64,000 bases of DNA from Apostichopus japonicus. Its lineage: Eukaryota > Echinodermata > Holothuroidea > Aspidochirotida > Stichopodidae. The stretch lies in NCBI RefSeq assembly GCF_037975245.1, contig NC_092565.1, positions 14,785,499 to 14,849,498 on the forward strand. The letters are read 5' to 3'. The translations under genes were made by a program, and so were the position numbers. How positions within the stretch are numbered: position 1 is the stretch's first letter; every line of letters starts with the position of its first letter. Below are positions 1 through 64,000 of this stretch, piece after piece. Under the pieces are notes generated by a model. The model was not told the DNA's origin. It made no database searches and saw nothing but the letters and a program-made list of their open reading frames with translations.

Positions 1-264
1 AAGAACATAGCACAATGTACTGCCTAGGTATCCCTCAATGATATTCGTGGGCAGAAATTGTGCAATATTAATATTTTGTCCCTGTTAACTTCAATGGTCA
101 ATGTTCTTTAATAACTTGATCTAGTCTGCGGAGTAGATACACTTTGTTATTATTATTTTCGGTTTTATAAAAAAAATTTAAAAAAGGTTAAGAAAGAACG
201 GCTTGGTATTGAAAACTGCACGAATGTTTGGCAATGAAATGCATCTCCTCTTTGTTCCGGACAG

Positions 265-1599
265 AACCCGAAGAGCCTGAAGTAGATGATCAGCCTTTTT
301 ATGATGAGACCGAGACTCAAGAGCAACCCTTGTATGATGAAACTGACCTGCAACCTCCACCACAACAACAACAAGAACCTGAAGAGGAACTTTATGAGGA
401 AGCAGAGGTCCCTCAGTCTCCCCCTGCCCCAGGGGGAGGAGGAGGAGGAGGTTTGAGGGCTCAAGCGCTCTACGATTATCAAGCAGGTCAGTAGAATATG
501 TAACCTGGTATTCTGCTAGTTAGTACTATCAAACTGCTTATGGGCTTTTTTAAGATATTCTGGCAATGTAGTACATGGAACGTCTCTTGAAGTATTATGT
601 AATCAGCATTTTATGGTCGAACCAGAAAAATTATTCCTTTGAGTATCTTTCTTTGCTAAACATTAACCTATTATGGTATTAACAGGGTTAGTTAAACCAG
701 AATCATATACTTGTCCACACTGTATGAGGTCTATAGAAATATTGTTCCATTGCTGTAATACAACCATCTGAAACACTGACTTTGACAGTACCAATCACTC
801 GGATGCCATGTCAAGGCTTAATATAGAAGTAAAGTTAGGTAATAGTAAAAAACTATAATAGAAGCTCAATCCACATGTGTAGTAAGATGTGCAAACATTT
901 CAGTAAATGGCTTTTGACATCCCACGAGGAGTAAACATTTGATATCATGTAAAGGAATTTAACATGCTAAGTATGTGGTTTATCCAATGTTCCCTTTCCA
1001 GAGACATCACTTGTCTGATAACGTTGATCTCACATGAAATTTGGCATCCACCAAAACAGTAGGCCCCTATTACAGGGCATTCTCATTAAGAATATGATGA
1101 GATCTCTACAAGATTAACCTTCTTGAGGTTGTGTTTACAAGGCTTTCACATGTCAACTCAAATGACATTCGATATGCCCCCCAAAAAACAAACAAGGATC
1201 TCCAGCTCAGCAGAGGAAACAATATTGTGAAATTTACCTTTCTGTCCCTTCTCGCGATACTGCGTGTACAAGCTATTTGTCACACAGGTACAAACCAGTA
1301 CACACATGGTTGCTAAGGTTACAATTGTCATGAAAAGCAAAGCAAAGCCTTGATTTGTTGAAGTCTTTTGCCACCTTCTACATTGACCCCAATGTCACAG
1401 AATGACGTCAAGATGGATGTTAATTGACTTTCTTCATTTTGTTTATATTCAAATTTCAGAGGATGAAACAGAGATAACCTTTGACCCCGGTGACATCATA
1501 GAAGACATTGAACAGATCGATGAGGGCTGGTGGAGAGGGACAAGTCCAGACGGCACCTATGGATTATTCCCAGCCAACTATGTGGAGCTAATAGAGTAA
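265..1599 (+). CDS. DBNL: Drebrin-like / ABP1 protein, last two exons (5' part outside window)
   Basis: The product is an actin-binding adaptor that links the cortical actin cytoskeleton to endocytic and signalling proteins. Two exons are visible: 265-486, after a pyrimidine-rich AG acceptor and ending at GTCAGT, and 1460-1599, after TTTCAG and ending in TAA. Both junctions use phase 1. The first exon encodes an acidic, proline-rich linker with repeated YDE/YEE motifs, a polyglutamine stretch and a run of seven glycines, then the start of the SH3 domain (ALYDYQA). The second exon completes the SH3 domain with the ALYDY...WWRG...G-FPANYV hallmarks and ends VELIE, the typical extreme C-terminus of drebrin-like proteins. 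The N-terminal ADF-homology domain must lie to the left of the window. The family call rests on the DEGWWRG-x2-PDG-x2[12 protein letters not shown] ending; other SH3 adaptors are less likely. Confidence 0.85.
487..1459 (+). other. Intron of the drebrin-like gene
   Basis: This 973-bp intron separates the two halves of the SH3 domain. It starts GTCAGT and ends TTTCAG. No further exon or recognisable element is seen in it. Confidence 0.8.
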
Positions 1600-1769
1600 C
1601 ACCGAGTTGCCCCAATTATAGTGCCAAAAACTCTTGGACAGAACATTACTTGCTAAGGTACTGAAAGAGAATATTAGCAGCAAGTTTAATATATAGAGGC
1701 AGATATATATCAAATCATGCTCAGCTTAGAAAGCTTTCATTCCAGCAAAATAGATAGCTTGCTGGTGTT

Positions 1770-2745
1770 ATTGATGCAGCCCAGCCCATTCCTAATCATG
1801 TGATCTAGCCCAGCCCATTTCCTGATGCTGTTATCTAGCCTAGCCCATTTCCTGATGATGTGATCCAGCCCATTTCTGATGATGTGATCCAGCCCAGCCC
1901 ATTCCTGATCATGTGATCCAGTCCAACCCGTTCCTAATCATGTGATCTAGCCCAGCCCATTCCTTATCATGTGATCCAGCCTAGCGCATTTCCTGAGGAT
2001 GTGATCCAGCCCATTCCTGATCATGTGATCCAGCCCAGCCCATTCCTGATGATGCGATCCAGCCCAGCCCATTTCTGATCACGTGTTCCAGCCCATTCCT
2101 GATGATGTGATCCAGCCCAGCCCATTCCTGATGATGTGATCCAGCCCAGCCCATTTCCTGATGATGTGATCCAGCCCAGCCCATTCCTGATCATATGATC
2201 CAGCCCAGCCCATTCCTGATCATATGATCCAGCCCAGCCCATTCCTGATGATGTGATCCAGCCCAGCCCATTCCTGATGATGTGATCCAGCCCAGCCCAT
2301 TCCTGATGATGTGATCCAGCCCAGCCCATTCCTGATGATGTGATCCAGCCCAGCCCATTCCTGATGCTGTGATCCAGCCCAGCCCATTCCTGATGATATG
2401 ATACAGCCCAGCCCATTCCTGATCATGTGATCCAGCCCAGCCCATTCCTGATCATATGATCCAGCCTAGCGCATTTCCTGAGGATGTGATCCAGCCCATT
2501 CCTGATCATGTGATCCAGCCCAGCCCATTTTTGATGATGTGATCCAGCCCAGCCCATTTTTGATGATATGATCCAGCCCAGCCCATTCCTGATGATGTGA
2601 TCCAGCCCATTCCTGATCATGTGATCCAGCCCAGCCCATTTTTGATGATGTGATCCAGCCCAGCCCATTTTTGATGATATGATCCAGCCCAGCCCATTCC
2701 TGATGATGTGGTCTAGCCCAGCCCATTCCTGACCATGTGTTTCCT
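1770..2745. repeat. 29-bp minisatellite just downstream of the drebrin-like stop codon
   Basis: About 33 head-to-tail copies of a 29-bp unit, with recurring core TGATCCAGCCCAGCCCATT. Units vary in the CCTGATGATG segment and some lack one CCCAG step. The array starts about 170 bp after the stop codon, so it probably lies in the 3' UTR or just beyond it. Open frames on the minus strand here, which read as a repeated GWAGSHHQE-type peptide, come from the repeat and are not called as genes. Confidence 0.9.
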
Positions 2746-4286
2746 CAATAGTCTTTGAAATTTCCAGATATACAGGTTATCTTTGAGTCATTCCATACAT
2801 ACATTCAACAGCCTGTAGCTTATTAATAGCTTCTTTTTTTTCTTTTCTTTTTTTTTTAGATTTTAAAATCTTTCTACAATCTTCAATGACCCAATGTATA
2901 AATGATTTATTTTCCCAATGCAATTAAAAGAGTGTACTAAGGTCAAAGCCGACCTGCAAGATTAAAGTTTGTCATTATGAAACATAATAGGAAAGAAATA
3001 GAACCATATCACCTTTCCTAAGTTGGAAAACCAGAAGTAACATTTTCATGCAATATTCCATTCAATATAACTGCATAGCAACAATTTTTCCAATACACCA
3101 ATATAATATTTTTTCTGTAATGGGTTTGAATTGGAAATCTAATGATTGTGGGTTGTACACTCATGCTGCACCATGCCTTTCATCTCTGTGAACTCATCAA
3201 GTGACGATCCATAGGCAAGTTTCGACTGGATAAATACTTCTGGTAAATACGCTGCACGCGTAGTTTTGTAATTGCCTTTTTTAATGATACTTAAATAGAA
3301 AACAGGGACATTATATTTTCGTGATGTTCTCTTTACTTGATGGTCTCTGTTCTCCGGGTCTCTTAGTAGCAGTTCCGTAATCCAACACATAACCAATTAG
3401 TTGCAATGTGTCATTCCTATTAAATGTAATAAATTATATGAAGAAAAATGTGTCTCAGTTTAAAAGGACTGTAAACAGAGTTGGATCCAGGATTTTAATT
3501 AAGATGGAGATGTGACCCTGAAGTGGTTGAAGCCAACTCCAACTTTGGGGTGCTTTGGAGTTCTCACCCCGGAAACTTAAGATGTGAAATTATGTATTTT
3601 GAGACATATTGAGACTATGATTTGGTCAACATGCAAGGTGATAATAACTTTTTTTTTCTGTGGTTGAAGGGAGAGGGCAGTACACCCCACAACCCCTTCC
3701 CCCTGATAAAATGGAAGAACAGATGTCAATGTTGGTTCAGTTCATACAACCCCATGACCTGTCAGAACATTACAAATATCAAGCAAAAATAGATGCTTGG
3801 TAATAGTCAAAACTGCTTAATAGGTTGTTTTAAAGCCCGTGAAAAAATAGTGTGGCCGTTTGAGCATATCTACCAAATGTGTGTTGCTACAGATGAAGGT
3901 AAGCAACAAGAAAACTTTTACGGAATATTAAAGGGATAGTCTGTTGGTTAACGGTGTAAACCTTATGTTAAAGAACAAAGTATTGTAGCTAAACCTCAGG
4001 ATATTAATCCAGGTCTATGCAGCAAAAAAAGAAAAAGATAAGAAAACATTGATTACGGAGTAGATATTTTGACCTGATGTTGGCTAATCGCAAGCTTCCT
4101 TTCTTTTCTTTTGCTGGTGACAAACATCTTGTAAAATAAACAGTGTGTAATATGTTTATACATTGTTATCTACTACAAAACAATATTCCTTTATAGAAGA
4201 ACACTTATTGAAGAAAAATCACTTCTTTCTTTCTTATTTTCCAACATAAAATCAAAGTACAAAATAAGTCAAAATTAGAATTGAAC
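2746..4286. other. Intergenic stretch between convergent genes
   Basis: The DBNL-like gene (+) and the sialyltransferase gene (-) converge here. Apart from the minus-strand open frame at 3139-3396, listed separately, I see no gene; the sequence is AT-rich with short poly-T runs. Confidence 0.6.
3139..3396 (-). other. Unassigned 85-codon open frame, possible lone exon
   Basis: This open frame has ordinary, non-repetitive amino-acid composition (LLRDPENRDHQVKRTSRKYN near the start, ending ECTTHNH before TAG), unlike the repeat-derived frames around it. No signal peptide, membrane segment or motif I recognise is present, and I could not link it to flanking exons. It could be the terminal exon of a gene nested in the convergent 3' regions, a pseudogene piece, or chance. 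Function unknown. Confidence 0.25.
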
Positions 4287-4292
4287 TTTATT
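4287..4292 (-). promoter_or_regulatory. Candidate polyadenylation signal of the sialyltransferase gene
   Basis: AATAAA on the minus strand, about 220 nt downstream of the sialyltransferase stop codon. This is a plausible 3'-UTR length, and it is the clearest canonical signal seen after the stop. Confidence 0.45.
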
Positions 4293-4508
4293 ACACACAT
4301 CTTATACAGTATTACTATCTCAGCAATACATCTTAGTGTTGACAGATAAATTGATAGACAAATATACTAAGTTTTGTAGGAACAGTATTATTGTTGGTAG
4401 CCTCTAGTTAGTGGTTCATATTGAATACATAAGACACTCAGTTATCATTTCTGAAAGAATATTTCAAACCATACAGTCTGCAAGCTTAGAAATACACAAA
4501 GGAGGTCA

Positions 4509-5994
4509 TTAATGTCTCTTCAAGTCATCCTTACATTTTCCAGCATGGATCTGTATTACTCCTCGTTCGTGTAAGTGTGCTAAATGGAGAAACTCCAAAT
4601 GAAAATCATGCATTATGGTTGGCGAGGGTTTATCTTCGTAGTAATGATACTTTACTTGGTTGCCATGGATATCAATAGGAAGTGGCCAGAATCCGTACAG
4701 GTCCACTTTCTCACAAAGAGCTATGGCTGTTGTGGTCAAGTAAAGGCCTGATGGAAGAAGGGAAAAAAAAGGATTTTCGAAAATTTGTTGGTGCCAGGTT
4801 TTTCGGTTGAGAAAAGGAAGAAATTAGAAAGTCAATGGCTGGTACGTGGCGAATCAATTGTCATGCTTACTTTATAGAAGCACGGGCCAAGCGTTTTGGT
4901 TCAGGTAACAGACCCAATGAGGGAAGGTGATAGGGTTGTCTGAAATCAATTCTGTGAGTAAACAACTAACATCTCATAAAACTTGTGATGATACAACTCT
5001 TGAAAACCCCAATATTCTTCAATATCCTTCCGGATTCTGACCTAATAACAACATTTGAGTACAGGCAATATTAAGTTTCAACACATAACCGATATTTTCG
5101 GTACGGCGCGTTGTGGGTTCCATATCACTGTTATTGATTGGTATCTATTTGTATCACTATCTCATAAACCATAGTTGCAGCACAGGACAGAATTACAACA
5201 ACAAGCCTGCCCCTATTAATGTTTTTTTCTTTACTTTAACTCTCTAAGTTTACCTGTACTAGGTCGGTGTACTATACCCTTTGCCTCCCAAAACTGCTTG
5301 ATATTTCTGAAGTGTTCTGGATGACCGACCAGTACTTCTAAATTCGTTCCGTTCAGTTTAGTGTCCAAAAAACGCAATACTCTTAATCCAAAGGAATATG
5401 TCGAGCCCATCCCGAATACTGGCAGCCAAAAATGACCGCTGTACTCTTCTAAATCACGCAGGAATTTGTCTTCTTCCAACGAATTGAAAAGAAGATGGTA
5501 CCTGGACAAGAAAGACAAAAACAAAATGGAGGGATAAAAGTTATTTAGGCAAGTTTAAAGCAGAATGACTGCTGGCTTATCAAGACTTATCAATTGTTTT
5601 TACAGTTATTCAGCATCGCCCCCCCCCCCTACTCCCTCCGTGAACAAGTCAAAAGACCGTTGTTATCTTGTATATTTATATGAGTAAAATATGTGTTATC
5701 CAAGAGAGTAACAACTCCCTGCGTGAACTAATGCTGTGTTGCTGTAGAGGACAGTCGTTCTCTGGAGTATTGAGGGTAAGGTGAGTAGAAGTTTGTGTTT
5801 TGACCGTACTAGCATAGGCGTACGAGGCGGGGGGGGCAGGGGGGGAAGACTGCCCCCCCCCCAAATTTCCAGAGGACAAGAAATTCGGGCAAAAGTCCTG
5901 AAAAATTCGGGCAGCCTAAGAGGAGAATTTTTTTTCTCCTCTTAGGCTGCCCGAATTTTTCAGGACTTTTGCCCGAATTTCTTGTCCTCTGGAA

Positions 5995-6043
<49 letters not shown>

Positions 6044-9000
6044 GTAGCTTGCCCGAATCTTTTTCAAATTTTTGCACGACAATTCCATGATTTTCTTTAT
6101 TTAGCATCATGATGCCCGAATATTTCCGTGTAACACCACTGTAAGCACAGTTCATCTGGGCTACCATGCTTTTTGCACGATCAGTTTTTTCTAACTAGTC
6201 AATTGTATACCTGGACCAAGGGCGGTGGAACCGGGGGAGGGGGCACAGGGGGCACGTGCCCCGCTTTTCCTCAGGTTAAAAATGTGCCTTTTTCCTACAT
6301 AAAAATTGAGGTGCCTAAAGTTAGCAAGAGGCCAGGGAACCAGAATGAACACTCGGGAAGGGCCGTTTCCGGCCATCTGAGGGGTTTGTAAAACCAAAAA
6401 TTTTCTAGTACGCTCCGCGCCAACCGATGGTGGCGCTCCGCTCAGATAGTCGTGCATACAACTTTGCAGATCCTGGCTAAGCCCGTGACTTTAATGAAAT
6501 TCTGTGGGTCAAACTCAAAGCTACTTCGAATGGAAAGAAATAATTGTTAAGATATCAACAAGAAAAATACTCTAATTCGGAAGATTCCTACATTAGCAAC
6601 TAGCGGCATGATTTCACCTCATTTTGTCTCAAAAGAAAACTTGTTCCTTGTTTCCCAATTTGCGCATATGATATTGCAGTGCTAGTATGCATATTTTCCT
6701 TGAGGGTGGAGATGGGGCGTTGATGGAGTGATGTGTACGCAAATAAGATAATACAATACGAGATATAAAGGGTACTAAATATAAGGCTGTATCATTCCAA
6801 TCGAATTTCTGCAAAGTGCCCTTTGATGTCGGTGCCCCCCAGATTAAAAGTTATATTAAGATTGTTATATTTTATATTTTTTTGTGAGACAAATTGCAGT
6901 CTCATCCGACGCAGCAACATTATCTCGCCTACGTGTCGTTGAACAATGTATGTTTTTCTGGAGGTAGCTGAGTACTGTGTTAAAATAATAAATAAGGTAA
7001 GTAAATAGGAGCTTAAAAAATATACTGTCCCATTTTTCCCCTTCAAAGTGATGTTACCATTTTTTCTTCTTCTAATTTACCAAATTTTTGGGGAATTGTA
7101 AATTTCTAAAACGTGAGATTATAAAATTAAGATTGTTTAGATGCAACTTGCAAGGCCTCAGAAGTGCCGTTTCCGGCAATCTGAGAGGCATTGTTTGCCA
7201 AAAATTTTCTTGTACGCTACGCGCCAACCGATGGTGGCGCTCCGCTTAGATAGTGTCACGGGAACTTTCGGGCACAAAAAGTTCTGGCCCCCCAAACTGA
7301 AATGGTCCCGTACGCCTATGCGTACTAGTACGACAGATAAACACAATGTTACAAATACTTCACGCCATAGACTACCAGCTAAGACTCCCCCTTACTCCCT
7401 CCATCGAGTTCCTTAAATGACATCGTTGAATCCCTCAGTATTATTGGTTTGAGTAATGCTGACATGCACGTACCTGTCAGCAACAATAGACATCACGTTC
7501 ATAGTAGTCAGGTTGGATCGAGCACCAGCATCATCCTTGAAATCTTTTATAGGAGGCATATTACACCTGTTAAAAAAAACACAACAACAGGTGCAAAGGT
7601 TTAACAATGGTATGGTCGCCGCCCGTGATGTACTATTTTGTAGGTGTTTTTTTGCGGGCCGGGAGGGGGAGAGGGGGGTTTCTCAGTATGTTGTCGTGCA
7701 CTCAGTATCATAAAATGCGAACATCAATGGTAATATATCTCACAACTAGTTAATCATATTAAATCGAAATATCGATATATGATATGGGGCAAATACGCAC
7801 ACTGAAAGAGACTGAACAAAATATCATAACAACAGAAGCCCTTATTCAGACCAGTTAACAGGCCCCCTACTAAATTCGGACTCCGACTGAACTGGATTAT
7901 TCAAAAACTGTAAGACAGTGACCTTAATATGTCGAAGAATCAATGTAATGCAAAAGCGTTCGAGGTTTGTAGGCATTTACCAAGAATAATACAACTTTTC
8001 TAGAGAAGAGGTGGAAGGTTAAGAGAAAAGGGGACGGTAGCCTACCGACTGTTGACGTGTACTGACCATGGGCATAGGAGCAAAATTTCATTCTTTTGGG
8101 TGGTGGGAGGGGGGGGGGCTAAAACGCTTTGCCCGAAAAATGATACCAACATGGAAAAGGCTTACTGGTGAGATCACCCTCACCTTTGAATTTCGAGTTC
8201 GTTTTAAAAAATGCCAACAGTGAAACCTACCATAACATCGTCTTGGACAGAGAATTATGAAAGTATGGAATGTGAACTGTGTCAAAACTCCATAACATCA
8301 ATGTCAGATTAGTCGTACAAGCTTAGAAAGTTAGTCTTATTTCTGACTCTCATTCACAAGATTATTCTAGTTAATTTTATGTTTTGCAGTGTCTGAAACA
8401 ATATTGGCATATTGAGTTTTTACTGAAATATCTTGTTTGGGGCTGCAGCCCCCCTCCCTTCCCCGCAACCTATACGCCTATATGCTCGTGACCTACCTGA
8501 AAACATAATCTGCGTTGTCAATCTCCGATCCACAGTGACTATTGGCCAATAAACCACTGCTTCCCATTACCACGCAACGGGGAAAGGTTACTCCTTTGAA
8601 CGGGGATTCCTTAAAAAAAAGGGATCATTGAGATATAGTTACCATCTTTTGAACGTAAAGAAAAAAATCATTTGTAGTTTCCCGTCTTCAATACTTACAA
8701 TAGACATGTCCACGAAAAAATAAGAATAGGCTACAGGCTTAGGCTTAAGTCTCGAAACATTTAATGTAAACATAATAATTTGAAGCGTTTGAAGTGTAAT
8801 TTCAATACATGTGATGTGTAAACTGGTCCGAAAACTGTCGTTCTAAACGTCTAATTCTGATGACGTCAGTACTTCGAAAGCAGTTATGTAGGAGATACCA
8901 AATATGATAATAACATCAAGTTACTAACTAATTCTACATTTAGAAAGTCCATTACTTGTTTAAAAAATGTTGTTAAGTTAATTTGTTTACTACTTGAATT

Positions 9001-11402
9001 GTGTTATACCTTCGGTAATCGTGCATGAATATCGTGAAACACAGTCCTTGATACTTTATCTTGGTGAGCCATTGTTAAGTTTTCTCCTGGCTTTGTGTTC
9101 TCCTGGGTAACAGTAAAACACTCGTGAGTGTTTACGAGACTATCAATTTCAGACCTGTACCAAAACAAAAATTAAAAGAGAGCAAAGTGGACTCAATGAT
9201 GTCTGATAAATTAAAAACAAAATCAAGGATTCGGTCGTTGCATAATTATGAAAGGAAGAATGAAATAAGGTGCAGTAAGACGTGTAGTCCCTTTTTTATC
9301 AGTGTGAGAAATGGCTGAGTATCAAAAAAGATCCTGTCATGGACTGAATAACATATCAGAGATTTGCTAATTGCGATCTTTATCTATCAACAACTAAAAT
9401 TTCATAACTTTCATCAATTACGTGGTAATTCGAGAAAGAAGCCCGCGAGGACGGCATTTTAGTTCGTTGTCCAGAACCTATATTATTTGACCAGACGGTT
9501 GACACCCAATTTATAACAGTAGACTGATTTAAAATTGCAACATAAGATCTACTTTTGGCGTGTATTCTACCAAAAACCGACAGCTGGAAAAAAACTTTTT
9601 TTCTGTTCCTCCTTATCTTAAAACGTGAGAAATATTTTGATGCCTTCGAAACTGCGAAACAGTAAAATGAATGCTCCATTCCGACACGACCATCGCCCGA
9701 AGTTTACCTCTGAAATGTTCCAGTTGACAAGTAAGTCACATGCGTAGTCTTTCTCTGATAATTTATGGTATGTCACGTGTCACTATTTGAAATCAAAATC
9801 ATGACTAGCGACAGATCCGTTCCACAATAATCAGATACAAATTCTGTAGACCGAACTTTACGACGTGTTGTGCAGTACACTATTGGGACTGAGTTGTCCA
9901 TTTATTCATAACTGGTTAGAATGGAGTGCAGTAGTTGTGCAGAGATATGTAAATGAGAAGTTAAGTGAATGAAGTCATCTTACCTAATGGACATAAAGTT
10001 AGTTTTGTTTTCTCGCCAGGTAGTTGAGAATATCCGTTTGATATCAGTAATATTGACGTCTGTCTGAGGAGTCAGGTGGACCTGTTTAGGTTTGCCTTTA
10101 TGTCGTTTAGATTGGAAGTCTTGGATCTTTGTAATGAGCGCTTTATCGCCTGCCTCCGTCTTGTTTGGTCTCCTTGACAACGGTTTGTTGTGATTAAACA
10201 TCCTGTTTTGTATCAAATAAGCAGTAACATAATCTGAAATTCTCAAACCGAGGGAATGCGTTGGGGGGGGGGGGGGGGGTGGGGGTGGGATGGGTTGGGT
10301 TGGGGTGAAGGGAAAACCAAAATGTAAAGATATATTATTTGGACCATAGGAGCAGAAGAAGGTCCCTAGTCGTTCGACTTCCAATACCTCCTCCCCCCCC
10401 CCCCCTCCCTTCGGCTGAGCCACTGACACCAATGATTAAAAACCCAAGCATTATTTAAAGTATAGAGAAGAAGAAAAGAACATAAGAGATACGGTACAGA
10501 CTGTTAAGTTTGATATAGTTCTTTTTATTGTTTAATTCGAGATATACAGAGAGGTCTAGCCATGTGCCTGGATGACCATTGTTCCTTCTACTTTTGTCCT
10601 CTTCATGAACGCATTGTATGTAGAATACACACAAAGAGGTTTCTATTCCATCTGTAATGAACCAAATAAACTTGAACCTAAAGAAAATATTATTTACATA
10701 AAGCTTTCTTTGCGAATTATCAAGGTCTGTCGACCTTCCTTTCTAAAGGCTAAGTTCCTCACGTAAAACAGACAGGCCCGAATCACGTAAGTATTGACCA
10801 AAACAGAATGTATATATCTGTCTTTCTTCATCTTTACTCCTCCAAGTAATTAACAAAGGACAAAACAAAGGATTAACAAAGGACAAAACAAAGGATTAAC
10901 AAAGGACAAACAAAGGATTAACAAAGGACAAACAAAGGATTAACAAAGGACAAAACAAAGGATTAACAAAGGACAAACTTGAACAAGGGAATTACAAAAG
11001 TCTTCGGACGTCATTTGAATAGAATTGTCGTCACATTCTCAGAAGTATTCTATTGTTCAGGGGGTTACTTGAAGATTACGGTACATGAAATTGAACAATG
11101 GAAAAAACAATGGTCGCATCAATCTGAATGTTAAACCAACATGTGTGTGTGTATGGGGATGAGGATGTGGGGCTGGGGGGGGGGGGGTGCGAAGGACAAT
11201 GTTTTTCTATTACACAATAGACCTACCTTGTGTAAGACACATCGTGCAAGTGATCTTTTGTAGGTATTACGACTGGTTGCGGACGAATTAGTTTATAATG
11301 TACACTGACTAAAATAAAGAAGACTGCAGCACACACAGCGATCACCTTCTTTAACTTCTTGACTACAAACTCGCCGGCCATAGTTTGTTCATCGCTATTC
11401 AT
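4509..11402 (-). CDS. Alpha-2,8-sialyltransferase-like enzyme (GT29 family), complete seven-exon gene
   Basis: A Golgi type II membrane enzyme predicted to transfer sialic acid from CMP-sialic acid to a glycan. Minus-strand exons: 11402-11227, 10202-9984, 9154-9010, 8609-8497, 7566-7474, 5501-5254, 4747-4509. All junctions are GT...AG, all phases agree, and the joined frame is 410 codons. Residues 1-19 are a short basic cytoplasmic tail, about 20-36 a signal anchor, then a stem. Sialylmotif L starts near C192 (RCVVMGSSGLL) and continues through HCG (C206) and EIDNADYVFR. Sialylmotif S includes STGLYL and C343, followed by VDLYGFWPL. Motif III is YHYYED (365-370), motif VS is H378-x4-E383, and C403 sits in the final GKC. 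The four cysteines match the two conserved disulfides of ST8Sia enzymes. Family is firm; the ST8Sia subtype and acceptor are not determined. A second in-frame ATG at codon 8 has better start context. Confidence 0.88.
5865..5996. repeat. Near-perfect palindrome (about 62-bp arms)
   Basis: The left arm begins ATTTCCAGAGGACAAG and the right arm ends with its reverse complement; only a few T bases separate the arms. The arms look identical, so the structure is either young or maintained. It lies inside the hAT element and is followed immediately by a TA repeat. Confidence 0.9.
5996..6041. repeat. TA microsatellite
   Basis: An uninterrupted run of TA dinucleotides next to the right arm of the palindrome. 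Confidence 0.95.
6358..6450 (+). repeat. Hairpin-core repeat, copy 1
   Basis: Member of a dispersed family of about 95 bp running GAAG-x-GCCGTTTCCGG ... GTACGCTNCGCGCCAACC ... TGGCGCTCCGCTTAGATAGT. The conserved core can form a GCGCCA/TGGCGC stem with an 8-nt loop. Six copies occur in the window. Confidence 0.8.
7161..7254 (+). repeat. Hairpin-core repeat, copy 2
   Basis: Same family as 6358-6450. Here it is preceded by TTAGATGCAACTTGCAAGGC, which also precedes the copy at 18131, so the repeated unit extends about 30 bp further left in some copies. Confidence 0.8.
8075..8480. mobile_element. Possible remnant related to the CATAGGCG hAT family
   Basis: A GCATAGGAGC end with a G-rich run on the left and a C-rich run with TATACGCCTAT on the right resemble the ends of the element at 5813-7320. 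No convincing target duplication is visible, so this is a weak call. It lies in a sialyltransferase intron, next to the 8497-8609 exon. Confidence 0.3.
10856..10985. repeat. Short tandem repeat, about 21-bp unit
   Basis: Six imperfect copies of AACAAAGGACAAAACAAAGG with 1-2 bp length variation, in the first sialyltransferase intron. Confidence 0.85.
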
Positions 11403-12738
11403 TCTCTGTATTTAGATCAAATTGCATCTGTGGGAAGAAAATGAGTATTAAGTGCCGATAAACTATGGATGAGGGAGCACGGGATTGGCTGACTGTGAAA
11501 GAATGGGAGTAGGTTGTGGTATAGTATGATAAGGTAAGGTATAGGGTAAGGCAGAAAATACTTCGCATATATTAGCACAGATAGTAGGATCACCTAGACA
11601 TTGAGCAATTCTATAGCATGCTCAGTCTACCCATACACATGTCTATATAATACTGGCACATTCCTATTACATAGCCACCATCACTGTACTAGATCTGAAT
11701 AGTTCCCTGGATAAATAGTTTGAGTACACAAAGGCCTGTTCACTCACACAAAAGATGGCCCAGCTTACTATCACCATAGTAAAATACCATGGCATATCAT
11801 GGCATATCATTTCTAATGTGACAATGTTCTCCCTAATATGTTTTAACATTATATCCCTTGGTAGTTTTCTCTTGATTGACTGATTGAAATGAAATCGAAT
11901 AAATCGAAAACCAACATTTTATTTCTTTATGGAGGGGTGGGGGAGCACATGTGCCAAAAGTGGGCAAGTTAACGGTCGTGGTTCACGTTGAAATGCTAAT
12001 TCATCTATTTAAATATATGTTTATCCATGTGAGCTTTCCAGTTACTTACAGTTATTGATTGTATCATGCATTTGACCTAATGAGTGCACGAGGTACGTAC
12101 CTCAGTGCAGGGCAAACTTCTTCCTGACTTTTAAATTCCTGCCTCATCGTGATACAACAAACGATACAATAACACTGATTCTAATTTCCACACGTAAATA
12201 TAAACAGTTAGTATACTTTGACATAAACATTCAACATTTCGAAAACATGTAAGTGAATGATTACTTTGACTCTTCGTCGAATTATTTATATGAAAGGTAG
12301 AAGGCTTACCGATATTATCAGATCTCCCTGAACAAATGATCCAAGCCTCGGTTTCAAATTTCAGAATCTTAAGTCATCTGCCATTATGATCCTTATACTT
12401 CACACAATTTTTCGGAGCTTAATGGATCGCGCACTGCATGCTTTCAAAACAAACCAAATGTACATGTAGTAAAGCTTTGGTTTTAGTGCAAACACAGCCT
12501 ATTGTACAGTGGTTAGATGCCTCGTCTAGCCCGCAAGAGTACAAAGGTTGTTTGATAAACTAATTCGGAGATCGATAAACATAAAAACAACGATCAACAT
12601 CAAGTTAATCTTCAAGAAGAGGTGGCAGCACGTAGCTCCCTGCAGAAAACAAGGATTCATTGATTTGATTTATTTCGTAAATAAAGGGCTACAGTCTATA
12701 GTTTCATATATGCATACATACACCCATACACACACTTA
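11403..12738. other. Region upstream of the sialyltransferase gene
   Basis: This should hold the sialyltransferase promoter and 5' UTR (minus strand). No TATA box or other clear promoter motif stands out. No coding exon is recognised. Confidence 0.5.
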
Positions 12739-13254
12739 AGCCCGGGTCGCGTATTTTTTTTTCCCAGGGCGAACGTGGGCATCGGCCAATCAAATCCCTG
12801 GATTCCAAACATGTGACGCTCTTTCAAAAAACATGTTTGTGAATCTTTTTTCCTAGTTTTGACCCCAGATTATGAACGACAATCCTTCATTTTCACAGTA
12901 CCTGAATCTCTAACCCACTTTTTAAACCCTAACCCTTATTTCAAACGAATTTGTAAATTCCAGAAAAACCTGAAACCCACGTTCGTCCTGGGAAAAAAAT
13001 TACGCGCCCGGGTCACATCTGCGCGATTCAACACGCGATTCAACTCGCATCTAAAATCACGCGAATCAGAAAAGTTGCTTCTGAGAAGTTGCGCTGATTA
13101 GGGACATTGCTCTATTGCAAACCAACCCAAATCGACGGCGCAACTTTTATTGCGCAACAAGTTGATACCCGTGTCTAACTACGCGATTCAAACTTCAATT
13201 GTATTGCGAGTTGAATCGCGTGTTGAATCGCGCAGATGTGACCCGGGCTTTACA
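12739..13254. mobile_element. Two adjoining foldback elements sharing AGCCCGGGT ends
   Basis: Unit one (about 12739-13014) has arms beginning AGCCCGGGTCGCG and including a CCCAGGGCGAACGTGGG segment, matched inverted near 12975-13014. Unit two (about 13005-13254) starts CCCGGGTCACATCTGCGCG and ends with the inverted copy CGCGCAGATGTGACCCGGG. The units share the central CCCGGG. Neither has coding capacity. These are probably non-autonomous inverted-repeat elements of one family; the foldback at 19250-19490 has similar ends. Confidence 0.6.
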
Positions 13255-14233
13255 CTCGCACTCATCTGCTTACATAACGAAAAGGTTACAATTATCATCG
13301 AAACCAAAGAGTTCTATGACACTTTGCAACTGTTTCTAAACAAATTGAGAGATTTGGTCGCTATAGGAGGAGAGGTGAGGTTGTTGACTTCACGACGGTC
13401 ATTGGTTCTTTTTCCGTATTTTACTTTTATCGTAGAAAGTATTAAGAAATGACTTAAGAAAGACAACAAAGTGCTTATCGGTGATGTAAAACGTTGTTTA
13501 TAATGATGCCGTTTAGAGGACACCGTAGATACGTAGCGAGGAATTGTCGCGGTAAGAGTGGCAAACGGGGACCAGAATCAGAATCAATTTTGAACCTTAT
13601 GTTATAGTCGTCCATTGACCTTGAACGAATGGGCCTACCGTGAAAACGTACGGGAAATTCATCCATTAATATCTCCAAGAGATGATTTCACAGGATACAG
13701 AAATACCACTCAGAAGTCGTTAGATGTTACCAATGTGACAACCAATCTAAAAGATAACTTTGGATAACAAATTAAAGGCATGGTGAAAAAGGAAATTTGT
13801 CTCAAAAAACGAAGTCACTACGGATGCCGTTTAGTGACGTTTATCCAACGTGTGTATGTATTTACGGTAGCTCTTTTGTGGAGAACTTCGAAATATGCTT
13901 AAAGCTGAGAGCTGCTCTATGCATTTTAAACTGTGCACGTTTATCTTTATTTGGAAAACGTTGATCAAATTTCATTACTGCTATTTAAAACAAAAACTCC
14001 GTGATTGAATCAATTTCATACAACTATCCATAATCCATTGCCTTGTTTATTCATTGAAAGAGAAATTGTTTTACATATTGTGATTTTATTCCATTAAAAG
14101 ACCAAGGGAGAAAAAAAACAGGTTCCACTTTGCAAAATGGATTGGCTTTGATGTCAAATGTTGTGGTACATGGTTTGTTTCACTTTGTTGGCAATACACA
14201 TACACACATACACCCCCACCCCCCACACACATA
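13255..14233. other. Intergenic stretch upstream of the luciferase-like gene
   Basis: No gene or recognisable element seen. It is AT-rich with a short CA-rich run near the right end. A promoter for the luciferase-like gene could lie here, but no motif supports a specific site. Confidence 0.5.
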
Positions 14234-14282
14234 CTCAATACTCAGCTCATAGCCTACCCGTATATAGTGTCGTCCATCATGT

Positions 14283-14374
<92 letters not shown>

Positions 14375-14419
14375 ACATGATGAACGACACTATATACGGG
14401 GCTATGAGCCGAGTATTGA
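14234..14419. repeat. Long TA microsatellite inside inverted-repeat arms
   Basis: About 50-bp arms (left 14234-14285, right 14371-14419) flank an uninterrupted TA run of roughly 85 bp. The arms contain GTATATAGTGTCG and its inverted copy, with only a few mismatches. The whole unit can fold into one hairpin. Open frames here encode only Tyr-Ile repeats and are not genes. Confidence 0.85.
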
Positions 14420-14614
14420 AAAACAGACGTACACATTTAAAAGTAATATTGGGTCATGCAACTAACCTTTTATCAAAAGCAGCGCCACTAGACTATAACC
14501 TTTTACCTCGCATACAAACAGGCAAGATAAAGAAATGTACATATACACAATATAATCTTCTTTATAGTGCAAACTAAGAACATTGACGCTTCAATGCACT
14601 AGTGCACAACCGAC

Positions 14615-15058
14615 ATGGAGCATAACAGGGTAACAGAATCTCGTTTTCTTTGCTTAGCCGGGCACATGAAAACTCACAACGGGAACTTGACGGCACAACT
14701 GGCTAGCAACATCCCGATAATAACTGCGAATCAATGGTGGAAGCAGCATCAACGCAAGAAGATTCATGACGGCGAGATCAGCTACTATGATTCTGATCCG
14801 ACGCAGACGACATCCAAACGGGCGGTTGTTTTCTTGCATGGCAACCCGACATCTTCATATCTGTGGAGAGGGGTGATTCCGCGCGTGGAGGGTGTCGCCA
14901 GGTGTCTTGCACCGGACCTAATAGGTATGGGAAGATCCAGTAAACTTGCCAGATCTATGTATACTTTCGCCGATCATTACAAATACCTAAATGAATGGTT
15001 CGAGTCCATGAACTTGCCACGCAAGGTAAGCCAATGCTGCTACTTTTCTGGTATAATA

Positions 15059-15154
<96 letters not shown>

Positions 15155-16190
15155 ATATGTGTATATATTTATAACAGTAGCGTAGGCTACAGACGTGATT
15201 GGAATGGCGAAGAGCTTGTCATGCTTAGCTGTTTGCATTGACGTTTCGGGTGTATACCTTATTACATGTAGACTACCACAATACCCCTAATGAAGTGTTG
15301 GTTGACTCAAGTCAAATCAGAAGTCGACTTTACTGATACCAAAGGTGTAGTTTTTCAAGTTGGGTGAACGTAGGGTTGGAGTGGGGTCAGTGGGTGGAAG
15401 TGGATATAGGGTCCGGCCATAAACTATAGTAACGGTAAGCAACGTAATTTCATGGAAACTAGTGGTAGACATATAATAGGTGACGTAAGTCAAGATTTTG
15501 TGATATTGCAACTTGCATTAAACTTCCATAGTTTAAACAATTGGTTCATCGTCGTTTTAATGAATTATTATTTTTGACCATTACTCATTCTCTCCCTGAC
15601 AGATCACGATTGTTTGCCATGACTGGGGTTCCGGCCTGGGCCTTCATTGGGCCCATCAACATCAAGATCGTATCGAGGGGTTGGTCTACATGGAAGGCCT
15701 TCTTATTGTTCCGCCCAGTCTGGATATGTTCCCTCCTCAAGCCCAGAAAACATTCGGTGATCTTCGATCGAATGCTGGAGAAGAAATTGTGATCAAGAAT
15801 AATTTTTTCGTCGAGAAAATGCTTCCAAATTCCATCATAAGGAAACTACACCCAGATGAAATGGCAGCATATAGAGAGCCGTACAGAGAACCGGGAGAGT
15901 CCAGACGACCCACACTGACCTGGCCGAGGGAAATACCCTTCCACGATTCCGGACCGCAATATATGGTAGAAATCGTTGATGCATATTCCAATTGGTTGGC
16001 AGAATCTCGAGATCTACCCAAGTTGTTTATCGACGGCGAACCTGGATTCTTTAGCGCGGGTCTTCGTATCGTAACTAATAGTTTGGAGAATCAGCGGACC
16101 GTAAAGGTCAAAGGTCTTCACTTCTTGCAGGAAGATTCGCCAATTGAAATCGGTGATGCCGTAAAGGAATTTGTCTCATCTTTGACATAA
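14615..16190 (+). CDS. Renilla-luciferase-type alpha/beta hydrolase (haloalkane dehalogenase-like)
   Basis: Homologous to coelenterazine-using Renilla-type luciferases and to bacterial haloalkane dehalogenases. Exons are 14615-15025 (donor GTAAGC) and 15603-16190 (acceptor CCTGACAG), joined in phase 0, giving 332 aa. An in-frame ATG at 14666 gives 315 aa, close to the usual ~311, and an acceptor-like TTTGCTTAG precedes it, so an upstream non-coding exon is possible. The oxyanion region is HGNPTSSYLW. The nucleophile elbow is CHDWGSGLG with D144. The acid is E168 in YMEGLL and the base is H310 in KGLHFLQED. D-E spacing (24) equals Renilla luciferase and D-H spacing (166) is within one residue. 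The Asn of HGN and Trp after the Asp, which stabilise halide in dehalogenases, are present. NNFFVEKMLP and RRPTLTWPREIP are also strongly luciferase-like. Whether it emits light, dehalogenates or does something else cannot be told from sequence. Confidence 0.9.
15061..15165. repeat. TA microsatellite in the luciferase-like intron
   Basis: A TA run with a few TTTATA interruptions, starting about 35 bp after the splice donor. Confidence 0.95.
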
Positions 16191-16212
16191 ATTTGTCTCA
16201 TCTTTGACATAA
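16169..16212 (+). repeat. Tandem duplication spanning the luciferase-like stop codon
   Basis: The last coding 22 bp, with the stop (ATTTGTCTCATCTTTGACAT then AA), occur twice head to tail. The first copy ends the frame; the second lies in the 3' UTR. A TA microsatellite follows at about 16227-16265. Confidence 0.9.
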
Positions 16213-16224
16213 ATATATATATTG

Positions 16225-16265
<41 letters not shown>

Positions 16266-16267
<2 letters not shown>

Positions 16268-17120
16268 TCTATCTTTATTAACATTAACTTAGTCATGGCG
16301 TGGCAGACGAATACTTCGTCAAAAATACGTTACGCTAACCAGATAATACGTAACGATACATTACCTAGGAGACGGAATGACTGTCACAGATATACACATA
16401 GTTTTATCATTCATACTTTATACCAGCATATACCACATCTTCCTTTCAATTTTAATGTATCTCATTTTGCAATGATCTTTCCATTCTCAAACAACAACAA
16501 AAACACAAAACCATGTAATATTTTCTCGTGCATGTCTCTAGAGTGTTGTGGTAGGCCACCTCAATTCTGGGTGCGGTGGTTTAACCGCAGTGTCGCATAT
16601 AGAGAGTGTTGCAACATAGAAAGGTTACAGTCACGTGATTGGAAGTGCCATTTTGTATTGGTTTATAAGTTCTATTCCGACGCGTGACTGTAGTAAACCC
16701 ACTATGTAGTGGGTTGCCGTTATAAAGTTATTACCGCAAAAATACATGTTTAATTCACAAAACACTCAGAGATGTTCCGTACTATATGTCCTTATTATAT
16801 ATATCGTAATTGTTAAATCACTGGATTTTACTGAAATTATGAGTATTAAAGTTTGGAGATTAAGCAATTAAGCAGTTTTGTTTTGTCTTGTCTTGGTTTC
16901 TAGTATATGCCCACCTGCTTGAGAGGTTTTGTGTGGTTGTTGAATCGCTGCTTCCTCCTGAAATGTTGATGTACGACTTAAATGCTGTGTCCGATGTGAC
17001 CTGGGCTTTGTATACTATTGCGCGGGTTAACCATTTCCCGTGTGGGGGCAGCATTCTAAAGACTTACAGTTACTTGATCTAGCAGGGGTAGAAGTGCTGG
17101 TCTGCTAGATCATCAAATGT
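16266..17120. other. Downstream of the luciferase-like gene; no gene seen
   Basis: Unique-looking AT-rich sequence. An ATTAAA near 16846 could serve as a polyadenylation signal, but nothing else supports it. Confidence 0.4.
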
Positions 17121-17525
17121 TATAATCCTTGTAGACTACTATCGATTACTATTTTCATCTCTTCCAATCAGAACACTTGAAAATAACATGTGACATTGGT
17201 CGTCCAATGAGAGCACGAGAAACTTACATATGTCAATTTAATTCGACTCGGCATCTGTCAATTTCAGAATAATGGCATAATAGACTCACCATATAAGTCT
17301 GCGAACGTCATTGTAATTCACAACGGCAAAGGTATGGTCATGTTCTGGTGGCACAAATGTCATCTCGGAAAATGAAATTTCTCCCACCTTAACATCATAC
17401 TCAGTGGTTGTACACTGTAAAGTATGGCCACTCGCTATCTTTTCTAGAGTGGGTGGGTGGGTGGGTGGGGAAGTGGAGGGTGAGGGGAGAGGGAGTCCTA
17501 CACCTAGATGCATACTGACACTATC
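17121..17525 (-). repeat. Dispersed duplication, copy A, with exon-like open segment
   Basis: About 400 bp matching 34871-35245 with scattered differences and small deletions in copy B. On the minus strand a segment (about 17288-17443) reads open as TLQCTTTEYDVKVGEISF... and ends at a good donor (ATG|GTGAGT). It loosely resembles the region after the K-helix of animal cytochrome P450s, but no heme-binding cysteine motif follows, so function is not assigned. Confidence 0.6.
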
Positions 17526-17700
17526 CAGGCGCGTATCCAGGGGGGGCGTTGGGGCGCGCGCCCCCTGGATAAGAAAAAGAGGAGAGAAAAAAAAGAGAAG
17601 AAAAAAGAGAAGAAAAAAAGAGAGGAAAAAAGAGGAGGAGAGGAAGGAAGGGAAAAGAAGAAGAAGAAAAAGAGAAAAGGAGGGAGTAAAAGTAAAACGC
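17526..17700. repeat. GC-rich inverted motif followed by purine-only tract
   Basis: CGTATCCAGGGGGGGCG and the nearby CGCCCCCTGGAT form a short inverted repeat, resembling terminal repeats of DNA elements elsewhere in the window. About 120 bp of almost pure A/G follows. Open frames rich in Lys/Glu or Ser/Phe here are compositional and not called. Confidence 0.6.
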
Positions 17701-18130
17701 CAAGACACCAGAAGGAGAAAGAGGAACAGTGACATCATTACAGCCCTGATCCCTATTATATACACAGGTTAGCCAGTGACGGATCAATGATTTCGTAAGG
17801 GGCGTGTGACTCACCCTACCCCTGTATACACCGACAACTCCATTTTTGACGTTTCCATTTTCCTCTCTCACTCATGATCTATATATATATATACTATATA
17901 TGGTCTATCATAACGCGTGTGTATATACGCCTTAAACAATTGTAGAATTGTGCTACGAAACCAACAGTGGCTGGTCTCGAACTCGACCGTGTCGTCGGGG
18001 AACATGACGCATTTTGGGAAGAGGGCGACCGCCCACCCTCCCCCCCCCCCCCCCATTCAGCACATATTTTTAATGTTATCGCTAGTAATATTAAAACAGA
18101 AAATGCTTAGATGCAACTAACAAGGCCTGG
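17701..18130. other. Repeat-rich intergenic sequence
   Basis: No gene seen. It contains a short TA run near 17880 and a poly-C tract near 18040. Confidence 0.5.
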
Positions 18131-18222
18131 GAAGTGTCATTTCCAGCGATCTGGGAGACACTTTCGGCCAAAATTTGCTTGTACGCTTCGCGCCAACCTA
18201 TGGTGGCCCTACGCTTAGATAA
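18131..18222 (+). repeat. Hairpin-core repeat, copy 3 (most diverged)
   Basis: Same family as 6358-6450, with substitutions in the core (CCAACCTATGGTGGCCC) that weaken the hairpin. It is flanked on the left by the TTAGATGCAACT segment. Confidence 0.7.
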
Positions 18223-19152
18223 TTTGCCTACAGGCTTCGCCCCTCCCTTGGCAAATTCCTCGCTACGCGCCTGTTCGAATTTGTAAAGCATACAGCAGAT
18301 ATCACATCATATCAGTGAGCATGCAAATGGTGTTCCAGGATGAAAAGCCTCAAAACTGTCCGACTTGCCTGAAAAAAAATAACCAACAATTTTCGCTCGC
18401 GCGCGTTCAACATGTTAATATCATATGAGCAAGCTTTGGTTATTACATCGCATGCCATCGTGTACCGCACGGTCCGTTGAAATTGCGCAGTATACCGTGG
18501 GATGCTAATGTAAACAACGAAATGTCTTATGTAGATGCAGAAAAAGCATGGAGGTCCAATTATGTCAAAACTCTCTTTTACATTAGTAATGGCGAATAAG
18601 GGGCTGCCCCCCTCCTCCTACGCCTATGTGAGTAGTATTCGGTTTCGGGAATATCTGCTATTTTTTTTCATTTCCTTCAACCAAGTTTTATAATAGCCTT
18701 TAAAAGAGGTTTTAATATTTGTACACCAATAAATTGACTGTGTCTGAATTTTTGAAAATATCAGACCAACATTCTGCGAAAATTTCTCACCAACTTCCTT
18801 CTACTCGTGCAATTTTCACCGGTCTGTTGGGTGCTGAAGGAAGTTTTTCTATAGTGTACAACATTTTCGGTATGTTTTGAAGTGAGTTTATTCACGAGAA
18901 ATGTGAATTTTCAAATTCTGAACAAATAATGGGCTTAAAACCTTGAAAAGTGGGGCTGACGGGTAATGTGGGTCGCGACGTAGAATCACACACAAAAGCA
19001 ATGACCCACAGGAGATGCGATGAAGTTGAACATGATGTGTGCCGGGATGACAATCTTCAAAAAGGTTATGGATGGAGAAAGAAAAAAAACTATTAGGAAA
19101 TACTTGGTTCTCAGGCAAAAAGTGTACATCTGGTTGGTCATTTCAAGCCCGA

Positions 19153-19244
19153 GAAGTGCCGTTTCCGGTGATCTGGGTGGTATCAAAACAAGAAGTTTTT
19201 TGTACGCTGCGCGCCAACCGATGGTGGCGCTCCGCTTAGATAGT
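19153..19244 (+). repeat. Hairpin-core repeat, copy 4
   Basis: Same family, with an intact GCGCCAACCGATGGTGGCGC core and TTAGATAGT end. Confidence 0.8.
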
Positions 19245-19249
19245 AATTC

Positions 19250-19490
19250 ACGCTCCCCGGGTTGCGTTTTTTCCCCGCAAACATAGGTTAACCTGTGAGC
19301 GTGAAATTCTGCCTCCTGATTTGTTCAGAGGTATACGTTACATGAATATTCATGAGCTGAGCTGCAAAGATGCTGCGAGTTCAGCTCATGAATATTCATG
19401 TAACGTATACCTCTGAACCAATCAGGAGGCAGAATTTTACGCTCATAGGTAAACCTGTTTGGGAAAAAAAATCGCCCCCGGGTTAGAAAA
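19250..19490. mobile_element. Foldback element with about 110-bp arms
   Basis: The arms begin CCCCGGGTTGCG on the left and end inverted as CGCCCCCGGGTT on the right. The inner part, GAGGTATACGTTACATGAAT, is matched by a nearly perfect inverted copy, with only a short spacer around 19365-19375. There is no coding capacity. Its ends resemble those of the foldbacks at 12739-13254. Confidence 0.7.
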
Positions 19491-19629
19491 TCCTGGATAC
19501 GCCCCTGGTTAACATGAACTTTAAGGATAATGTAGAAGAATACCATAATGCGTCGAACCCAGTCCAAGGAGTGCTTGACCACAGGCGCGGCGGAACGGAA
19601 AAATTATTGGGGGGGCTAATGTGTGGAGA

Positions 19630-19725
19630 CTATCTAAGCGGAGCGCCACCATCGGTTGGCGCGGAGCGTACAAGAAAATTTTGGGTTTTTTCAAACCCCC
19701 AGATGGCCGGAAACGGCACTTCCCG
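19630..19725 (-). repeat. Hairpin-core repeat, copy 5 (inverted)
   Basis: Same family in reverse orientation inside the outer hAT element: CTATCTAAGCGGAGCGCCAC at its left, CGGAAACGGCACTTC at its right. Confidence 0.8.
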
Positions 19726-19898
19726 ACTGTTTTATGCTGCGAATACCTAGCCCTAAAATATGGGTCTCAAGCCTGCAATTTCTCAGATTGCACGTAAAAG
19801 TCTGTAAAAACATTGTAATTTGTATATTCGATGGTGTTTTAAGAGAGTAGCTATTACTCGTAGTGTACTCGCAAAGACGTTTTTGAGTGTAGTAAGGG

Positions 19899-20295
19899 CA
19901 GTGGCGGAGCTAGGGGTATTGGTCAGGGGGGAGGGGCAAGAATGGTCTGTAGGGGCGCTTTCGACACTATCTAAGCGGAGCGCCACCACAGGTTGGCGCG
20001 GAGCGTACAGAAAATTTTTGAGTAAAGTTACTCCCTAGATTGCAGGAAATGACCCTTTCCGGGCCTTGCTAATTTGCAGATAAACGGAGAATAAATAGGT
20101 GTCGTCGCCATTTTGTCACCAACAGAATATGACAAATGTCAATAGGTATATGAGAGCGCAATAAAATAGTCAATAATCGCGAATAAGTTAAAAGTAGTGA
20201 AAAGCTGAAAAGGGCGCCAGCAGTCCATTTGAGTCCGTCAGGAGAGGGGGGGGGGGATCCGCCCCCTGACTGTATATATGGACGCTCCGCCACTA
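19899..20295. mobile_element. Nested hAT-type element with 8-bp target duplication (inner element)
   Basis: The terminal repeats are CAGTGGCGGAGC and, inverted, TAGTGGCGGAGC. Identical 8-bp flanks AGTAAGGG lie at 19891-19898 and 20296-20303. It is 397 bp, non-coding, and was inserted after the outer element at 19582-20669. Confidence 0.75.
19966..20062 (-). repeat. Hairpin-core repeat, copy 6 (inverted)
   Basis: Same family inside the inner hAT element, diverged at its right end (GACCCTTTCCGGGCC). Confidence 0.7.
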
Positions 20296-20677
20296 AGTAA
20301 GGGGATGTTGGAGAACTGGCTGAAATGAGGCAAGTCATTGGCCTAAGACGAAGTTGTGTTACGCTTACCGGTACTCACACTCACTGCTTCCACTTTTCAC
20401 GGGGCGTGAAGACGCGGTTGGGGTGACAATGTGGTCTATAGCCAGGGGACGGGCCGAGTGACCAGGGTCCCCCAGCAATTACTAAAATTATTACACCTAT
20501 ATAGTATACGTGTGCATCGGACAGATCGACAAGTATGCATTGAAAAATGGGCAGATGCACGTTTCGGAGCCTTGGTAAATATTGGGGGGGCTTATCATGC
20601 ATTTGCCCCCTCAACTTTTTCATTGGGGGGGCTGAGCCCCCCCAAGCCCCCCCGGTTCCGCCGCCACTGCTTGACCA

Positions 20678-21234
20678 TTTAAATTGACCACTACATCATC
20701 ACTTCTTAAATTAATGTCATTCTCGTATGTTATGTATTGTACGTTTAGTGTCAACCGGTAGCATTTCAAATTGCACTTTGGACCCTAAAGGAATGAAAAA
20801 AAGTAACTCGTTTTAAGTGCATTCCAATTAATGGCCGCATGTCTATATATGGCCAAATTCTGTAGGAATGTTTTTACAATTTTAGAAAGTTACCTCTAAA
20901 TGACTTCCGAATTCATTGATATGTCAGCCTATTTAACACTTAACTTGCGCAAATCACTTACGAAATTTTAGCCTAAACAAAGGGGAAATTTGCAATGTGG
21001 CAGTTATTTGAACACAATTGCATAAAGCGACAGCATCTTTCCTGGGCTGTAGCAACGCTGTAGCAGGCATGTTGCAGGCACTTAAAAGCTCAACTGAAGC
21101 TTACAGCCGGACAAACAATCAAATTAATAAACCATCCCCTAGGCCTACCATGCATTAATGGCACATGCAATAACGTCCAAGCATTGAACAATATCACTTA
21201 GGCTCTCGTTTTGATAAATCTGCTGGATAATGAT
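20678..21234. other. Unassigned sequence between the hAT elements and the satellite
   Basis: No gene or known element recognised in these ~560 bp. Confidence 0.5.
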
Positions 21235-22600
21235 TGTGCATTAGTCATTTGTATTGGTCAAATACTCTTTGGACCGTATAAGACTGACTATGGGACTCTT
21301 CAATTATGTCCTTAGAATTCATATGACCTATTGGTTGGGTGGTCCGAGGCGTGCTGGTTTTAATTATGGCCTTACGTTTTTTGTTTTTTTTTAGGTCCCG
21401 TTACATTGATTTATGAAGTGATGATTTAGTGGTCAGTTTAATTGGTCAAGCACTCTTTGGATCGGGCAAGACCATTATGGTACCCTTCTACAATGGCCTT
21501 GGACTTCCTATGACCCATTGGTTAAGTGGTCCAAGGCGTGCTGCTGGTCTTGACTGGGCCTAAAGATTTTTGCAGGTCTATTTACATTCATTAACGAAGT
21601 GATGATTTTGTGGTCAGTTTAATTGGTCAAGCACTCTTTGGACCGGGCAAGACGCATTATGGTACCCTTCTACATTGTCATTAGAGTTCATGTTAACCAT
21701 CGGTTTGGTGATCCAAGGCGTGCAGCATGGATTAGGGTCCAAAGCTTTTTCGTGGTCCTGTTACACTCATTAAAGAAGTAATGATTTAATGGTCATTTAA
21801 ATTGGTCAAGCACTCTTTGGACCGGGCACGGCGCATTATTGTACTCTTCTACAATTTCCTTAGAGTTCATGTTAACCATCGGTTTGGTGATCCAAGGATT
21901 GCTGCATGGATTAGGGTCCAAAGCTTTTTCGTGGTCCAGTTACACTCATTAAAGAAGTAATGATTTAGTGGTCATTTAAATTGGTCAAGCACTCTTTGGA
22001 CCGGGCAAGACGCATTATGGTACTCTTCTACAATGTCTTTAGAGTTCATGTTAACCATCGGTTTGGTGACCCAATTAGGCGTGTTGCATGGATAAGGGCC
22101 CAAAGCTTTTTCGTGGTCCCGTTACACTCATTAGAGAAGTAATGATTTAGTGGTCATTTAAATTGGTCAAACACTCTTTGGACCGGGCATGACGCATGAT
22201 GGTACCCTTCTACAATGTCTTTAGAGTTCCTATGACCCATTGGTTGGGTGGTCCATGGCGTGCTAGTTTTGATTAGGGCCCAAATGTTTTTATTTCAGTT
22301 CCCGTTACATTCATTTAAAAAAATGTTAATTTAGTTGTCATTTTAATTGGTAAGCACTCTTTGGACCGGGCAAGACGCATTATAGTATCCTTCTACAATG
22401 TGTTAAGAATTCATATGACCCATTGGTTAGGTGGTCCAAGGCGTGCTAGTCTTGATTAGGGCCTAAAGTGATTCTTTTCAGGTCCCGGTACATTAATTTA
22501 AGAACTGATGAAGTAGTGGTCATATTAGTTGGTCAAGAACTATTTGGACCGGGCAAGATGCAATATAGTACTCTTCTTCATAGTCATTAGAGTTCATGTG
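21235..22600. repeat. Tandem satellite with ~180-bp monomer, about 8 copies
   Basis: The landmark TTTGGACCGGGCAAGACGCA recurs with spacings of 179, 179, 182, 183 and 183 bp (181-188 at the left edge). The monomer also carries ATTGGTCAAGCACTC and a CCAAT-like segment. Copies differ by 10-30% at the edges and less in the middle, as in an old array homogenised in its centre. Confidence 0.85.
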
Positions 22601-22811
22601 ACCCATAGATAAACCTCTTTCCACGACCAAATGTTGAACATCTTGTAAGAAAGCTTTTGTCTTGCCAGAGGTGTTACGTCGATACCATTGTCGAATACGT
22701 AACTGAATAGGTAGCAGTTACTCATTCGCGAATATCGAACGAGGAACAGGGAATAAGTATCTAACTTCACACCGGTCAAAGTTTAAGCTAAGGAGCGCGA
22801 ATTATGATCTG

Positions 22812-22850
22812 TATATAAAGCTCACGAAAAGTTGCACGAGCAGTTCGCTT
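22812..22850 (+). promoter_or_regulatory. Possible core promoter: TATA box with downstream start-like site
   Basis: TATATAAAG at 22812-22820 is followed 20-odd bases later by CAGTTCGC, a plausible initiator-to-TATA distance. No coding exon has been tied to it, so it is a candidate only. Confidence 0.25.
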
Positions 22851-25800
22851 CCTGGCAGCCGTTGGCTAACAATTCATACGTTATTGTAATTTGTAGCCTA
22901 TTCTGTACGGGTAGTAACTGCCAAAGAATTTGAATGGCGAAGGTTGTTCATTAGTTTTGTGGAGCAAGTTAGTAATAGTACTTCACATTGTTTGAGTCAG
23001 CGAGCTTGAGAAATTAGGCTAGCCTATCATATATAGTATCGCTTAGGCCTAACGATAGGCTAGCTGACGTAGGCACTGGCGTCTATAGTAAGATGGAATG
23101 CTAACCTAGGCCCAATATAATATTCACTAGACAATTTACGTACAATTTACGACAATTTATCTTCCGACAAAATACTAAACCTAGCTGGTTGGGCCTAATT
23201 ACTTTCTGGTTAAGTCTAGTACTATTAGGGTATGCCTAACTTAATAAATTGGCCGTGGCTATTTTTACGACTAGTGGTAACAATAATTTATCAACTATTC
23301 TTACAACATTGGCGAATTCAAGCGCAGTAAAGTAAATAAAGCAACTGCGCATGTAGTAGGGGTAAACCTAACCCTAAACACTAACCCTAACAGGAATTTC
23401 GGAAATTATTGTTACTCCTAGCCTAGTCGTAAAAATAGTACTCCTAGTCGTAAAAATAGCAACGTTAAAGCAACTGCGCATGCGTATTTACAAATTATTC
23501 TTACGACCAGTCGTAAGAATATAGCCACTTAATTTGTAATTAATTGTCTTTAAATTCCTACCAGAGTAGCCTACCATAGCCTAGGCTATGCCATCTAGCA
23601 CTTAACAGTAACACATTCTCAAGAAACTAACTCGCAACCGGACAAATTAGCTTAGGATGATAGCTCTCTCTCATTGCTTTTTTTTCCCATCATGACAGAC
23701 CGGCTCCTGTTAGATATTTAATTATTTTTGTAGGGTTAAAACAAACAATTTTCAGGGGAGGAAAAGAAAGACCCAAGTTGGCTGAGGAAAGAATTCATTT
23801 AGGTAGTGAAGCAACTGTACGTAGTAAATGTATCTTGTGATTTAAGAGAGTTTGGTGAAAGAAAGGAACATATTTCAAAGAGACACTTGTAGAAATTGAA
23901 GAAACTGGTAAATGGGAAAACAACAATTTTAGGGGAGGAACCAAGGAAGGCATATACCTATACTATGGGCTAAAGTTATTTCATTCCTACAATGAATGCC
24001 ATACAACCCATAACCACTATGGATTCCACGCATGTTAATTACCCCATGTTCGCATACAAACAAACAGGCCTATTCACAAACACTTTTCATCTTTCAATCA
24101 CTGAACAGTTACACAAGTACAGTAAGGTACCTGGTCACATTTTCTATTTTCCTTCATACTATCACAACTTTCTTTAGCTTACTCTACCAAGAAAATATGC
24201 CGTCAGAGCCTACAGAACAACAGTCCCTCCAATGAAAATAGTATGTTAGTTTCTTTTAATAACCATGTTATTTTTCACCCTTAACGTTACCTTTTGTAAT
24301 GTTATTGAATATGCATTCATATGTACGTGTGCAAACGATGCACTACATTGTATAATCTGCACCTGTATGTTAATGAGCTGTTACATATTGGTATATAAGT
24401 TAAAGCATGCCGTCTGCTCATCCTTGTTCACCCTGTCTCTCCATCTGTCAACAAGTAACCTTGGACATGTCGTCCTATATCTGTCCTTTACAGGCTACAG
24501 CATGATGTAATGCAATAAATTATAACATGTTATTTGTTAATACTCTATGTCAACTGTGTTCTACTTGATTGCTTAAAGAACTCATACCTAAACAAGGATA
24601 CATGACACCTTTCTCCCTTAAATCTTTCCCTACAGTTATTCCACTTACAACATCTATTCTTTCCACATAGTCTAGCCAATATGTCTCCCATGAAAAACCT
24701 TAGTTAACTTCCCTGAAAATGTTAATTTCCCATGAAAACGTACAGTACTTGACTCCCTATGATGAAGGGAAAGTAAGTTACTCAACTTTTTAGTGGGAGG
24801 AAAATAACGTTGTTAGGGGAGGGAACAAATGGCCCCAGGCTAGGCCTACCACCCAATGAAAATGGGAAAACCTAGGCTAGCATACCAAAGCGGAGGCTAG
24901 ATAGAGATCAGGACGAACTAGCTTATCCTAGGCTTGTTATACAAGCAACGGTACTTTGTAAAATGAAATTCTCCAGCAATTAGGCCTAGCTCTGTGGTCT
25001 AATTGATGTTGGTGATGGTTCAAGTATGGAGAAAACTCTCCATGCAAGCTGATGTTACCTAGCATAGGCAACTAAATTGATATACATGTATTAATTTGAT
25101 CAACTAGCATAATTTTGACCTGAAGCTAGGCTTAACAGTATTGGTCCAACTCTTGGCATATCTTTATCAGATCATAGACTTCTTTTGATGCCTAGGCATG
25201 ATTTTATAGTCGGCAGAACTGTATCACTGAAACTTTGATTATTATTAAACGGAATTCAAACTTTGCTAAATCGACCTCTCATTGTTGAGTAATTGTCTTT
25301 AATTTGGTTTTTAATTTGAAACATTGAGGTGTGAGGAACACAGCTCATGGTAAACACATATTAAGAGTATTGAGATATAAGTACGTTATATATATAGTAC
25401 ATTATCTCTGTCCTTGTTGATATAGAATATTATTACACAGGTGCTAGAAGTCATGGAAGCACATGAGGGTTTACCATGAATATACCAATATGTTGTTGGT
25501 ACTTGTGTAAGGCTGAAAAGCCAGTCTTCATCTCTGCTAAGTGTACATGTTGTAGCTTAAGTGTCGGTCCTTAATTCACTTATCAAGTTTCTTGTTTCAA
25601 GAATGATGTTTATTTCAGATATTTTTCAATTTTCCAGTTCTTCATGAATGTGCTTGCTAAGTTTGTTTAAACTAGTACATGCTCTCTAAAACTGTTTGGC
25701 TGATGAAATGTTCTCAAAATTGTGTTCAATTCATTCCTTACTATTGGCTTGACCGTTATAGTGAACAATGTACATCAAAGGAAGTTTTGGCATTTTGTGA

Positions 25801-26639
25801 AGTACTCCATATGTAGGTTTGATAGCAATGTCTAGTAAGATTCATTAATAAGTCATATATTGCAAGTATTAAAAATAAACAGGCACTTAGTAACAAAAAG
25901 AGGTACAGTTTATTCATGTTTGTAAACATTCATCGGAAAGGTATCTGCATACGCAAACTGGGAGATGATCTTATGTAAAACTACTAAAAAAATTACTAAA
26001 ATTTATTTCACACCATAGGTATATACTGTATACATATTGCTTTTATATTTGTCTTTACAGCATTGCATTGGCCACACTGATTCACAAGAAGACTCCATGA
26101 ACTGCCTAACATCCTGCTGGAGGTCTGAGACATTAAAGATTCTGTAATGCTTCCATTTGGGTATGCAGTTTACTATAGTAACACAGAAATATTTAAGCTC
26201 TGGTATTTGTTTCGTTTATTTCTGCCGTTAAACCACAATGATGTACATTTGTTTATACATAGTTATATCAATGAGGCAGCAGTCAGGGTTGTTTAGGTAG
26301 TCAGGGGGAGGGAGGAAGGGAGGGAGTGGATAAAAATGAGTCTAGTTGCAATGTCTACAGTATCTGCTTTCCAATATATGAAATCTTCTTATCTTTTACA
26401 GTACTGTCTCAGGTGAAAGAAGAAGATGAAGAAAATGTCAGGAAAATTGTGAGTCTTGGATGTCTGTAATGAAGCTGGATCAGGTTTAGAACAAGTGGTT
26501 GAGAGATCATAAACTCCACCAAAAATGAGAAGATCCTTCAAGCCTGTCCTCTACAGAGAGATCTGGAAGTGTTATCTCGAGGTGATTTAACACATCAGTG
26601 TGAGCCAGTATCATGAACATCAGTCTTGTCCTCTCAACA
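22851..26639. other. Long region without a recognised gene
   Basis: AT-rich, with short open frames lacking any family signature. Acceptor-like sites (TTGTCTTTACAG before 26061, TCTTTTACAG before 26401, GTCTCAG before 26414) hint at exons of an unidentified transcript. The clearest is a short segment encoding VKEEDEENVRKI before GTGAGT near 26452. None could be joined into a convincing coding model. Confidence 0.35.
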
Positions 26640-27470
26640 GTTGATTGTTGTCAAGATCAGTGCTAAATGTAGGAGATGCGGTGCCTTAGCCTGTTGGAAG
26701 CAGTCGGTATTTGGTTTTGTCTGTTTTTGTGCTTAATGTACGAGACACGGTGCCTTAGCCTGTTGGAACCAGTCGGTATTTGGTGTTGTCTGTTTTTGTG
26801 CTAAACCTACAAGACACTGCCTTAGCCTGTTGGAACCAGTCGGTATTTGGTGTGTTCTGTTTTGGATAAATTAAAGAGACATTGTGCCTTAGTTTGGTGG
26901 AATGAGTAGCTAATTAGTGTGGTCTGTTTGTGCTTAATTGAAGAGGATCGAGTGGTGTGATAATTTGTTGGTAATTAGTGTGGTGTGTTTGTATTAAATT
27001 TATAAGTTTAATTGCCTTAGTTTATTGATATGGGTTGCTAACTAGTGTGGTCTGTTTTGTGCTAAATTAATGAGACCTGGTGCCTTAGTCATTTTGTAGT
27101 TAGTAATTTGGTTGTCTTAAATTGATGATTGTTGCCTTAGATTGTTGGAAAGGGTTGCCAATTAGTGTGGTCTGGGTTGTGGTTGTTGTCAAGATCAGAA
27201 AACTCAAAGATGAGCTGATTTGATGGAAAAACACCAGCTAAGCTGGATAGCTGCAATATACAGTCAAAGTTAGTCATAAGAAGGAAAGGTTCCTAAAAGT
27301 GTAATATATATTTACTTATGTTTCCACCAGTAAAGTTTCAATCACAGCCTAAAGTTTGTTGGAATTAGTTGCTTATTAGTGTTTAATGTTTTGTGCTAAA
27401 TGTTCGAGACTTACTTTGAAGAAAATTGGCTAATTTCTTTTGCATTCCTCTCCTTTCATTAGGGATCTGA
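26640..27470. repeat. Degenerate tandem repeat, about 80-bp unit
   Basis: GTGCCTTAGCCTGTTGGAA, CAGTCGGTATTTGGTGT and TCTGTTTTTGTGCTAAA recur in the same order roughly eight to ten times with growing divergence to the right. Confidence 0.7.
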
Positions 27471-27489
27471 GGATTATGTTGGTCAACAG

Positions 27490-30400
27490 TTAGCTTTTTG
27501 ACATAGCGCCACCCCATCATCCTTCACTCTATTACTTACCCGCCATTTACAAAACGTACGCGTCCTTGGATACCAACACAACGCTACCGAGTACACTTTT
27601 GATTCATAGTGTGTCTCTCCAAAGTTCCTATTCTTTCTGTCTGCCGTCTTAGGCTGGAGACTAATTCTTTCTGGTAAGTGAAGTCTATGATAAATTTCAT
27701 TGTATAGAAGCCATTTAAAACCCGTAGGGAGGGGCTGTTTTGCCAATATGACAACCCCTTACCCACCTATAACCGCCCCCCTAGTCGAAAACCTAACCCT
27801 CTCTGATTTTGGCATAGACATTAATGACTGGATCCCTGAACAAAAATAGCAGAAAAAGACAAAGTCCAAACTCCGTTGAAATAAACCCATCTCCTAACTC
27901 AAAACCAACCACCAAAAAGTCCGCTCAAACAATCACTGTACCAGGAATCTTACCAGAACTATCAAAAAAGCCAATAACACTTGCTAAACTTATCAATGAA
28001 GAAAAACCAAATGCCATGATCTCAAATATAAACGTCTTCGTAGTAACAACATCCTAATCACCCCCATGACCCTAAATCTGCAAATATCCTCCTGAAACCA
28101 TGGACTAAACTAGGCAACCCCAAACCAAGAATCCCCCGAAAAGTAAGACAAAGAAACTTCTCCGTAGAACCCTGTGGCATAAACCCTGAAATTCAAATCA
28201 AAGATATTGAACAAGAACTCAAAGACCAAGAATACACCCCCAATACAACTTAAAGACTCATTAGTCATGCCACAAACAATCCAACTTGGAAAGTAAAAAT
28301 AACGTTTGAAGAACAAGAGCCTCAACAATCCCTAATCAAACACGGTTTCTACTAAGGATACTATAAACACAAAACAGAAGAATACCATGAACCCCCCAAA
28401 TCACTCAATGTTTCAAATGTCAACTTTTTGGACACACCCACCATACTTGCAAAAATCAAACCAGATGTCTCAGATGTGGCGAAAACCACAGAGTTGAAGA
28501 CTGTCCCGAACCAAAAGAAAACACAAAATGTGCCAATTGCTCAGGGACTCATGCCGCCCTTTACAAATGATGCCCAAAATTTAGGGAAGCTAAAACTGAA
28601 GCTATAATAACAAACAACAAAAACAAAGAACCTACGCGAATGTAACCAAATCTACCCCAAAATTGAAATAAGAAATAATATCGCCACTGAAGAAAAACTT
28701 TCTTCCTTTGTCGCAACCTTTGTAATTGAATTAGTACAATACACCTTCCAAAAAGCCGACAGTAATATTAAATCCAACGACCTTGCCAGTTACGCCACAG
28801 TGTTAGCACTAAAACACCTAAACTTAAATATCCCAGAAACTGTAATTATGGAACATCTCCACCAACCTTCAATATTTAGCCCTCCTCAATCACCTACATG
28901 ACAAGCACACTCCCTCCTTTGGTCAAGTTCCTCCACCTAAACATCAACAGTATCCTTCCAAAATTAAGCCTCCTACTTATTATATTCACCAACCACTCCC
29001 CGGAGATCATTTCGTTAAACGAAACTAACTAAATACAAATTCCCACCTTAGCATCCCTGGTTACCAAACTTTCAGACACGATATCTCTCGGTCTATGGGA
29101 GGAGTACTTATTGCTGAAAAAAACAACCTCAAAGCCACCCTCCTCCCAAACCCAACCCAAACAAACAATTGAAATTGTACTGGAAGAGACAATAAACCTC
29201 TCCACATTATTGGCTTTTATAGTCCCCAAATGAGCCCATATCCACAATAAAAAAACGTTCTAATAAAAACACAATACTACTAGGAGATCTAAATGCCCAC
29301 CACATCATTTTTGGTAGCACCAAAATATCTGAAAATGGCATATCCCTCTTAGAAATATGTGATAAACACAACTTAACAATAACTAACCAAAATACCAAAA
29401 CTAGGATAAACCTGATAAACAATAATACTGAACTACTTGACTACGCCATAACCTCAAACCACCTGCAACTAAACTCATTCTATTCAAATCCTAGAAGATA
29501 ACCTAATCAGTGACCAGTGTCCACTCCTTTTTGAGCTAGACATAAACCTCAGTCGCATCCAAAATAGGAATTAACGTATAATTACTATAAAACAGACTAG
29601 ACATCATTTAAAAAGGAACTCGTAACAAACAACACTATCCCCAATTACCACAACAACAAGCTAAATTACATCGGCATATATAGTGACAGCATTGCCCAAC
29701 ATATCTTCAATACCTTAAAAAAACACTGCCCCTTAAAAACAAAACAGAAACCGAAAACTAAATAGGAATATTCTTACACTAATTAACTCAGATGTCGCCT
29801 ACATAGAACCTATATGATCTCCCCAGATCCAACTCTAAAAACCCAAATTTAACCAACTTAAAAAACAAATAAATAGACAAATATTGTCGGTCGACCAAAA
29901 CCGAGTCCAAAACAAATGCGATTCAATCATTAATGACAAAAACCCAAAACACTTTTGGAAAAAATTTAAAAAATATCATAAACCCATAACAACCCCAAAC
30001 ACAGGTAATACAGACCAATGCCTTAGAGATAAAATAGGTAACCTGATCACAAAAACTTAAGACCAAATAAAGCTTATTGAATCGTACTTGAAAACTATAT
30101 TCAATATCTTAGATGGCCCACCATACGACAACAGATTCCAACACGAAAAAGACCGTACAATTATCTGTAATGCAACCAGCTTTATCCCCGACTTCTAAGG
30201 ATGTCTCAACAAAAACATCTCTCTACTCAAAGAAATAGATATGAACAATTGGTATAGTGCCACTAAGTATGCAAAAATGCCTCCTCCCCTGGTCATGACA
30301 ACATAAATGACCTAATGCTAAAAGATTCCCCTCTGTCGGCCTCCGATATTCATTAATTCTCATATTTTCCCATTATTAAACAAACTCCTTTTTTCCAAAC

Positions 30401-30510
30401 CCTGTGGAAATCTGCCAAAATGATTTTAATACCGAAACTAAGTAAAGACACACCAAAATTCAAAACTATTGACCAATTGCCGAAACTGCCGAGTCCATTT
30501 GGAACCTGGG
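27490..30510 (+). mobile_element. Decayed non-LTR retrotransposon (Jockey/I/CR1-type), truncated
   Basis: All parts lie in order on the plus strand but are broken by stops and frameshifts. The ORF1 start region begins near 27750 and continues, frame-shifted, at 27824-28057. Three CCHC zinc knuckles lie at about 28406-28570 (CFKCQLFGHTHHTC, then CLRCGENHRVEDC, then CANCSGTHAALYK), typical of ORF1 proteins. The start of the endonuclease is at about 28920-29030 (FLHLNINSILPKL ... PEIISLNET) and its GDLNAHH motif near 29284. A linker region FWKKFKKYHKP follows near 29955. The beginning of the reverse transcriptase is at about 30408-30500 (LWKSAKMILIPKLSKD). The catalytic FADD-type region is missing, so it is 3' truncated. 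The A/C-rich plus-strand composition differs sharply from the neighbours. Confidence 0.8.
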
Positions 30511-31337
30511 AATTGAACCCTGCTACTGAAACAAATGTTTTCCATCAGAGCATAGACAATGATTCAGAGAAATATGGCATTTATATTAATAATCTGTTGT
30601 TTTCTTTTACAAATTTTTCTCTTTGGTTAAACAATGAGTGAAAAGATTCATTCAGTTGGAAGCAGCACTGCCCTTTTCACCCCCTTTTTTTTGGGGGGGG
30701 GGGGGGTGGAGAGAAATATTAGCCCTTAGGGTCTGAAAATATTACAATAGGATTATTGTAGTGGACAGGACAGACAACAGTTATTTTTGCTCATAGCTGA
30801 ATGTATGATGTCCAGGGATCACAAGGAAGTATCAAAAGCCCGATCAAAAATGCCGTTTTTATTGTACTATCGAAATTTGTCAGAATAAAGAAATTGAAAG
30901 CCAAAATAAAAAGAGTTTATCTGGCCTTGTAGACTGATTGAACCAGTCTCTGTCTTCTCCAAATAATAGAAAGTGGGTATCCATTTCTGTTTGTGACAGC
31001 AACAACAAAAAATGACTGCAAATTATCAAGTTTTTGTAAACTTTCTCTATTCAGGGATTCAAATCTTAAATTCCACTCCAATATACCCCCCTACTTATGA
31101 ACTGTCAGGTAGCTCAAGCTGACAAACTTACTACAAAGATGAGAATAGGCCTTATGTGGTTCCTAATTGAATGACATTTCTCACAATTAATTGAATTGAC
31201 TTCCCCCACCCTTCGACTACTCTCACCCATGGAAAATACCCTCCACCCAAGAATACTTTAAAAAAAAAGGCCATGGCTTACCAAGAACCTCTTTGCGTTA
31301 ATTTTCAGATGCCAATGAACCTTCCATCAGCAAATGA
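30511..31337. other. Intergenic stretch
   Basis: No gene seen. A poly-G tract lies near 30690. TTTTCAG just before 31301 could be an acceptor for the SRP68-like fragment. Confidence 0.4.
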
Positions 31338-31523
31338 ATGGCGCAACTCGGTCTGAAGGACAATCAACCGCTGGTGGACTTAAAGCTGTCACCGTGCAAA
31401 CCGCTCTTCTTTGACATAGTGCTGAACCATATAGAGTTTCCCTCCTTGGACGAGAAACCGTCTTGTTTAGAGAAAAAGAAGAAAAAAACAGCATCTTCAT
31501 TTGATGGGGCTTTAAAGTTTTAA
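31338..31523 (+). pseudogene. SRP68-like C-terminal fragment (lone exon or pseudogene piece)
   Basis: Residues 20-43 of this 61-codon frame (PCKPLFFDIVLNHIEFPSLDEK) match the conserved C-terminal segment of SRP68, the 68-kDa signal recognition particle subunit. A Lys-rich stretch and a TAA follow, as in SRP68. The N-terminal 15-18 residues are not recognisable. A TGA sits directly before the ATG in the same frame, and the acceptor-like TTTTCAG lies upstream of that TGA. So either the exon starts within the frame at another acceptor, or this is a broken copy. No other SRP68 exon was found; a LINE occupies the upstream sequence. The gene may have been disrupted here, or only its last exon may have been copied. 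Confidence 0.45.
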
Positions 31524-32663
31524 AAATGGGTTTCGGTGGTTGATTTCTTGGTCAACAAACATTGTGGTGCTTGACCAACTGACACTTTATGGGGATGTTA
31601 AGGTGACTGAATTTGATATTGGCAGGAGTTATGGATGGTGGTTGGAAGGACCAGGGGTGGGGGAGGGGGTGGTGAGGCGAAGGATCGAGAAGGAGAAATG
31701 AAAGTGAAGAGGGAGAATCTTTGAATTGAATTTTCAGTTTGCAGCAGCACAGGTTTACTGATAAGGCTTTATTTAAAGAAACTTTCAATAATGCACTCTT
31801 TGTGTATATAATTTGGGGTGTAGTAGTCGGAGCGGGGGGGGGGGGGGGTGATTGAGACGGCAATGAAAGGGAGCAACCTTTCCACATTTATGTTGTTTGT
31901 GCTATGGTAGTATCGTTTCCTTTTTCAAACTGGAGGGCAAAAATGTAAAAGTTAAGAGTTATCTAAAACTAATTCAAAATCAGATTTAATTAATCAATGA
32001 AAGTTAAAGAAAATAATATTGATGGTAGCAGGGGTGCCATGGTATTATTGTAAACTGAATCATCAATCAGCCATGGAAGGCCACCTCCTTTTTATTGGGA
32101 ACTTATTCTCAAGCAAACCTATGGATTCAAGCCCTGTCTGGCTAAAGTAAGATGGGGTTATTATTTTTATCTAGGAGAAATCCATTCTTTTTCCCCTCAT
32201 GTGAAAATGGTCTTCCAAATGTTTAAAAAACAAAATGTCCAAAAAGAATGTACCGGTGTGAATTGGATAGCCCACCTGGTGTGAAGTAAAATGCCATAGG
32301 GCATATCCCATATGTACATGTGACTGCTTAGCATCATTAAATAACTGCCCTCCAGGCTGATATTATAAATAATAGAAACATTATAGAAACTAACTGTCTG
32401 TTGTCACCCAACCATCTCAATAGTAGATGCAGGTATCACTAAGAATGTTTATGATAGATGTATTGCATGTTTTGATTAGTATTTGATAAGGGATAACCTG
32501 TTACTGGACAGGTAGTTGAAGGGTATTAACTGTGGTGGGAGGGATGAAGAAACATCCTGCCCATGAACTGATTTGTCATTAAAAAAAAAAGAAGTTACTT
32601 CCAAGCATCACTCTCTTCTTTTTCTTCTTTTTACTGGAGTATTGTAAAAGGAAAAGCAGAGGT
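31524..32663. other. Region without a recognised gene
   Basis: It contains a poly-G tract near 31833 and short purine/pyrimidine runs. Open frames here have proline/serine-rich low-complexity composition. Confidence 0.45.
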
Positions 32664-32737
32664 TGAGTTTGAGCCAGGGACCTTGAGATGCAAAAGCAAA
32701 AGTCTTTACCACTAGACCATTAGGTGGGCCTCTGGTT
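32664..32737 (-). repeat. tRNA-like (SINE-head or tRNA pseudogene) sequence
   Basis: On the minus strand TGGTCTAGTGGTAAAGAC resembles an A box and GGCTCAAACTC a degenerate B box, at tRNA-like spacing. The acceptor stem is not convincing, so a functional tRNA is unlikely. Confidence 0.5.
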
Positions 32738-33035
32738 TTAAATGCTTTACAAATATTTAAAGATCCTGCTGTTTGGACTTAGTCGTTTTTGTAAAAGATT
32801 TTCTCCACTCCCTCACCCCCGAATAGCTAGTCAGGGGGAGGGGTGGCGGCGAACTCCACTTGTCTGCGCGTGAACCTTGTCAGGGGGGAGGGGGTGGCGG
32901 CGAACTCCACTTGTCCGCGCCTTTACCCTGTCTCCCCTTCGGTACTCACCTTATCCACCTGTCAGGAGGAGGGGGACCGCCCGCCTTCGGGATTCACCTT
33001 ATCCACTTGTCAGAACTCCTTTTGCGAATACTCAC

Positions 33036-33112
33036 CTGGGACTTGAACCGATGCAATCCAAACCAATCGCTTACTGAACGATGGAACTACCAATTACACC
33101 ATTTCGGTTCCC
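33036..33112 (-). repeat. tRNA-like sequence, second type
   Basis: On the minus strand it has an A-box-like TGGTGTAATTGGTAG and a B box GGTTCAAGTCC at tRNA spacing. The anticodon arm is irregular and the acceptor stem unpaired. It is a different tRNA-like type from its neighbours. Confidence 0.5.
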
Positions 33113-33186
33113 TCTGGAGAAACTTCGTTTCTTATATTTATACTTCCACTCCCTCTAGAGAGTAGAAAAGTAAAAGGCTCTGCCTG

Positions 33187-34110
33187 GACATGAACAGCAG
33201 ACATGGAGCTTGTCTGGGAATCGAACCGGAGACATGGAGTTTGTCTGTCTCTCTCCAGTCCAGAGCACTACCAACTGCGCCACTAGAACTGTTGAGAATT
33301 AATGCTCGTTTCTAATATTTAAACTTCAAAGTCCAGAATGGAATCAGTAAAAGAGCAAAAATATAAAATGCTCTTTCTGGGGTTCGAACCGGAGACATGG
33401 AGTTTGTCTGTCTCTCCAGTCCAGAGCACTACCAACTGCGCCACTAGAACTGTTGAGAATTAATGCTCGTTTCTAATATTTAAACTTCAAAGTCCAGAAA
33501 GGAATCAGTAAAAGAGAAAAAATATAAAATGCTCTGTCTGGGTTTCGAACCAGAGACATGGAGTTTGTCTGTCTCTCCAGTCCAGAGCACTACCAACTGC
33601 GCCACTAGAACTGTTGAGAATTAATGCTCGTTTCTAATATTTAAACTTCAAAGTCCAGAAAGGAATCAGTAAAAGAGCAAAAAATCAAAATGCTCTGACT
33701 GGGGATCGAACCAGAGACAGAGAGTTTGTCTGTCTCTCTCTACAGAGCACTACCAACTGCGCTACTAGAACTGTTGAGAATATGCTGGTTTCTAATATTT
33801 AAACTTCAAAGTTCAGAATGGAATCAGTAAAAGAGTAAAAGTATAAAATGCTCTGTCTGTGGTTCGAACCGGAGACATGGAGTTTGTCTGTCTCTCCAGT
33901 CCAGAGCACTACCAACTGCGCCACTAGAACTGTTGAGAATTAATGCTCGTTTCTAATATTTAAACTTCAAAGTCCAGAATGGAAGAAGAAAAAGAACAGA
34001 AAAGCAAAATGCTCTGTCTGGGGATCGAACCGGAGACATGGAGTTTGTCTGTGTCTCTCCAGTCCAGAGCACTACCAACTGCGCCACTAGAACTGTTGAG
34101 AATTATTGCT
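33187..34110 (-). repeat. Six-copy tandem array of a tRNA-like unit (~162 bp)
   Basis: Each unit contains, on the minus strand, TGGCGCAGTTGGTAGTGCTC (A box) and GGTTCGAACC or GGTTCGATTCC (B box), then a non-tRNA tail of about 85 bp (AACTTCAAAGTCCAG region). The landmark ACCAACTGCG recurs near 33270, 33430, 33593, 33757, 33910 and 34075. This is the structure of a tRNA-derived SINE body multiplied in tandem rather than dispersed. Confidence 0.7.
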
Positions 34111-34870
34111 CGTGTCTACTTAAAGAGAGGTTTTGAGAGCACCAACAAAGGTGTGAACATATATTATTTTTAAACCCCCCTTTTCAATGGGGTTAAACAT
34201 AGTAAGTCTCCTTACTTTATCAGTTTTCCCGTTCGAAATAAATCAAAATAGTACTTTGGATCTTATCTGTAAAATCTTTTGGAGGGCTAGGCAGATTCCT
34301 TTGGGACCACGTATCTCCCGAACGGAAGCAGATATGGACCTGGGAGATGCAAATTTGGGCTCCTGAGCATCGGTTAACCCATGTTACGTCATTTGGGCGA
34401 AATCGATTTTGGGTCGATTTTTTGTCAGTTTTGGCAAAAACTGCAAATCAGGTTTTTTGCCCCCACGCCCCCACACAACACCCAATTCCAAATTAAACTT
34501 CAGATTCGTAATCAGCGTGTCGCGAACTACCAGAAAAGATACACATTGATCGCTTTTGCGACAAAAAGTTTTTTCACCTCAAAAAAAAGTACGACCGAAA
34601 AACTTTTACGACGAACAAAGGATTAAAACCTTTTGTTGTCCCTAAAAGTTTTTCGTTTTTCTATTGTTCCTCTGGAGTTGCAAACTGAGCGAAAGAATTG
34701 TCATAAGAGTGCGCTCGACGTATCTTGCCAGTGATACGTGATTTCAAAGCAGTCAAATCGGACCTTTGTTTGTCATCTTGAGTTTTATCTTGACATTTAT
34801 AAATAAATGGGTCAGTTTTGGCAAAAACTGCAAGGTATACGTACCCATTACGGTTTTTTATGGTATTATA
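34111..34870. other. Region without a recognised gene
   Basis: TTTTGGCAAAAACTGCAA occurs twice (near 34430 and 34814). Otherwise nothing recognisable. Confidence 0.45.
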
Positions 34871-35245
34871 TATAATCCTTGTAGACTACTATTTTCATCT
34901 CTTCCAATCAGAGCACTTGAAAATAACATGTGACATTGGTCGTCCAATGAGAGCACGAGAAACTTGCATATGTCAATGTAATTCGACTCGGCATCTGTCA
35001 ATTTCAGAATAATGGCATAATAGATTCACCATATAAGTCATTGTCCTTCACAACGGCAACGGTATGGTCATGTTCTGGTGACTCGGAAAACGAAATTTCT
35101 CCCACCTTAACATCATACTCAGTGGTTGTGCACTGTAGAGTATGGCCACTCGCTATCTTTTCTAGAGTGGGTGGGTGGGTCGGTGGGGAAGTGGAGGGTG
35201 AGGGGAGAGGCAGTCCTACACCTATAGATGCATACTGACACTATC
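34871..35245 (-). repeat. Dispersed duplication, copy B
   Basis: Counterpart of 17121-17525. Compared with copy A it lacks about 12 and 9 bp inside the exon-like segment, and the donor reads GTGAAT instead of GTGAGT, so this copy looks further decayed. The match stops at the same ACTGACACTATC point in both. Confidence 0.6.
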
Positions 35246-38200
35246 AATTCCTGTACCTTCATAAATAAATAAAAACTTTAGTGTCAGTAAAAGTCTATGC
35301 AAGTTACTACAGGTAATACGTAGCAAAAAACGTCGGGTTAACAAAAATGACACAAAAGTTGAAGGTGACGGGAGGGATGTGGAGGAGCGGAGAAATTTAA
35401 GAGGTTTCAAATGGTGTAAGGGGGTGGAGAGGAATGGGTTTGTGGGGGGGGGAGGGGATAACCTCATTGGAGTTTATCATACTATAGTATCAACTATTTG
35501 TATGCTGCTGGGATGGGGGGGGGGGGGAGGGGGACTCATATGGTTGGCAAAGTGATCTGAAGAAGAGTTATATTACCAATCCCAATTCATAATCATCTAT
35601 AGAATACAGAGATAGGAATTTGCTTTACTTTTTTTTTTGCACCAGTTCACAAGTCACATGATTTACAAATGTTTACATAGTTCACAAGCTGTTGCTTCAT
35701 TCTCTCCCCACCACTCCCTCCTGGCAACATATCTTGCCTCCATCAGATGGATTCCTCTCCATATAAACAATTTATGAATGATCTTAACAATTACATATTT
35801 CGATCAAACAAGTCTCAATAATATTACCTAACAAAACTAGACAAAGTCACTCTTATATACGAATTCCTGTCACTAAAATATTTAACTAGCAAGACAAAAT
35901 GCAAAAAAAAAACAGGCAACTTCTCTCCAGAGATGAACGTAGACCAGACAACAGGAAGAGAAGAGAAATAAAAAACGACACCATGTACTCTCGAGTAGTC
36001 TAAGAACCGCCCTCATTACAGAACACATGTCAATGAACCCACTCTATTTAGGGAACACATGCCAATTGAAACCACTGTAATTAGGGAACACTGAAACCAC
36101 AATTCTTGCCCCTCTGTGACACCCTCCCCCCACCCTGCCCCCCCCCCCCCGTAACAGCAATGGATTTTCCTAAAAACTGTTATAATGCATGATTAACCAA
36201 TATTATCACTGTAGATAGCTAACTCTGTACCCTAAGTTACCAGTTTTAAACCAAATCCCATCTTTGAATATTCATAAGACTAATTTAAATGGCTCAAATC
36301 GTAATGTTTGGTTAATTAAAAGTTGTCAATAGCACAGTTACACTCCACCCTGTTATATATCTACACCAAGGTGTGTAACTTAAAGTTCTCTTCAAAACCT
36401 GGCCTCCATGTCTGGTCACAACTATCTCTTGATCAAAGTTTACTCAACCTATCATAAAATTTGCAAATAAATTAATAATTGAACGATAATAATTGAAACG
36501 TTCGTATATAGAAGAACATTAAAATCTTTTATAAACTACCAAAACTGTTACACTACCAGACATTTGGAACAAGCTGACAAATTCACATGAAAAAATTAAA
36601 TAAATTTATTTACAAAGTAATTTGTCTCACATCCAACCTTTTCCATCTGTTTCTTTGTTTTTGAGAATTTTCAAATTCTTATGTCAGTATGTCTTCGACA
36701 AGTATAACTCAACTTTCACTTATTGAAGTCATAGGCTGCCTGGATGCCATAAATTTAAGTAGAAGAGCAACAGCACCCTCCTGAAGTATAGTACCAGTAA
36801 TGTATAGGTACTACTTTAATTAATATCACTGCATACGTTAGAAATACAATTCAAGGCACTCAACAGTCTTAATCATTATTGTTGTTCAATGTTAATGTTT
36901 ACCTTATAAACACCATATCAAGATTCCCAACATGTGTCTTTGATACACAGCAGCCAACCCTCTCAAACCCCCCCCCCACCCCCTTCACCCTCGTCAATCC
37001 TTCCCACTAGTAAAGAGGGTATGTTTGCTACAGTATTAAAACATAACTTTCTTAAAAAATACTCAAAAGTTAATCAATCCCTTCTTTTACACACATATTA
37101 TTGCACAATACACTGTCATTAGCATATAAATGCTTGAATTTAAATATCTTAATAAAAACTCTTCATTTCACAAATCCAAGAACAGTCAATTGGTTTTGGG
37201 GTTTTTTGACAATGAAATTAGTATATGACAGACTCATCTTATTACAGCCGTACCCTTTGGTGTACCGTTTGCGACGAAGTCAACATCAACTCTAAGATAA
37301 CATCGCTTTCAAATTTTAACAAAGTTTTGGACCTCTATTATGAGCACAGCAAAGCTAATACCTAATATTTTTAAATTAATACAGCGATACGTTACTGAAA
37401 GGGAGGGGATGAATTTATTTCTTTGAAAGATAAATTTCTAAAGACTGATTTTCTTTAAAACTCAGGGCCTCAATCTGAGTTTATAGAAGAAAAAAACGGG
37501 ACACTTTTGTATCATCTGGTGCAACCAAAGACTGAGTTAATTTATAATTACATAAACTAATTTTCTGCATTTTTCTGCATATCATTTGCATTTATTATTG
37601 AATTCAAGCCCTCACAACTTGAATTCAATTTTAAATGAGTTTTTTTCTCTAAAAATCTATTGATAATGCTTTCACTCGTTCATGCCATCACGCAACAATT
37701 TCTTTACTAAAATTTCCCCTACACCTCCATAATGTAGGTTAACTAGTATATCTAGGATACATCTTTTAACATATGTTACTGCTGTACTAAACATATCTCA
37801 GTATTTGAACTTATCAGTATACTTTTATATGCTATGTAGCCTTTAACTTTCTTCACGTGGTGTAATATAAATATATGCCCGATACTGTTGATATACTCAA
37901 ATATTAATCAATACTGTGATAGGAGTACTAAATCTATTCATCTATGATATACTTGATATGTGTGTATCTATTTATTGTCATAGCATAAATATACTATATA
38001 CCATTCAATATAGTATATAATACATATGTGTGTATCCTTCTTGTCATAGCAAAGCTATACAATATACTATTAAGTATACTATACTGTATGTGTGTATCTA
38101 TTTCTTCAGCATAACTGTACTATGTACTATTAAATATAGTATATAATATATGTATGTGTGTATCTATTTCTTCTTGTAACAGCAGAAATATAGTATACTA

Positions 38201-38833
38201 TCAATATGTATCTGTTTCTCGTCATAGTATGACGATACTGCATACGATATATGTGCTCAGATATTTTCTCTCGTACAAATATACTAGAAAAAGTTTCTTA
38301 CAATTTGATATTTTAGCTGTCTATACTCCCTTATCTTGCTCGATATCACAGATGAAGATGTAATAATTCCATGGCTTTGGTGTTTTTTATATAGTAACAC
38401 ATGTTTTGACATTAAAAAAACACTTCTAACTCCACCCATACTCTGCCTCTTCCCATCCCTCTCCCCTCGATTTCTTCCCCAACTTTAGTTATGTCTACAT
38501 CTGCTGCTCAGATAGAAAATTCCCTATTATATGAAACAATTTCTTGCATTCAAATGACAAACTATTTTGCCTTTTCTCATTATAGTTTTAGTTCTTAATT
38601 TTTAGTAACACAATGGTAATAGATATTCATACGTCGATCACACGAATCTCTTTATCTATTAAAGTGTTTCAAGTTACTAACATCTTCTTAAAGAAGGCAC
38701 ATGGCTGAAAACTATTGGCAAGCTTACTTTGACTTTGTCTAAATTTACTTGTTCTTGTTGCTCAACCTTTTGACCAATTATCTACTTTATCTAGAGATGG
38801 AATTTAAAAAGTTATTTTCTCCCTCCGAGATGT
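35246..38833. other. Intergenic region downstream of the adhesion GPCR gene
   Basis: AT-rich, with several C- or G-runs (35515, 36140, 36970) and the degenerate repeat at 37960-38260. It probably holds the GPCR 3' UTR at its right end. No coding exon was recognised on either strand. Confidence 0.5.
37960..38260. repeat. Degenerate tandem repeat, about 70-bp unit
   Basis: TGTGTGTATCTATTTCTTCT ... CATAGCATAAATATACTATA recurs four to five times with many differences. It contains ATAGTATAT/ATATACTAT palindromes. Confidence 0.65.
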
Positions 38834-41800
38834 CTAACTGATTGGGGCAAGGTCATCCGTAGAACTCGAACCGAGTCTGCTCTGAGATCCGCTGGTGAAT
38901 GTGAACTGAGTCGTGGCGCCAACTTTGTTCTTCTTCCCGAATAAACCCTTGGACTTGCCAGATTTACTTGTTTCTTTCAGCTGTGAACAAAGACAAAAGT
39001 AAAAAAGGCTATTCTTAGTTCACAGAACCAGGGAGAGATGTACCTTAGTCAGGCTGCCCGTGTATTGAATCAGGTATAGGACAATACTGTAGTTCACAGA
39101 ACCAGGGAGAGATATGCCTTAGTCAGGCTGCTTGTGTATTGAATCAGGTATAGGACAATACTGTAGTTCACAGAACCAGGGAGAGATATGCCTTAGTCAG
39201 GCTGCTTGTGTATTGAATCAGGTATAGGACAATACTGTAGTTCACAGAACCAGGGAGAGATATGCCTTAGTCAGGCTGCTTGTGTATTGAATCAGGTATT
39301 GGAAAATACTGCAGTACACCAAACCAGGGAGAGATATACCTTACTCAGGCTGCCTGTGTATTGAATCAGGTATTGGACAATACTGTAGTTCACAGAACCA
39401 GGGAGAGATATGCCTTAGTCAGGCTGCTTGTGTATTGAATCAGGTATAGGACAATACTGTAGTTCACAGAACCAGGGAGAGATATACCTTATAATCAGGA
39501 TGCCAAATCAGCAACTCAACATATTTTAGTTCAAGCCAAGTTCTAAATATTATGCTTTATTAGGCAAGTGTGCAGCAGTTTCTACAGTGGAGGACCAATT
39601 GTAGAGATGATTCTAGATTGATGAAGTAAAATTAGACAAGAGATATATCTTTCTTACTCCTGTGGTTGAGCCCTGAATGGTGCTGGCATCTTTAGACCTT
39701 CGTATGTACTGACTGATCGCATTCCTGACCTGAGAAGATATAATGGTATACCAATATAATATTTCCTTTCATCCAATTGATGTGTTTACTATTAGAAGCC
39801 GATTGTTATCCAGAATCTAACCTTTTTTTCCATAAGTGATTTAATACTGCTCTCATCTAACCATGACTACCACTCGTTAACTAACTCCCTGAATTCAAAT
39901 TCATTGCACGGTAGTGAGCTCGTCAAAGCTGGGACTGGATGAGTTATATAACCAAACTCGCGAACGGATGAAATCTCTACAACTGAAATCATTCAACCAA
40001 GTTGATCAAAATAATACAAATCAATTTGTAATGACAATAAATTTAAAGTTAATAAATGTAATTGTGCCAGATGAGGGTGTGTTTGCATAAGGGAGGGGGG
40101 GGGAGAAGGGGGCAATTGACAATGCATAATCATGGACGTTAAATATGAATCTAAGAGATTGACTTTGGTCAGCTTGCAGCTTTGGTAAGGGAATGATGGC
40201 TTCTTCAAGAGTTCCTGCTTGCAGGAGGATCTTAATATATACATACAATACATACATACAGTGAAGTAGTAGTCATTTCTCTCCATCTAGTTTTCACTGC
40301 ATAACCAGATATCTCATACTTACCTCTGAGTTCATGGCACAGTAAAACAAAGCAACAAAGAGTCCCTGGGAAAAATATAAAAGGAAAGAAAAACCTGACT
40401 ATTTGCTTACAAATTCATTCCCAAACAAATCTGATGTCAGAATTCTGCAAAATATCACAGAAAGTGTCCTCTCACTTGAAACAACTCCTTGATATAGTTT
40501 TGATCAATTTGTTCTTTTTAAGATATTTTCCCCTCAGCTAGCCTAGTTATATTCCATGCCAAGTATTAAATGCAGTAATACATGGAATATTTTGCCATGT
40601 AGGGTTTCTTAGTTCGCAGGTTACCTGCGATTAATGCCTTAATGAGAAGTATCTGGGCAAGAAATTGTTCAGGACAGCGTCATATATTAGTTTGTTCTCG
40701 AATGAACCTTTATTTTGTGAACATCAAAACAGATGGCTGTCTGAGTTTGATTTGCAGAAATTTTTCTTAAAAAAGAAAATGACAGGTTTTGTTTGTCTGA
40801 GCAAATATAGAGCAAAATCCCAAATATAATCTTTTCATTTCACATGTATAAAACCAGCTGTTACAAACGACATTTCAGCTTGTCTGGGAATTTCTTTAAT
40901 ATCTTACAGGTTCTGCTCGTATAATATATGTACTTCAAATAACCACAGGCAGTCCAATTAAGCTATGGGAGAAAGTTATGGTCACAGAGCTAAACTCTTG
41001 AGATATTCTTCAAACTGTTCCGACATATTCTGCGGATGCAGCATTGATCTGCTTCCTGTTTCGTCATTTAATATCTGAATGAATGAATTAAAAAAAATGA
41101 TCTATCTTATTGTTACCTGTAATGAGTTGAGAACGTCATTAAGTATCTGCATAACACCGTTATTGCTGGCTAGAATAGACAGTAGGTGAGTACTTCCGAG
41201 TAGAGGCATCAGCAAGAGGGCGCTCCTCACTCCAGCCCTATGATACGAGGGTGAAACGAGAATCTGACAGTTAACTTAACACTGTTAACTTAACACTTTT
41301 TGTAGCGACACTAACAAAACGTCACTTGCAAGCAACAGAAAGTTAACTTTTTCAGATGGCCGCACACGGTTTGGGGCGAGTCTTCAATGCCTTTAAAGAT
41401 TAGTTTGTCAGATTTGTTGGTTTACTCTAGCAGTCACAAAGTGTGTGCTGATCGAGTCTAAGACTTACTTTACTTGAGTCACTTTCTCCGAAGATTCCTT
41501 CTCAGCCTGAAACTTGACTGCTTTGACTACCACCAGGGTGACTCGAATTAAGATGCAAAGATTTATCTGAAAGGACAAAACAAGAAAAGGAAAGGATCAG
41601 ACCGAGATTAGAAACCAATTCTGAAAGGTCACAGGAAATCTGTGGCTGCAACCAGATTCTCAACAGTGACCTCTGGATATAAGGCCAGTCACACAGAACC
41701 AAAGATAACCAAAGATAACACCCAAGTTACCAAAGATAACACTCAAGTTACCAAAGATAACATCCCAAGTTACCCAAGATAACACCCCAAGTTACCAAAG

Positions 41801-44800
41801 ATAACACCCCAGTTACCAAAGATAACGCCCAAGTTACCAAAGATAACACCCCAAGTTACCAAAGATAAAACCCAAGTTACCAAAGATAACACCCCAAGTT
41901 ACCAAAGATAACACCCCAGTTACCAAAGATAACACCCTAGTTACCAAAGATAGCACCCAAGTTACCAAAGATAACACCCCAAGTTACCAAAGATAAAACC
42001 CAAGTTACCAAAGATAACACCCCAAGTTACCAAAGATAGCACCCAAGTTACCAAAGATAACACCCCAAGTTACCAAAGATAACACCCCAAGTTACCAAAG
42101 ATAACGCCCCAGTTACCAAAGATAACACCCCAAGTTACCAAGATAACGCCCAAGTTACCAAAGATAACACCCCAAGTTACCAAAGATAAAACCCAAGTTA
42201 CCAAAGATAACACCCCAAGTTACCAAAGATAACACCCCAGTTACCAAAGATAACACCCTAGTTACCAAGATAAAACCCAAGTTACCAAAGATAACACCCC
42301 AAGTTACCAAAGATAAAACCCAAGTTACCAAAGATAACACCCCAAGTTACCAAAGATAGCACCCAAGTTACCAAAGATAACACCCCAAGTTACCAAAGAT
42401 AATACCCCAGTTACCAAAGATAACGCCCAAGTTACCAAAGATAACACCCCAAGTTACCAAAGATAAAACCCAAGTTACCAAAGATAACACCCCAAGTTAC
42501 CAAAGATAAAACCCAAGTTACCAAAGATAACACCCCAAGTTACCAAAGATAGCACCCAAGTTACCAAAGATAACACCCCAAGTTACCAAAGATAACACCC
42601 CAGTTACCAAAGATAATGCCCAAGTTACCAAAGGTAACACCTCTTTCAACCACATTTGTACTAGACAGGACCTGTAAACCAATATGGAAAGTGTTTGATA
42701 GCAACATACATTGTCAACAAACTGACTGGTGTTTTTATCATGACATGGATTAATCATGCAAAGTCAAGAAGTGAATTGATCAGTTTCTTACTGTCATTGA
42801 GAAGCATCAACATACTCTTTATTTTTCCTTTCTTAACTTAAGACAACATTGACAATCTAAAGCTGTCAGCATGAATAAAACTGGATCAGATATTTCCAAT
42901 AACTTTCTTAGTTCTGTGTCTATATTTATCTCAAAGCTCAGTCTGGTCACTGATGTGAAAGAACTTCTTACCACCACAATGATCAAGATGGGAATCACCA
43001 CAAACCAAATGTGACCTTCATCATTTGTTAAATAGCATCTGCAAGAAAAAAAGGAAAGGAATAAAAACAGTAAAAAAAAACAATAATGAAGAAATGAAAG
43101 ACAATGTTAGGGAAACAATAATTACTCTCGTGAGATGATACCGAAGGTATTATTACGACTCATTCCAGGTTGATTGCCCTTGATGGTGTGTAGAAAACAA
43201 ACTTGTCCAGAGACAACAGAAAACAACCATTAATGGTCAAATGTTTATATTTCTGAACCTGTCACACAGCTACGGAAACATTACCGTGCCGTCAATATGT
43301 AGTGATCTTTCTCTTCAGTTTTTGCTGCAAAATGGAAAATTGCCATATCTTCTGAGAAAGACATGTTGACGTCACGTTAATGTTTCCATAAATGGCAGGC
43401 TGAAATTTATGTTTTGAACTAAAGGGGCTCCCACACGGTTATAAAAAGCTTGCTAGATACCTTATCATGGTTGCAACACACTATGAAACACTCTCATACA
43501 GTAAGACAAAGCTTGCTAGATACCTTAACATGGTTGCAACACACTATGAAACACCCTCATACAGTAAGACAAAGCTTGCTAGATACCTTAACATGGTTGC
43601 AACACACTATGAAACACTCTCATACAGTAAGACAAAGCTTGCTAGATACCTTAACATGGTTGCAACACACTATGAAACACCCTCATACAGTAAGACAAAG
43701 CTTGCTAGATACCTTAACATGGTTGCAACACACTATGAAACACTCTCATACAGTAAGACAAAGCTTGCTAGATACCTTAACATGGTTGCAACACACTATG
43801 AAACACTCTCATACAGTAAGACAAAGCTTGCTAGATACCTTAACATGGTTGCAACACACTATGAAACACCCTCATACAGTAAGACAAAGCTTGCTAGATA
43901 CCTTAACATGGTTGCAACACACTATGAAACACCCTCATACAGTAAGACAAAGCTTGCTAGATACCTTAACATGGTTGCAACACACTATGAAACACTCTCA
44001 TACAGTAAGACAAAGCTTGCTAGATACCTTAACATGGTTGCAACACACTATGAAACACTCTCATACAGTAAGACAAAGCTTGCTAGATACCTTAACATGG
44101 TTGCAACACACTATGAAACACTCTCATACAGTAAGACAAAGCTTGCTAGATACCTTAACATGGTTGCAACACACTATGAAACACCCTCATACAGTAAGAC
44201 AAAGCTTGCTAGATACCTTAACATGGTTGCAACACACTATGAAACACTCTCATACAGTAAGACAAAGCTTGCTAGATACCTTAACATGGTTGCAACACAC
44301 TATGAAACAGCCTCATACAGTAAGACAAAGCTTGCTAGATACCTTAACATGGTTGCAACACACTATGAAACACTCTCATACAGTAAGACAAAGCTTGCTA
44401 GATACCTTAACATGGTTGCAACACACTATGAAACACTCTCATACAGTAAGACAAAGCTTGCTAGATACCTTAACATGGTTGCAACACACTATGAAACACT
44501 CTCATACAGTAAGACAAAGCTTGCTAGATACCTTAACATGGTTGCAACACACTATGAAACACTCTCATACAGTAAGACAAAGCTTGCTAGATACCTTAAC
44601 ATGGTTGCAACACACTATGAAACACTCTCATACAATAAGACATACTTGCTAGATACCTTGACATGGTTGCAACACACTATGAAACACCCTCATACAGTAA
44701 GACAAAGCTTGCTAGATACCTTGACATGGTTGCAACACACTATGAAACACCCTCATACAGTAAGACAAAGCTTGCTAGATACCTTGACATGGTTGCAACA

Positions 44801-47800
44801 CACTATGAAACACCCTCATACAGTAAGACAAACCTTGCTAGATACCTTGACATGGTTGCAACACACTATGAAACACTCTCATACAGTAAGACAAAGCTTG
44901 CTAGATACCTTGACATGGTTGCAACACACTATGAAACACCCTCATACAGTAAGACAAAGCTTGCTAGATACCTTGACATGGTTGCAACACACTATGAAAC
45001 ACCCTCATACAGTAAGACAAAGCTTGCTAGATACCTTGACATGGTTGCAACACACTATGAAACACTCTCATACAGTAAGACAAAGCTTGCTAGATACCTT
45101 GACATGGTTGCAACACACTATGAAACACTCTCATACAGTAAGACAAAGCTTGCTAGATACCTTAACATGGTTGCAACACACTATGAAACACCCTCATACA
45201 GTAAGACAAAGCTTGCTAGATACCTTAACATGGTTGCAACACACTATGAAACACCCTCATACAGTAAGACAAAGCTTGCTAGATACCTTAACATGGTTGC
45301 AACACACTATGAAACACTCTCATACAGTAAGACAAAGCTTGCTAGATACCTTAACATGGTTGCAACACACTATGAAACACTCTCATACAGTAAGACAAAG
45401 CTTGCTAGATACCTTAACATGGTTGCAACACACTATGAAACACTCTCATACAGTAAGACAAAGCTTGCTAGATACCTTAACATGGTTGCAACACACTATG
45501 AAACACCCTCATACAGTAAGACAAAGCTTGCTAGATACCTTAACATGGTTGCAACACACTATGAAACACTCTCATACAGTAAGACAAAGCTTGCTAGATA
45601 CCTTAACATGGTTGCAACACACTATGAAACAGCCTCATACAGTAAGACAAAGCTTGCTAGATACCTTAACATGGTTGCAACACACTATGAAACACTCTCA
45701 TACAGTAAGACAAAGCTTGCTAGATACCTTAACATGGTTGCAACACACTATGAAACACTCTCATACAGTAAGACAAAGCTTGCTAGATACCTTAACATGG
45801 TTGCAACACACTATGAAACACTCTCATACAGTAAGACAAAGCTTGCTAGATACCTTAACATGGTTGCAACACACTATGAAACACTCTCATACAGTAAGAC
45901 AAAGCTTGCTAGATACCTTAACATGGTTGCAACACACTATGAAACACTCTCATACAATAAGACATACTTGCTAGATACCTTGACATGGTTGCAACACACT
46001 ATGAAACACCCTCATACAGTAAGACAAAGCTTGCTAGATACCTTGACATGGTTGCAACACACTATGAAACACCCTCATACAGTAAGACAAAGCTTGCTAG
46101 ATACCTTGACATGGTTGCAACACACTATGAAACACCCTCATACAGTAAGACAAACCTTGCTAGATACCTTGACATGGTTGCAACACACTATGAAACACTC
46201 TCATACAGTAAGACAAAGCTTGCTAGATACCTTAACATGGTTGCAACACACTATGAAACACTCTCATACAGTAAGACAAAGCTTGCTAGATACCTTAACA
46301 TGGTTGCAACACACTTTGAAACACCCTCATACAGTAAGACAAAGCTTGCTAGATACCTTAACATGGTTGCAACACACTATGAAACACTCTCATACAGTAA
46401 GACAAAGCTTGCTAGATACCTTAACATGGTTGCAACACACTATGAAACACTCTCATGCAATAAGACAAAGCTTGCTAGAATACCTCAACATGGTTGCAAC
46501 ACACTATGAAACACTCTCATATAGTAAGATATACTTGCTAGAATACCTCAACATGGTTGCAAAACACTATAAAACACTCTCATACAATAAGACATACTTG
46601 CTAGATACCTTGACATGGTTGCAACACACTATGAAACACTCTCATACAGTAAGACAAAGCTTGCTAGATACCTTAAAATGGTTGCAACACACAATGAAAT
46701 ACTTTCATACAGTTCTTTAATATATCTTTGTATCATAGTTATATATACTTGTGTAACAATGCTTGTGTAAATCCAGAGTATTCATGATTACACTGAATTT
46801 TAGTAGCAGCAAGCCATGCTACATATTGTGCCACCTTGCAGTCCGGTTGAATAAACAGCAATTTTGAATGATTTCAATCGAATATCGGTATCTCCAAAGT
46901 GACTTATTATCAGCCAAGCAATAAATACTCTTTCAATTTCTGTCTGTTGATAGGCTTTCCTCAACCTGAAGTATAAGATGCTGTTAAATGAACCAATTGA
47001 ATTACCAGTCTCAGGTGGTTGAACTTGGTTTCATTTTTGTACATTGCATACAGCTCTCCAAACCTTAATTATTGGTGACCATTTTAAAGGGTGTGAAGAC
47101 TCGCGCACAAAGAAAAGTCTGATGCCGGTAATCTGACCTAGATTCGAATGAGGTGTAACAGAAGTGTTTAACACCACCATCAATCCCAGATAATACACAC
47201 ACAGCTTGCTACCGTCGGTAATCGGGCACTAGTGTACAGTCAGAACATGCAACGGAAAGTTAACTTTTTCAGAGCGCGGCACGCGGTTTGGGGCGAGTCT
47301 TCAATGCCTTTAAATGAACAATTTGAGTACTTCTCATCATATTAACAGACATCACTCACATTTTCTTCTCTTCCGTTACTGGAGTTGTCATCATGAAAGC
47401 CAGAGCTGCTACCACAAAAATTAGAGGTAAACCTGAAAAGTTTAGAAAACAAATTTCTTTTTAATCCTACTACGCTGGTCGGGATTTGTAACATATCTCC
47501 TCTCGGTCTGTAAATCAATCAGTGCTCACTCAGAATATTTAAAATCATAGCAAGAATAGCAATTAGGAATTTTGGCACCACAAAAAAGTCAATTACTTGG
47601 CAGAAAGAATGGATCAAAACAAAATGTTTCTTAAGGTATCATGAAAACTTCTCTTTAAAATCTTAACACCATAATCACTTGGAAATCTCAAACTGGTGTG
47701 AGGTGAAATAAGAGTTGCAAGATTTCAAAAAAAAAGAAACTGCAAGTTAGGTTTGCTTCACTTCATATTCAGTATTATATTTCACTGACCAGAACCTCCC

Positions 47801-50800
47801 CTATCACAACACTGAGTCACCATCCTCCTCATCGAATAAATCTCATTTATTATTGGGGACCCGTTGTTCGATCTCCAATGGCAGAAGTTGATTGCTCATT
47901 AAACAAAAATTGCTAAAACATTTTCTGAAGTTTTACGTTGATATCGTCGTCCTCCTCATCATAATCATCATCAAATCATTTGTTGAGATTTTTTGTTTCA
48001 AATTTGGTGATATTTTGTGAATGCATCTAGCAACAGCAGAAGGAAAGATGTCGTCATGACAACTGCGCTGAAGGTGTTTTTGCTTTCTAAGTGAAGAAAA
48101 GCTTGCCATGATGCACAGACCACTAACTGAGTTCCACTACAGAGATATAGAGATCGGGTACAGACTAGTCAAGATAGGTAACATTCAATTAACCATACCT
48201 CATGTTAGGAGTAAGATATCATTGAGATTGGGTTTTCAACAATCAGTGTGGAAATGTGGAATATACCTTTTCCTAAGGTGGACTTTAAAATGAGTCAAGA
48301 ACTATGGCGGGCCATCAGTCTCAAATCATGGGGAATCGACTTCTACCGATTTAAATCGACATATACCAATTTCCTTTGACTTATACAATTTTCCAGCAGC
48401 TTAAATTGACTTCTACCGATTTAAATCATCATCACCGAAGTCTAAGGAAATTGGTATATGTCGATTTAAATCGGTATAAGTCGATTCCCCATGATTTGAG
48501 ACTGATGGCCTGCCATAAAGAACCTCCCCCTTGCATAATAATAATAATAACTAAGATTTATAATGCGCTAATTATAAACAAAATAGTTGTCAAAAGCGCC
48601 ATACATATAAATATGAATAGAAAGAAAAGCAAAAATAATAATGCAACAATGAAATATAATTACAAATCAAATTGAAAAATGTTTAGCATAGAGGTAAGTT
48701 TTTAGTTTAGATTTGAAAAGTGATTTATTAGGTATACATTTTAAATGGTTTGGGAGGGAATTCCACAATTTGGGACCAGAAACTGAAAAAGCACGGTTGG
48801 CATAAGTAACCCCATTGGTCCGAGGTTCAAGGAGGGTAATAAATTTTGATTGACGGGTGGCACGCTTGTATTGCTTTACTATTAGAAGTTCTGAAAGGTA
48901 GTTTAGAGATAAATGGTTATAAATACAATTGTGGATTAAAATAAGGACTTTGAAATGTATACATCAATAAAAACTCAGTTTTAGAAGGATTAAGTTTCAG
49001 TTTGTTAAGTTTCATCCAATTGTTGATTTCAGAAAAGGTGCTCTGAATTAAATTGACTTTAGTTTGGATATCAGTTGGGTCATCTAGGTTAACTTTAGTC
49101 CATATCTGCGTATCATCTGCATACATGTGAAAAGAGATGTTAGACTTACTAGCTAATAAATTATACATAAGTATAAATTATACATAAGGCATACTTTTTA
49201 GTGTTGTAGTAGTAGTAAGTTATAATTTTAGTTGTGTGTGTAAAATAAGTCAATCCATTTCTTGTAAATATTTGCAATGGTTTGAAAAGCTGTTACTTGA
49301 GATCGGAACATATTTTCCAATTTAAATTTTAAGTTGCCTTGACACTCTGACTTCTTAGTGGATACAGACATGTTTGTTTTCACTGGATGTGCTATACTTG
49401 ATCATGCTATTCATAAGTATATTTCTATTACAAAAACTACATTATTAATTATTCCATCTTTATCAGTATAGTTAATATATGATTATAGTTTTCAAAAAAC
49501 TAAGTATAAAGAACGTCGCTTTTCATGAGCAAGATCTCTTAAATTTGATGGTTGCCTAAATAAATTGCTCACCCTGGAATGAAATGTTAGTACTCATTGA
49601 AGAAACACATCAGAAAAACACAACTATATATATGGCCAGGACAGGAAGGAATTGAATTGGTGGTGGTGTATGCGGGAAGGAGGGAGGGAGGGTTAGTTTC
49701 AGTTGTCAGTAGAGGGTGATAAGAAGTATTCAAAGATATTTAAGGACAAGACCCTGGAAGGAAAGTGTAATTAATTAACAATCTTTTTGAGCAAGTTTAA
49801 ATTACGCACAACTGGTTTGAGAACTTACCCCAGCCAATGGCAAAGTAAACCCAGGTATGTTTCTTCTCAGATTCAAAGACGGTGATAATCTGCCGGTACA
49901 GATGGACACCCTCAGCCAACATCCAACAGAATGAAGACAAAAACAAATACTGCAGCAGGTATGTGGTAAATTGGCACAGCAGCTACGGGAAGAAAGATCG
50001 AGAATGTAACCATCAGGTACATGGTAAATCGGGCAAAGCATCTACGGGGAGAAAGATCAACAAGGTTAAACCATCAGGTACATGGTAAATCGGGCAAAGC
50101 AGTTACGGGGAGAAAGATCAACAAGGTTAAACCATCAGGTACATGGTAAATCGGGCAAAGCAGTTACGGGGAGAAAGATCAACAAGGTTAAACCATCAGG
50201 TACATGGTAAATCGGGCGAAGCAGTTACGGGGAGAAAGATCAACAAGGTTAAACCATCAGGTACATGGTAAATCGGGCGAAGCAGTTACGGGGAGAAAGA
50301 TCAACAAGGTTAAACCATCAGGTACATGGTAAATCGGGCGAAGCAGTTACGGGGAGAAAGATCAACAAGGTTAAACCATCAGGTACATGGTAAATCGGGC
50401 GAAGCAGTTACGGGGAGAAAGATCAACAAGGTTAAACCATCAGGTACATGGTAAATCGGGCGAAGCAGTTACGGGGAGAAAGATCAACAAGGTTAAACCA
50501 TCAGGTACATGGTAAATCGGGCGAAGCAGTTACGGGGAGAAAGATCAACAAGGTTAAACCATCAGGTACATGGTAAATCGGGCGAAGCAGTTACGGGGAG
50601 AAAGATCAACAAGGTTAAACCATCAGGTACATGGTAAATCGGGCGAAGCAGTTACGGGGAGAAAGATCAACAAGGTTAAACCATCAGGTACATGGTAAAT
50701 CGGGCGAAGCAGTTACGGGGAGAAAGATCAACAAGGTTAAACCATCAGGTACATGGTAAATCGGGCGAAGCAGTTACGGGGAGAAAGATCAACAAGGTTA

Positions 50801-53800
50801 AACCATCAGGTACATGGTAAATCGGGCGAAGCAGTTACGGGGAGAAAGATCAACAAGGTTAAACCATCAGGTACATGGTAAATCGGGCAAAGCAGTTACG
50901 GGGAGAAAGATCAACAAGGTTAAACCATCAGGTACATGGTAAATCGGGCAAAGCAGTTACGGGGAGAAAGATCAACAAGGTTAAACCATCAGGTACATGG
51001 TAAATCGGGCAAAGCAGTTACGGGGAGAAAGATCAACAAGGTTAAACCATCAGGTACATGGTAAATCGGGCAAAGCAGTTACGGGGAGAAAGATCAACAA
51101 GGTTAAACCATCAGGTACATGGTAAATCGGGCAAAGCAGTTACTGGGAGAAAGATCAACAAGGTTAAACCATCAGGTACATGGTAAATCGGGCAAAGCAG
51201 TTACGGGGAGAAAGATCAACAAGGTTAAACCATCAGGTACATGGTAAATCGGGCAAAGCAGTTACGGGGAGAAAGATCAACAAGGTTAAACCATCAGGTA
51301 CATGGTAAATCGGGCAAAGCAGTTACGGGGAGAAAGATCAACAAGGTTAAACCATCAGGTACATGGTAAATCGGGCAAAGCAGTTACGGGGAGAAAGATC
51401 AACAAGGTTAAACCATCAGGTACATGGTAAATCGGGCGAAGCAGTTACGGGGAGAAAGATCAACAAGGTTAAACCATCAGGTACATGGTAAATCGGGCAA
51501 AGCAGTTACGGGGAAGAAAGGAAGATATATGTGAATCAGGCATAAAGTAAAAAGATTTGTGGAGAGGAAGGATCATAAGTTTTGCATCAGGTATACCGGC
51601 AAAATATTGATTTACAATGAAAATTCCAAATCAAATCACATGAAAGAGGGCTTAAGGTGCATGGATATTAAGTTCAGTTACTGTATAATGAGATAGAAAG
51701 TAAGAGTTAAGGGATGCAAGAGGCAAATGGTTAAATGAAATTAGAATCAAGGGAAGTAAATGTCCCAAGACAGATCGATGACGGATATTTTACATACATA
51801 AGTAACAGAGCCTATCACTTCAATTACTTCACCTTTGGCTCTGTTCGCTCTAATAACGAGAGGAAGACCACTGCAACCAAGAGTAGAGACACCATGAGAT
51901 TTGAATGGATTGCATACCGAGCAGAGGAGATGGTTGATCTGAAAGACGAATGAAAGTTATCATTATAGCAATCAAAAGTCTTACGTTAAATCTTGTATTA
52001 CATGTTTAGTACTGAAATCCAGTAACAATGCTTACATGACTGGACTGACTTCTGATGGTTTGGAAAAATTTCAAAATCTCAAGTGCATGTTTGGTTGTGC
52101 TATAAAGGGGCAAAGGGTCCCTTGGTCTGTGGACCAGCTGACACTTACCAATGTTTCCTGGCTGAGGTTCTGAACCCAGATGCAAATTGCCAACAACAAT
52201 AAAAACAACAAAAAACTTACATACTTTTCGATTATCAGTCATACATTAACATCTGGATTCTGGAAGGATCATAAACTTTAACAACGAAATGAAGCTGAGA
52301 TGTTTAATAAATCTAGCAGCACCGTCTGTATAATTGGCTGGCAAAAATGAATTTCCGTCTTGTAGAACCGTCTGACCCCACACAGAAATGTAACGAGCAA
52401 AATATAACAAGGTTTATACCGACTAAATACACTACAATGCCTTAAAACTGAACAGGATCTGAAATAATTCTGATATACTGTATTGCTACTTTTAATAATT
52501 AAATTAAATACATACCTGAGGACAAAGTAAATCAAAAGAGCACATACTAATGCTACAATCGATATTGATAGGCCCACTTTGGTCACTACGGATCCAATCT
52601 CATCCCATAACTAAAATTACAACAAAACAAAAAAGAAAGAAGGAAAATAAGCAAGATATAACTAATATGAATGAAATTGACAGAAATCAATTGATGCTAT
52701 AAATGGCGGACTCTCCAAGCTTTCTCTGAAAGACATGCATCATCCTCTCAAGATGGAATGTGTACCCAATGGAGGGGATTTACCCTCCACCCTTTCACCT
52801 GGGAGTCTACAAAAACTATTGCCACACTGCCTCCTTTATAAACTCCTGGGCAGCCCCATGATTTACTTTGATACAAGATCAGATACATTCAACCTCTGAC
52901 ATTTGCTATAAATATTGAGGAATTTTACTTAATTATTTGCAAATGCATTTGTGTTTATACCATAAAGAAAATGATATTACTTTCTCCTCCTGCTTTCCCC
53001 CGTCCCCCAACAGATGCCAACTATTCTATTAATCAACAGATTTTCAAAATATACTGTGCTGGTAATTATTGGCTCCATTAATGAAATGTTCAAATACTAC
53101 ATGTCACTTCATGCATACATGATAATATATGCTTGTAATGTCATGCACCCTTGATGTCAGAATGCATGTCAATGTCTGGTTTGATTGATGTCATTATACA
53201 TGGAATGTCATGCATTCATGATGTCAGAATGTATGTCATGCACAAACTTGATATCATTTTACATAACATGTCATGCATGTGTGATATAAAGACAGATATT
53301 TCCTGTATGCATGATGTCAGAATGCATGACATGTCCTGTTAGCATGATGTCAGAATGTTTGTCAGGTCCTTTATGCATGATTTAATGATACATGCCATGT
53401 TCTGTATGCATGATATCAGAATGCATGTCATGTCCTGTATGCATGATGTCAGAATGCATGCCATGTCCTGTATGCATGATGCCAGAATGCATGCCATGTC
53501 CTGTATGCATGATGTCAGAATGTTTTTCATGTCCTGTATGCATGATGTAATTATACATGCCATGTCCTGTATGCATGATGTCAGAATGCATATCATGTCC
53601 TGTATGCATGATGTCAGAATGTTTGTCAGGTCCTTTATGCATGATTTAATGATACATGCCATGTCCTGTATGCATGATGTCAGAATGCATGTCATGTCCT
53701 GTATGCATGATGTCAGAATGCATGCCATGTCCTGTATGCATGATGCCAGAATGCATGCCATGTCCTGTATGCATGATGTCAGAATGTTTTTCATGTCCTG

Positions 53801-56800
53801 TATGCATGATGTAATGATACATGCCATGTCCTGTATGCATGATGTCAGAATGCATGTCATGTCCTGTATGCATGATGTCAGAATGCATGTCATGTCCTGT
53901 ATGCATGATGTCAGAATGTTTGTCAGGTCCTTTATGCATGATTTAATGATACATGCCATGTCCTGTATGAATGATGTCAGAATGCATGTCATGTCCTGTA
54001 TACATGCATGATGTCAGAATGCTTGACATGTCCTGTATATGTATGACGTAATGATGCATATCATGTCTTAAATCTGAGCATAAAGTCACTGACACATCTA
54101 CTGTAACAGCTGTTGTTTGTGGGTATGAATGTCCAGGAACCTGCAAACTTACAGTTGGTGGACGTGGTGTACCAATACTCAAGAGAACCGAAAAGCTGGT
54201 TGTATGAGTACATGAGCACTTTGCGACTAATTCTGTAGCATTATCGTCAATTTTGCAGCCATCAAACTTCCAAAATATAGTGTCACTGTAAAAGGAAGAA
54301 TAAAATGTATTATTTACTCAAAGTAACAAATAATAGTCCTCATAGCAGTAGATTTAAACTTCTTACTTTATAGCTGGTACGGCTGCTAAACTTTCAAAAA
54401 ACAAGCTTCAATCAAACAATTTTTTGAACAGCAAAGAAAGGTTTTTGTTATATTCTTTACCAATTTTCTTCTTTCTTTCTCTATATCATTGGGATGAGCT
54501 TAAGGTTAAGGTTAAGGTGGTAACACTTGGTAAAGCGCACATTACTGTTAAAACACTCAATGGCGCTGAACAACAATACAATTATAAAAACGATTTCTTA
54601 AATAAGTGAGTCTTCAAAGCACATTTGTCATAATTCTTAAAACTTCATAAAGTAAAATTATCATACCAAAATAAATCTATATACTTGCTTGAGCTACTTC
54701 CTTCTTCCCCCCCAAAAAAGTTATAAAATCATATCAATTTTATTAAAATCATGTAATATGGTTCATATCGCAAACCAATCAACTTCCTATGAAGTTGATA
54801 AATTTCAGTTTTTTCAAATTTTAGCAACACAAAATAACAACAAAACCTGAATGTCAAATTGTCTAATCCAATGAATGAACACCTCCTATATCCTTCGTAT
54901 TGTCTTTTGTTTCTTTTGAAGATGAAAATATTAGACACACTTTCGATGAATATAAAATTCAGTCTACCCAGAAAATGACTGAAGAGATATACAGCAAATG
55001 AAATTTCAAACTTTTTCTGGAACTTTCTGAAACAATGTATGTAACCAGATTCCACCACCCCCCCTGCCCCCAGCATATCTTACAATGCTAACATATTAAC
55101 ATAACCTTACTTTATGGTCTTGCATTTTTTTTTCATTATGTAAAAGTATCTTCTGTTGGCTGAAGTTGTTTATGCGGCAACATTCATGTAAATAAGGCAA
55201 ACACCTCATCCTCATCGCATTTTGAATTGTGGAGATATGAATTATTCAAATTTTGAAGATATTTTGTAAATATGCATCTGGCAAACAGCAGATGAAAGAT
55301 GTCATCAGGGTGCCTCAGCTGATTATGTCTTTGTTTCCTTTATAAATATTTCAATAATTCATCCACAGAAAATGATAGTGACGAGGAGTATTTCTGTAAA
55401 CAGATTTTTGATGAAATTCATAATACAGAGAACTGCATTGACAGCTAGCTAGGCAACCATTGCCAAATGTGTCAGGGATCAAGGATAAGTCAACAAGACA
55501 ATCATAATCACCTATTAAATAAGTAAAGCTTTTGAAGAGCATTTGCCCAGATGATATCACAGACCTCCCACTGTGACCCAACTTCCTTGAGCAGCTGAAA
55601 GTTTAGTCTTTCAAAATAGGTTATAATTCAAACATATCTTGAGTTAAGGACCAGAAATTGAGATAGGGTTTTTAACTAGCAGTTTGAATTATTTTTTCTT
55701 TTTGTTTGAACACTGTTTTGCCAACAGAATATCCCTTTATCAGCTTCTTACATTTTAACAAAGTGTAAAGTACTTGACAATAATAATTATTTGCTATAAA
55801 TCAATGATGATGGTTAACTGGGCAAGAAATAAAAGTTTAAATTAGCACTCACTTCCAGTCAGTGTCCTCTTCTTCAAAATAAGCACAGTGTGGCTCCTGG
55901 TACTCGGAGAGATTCTGTGGCGTTCATGAGAGGATAGATAAATTGATACCAATTGATCCATGTGAAGAGATTACAGGGCAAGTCTGTTTGTCCCCTAGGA
56001 GGGGATTATACGGACAATAACACACAATACAATATGATAACAGGGGAAGGCCTAGTCCTGTTTGACCACTAGGAGGGGACTCTACACACAATAACACACA
56101 ATACAATATAATAACAGGGGTATAGCCCTGTTTGACCACTAGGAGGGGACTCTACAGAAAATAACATACTCTACAATATAATAATCGGGTAGCCCTGTTT
56201 GTCCCCTATGATGGGGCTCTACAGAAAATAACACACAATACAATATAATAATAGGGGTAGCCCTGTTTGACCACTAGGAGGAGACTCTACACACAATAAC
56301 ACACAATACAATATAATAATAGGGGTAGCCCTGTTTCAAGACCGCTAGGAAGGGACTCACAGCATAACATGATAATAGGGGTAGGCCTATTCCCTGTTTG
56401 ACCACTAGAAGGGGACTCTACAGAGAATGGCACAATGTAAAAAGATAAAAGTTTGTCCCCTTTACAGAGAATTACACTAAAATAAATATCGTGCATAAAA
56501 GCAACTTACTTTCCACATTCTCTTAATACTCAGGCTCTTTAGTGGATAAGCAGTTTGCTAACAGTTTTATTTTATTTTGAAATAAATATCACCGAACACT
56601 TTGTGATAATTCCACTTCAAACGCAGTCATTTATTATTCTGCTTGTTATTCTTACGTGCTGTGAGTCAATGGATTTAAGTGCTGTGAGTCAATGGATACA
56701 CCTTGTGATGAAAAATGGTACATACAGTATACTATCACTGCTGTATTTACTGAAAAATACTCGAAGGGGCATTTCAACTTGTGATGCAGGCACCCAGACA

Positions 56801-59800
56801 ATTAATGTGCCTCCTTGGCAGGCAGCAGCGCCAGTAAAACATCCTTGACACACTCCTAAGCCAAGTAGAATTTCTTTTCTTACAGATAACATACATACTG
56901 TAGTTAGAATATTGGAACAAGACTTGTATGCAAGCATACTTACTACATCATTACTACATCCTTACTACATCCTTACTACATCCTTACTATATCATTACTA
57001 CATCATTACTACATCATTACTATATCATTACTATATCATTACTACATCATTACTTCATCCTTACTATATCATTACTACATCCTTACTATATCATTACTAT
57101 ATCATTACTTCATCCTTACTACATCCTTACTTTATCATTACTACATCATTACTACATCATTACTATATCATTACTACATCATTACTACATCCTTACTATA
57201 TCATTACTATATCATTACTTCATCCTTACTACATCCTTACTTTATCATTACTACATCATTACTACATCCATTACTATATCATTACTACATCATTACTACA
57301 TCATTACTATATCATTACTACATCATTACTATATCATTACTATATCATTACTACATCATTACTTCATCCTTACTACATCCTTACTATATCATTACTATAT
57401 CATTACTTCATCCTTACTACATCATTACTATATCATTACTTCATCCTTACTTTATCATTACTACATCATTACTACATCATTACTACAGATATCATTACTA
57501 CATCATTACTACATCATTACTATATCATTACTATATCATTACTACATCATTACTACATCCTTACTATATCATTACTACATCATTACTACATCCTTGCTAT
57601 ATCATTACTATATCATTACTTCATCCTTACTATATCATTACTACATCCTTACTATATCATTACTATATCATTACTTCATCCTTACTACATCCTTACTTTA
57701 TCATTACTACATCATTACTACATCCATTACTATATCATTACTACATCATTACTACATCATTACTATATCATTACTACATCCTTACTATATCATTACTATA
57801 TCATTACTACATCATTACTTCATCCTTACTACATCCTTACTATATCATTACTATATCATTACTTCATCCTTACTTTATCATTACTACATCATTACTACAT
57901 CATTACTATATCATTACTACATCATTACTACATCCTTACTATATCATTACTACATCATTACTACATCATTACTATATCATTACTATATCATTACTACATC
58001 ATTACTACATCCTTACTATATCATTACTACATCATTACTACATCCTTACTATATCATTACTACATCATTACTACATCCTTACTATATCATTACTATATCA
58101 TTACTACATCATTACTTAATCCTTACTATATCATTACTACATCATTACTATATCATTACTATATCATTACTACATCATTACTACATCATTACTATATCAT
58201 TACTTCATCCTTACTTTATCATTACTACATCATTACTATATCATTACTACATCATTACTACATCATTACTATATCATTACTACATCATTACTACATCCTT
58301 ACTATATCATTACTACATCCTTACTATATCATTACTACATCATTACTACATCCTTACTATATCATTACTATATCATTACTATATCATTACTTCATCCTTA
58401 CTTTATCATTACTACATCATTACTACATCATTACTATATCATTACTACATCATTACTACATCCTTACTATATCATTACTACATCATTACTACATCATTAC
58501 TATATCATTACTATATCATTACTACATCATTACTACATCCATTACTATATCATTACTATATCATTACTACATCATTACTACATCATTACTATATCATTAC
58601 TATATCATTACTATATCATTACTACATCATTACTACATCCATTACTATATCATTACTATATCATTACTATATCATTACTACATCATTACTACATCCTTAC
58701 TTCATCCTTACTATATCATTACTACATCATTAGTATATCATTACTATATCATTACTATATCATTACTATATCATTACTACATCATTACTATATCATTACT
58801 ACATCATTACTACATCATTACAATATCATTACTATATCATTACTACATCCTTTAAACCTGAGAACAAAAGCTGTTAATAGTTTGACGCATTGATTTCACA
58901 GACAATGGATGTTCAAAACCTTTAAGTATCTGCCTTTCATTAAAACTATAGCTTTTTTTGGCAGTTTCAGAATACAGATAAAAGGGACTTTTGCTTACCT
59001 TGTAAGTGGTTTTGAAGTCAAATTGTGTCAAACTAAAGATCTCATTATTCACGTAAGTGTTAATCTGTATCAGAGCACTACCAACATTATATTGAGTATC
59101 GTCGTCCTTTACCGAGACATTGGCGCCAGGCTTGTCATAGCTTTCATTTTGTTTTACAATTGTGACCACAATTACCACCGTTACATTTTCTGCATGAAAG
59201 AGATGGAAGATCCTTTGTAAATGATAAAAGTATTGAGAAGAGAGATGGGAGATATGATTGTCTTCATTGACACTTAAAATAAAGCGATACTGGAAGCTGT
59301 GAGATTTCTTGCCTAAATGCTGTATCTGGTTTAGAAACAGAACTCTTGTGTCACTCTGAGAGGACAATATGTTATGATTTAGACAGATATATGCATCCTT
59401 CATAATCTAAGAAAGGCTAAGGTGTGGAGACAAATATATAACAAGAGGTCAATCTATGGAGTTTCAGATGTCATTTGAATTGACTTACAGTATATCAGGA
59501 GTTTTTGACACACATTATTGCCATTTAGGGCCAAATTTGACCTATGACCTCAACCCTTAACAACACATAAGATTATATTTCAATCGTCCCATCATTCTTA
59601 ACATATCTTGTGGTTTAATGACAAATATTAAAATTACTCTATATTTCACTAGAAAATCAGTTTCTAATCATTTTCATCTGTGCTGGCAAACTTTTTTTAC
59701 AAACAAGTTTACAAACTTTGTTGCAGTGACAGCATTAACCTCTAAAGTTAGGCCTATCTTCCTCGTGCCATGGTGCAATTTTGCTTGACTAAACCTTTTC

Positions 59801-62734
59801 GGCATCTTCACTTGCCTTAAATTGTCAGGACTTTGTCACAGGTAGCTTTTAAATTGGTGGTATTCAGCACCCCTGATTCATCAGGTCAAAATTATGATAA
59901 CAAGAACATGAAAAAAAGAACAATTAAGTAATCCTGTATGCAAATTCAGCTCCTGACCTCTCTAAAATGACAGCTTGGAAATGGAGAAATTAATTTAAAG
60001 GGTGTGAAGACTCACGCAAAAAGAAACATCTAATGCCGGTAATTTGACCTAGTTTTGAATGAGGTGTAACAGAAGTGTTAAACACCACCATCGATCCCAG
60101 AAAATACACACACAGCTTGCTACCGTCGGTAATTAGACACTAGTGTACAGTCAGTACATACAGCTGCGGTCAATACCCACTGCACAGTATACAAACAATA
60201 CAGCGATGGACATCTCAGGTCCAGCTAAAGATAACAAGGTATCACATTTCATTACTGTCTGCATTTTGCAGCGACACGGACAAAACATCACTTGCAAGCA
60301 ACAGAAAGTTAACTTTTTGAGATGGCCGCACACGGTTTGGGGGTGAGCTAGTCTTCAATGCCTTTAAGCAATATATCAACCAAGGTCATAATTGTTGAGT
60401 TCATGCCATGTATTGGAACGGAATGGATCTCTCATTTACTCTGTTAAGCGCCTATAATAAGTTTCTTGCAACAACCATGAGAATTTTGTTCAGACTGCTT
60501 GTCATCTATCTGGAAGCCATTTACCTCGACTACCAAACAAAGTCTATTTGGACACCATGCTTGTAGACAGGAACTTTTCTTCTAGAGAATTTAACTTGTT
60601 GATTCTTCCTATGCAGCGAGTGTTTGTTTTTCAAGTTTTTGCGGGCCTTATAAAACTGCAGATAATTTCGGCAGGAGATGAACAAATACTTAGAAGAGGA
60701 GACCTTAATTATGATTTAGGTAGCAGCTCAGATCTGAATTTCTACTAACAAAAACTAACAATACATGCTCGCTTTTGTTCTAAGAAAAGCACACTGCCTA
60801 CTTAGGACCTCAAGGGGCTCTGTAAATCATTTCTGTTATATCAAATTTGTGCCTTAATTTTCAACTTAAATGATGTTAAACATGTACTGTATACGGTGCA
60901 GTACTAGTTCACAGTTTTTGCAGAAAAACTGCTTGAATATAGTTTTTAATGTAATTTGTTCCATAAACTGTCATATAGTCATCTTAATTGTCATGGTCCT
61001 CATCATCTTCATAAGTCATAACGAGATTTATAAAGTGCCATAATTATATGCTCTGCAGGCTGTACTTGTCACTGGGCAAAACAAACATTTACACCCCCAA
61101 GGAAGGTGTCACAGCCTGAACTTAATTGCCAAACCAAAGCAAGGTTTGAAACCAGTTCTGAACCAAACTGGATTAGAGATTTCTGGCCAAGCTTTATGAT
61201 AATAAAGAGGATAATTATTGTATTTACTGCAGACAGAAGTTTTCACCTAAAATGACCTTTGACCTCCAGAGATAAGAATAGAGTTCTGGTATTAAACTAT
61301 GCTGTATCTACATACTAAGTCCAAAGTTCATAAAAAAACTTAACTTTTGAAGTTGTCTTATTTACAAGCTTTTCAGACTTTCACCTCTGGTGACCTTTAA
61401 TGATCTTTGACTTCCATCACAATTAAACAATATGCCTAAAGTTTATTCCTTTTTGGGTTGAACCATATGCAAAAGTATGAACTTGATCTTTAAGCATTGC
61501 TTTGGAGTTTTTGCATTTATTATATTTCAAGACCTTTGATCTCCAATCAGCTGTGTTCTCACTATGTTCAATCAAAATTGAGTCTTATAAGACTTGCAGC
61601 AAGGGTTGCAGATTGATATGAGTGGAAGCACAAGAGTACCCTTTTTACTTTAGGAGTTGCAGAAAATGGTGATGATGAGGAATCACCAATAACAAGAATT
61701 TTCAGCAACTGCTGGGAAAAAGTTAAACCACTCATATACTGTAGTGGTTAACAACTATATATCACAGAGCAAAGTATATTCTGGAAAAAAATGGTTGCAG
61801 TTGAGAAAAGTCTTTCCAGATTGAAGTGAAACTTTGAATACACTTTTCTACTTATTGCAGGGATGAGCCTGGCCGCCTGGGGTAAAAAAAAAAACGGAAC
61901 TTTGCAAAAATTGCGGTATAGGCTTCAGTTTGCATATGCTACAGTGTGTTAGGATAATGACTTTGTTCCCCCTGCAGGTAGAAAAGAAATCACGGATATT
62001 CCGCGAATTCGCGGAAAAGCTCATGCCTGTTATTGGGCCTCACCTGGAAACTCATCAAAAGCTCCGTTGGGAATGCTAACAGATAACTCTGGTTCGCTGT
62101 GATCCCCAACATCATCTTCGCCATTAGCTTTCGTCGAGGTGAATGTGAACCCGTCGTGTTTCAGATTTTCACTCTTATTTCCTACCAGGTTTACTTCTGC
62201 TGTAAAAGTCATAAAATTTTGAACAAGTCCTTTTTTGTGACTACATGACCTTAATTCTATTTGGTAGTGATTGAGGTACTCAGTTAAGATGCATGGGATA
62301 TGGCAGGAATTAGTAGAAATCAGTTGCCAAAGAAGGGTATAGCCTGAACTTGCTTCAAAATGAACGTATGAGCAGAGGCGAGTGCGTGCTGGAACTTCCA
62401 GAAAAGTTGCACTTTAGTGGTAAATATAGAAATTAATAATGATCTACCTTAATGTTCTACGATGGCATGCATGCTTAAATCGGACTTATTTTCTACTTTT
62501 GATAAGTGTGACTATAACTGCACTTCTTCAAAATCATATTTTTGAAGTTTGGTTGCCATTGAATACTACCAAACATTAATATCTCAATTGATTATCTTCC
62601 CTATAAAATGAGATGACTTTAATACCAAAATTGTCTAGTTGCACAGTGGTAGCGAAAGGTTCTTCAGGATATGTCTCTCTCGTCAAGATGTCATCTATGA
62701 TACCAAACAGGGCAACAGCAGCGACTTCAGTATT
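38834..62734 (-). CDS. Adhesion G-protein-coupled receptor, fifteen 3' exons (5' part outside window)
   Basis: A cell-surface receptor with a GAIN/GPS autoproteolysis region and a class B2 seven-helix domain. Minus-strand exons: 62734-62626, 62199-62044, 59189-58999, 55914-55853, 54285-54153, 52610-52516, 51938-51833, 49982-49829, 47432-47360, 43038-42972, 41566-41469, 41237-41117, 40365-40324, 39729-39658, 38980-38834. Phases match at every junction and the sum is 541 codons plus stop. The first three encode the GAIN region with several N-x-S/T sites; 55914 and 54285 encode the GPS; 52610 to 40324 the seven helices; the last two a 73-residue tail rich in Lys then Ser/Thr. The weakest junction is the first donor (GTATTA). 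Ligand and subfamily are not recognisable. The extracellular N-terminus lies beyond the right edge. Introns on this gene are unusually rich in tandem repeats. Confidence 0.87.
39010..39500. repeat. Tandem repeat, ~74-bp unit, about 6.5 copies (intron)
   Basis: TTCACAGAACCAGGGAGAGA recurs near 39018, 39092, 39167, 39241, 39390 and 39464, with a variant near 39316. The array lies in the last GPCR intron, starting about 30 bp from the final exon acceptor. Confidence 0.85.
41298..41397. mobile_element. Truncated copy of the TTTAAAGG inverted-repeat element
   Basis: The right ~100 bp of the element seen whole at 59993-60367 (AGTTAACTTTTTCAGATGGC ... GTCTTCAATGCCTTTAAA). It lies in a GPCR intron. 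Confidence 0.65.
41697..42640. repeat. 22-bp minisatellite, about 43 copies (intron)
   Basis: Unit GTTACCAAAGATAACACCCC plus AA, with frequent variants (AAAACCC, AGCACCC, one-base deletions). It lies in the GPCR intron between exons 43038-42972 and 41566-41469. Minus-strand open frames here are repeat artefacts. Confidence 0.9.
43448..46710. repeat. 63-bp minisatellite with a 1,322-bp higher-order repeat (intron)
   Basis: About 52 copies of a 63-bp unit (GCTTGCTAGATACCTTAACA ... GTAAGACAAA). A marked variant (ACAATAAGACATACTTGCTA, one base shorter) occurs at 44631 and again at 45953, exactly 1,322 bp apart (20 x 63 + 62). The order of CTC/CCC/GCC variants between the markers repeats, so a 21-unit block was duplicated. 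Because 63 is a multiple of three, plus-strand frames stay open for up to 835 codons as a 21-residue repeat (NMVATHYETLSYSKTKLARY). There are no splice or start signals and it lies inside a minus-strand GPCR intron, so I do not call a gene. Confidence 0.95.
47092..47314. mobile_element. TTTAAAGG inverted-repeat element, medium copy
   Basis: The left end TTTAAAGGGTGTGAAGACTC and the inverted right end TTTAAAGGCATTGAAGACTC form ~20-bp terminal inverted repeats. It has an internal deletion relative to 59993-60367. Its right end is only about 46 bp from GPCR exon 47432-47360. Confidence 0.7.
48307..48514. mobile_element. Foldback element with ~70-bp arms
   Basis: The left arm GGGCCATCAGTCTCAAATCA ... 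CATATACCAATTTCC is matched inverted at 48440-48514. The spacer repeats parts of the arm (TTCTACCGATTTAAATC). It is non-coding, in a GPCR intron. Confidence 0.75.
48530..49200 (-). mobile_element. 5'-truncated LINE 3' end (L2/CR1-like)
   Basis: On the minus strand about 49168-48920 encodes FHMYADDTQIW with the catalytic YADD and NNWMKLNKLKLNPSKTEFL, typical of reverse transcriptases. After a deletion, about 48905-48680 encodes TNGVTYANRAFSVSGPKLWN followed by SLPNHLK, the usual C-terminal end of these LINEs. The element ends at an AAT/TTA microsatellite near 48540, the expected tail. It is inserted in the same orientation as the GPCR transcript. Confidence 0.8.
49955..51517. repeat. 61-bp minisatellite derived from the TM3-exon splice acceptor
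   Basis: About 25 nearly identical copies of a 61-bp unit (GTTACGGGGAGAAAGATCAA ... CATCAGGTACATGGTAAATC on the plus strand). The leftmost unit is the authentic boundary of GPCR exon 49982-49829: plus-strand GCAGGTATGTGGTAAATTGG (exon) and CAGCTACGGGAAGAAAGATC (junction) align with the repeat. Each copy therefore carries about 28 bp of exon and the acceptor tract. On the minus strand the acceptor CCCGTAG becomes CCCGTAA in almost all copies; only the first copy (near 50043) keeps CCGTAG. Confidence 0.85.
53150..54050. repeat. 33-bp minisatellite with longer periodicity (intron)
   Basis: The unit is CATGTCCTGTATGCATGATG + TCAGAATGCATGC. A variant block (GTTTGTCAGGTCCTTTATGC ATGATTTAATG) recurs at 53357, 53621 and 53918, 264 and 297 bp apart (8 and 9 units). 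Since 33 is a multiple of three, both strands stay open for over 200 codons. It lies in the GPCR intron directly beside the GPS exon (54153). Confidence 0.9.
54153..55914 (-). other. GPS (autoproteolysis) motif of the adhesion GPCR, two exons
   Basis: The exons at 55914-55853 and 54285-54153 join (phase 2) to give CAYF...DWNDTIFWKFDGC ... CSCTHTTSFSVLL. The paired cysteines, the tryptophans and the C-x-C-x-H-x-T-S-F-x-V-L block are the GPS signature. The expected cleavage bond is His-Thr in CTHTTS; these residues are intact, so self-cleavage is plausible. GPS chemistry is family knowledge; cleavage of this protein is inferred. Confidence 0.85.
55960..56440. repeat. Tandem repeat, ~65-bp unit, about 7 copies (intron)
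   Basis: GCCCTGTTTGACCACTAGGA ... ACACAATACAATATAATAAC recurs with variation. It lies in the GPCR intron just upstream (transcript sense) of GPS exon 55914-55853. Confidence 0.85.
56937..58850. repeat. ~12-bp minisatellite of 1.9 kb (intron)
   Basis: About 160 copies of a 12-bp unit of the form TATATCATTACT / TACATCATTACT / TACATCCTTACT in irregular order. Frames stay open for hundreds of codons as Ile-Thr-Ser-Leu-Leu-Tyr-His-type repeats; not a gene. It lies between GPCR exons 59189-58999 and 55914-55853. Confidence 0.95.
59993..60367. mobile_element. TTTAAAGG inverted-repeat element, full-length copy
   Basis: It has terminal inverted repeats TTTAAAGGGTGTGAAGACTC and, at the right end inverted, TTAAAGGCATTGAAGACT (interrupted by a small insertion). 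At 375 bp it has no coding capacity. The TTAA within the termini suggests a TTAA-targeting family, but the duplication itself is ambiguous. It lies in a GPCR intron. Confidence 0.65.
60368..62043. other. GPCR intron sequence, no element recognised
   Basis: Unique-looking AT-rich intron sequence between exons 62199-62044 and 59189-58999. No other exon found. Confidence 0.5.
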
Positions 62735-62859
62735 CTACAGGTAAAAAATGGCAAATAAGGATGTTAAAAAAAGTGCCTTCTACTATCAATTTTACTTATG
62801 ATCAATAGTACAGCTGTTTGCAAATACCAAATGGATTTCTAAGAGAAGGTACTACTATG

Positions 62860-63900
62860 TACCAGACATCATAAACACTTTCATATGACGAAAGCATTGA
62901 TAAATGCTGAATACCTTTTTACTTTTGTAGGTAATACTATCATGTATCATCCACAGTAACTTACAATAAAAGCATTCCTACAGCCTTGATTTGGTACATA
63001 GCTTGTATGTAATACTACCAGACATCACACACACGTTCCTACAATAAAAGCATTGTTACCTTGCTAGATTCCTGTTTACATTTGTAGGTAATGCTATCAT
63101 GTATCATCAACAGTAACTTATGTTAAAGCATTCCTACAACCTGGATTTTTTATACCAAGCTTGTTTGTAATACTCCCAGACATGACACACACACTTTCCT
63201 ACTGTAAAAGCATTGCTACCCCGCTAGATTCCTGTTTACTTTTGTAGGTAATGCTATCATGTATCATCTACAGTAACTTAAAATAAAATCATTCCTACAA
63301 CCTGGATTTTTGTTACCTAGCTTGTACGTAATACTACCAGACATGACACACACACTGTCCTACGATAAAAGCATTGCTACCCCGCTAGATTCCGGTTTAC
63401 TTTTGTACTACTATCATGTATCATCCACAGTAACTTAAATAAATACAACCTGTATTTGTTACCTAGCTTGTACGTAATACTACCAGACATCACACACAAA
63501 CTTTCCTACGATAAAAGCATTGCTACCCCGCTAGATTCCGGTTTACTTTTGTACTACTATCATGTATCATCCACAGTAACTTAAATAAATACAACCTGTA
63601 TTTGTTACCTAGCTTGTACGTAATACTACCAGACATCACACACAAACTTTCCTACGATAAAAGCATTGCTACCCCGCTAGATTCCGGTTTACTTTTGTAC
63701 TACTATCATGTATCATCCACAGTAACTTAAATAAATACAACCTGTATTTGTTACCTAGCTTGTACGTAATACAACCAGACATCACACACAAACTTTCCTA
63801 TGTTAAAAGCATTGCTACCCTGCTAGATTCCTGTTTACTTTTGTAGGTAATACTAACATATGATGCACAGTAACCTACAATAAAAACATAGTGTTACCAC
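62860..63900. repeat. Tandem repeat, ~146-bp unit, about 7 copies (intron)
   Basis: TACCAGACATCACACACAAA recurs at 63481, 63626 and about 63771 (~146 bp apart) in the most similar copies. Longer, more diverged units (AAAAGCATTGCTACCCCGCT, CTATCATGTATCATCCACAG) lie to the left. It is probably in the GPCR intron upstream of exon 62734-62626. Confidence 0.85.
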
Positions 63901-64000
63901 CTGCAGTTCTGTTACTTTGTTGGTAATAGTTCCAAACACCACATACAATTACCTCAGATAAATGCATTGCCACCTGCTTGATTGCTGTTTACTTTGTATG

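Follow-up and report, generated by a model that had tools for sequence, protein, structure and literature searches.

A minisatellite copied from an intron/exon border of a sea cucumber adhesion GPCR gene, with the acceptor AG missing from nearly all copies

In an adhesion GPCR gene of Apostichopus japonicus, the intron preceding the TM3 exon contains a 61-bp minisatellite, the unit of which is a copy of the border between that intron and exon. The acceptor AG of the border has become AA in nearly all of the intronic copies. We consider it probable (roughly 0.82) that the array is a mirage-type minisatellite and a passenger in the gene, its AG lost through a G-to-A change in a founder unit that homogenisation spread. 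The features on which the analysis is based are listed below; the window is the whole 64-kb stretch of DNA that was analysed.

52516-54285, minus strand: upstream exons of the host gene, GPS (54285-54153) and TM1 (52610-52516); from reading frames and Pfam
51833-51938, minus strand: TM2 exon, donor AAG/GTGAAG at 51832; from frames
49983-51832, minus strand: host intron of 1850 nt; from frames
51521-51600, minus strand: candidate older, degenerate copies past the array edge, borderline; from alignment with the unit
49956-51520, minus strand: 61-bp minisatellite across the intron/TM3-exon border, 25.7 copies; from TRF, the unit list and border alignment against shuffles
51484-51520, minus strand: partial distal copy, likewise AA; from the unit list, alignment and dinucleotide tabulation
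50081-51483, minus strand: 23 full AA copies; from the unit list
51118-51178, minus strand: one of these 23 copies, carrying CCCAG at 51144-51143; from the unit list and frames
50020-50080, minus strand: intronic copy adjoining the exon copy, with TAG at 50043-50042 followed by ATG, a possible live decoy; from the unit list and frames
50012-50016, minus strand: candidate branch point CTGAT, with the A some 30 nt before the real acceptor; read from the sequence
49983-49984, minus strand: predicted real acceptor AG, CTTCCCGTAG then CTGCTG; from frames and introns at the matching place in paralogs
49829-49982, minus strand: TM3 exon (LLCQFTTYLLQYLFLSSFCWMLAEGVHLY...), donor GGG/GTAAGT at 49828; from frames, Pfam and homology to ADGRD1 and ADGRL3
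49956-49982, minus strand: opening 27 nt of the TM3 exon, which correspond to the unit's exonic portion (21 nt as far as the next TACCTG, then TACCTG itself); from alignments

The host was identified as an adhesion GPCR gene on the minus strand by matches of the spliced GPS-TM3 protein to the Pfam families 7tm_2 (E=3.4e-28) and GPS (E=1.4e-6). The predicted border of the TM3 exon at 49984-49983, where a previous sequence-only reading of this DNA had placed the acceptor, is supported by phase, homology and paralogs. The phase-0 junction EPK/LLC is open, ADGRL3 aligns through the border without a gap and ADGRD1 with a gap of one residue, and an acceptor-like AG stands just before the matching codon in the paralogs L013, L016 and L018, as well as in L012, read on the other strand. 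A different start of the TM3 exon was rejected, since the next AG within the exon, in CTGCTGCAG, would remove a conserved Cys. The candidate branch point was chosen by the general consensus of such motifs, and its CTGAT recurs in the full units.

TRF delimited the array to 49956-51520, with a period of 61 and 98% matches; its ends lie close to the 49955 and 51517 read previously. The unit list contains 24 full intronic units and one partial distal unit upstream of the exon copy, and the stretch from 50020 to 51520 (1501 nt) makes up 81% of the host intron. The intronic copies are homogenised and nearly identical in the core, whereas the exon copy and the distal edge are diverged. Beyond the distal edge, the segment 51620-51521 aligned to the unit with a score of 40 (300 shuffles: 95% 34, maximum 41) and 51700-51521 with a score of 49 (95% 43, maximum 56). 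An exact 26-bp word of the unit occurs 24 times in the 671.6-Mb genome, always at the array locus, which shows that the array does not belong to a dispersed element. Minisatellites abound in the window, which has 14 clusters of period 20-250 and at least 2.5 copies. Searches with Rfam and ARAGORN gave no matches in the 64-kb window.

The unit aligns with the TM3 border with a local score of 72, compared with a mean of 15.4 and a maximum of 26 among 500 dinucleotide shuffles. The sequence-only reading had proposed this alignment and had let the proposal depend on its being better than chance, which it is by far. Taken separately, the intron half of the unit scored 45 (shuffle maximum 26) and its exon half 30, barely above the shuffle maximum of 28. 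Of the 58 columns in which the unit aligns with the exon copy, 49 are identical and nine are mismatches; the alignment has two gaps, one of 2 bases and one of 1. The exonic part of the unit is out of frame because of a 1-nt insertion. The unit is thus a confirmed copy of the intron/exon border of the TM3 exon.

The dinucleotide at the acceptor position was tabulated for every copy, as the sequence-only reading had suggested. It is AA in 24 of the 25 intronic copies and AG in one, the copy adjoining the exon copy. The previous description, in which the CCCGTAG of the real site had become CCCGTAA in nearly all copies and the copy next to the exon retained AG, holds; the approximately 24 decoy acceptor regions that it placed upstream of the real acceptor were counted as about 25, nearly all of them without AG. 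It mentioned neither that the consensus unit contains no AG anywhere nor that the copy 51118-51178 has gained a CCCAG. The AG-free run from 50043 to 51143 (1101 nt) is the longest on the minus strand of the window. AG-free 61-mers make up 4.7% of the minus-strand stretches sampled outside the array and 13.5% of shuffled units. With a rough acceptor matrix built from general base frequencies, the real site scored 4.82, the AG of the adjoining copy 4.55 and the CCCAG copy 6.31. The AG of the adjoining copy is 59 nt upstream of the real AG and the first one encountered in that direction; its use would shift the frame, and the extended frame has no stop within the TM3 exon. Use of the CCCAG copy as an acceptor would give an immediate in-frame TAA.

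Border-spanning arrays look common in the A. japonicus genome, mostly on the donor side. Among 104 other sampled exon loci, arrays spanning the donor were found at seven, six of which are independent (L049 and L050 are paralogs), and arrays spanning the acceptor at none. The intronic copies of the donor-side arrays kept GT in 39 of 40 cases. The sample comprised 60 of 134 listed kinase matches, mostly shorter ones and chosen before the sequence was seen, 20 of 70 myosin matches, 11 of 126 kinesin matches and 13 of 15 adhesion GPCR matches, the other two being the window's own gene; all 19 ABC-transporter matches, L037 and L038 were outside it. Six of the spanning arrays were detected by TRF; L022 was added as the seventh, TRF having stopped 53 nt short of the match. 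Strand or frame is doubtful at three of the 104 loci (L039, L047 and L104), of which L039 was checked by eye. The dinucleotide count is limited to copies fitting the pattern of neighbouring bases; the patterns of L015 and L022 were one base off, and there the G in front was determined visually, and in L022 two of six intronic copies align GT only after a one-base shift. Inspection by eye of 15 further exon matches in the 10-kb loci revealed no overlapping array. L025 has a 9-bp array at a distance of 4 nt from its GPS match, and L071 an acceptor-side array that lies 47 nt from the match, short of the border.

A general tie between the other arrays of the receptor gene and its splice borders was rejected, as only weak scores were found. 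The comparison covered six arrays (the 146-bp one was left out) and both ends of seven exons (the TM6 exon was left out), giving 13 splice borders and one stop-codon end, with the donor ends of TM7b and TM5 misplaced by one and several bases, respectively; neither of these two ends contributes to any count. The 63-bp array scored a weak 25 against TM7b (shuffle maxima 24 and 21). The 74-bp array scored 30 against Cterm (shuffle maximum 19), as expected because that array sits inside the tested stretch.

Based on these observations, an origin of the array can be proposed. A tandem duplication probably took in the final 37 nt of the intron together with the opening 21 nt of the TM3 exon, a segment bounded by the short direct repeats TACCTGATG in the intron and TACCTGCTG in the exon; against this counts that the TACCTG microhomology comes from one locus only. 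Unequal exchange or slippage would then have multiplied the unit to about 25 copies. The intronic duplicates are free of coding constraint, and their exonic part carries the 1-nt insertion. The acceptor AG would have become AA by a single early G-to-A change, in the unit that founded the expanded part, and homogenisation would have spread it. The copy adjoining the exon probably kept its AG, which is one step shorter than loss and regain. It is identical to its neighbours except for two bases around the AG, and this near-identity, odd for an old edge copy, is a point against the model. The gene is probably spliced at the real AG using the branch point of the exon copy, with the array as a passenger.

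Selection against mis-splicing could also explain the missing AG. Acceptor-side duplicates carrying AG would be harmful because the spliceosome uses the first AG downstream of the branch point, and only AG-less units would expand, whereas donor duplicates would be tolerated. The prevalence of AA and the AG-free consensus fit this explanation, as does the finding that all seven border-spanning arrays of the sample are donor-side, and it is kept alive by the donor-side arrays that keep GT. We nevertheless regard it as unlikely. The AG that remains is in the most dangerous copy, which should have lost it first, and another copy carries the still better-scoring CCCAG. The loss is explicable as a single event: with 9 of 58 columns changed, one or both AG columns would be struck by chance with a probability of 0.29. 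AG-free 61-mers are not rare, and chance is enough to explain that none of the 104 loci has an acceptor-side array (P 0.46 or 0.19), so that the donor/acceptor contrast stems from the donor excess. The 6:0 ratio of sides among the independent cases corresponds to a two-sided binomial p of ~0.03. Furthermore, amphioxus mirages often keep AG or GT, reportedly without disturbing splicing, in the account given in PMC3087553. The sequence-only reading had offered both selection and an early G-to-A change; the latter, preceding expansion, is at least as good an explanation as selection, which is weakened by the position of the AG, the gained CCCAG and the chance of 0.29. Conversely, AG loss has no counterpart in the donor-side arrays; a purely neutral reading has to leave this contrast, which involves one acceptor case, to chance, and that speaks against it. 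The broader idea that splicing filters border-spanning arrays, present at several per cent of exons, so that donor-side arrays with GT are tolerated and acceptor-side ones survive only after AG loss, is rather unlikely.

It is very unlikely that the adjoining copy is a used alternative acceptor (TAG/ATG, +59 nt) and the array a splicing switch for the receptor. Its score is near that of the real site, it has the sole AG at the aligned place among near-identical copies, and the extended frame would stay open in the exon. However, the additional 59 nt would put the conserved TM3 sequence out of frame, and the matrix is rough. An ordinary satellite or mobile-element repeat resembling the border by chance, for which the wealth of minisatellites in the window might speak, is extremely improbable: chance similarity is ruled out by the shuffles, and a dispersed or mobile repeat by the single locus of the unit word.

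Splice-site-derived minisatellites have precedents. The human gene IFI6 (gene 6-16, G1P3) has a minisatellite that consists of splice-site sequence and adjoins a genuine splice site, a 12-bp donor repeat said to supply used donor sites. The sea cucumber array resembles it in composition and position, but its unit is an acceptor with the AG removed; at the aligned position, AG is missing from 24 of 25 copies. A paper on earthworm metallothionein genes (PMC12783039) may describe something related. The long AG-free stretch upstream of the acceptor resembles the AG exclusion zones of exons with distant branch points (PMC1431707); however, it is a by-product of a repeated AG-free 61-mer and does not border on the real site: the decoy AG at 50043, 59 nt upstream of the real AG, stands between the two.

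The array belongs to a known kind, the mirages of amphioxus, described as minisatellites across exon-intron borders at Adh3, the globins BflGb6 and BflGb9, TnC and PGBD5 (PMC3087553, PMC3902484). Such border-spanning minisatellites, described in cephalochordates, were proposed as an origin of new introns. As in mirages, sequence from the two sides of one border, intron and exon, is present in the units, the duplicates are intronic, the authentic border with its splice signal is kept at one edge of the array, and a homogenised core is flanked by diverged edge copies. According to the amphioxus accounts, mirages may lie on the acceptor or the donor side, and evolve in concert within a cluster, with the border copies excluded, as in BflGb6 (PMC3087553). 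The sea cucumber array differs in occurring in an echinoderm, in its 25.7 copies, compared with 3 and 6 in the BflGb6 haplotypes as described, and in that AG is gone from almost every copy, where many of those described in amphioxus hold AG or GT. Titles and opening lines of abstracts in the open-access literature searched disclosed no border-spanning minisatellites in echinoderms.

In the A. japonicus genome, minisatellite formation gives rise to splice-site arrays repeatedly, and they are no special device of the receptor gene. If seven in 104 is typical, the genome holds many arrays of near-identical competing splice sites whose use RNA-seq would show directly, and splice-site choice, intron gain and selection on decoy acceptors would become testable at scale. 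The contrast between donor and acceptor sides merits a genome-wide test. If splicing does filter such arrays, the sea cucumber genome would offer a natural experiment in which the spliceosome has to choose among identical tandem splice sites.

The array lies in an adhesion GPCR gene on the minus strand of the window, with further 7TM pieces of the receptor below 43.1 kb. The following exons belong to the gene.

Exons of the adhesion GPCR gene
54285-54153, minus strand, GPS exon
52610-52516, minus strand, TM1 exon
51938-51833, minus strand, TM2 exon
49982-49829, minus strand, TM3 exon

The spliced GPS-TM3 protein matches Pfam 7tm_2 (3.4e-28) and GPS (1.4e-6), and its PDB hits are ADGRD1 and ADGRL3. 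The intron separating TM2 from TM3 measures 1850 nt, of which 81% belongs to the array stretch 50020-51520. The next intron, following the TM3 exon, holds a fragment of a reverse-transcriptase element (48920-49177, minus strand; RVT_1 E=1.8e-5, short of the curated threshold). A 63-bp array of about 52 copies (43445-46713) lies within an intron region of the receptor gene, and plus-strand ORFs of 856 and 693 aa stay open through it because the unit length is 3 x 21. Elsewhere in the window, a haloalkane dehalogenase / Renilla-luciferase-like enzyme is located at 14603-16190 (plus strand), a 196-aa piece of which (15600-16187) matches the AncHLD-RLuc ancestor with E=1.6e-79. The unit of a 161-bp tandem array (33211-34118) visually resembles tRNA-derived sequence on the minus strand, and neither ARAGORN nor Rfam found a tRNA there. 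Two ORF pieces (from 58852-59406 and 62030-62413), on the side of the GPS exon where an 11-bp array lies at 56940-58849 (unit TTACTACATCA, about 173 copies), had no Pfam match.

TRF placed the array in the TM2-TM3 intron at 49956-51520, with a period of 61, 25.7 copies, and 98% matches. Its minus-strand unit, TACCTGATGG...CCCCGTAACTGCTTTGCCC...CATG, aligns over the full unit length with the border of the intron and the TM3 exon, ...CTTCCCGTAG|CTGCTGTGCC..., with agreement in 49 of 58 aligned columns. The alignment score of 72, against a maximum of 26 in 500 shuffles, upholds the proposal of the sequence-only reading that the array derived from the TM3 acceptor border. The intron half of the unit alone scored 45 (shuffle maximum 26, n=500) and the exon half alone 30 (shuffle maximum 28, n=500). 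The real border is supported by its phase 0 (EPK|LLC), by the alignments with ADGRL3, which is gap-free there, and ADGRD1, which has a one-residue gap, and by an acceptor-like AG at the matching codon of receptor paralogs L013, L016, and L018, and of L012 on the other strand. The sequence comparison thus supports the acceptor border of the TM3 exon as the probable origin of the unit. The first tandem duplication may have had its natural ends at the intronic TACCTGATG and the exonic TACCTGCTG, which are separated by 58 bp. A 1-nt insertion in the exonic stretch of the unit fits expectation, since the duplicates are non-coding.

The sequence-only reading had noted that the acceptor AG is missing from nearly all copies and retained in the one adjoining the exon copy, and the per-copy tabulation bore this out: 24 of the 25 intronic copies (24 full, one partial) have AA at the aligned acceptor place, and the sole AG is that of the adjacent copy. 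The consensus unit is without any AG, and the array therefore contains an AG-free run of 1101 nt, the longest on the minus strand of the window; the longest on the plus strand, 1245 nt, lies in the 11-bp array. AG-free stretches of unit size are not rare, as they account for 418 of 8910 minus-strand positions sampled every 7 bases outside the array. One array copy (51118-51178) has CCCAG. Under the first-AG model of acceptor choice, as outlined in PMC1431707, branch points within the array would reach the AG at 50043 ahead of the real AG. A splice to the AG at 50043 would lengthen the exon by 59 nt and shift its frame; a splice to the CCCAG copy would bring an immediate stop. A rough acceptor matrix gave scores of 4.82 for the real site, 4.55 for the adjacent copy, and 6.31 for the CCCAG copy.

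Given that 9 of 58 columns changed, the probability that one or both of the AG columns were among them by chance is 0.29, and the AG loss can therefore be a single event copied through the array. Selection against mis-splicing, which the sequence-only reading had suggested as one possibility, is not demonstrated: a single substitution speaks for it, and the AG that persists occupies the place from which selection should have removed it earliest.

The genome assembly (671,581,487 bases, 35 contigs) contains donor-side arrays at two paralogous TM3 exons (L015 and L022). A further sample of exons, 60 from kinase, 20 from myosin, and 11 from kinesin genes, yielded donor-spanning arrays at L039, L077, and L100, and at the paralogs L049 and L050.

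Minisatellites at and across donor sites, with intronic copies keeping GT
L015:1337-1525, 45 bp x 4.2, GT in 3/3 (by eye)
L022:1119-1448, 54 bp x 6.4, GT in 6/6 (by eye; two copies with a one-base shift)
L039:706-1071, 31 bp, GT in 10/11
L049:1-405, 70 bp, GT in 4/4
L050:1-404, 70 bp, GT in 4/4
L077:496-874, 42 bp, GT in 8/8
L100:479-736, 53 bp, GT in 4/4

Border-spanning arrays were thus present at 7 of 104 exon loci, seven on the donor side and none on the acceptor side; six were flagged by TRF, and L022 was added by eye. GT is kept in 39 of 40 intronic copies. Random placing of arrays predicts 0.77 (sampled-flank density) or 1.65 (window density) per 104 one-side borders, and the respective Poisson probabilities are 0.00015 or 0.007 for at least six arrays and 0.46 or 0.19 for zero. 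Donor-side arrays are therefore in excess, and the zero on the acceptor side is by itself unremarkable, which slightly reduces the odds that selection shaped the TM3 array or that splicing filters such arrays by side. The contrast between donor and acceptor is suggestive but small, with six independent donor cases and a single acceptor case that came to light independently of the sampling.

One arginine kinase exon, L131, is identical across 65 aligned residues of 69 to PDB 3JU5, a structure from A. japonicus. Two more distant exons of this family are L130, which also has 3JU5 as its best match but is not identical to it, and L132, whose best match is creatine kinase. One contig, C20, carries two apparently intronless open frames of 989 aa (18443595-18446393 and 18474619-18477417), each with three guanidino-kinase domain matches.

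Literature searches of open-access papers, covering titles and the starts of abstracts, found no echinoderm case of a border-spanning minisatellite. The TM3-border array is of the same kind as the amphioxus 'mirages', which, according to PMC3087553 and PMC3902484, occur in Adh3, globin, TnC, and PGBD5 genes on both donor and acceptor sides, with AG or GT present in many copies and no splicing disturbance reported. The donor-site minisatellites seen in the A. japonicus sample lie at exons of adhesion GPCR, kinase, and myosin genes.
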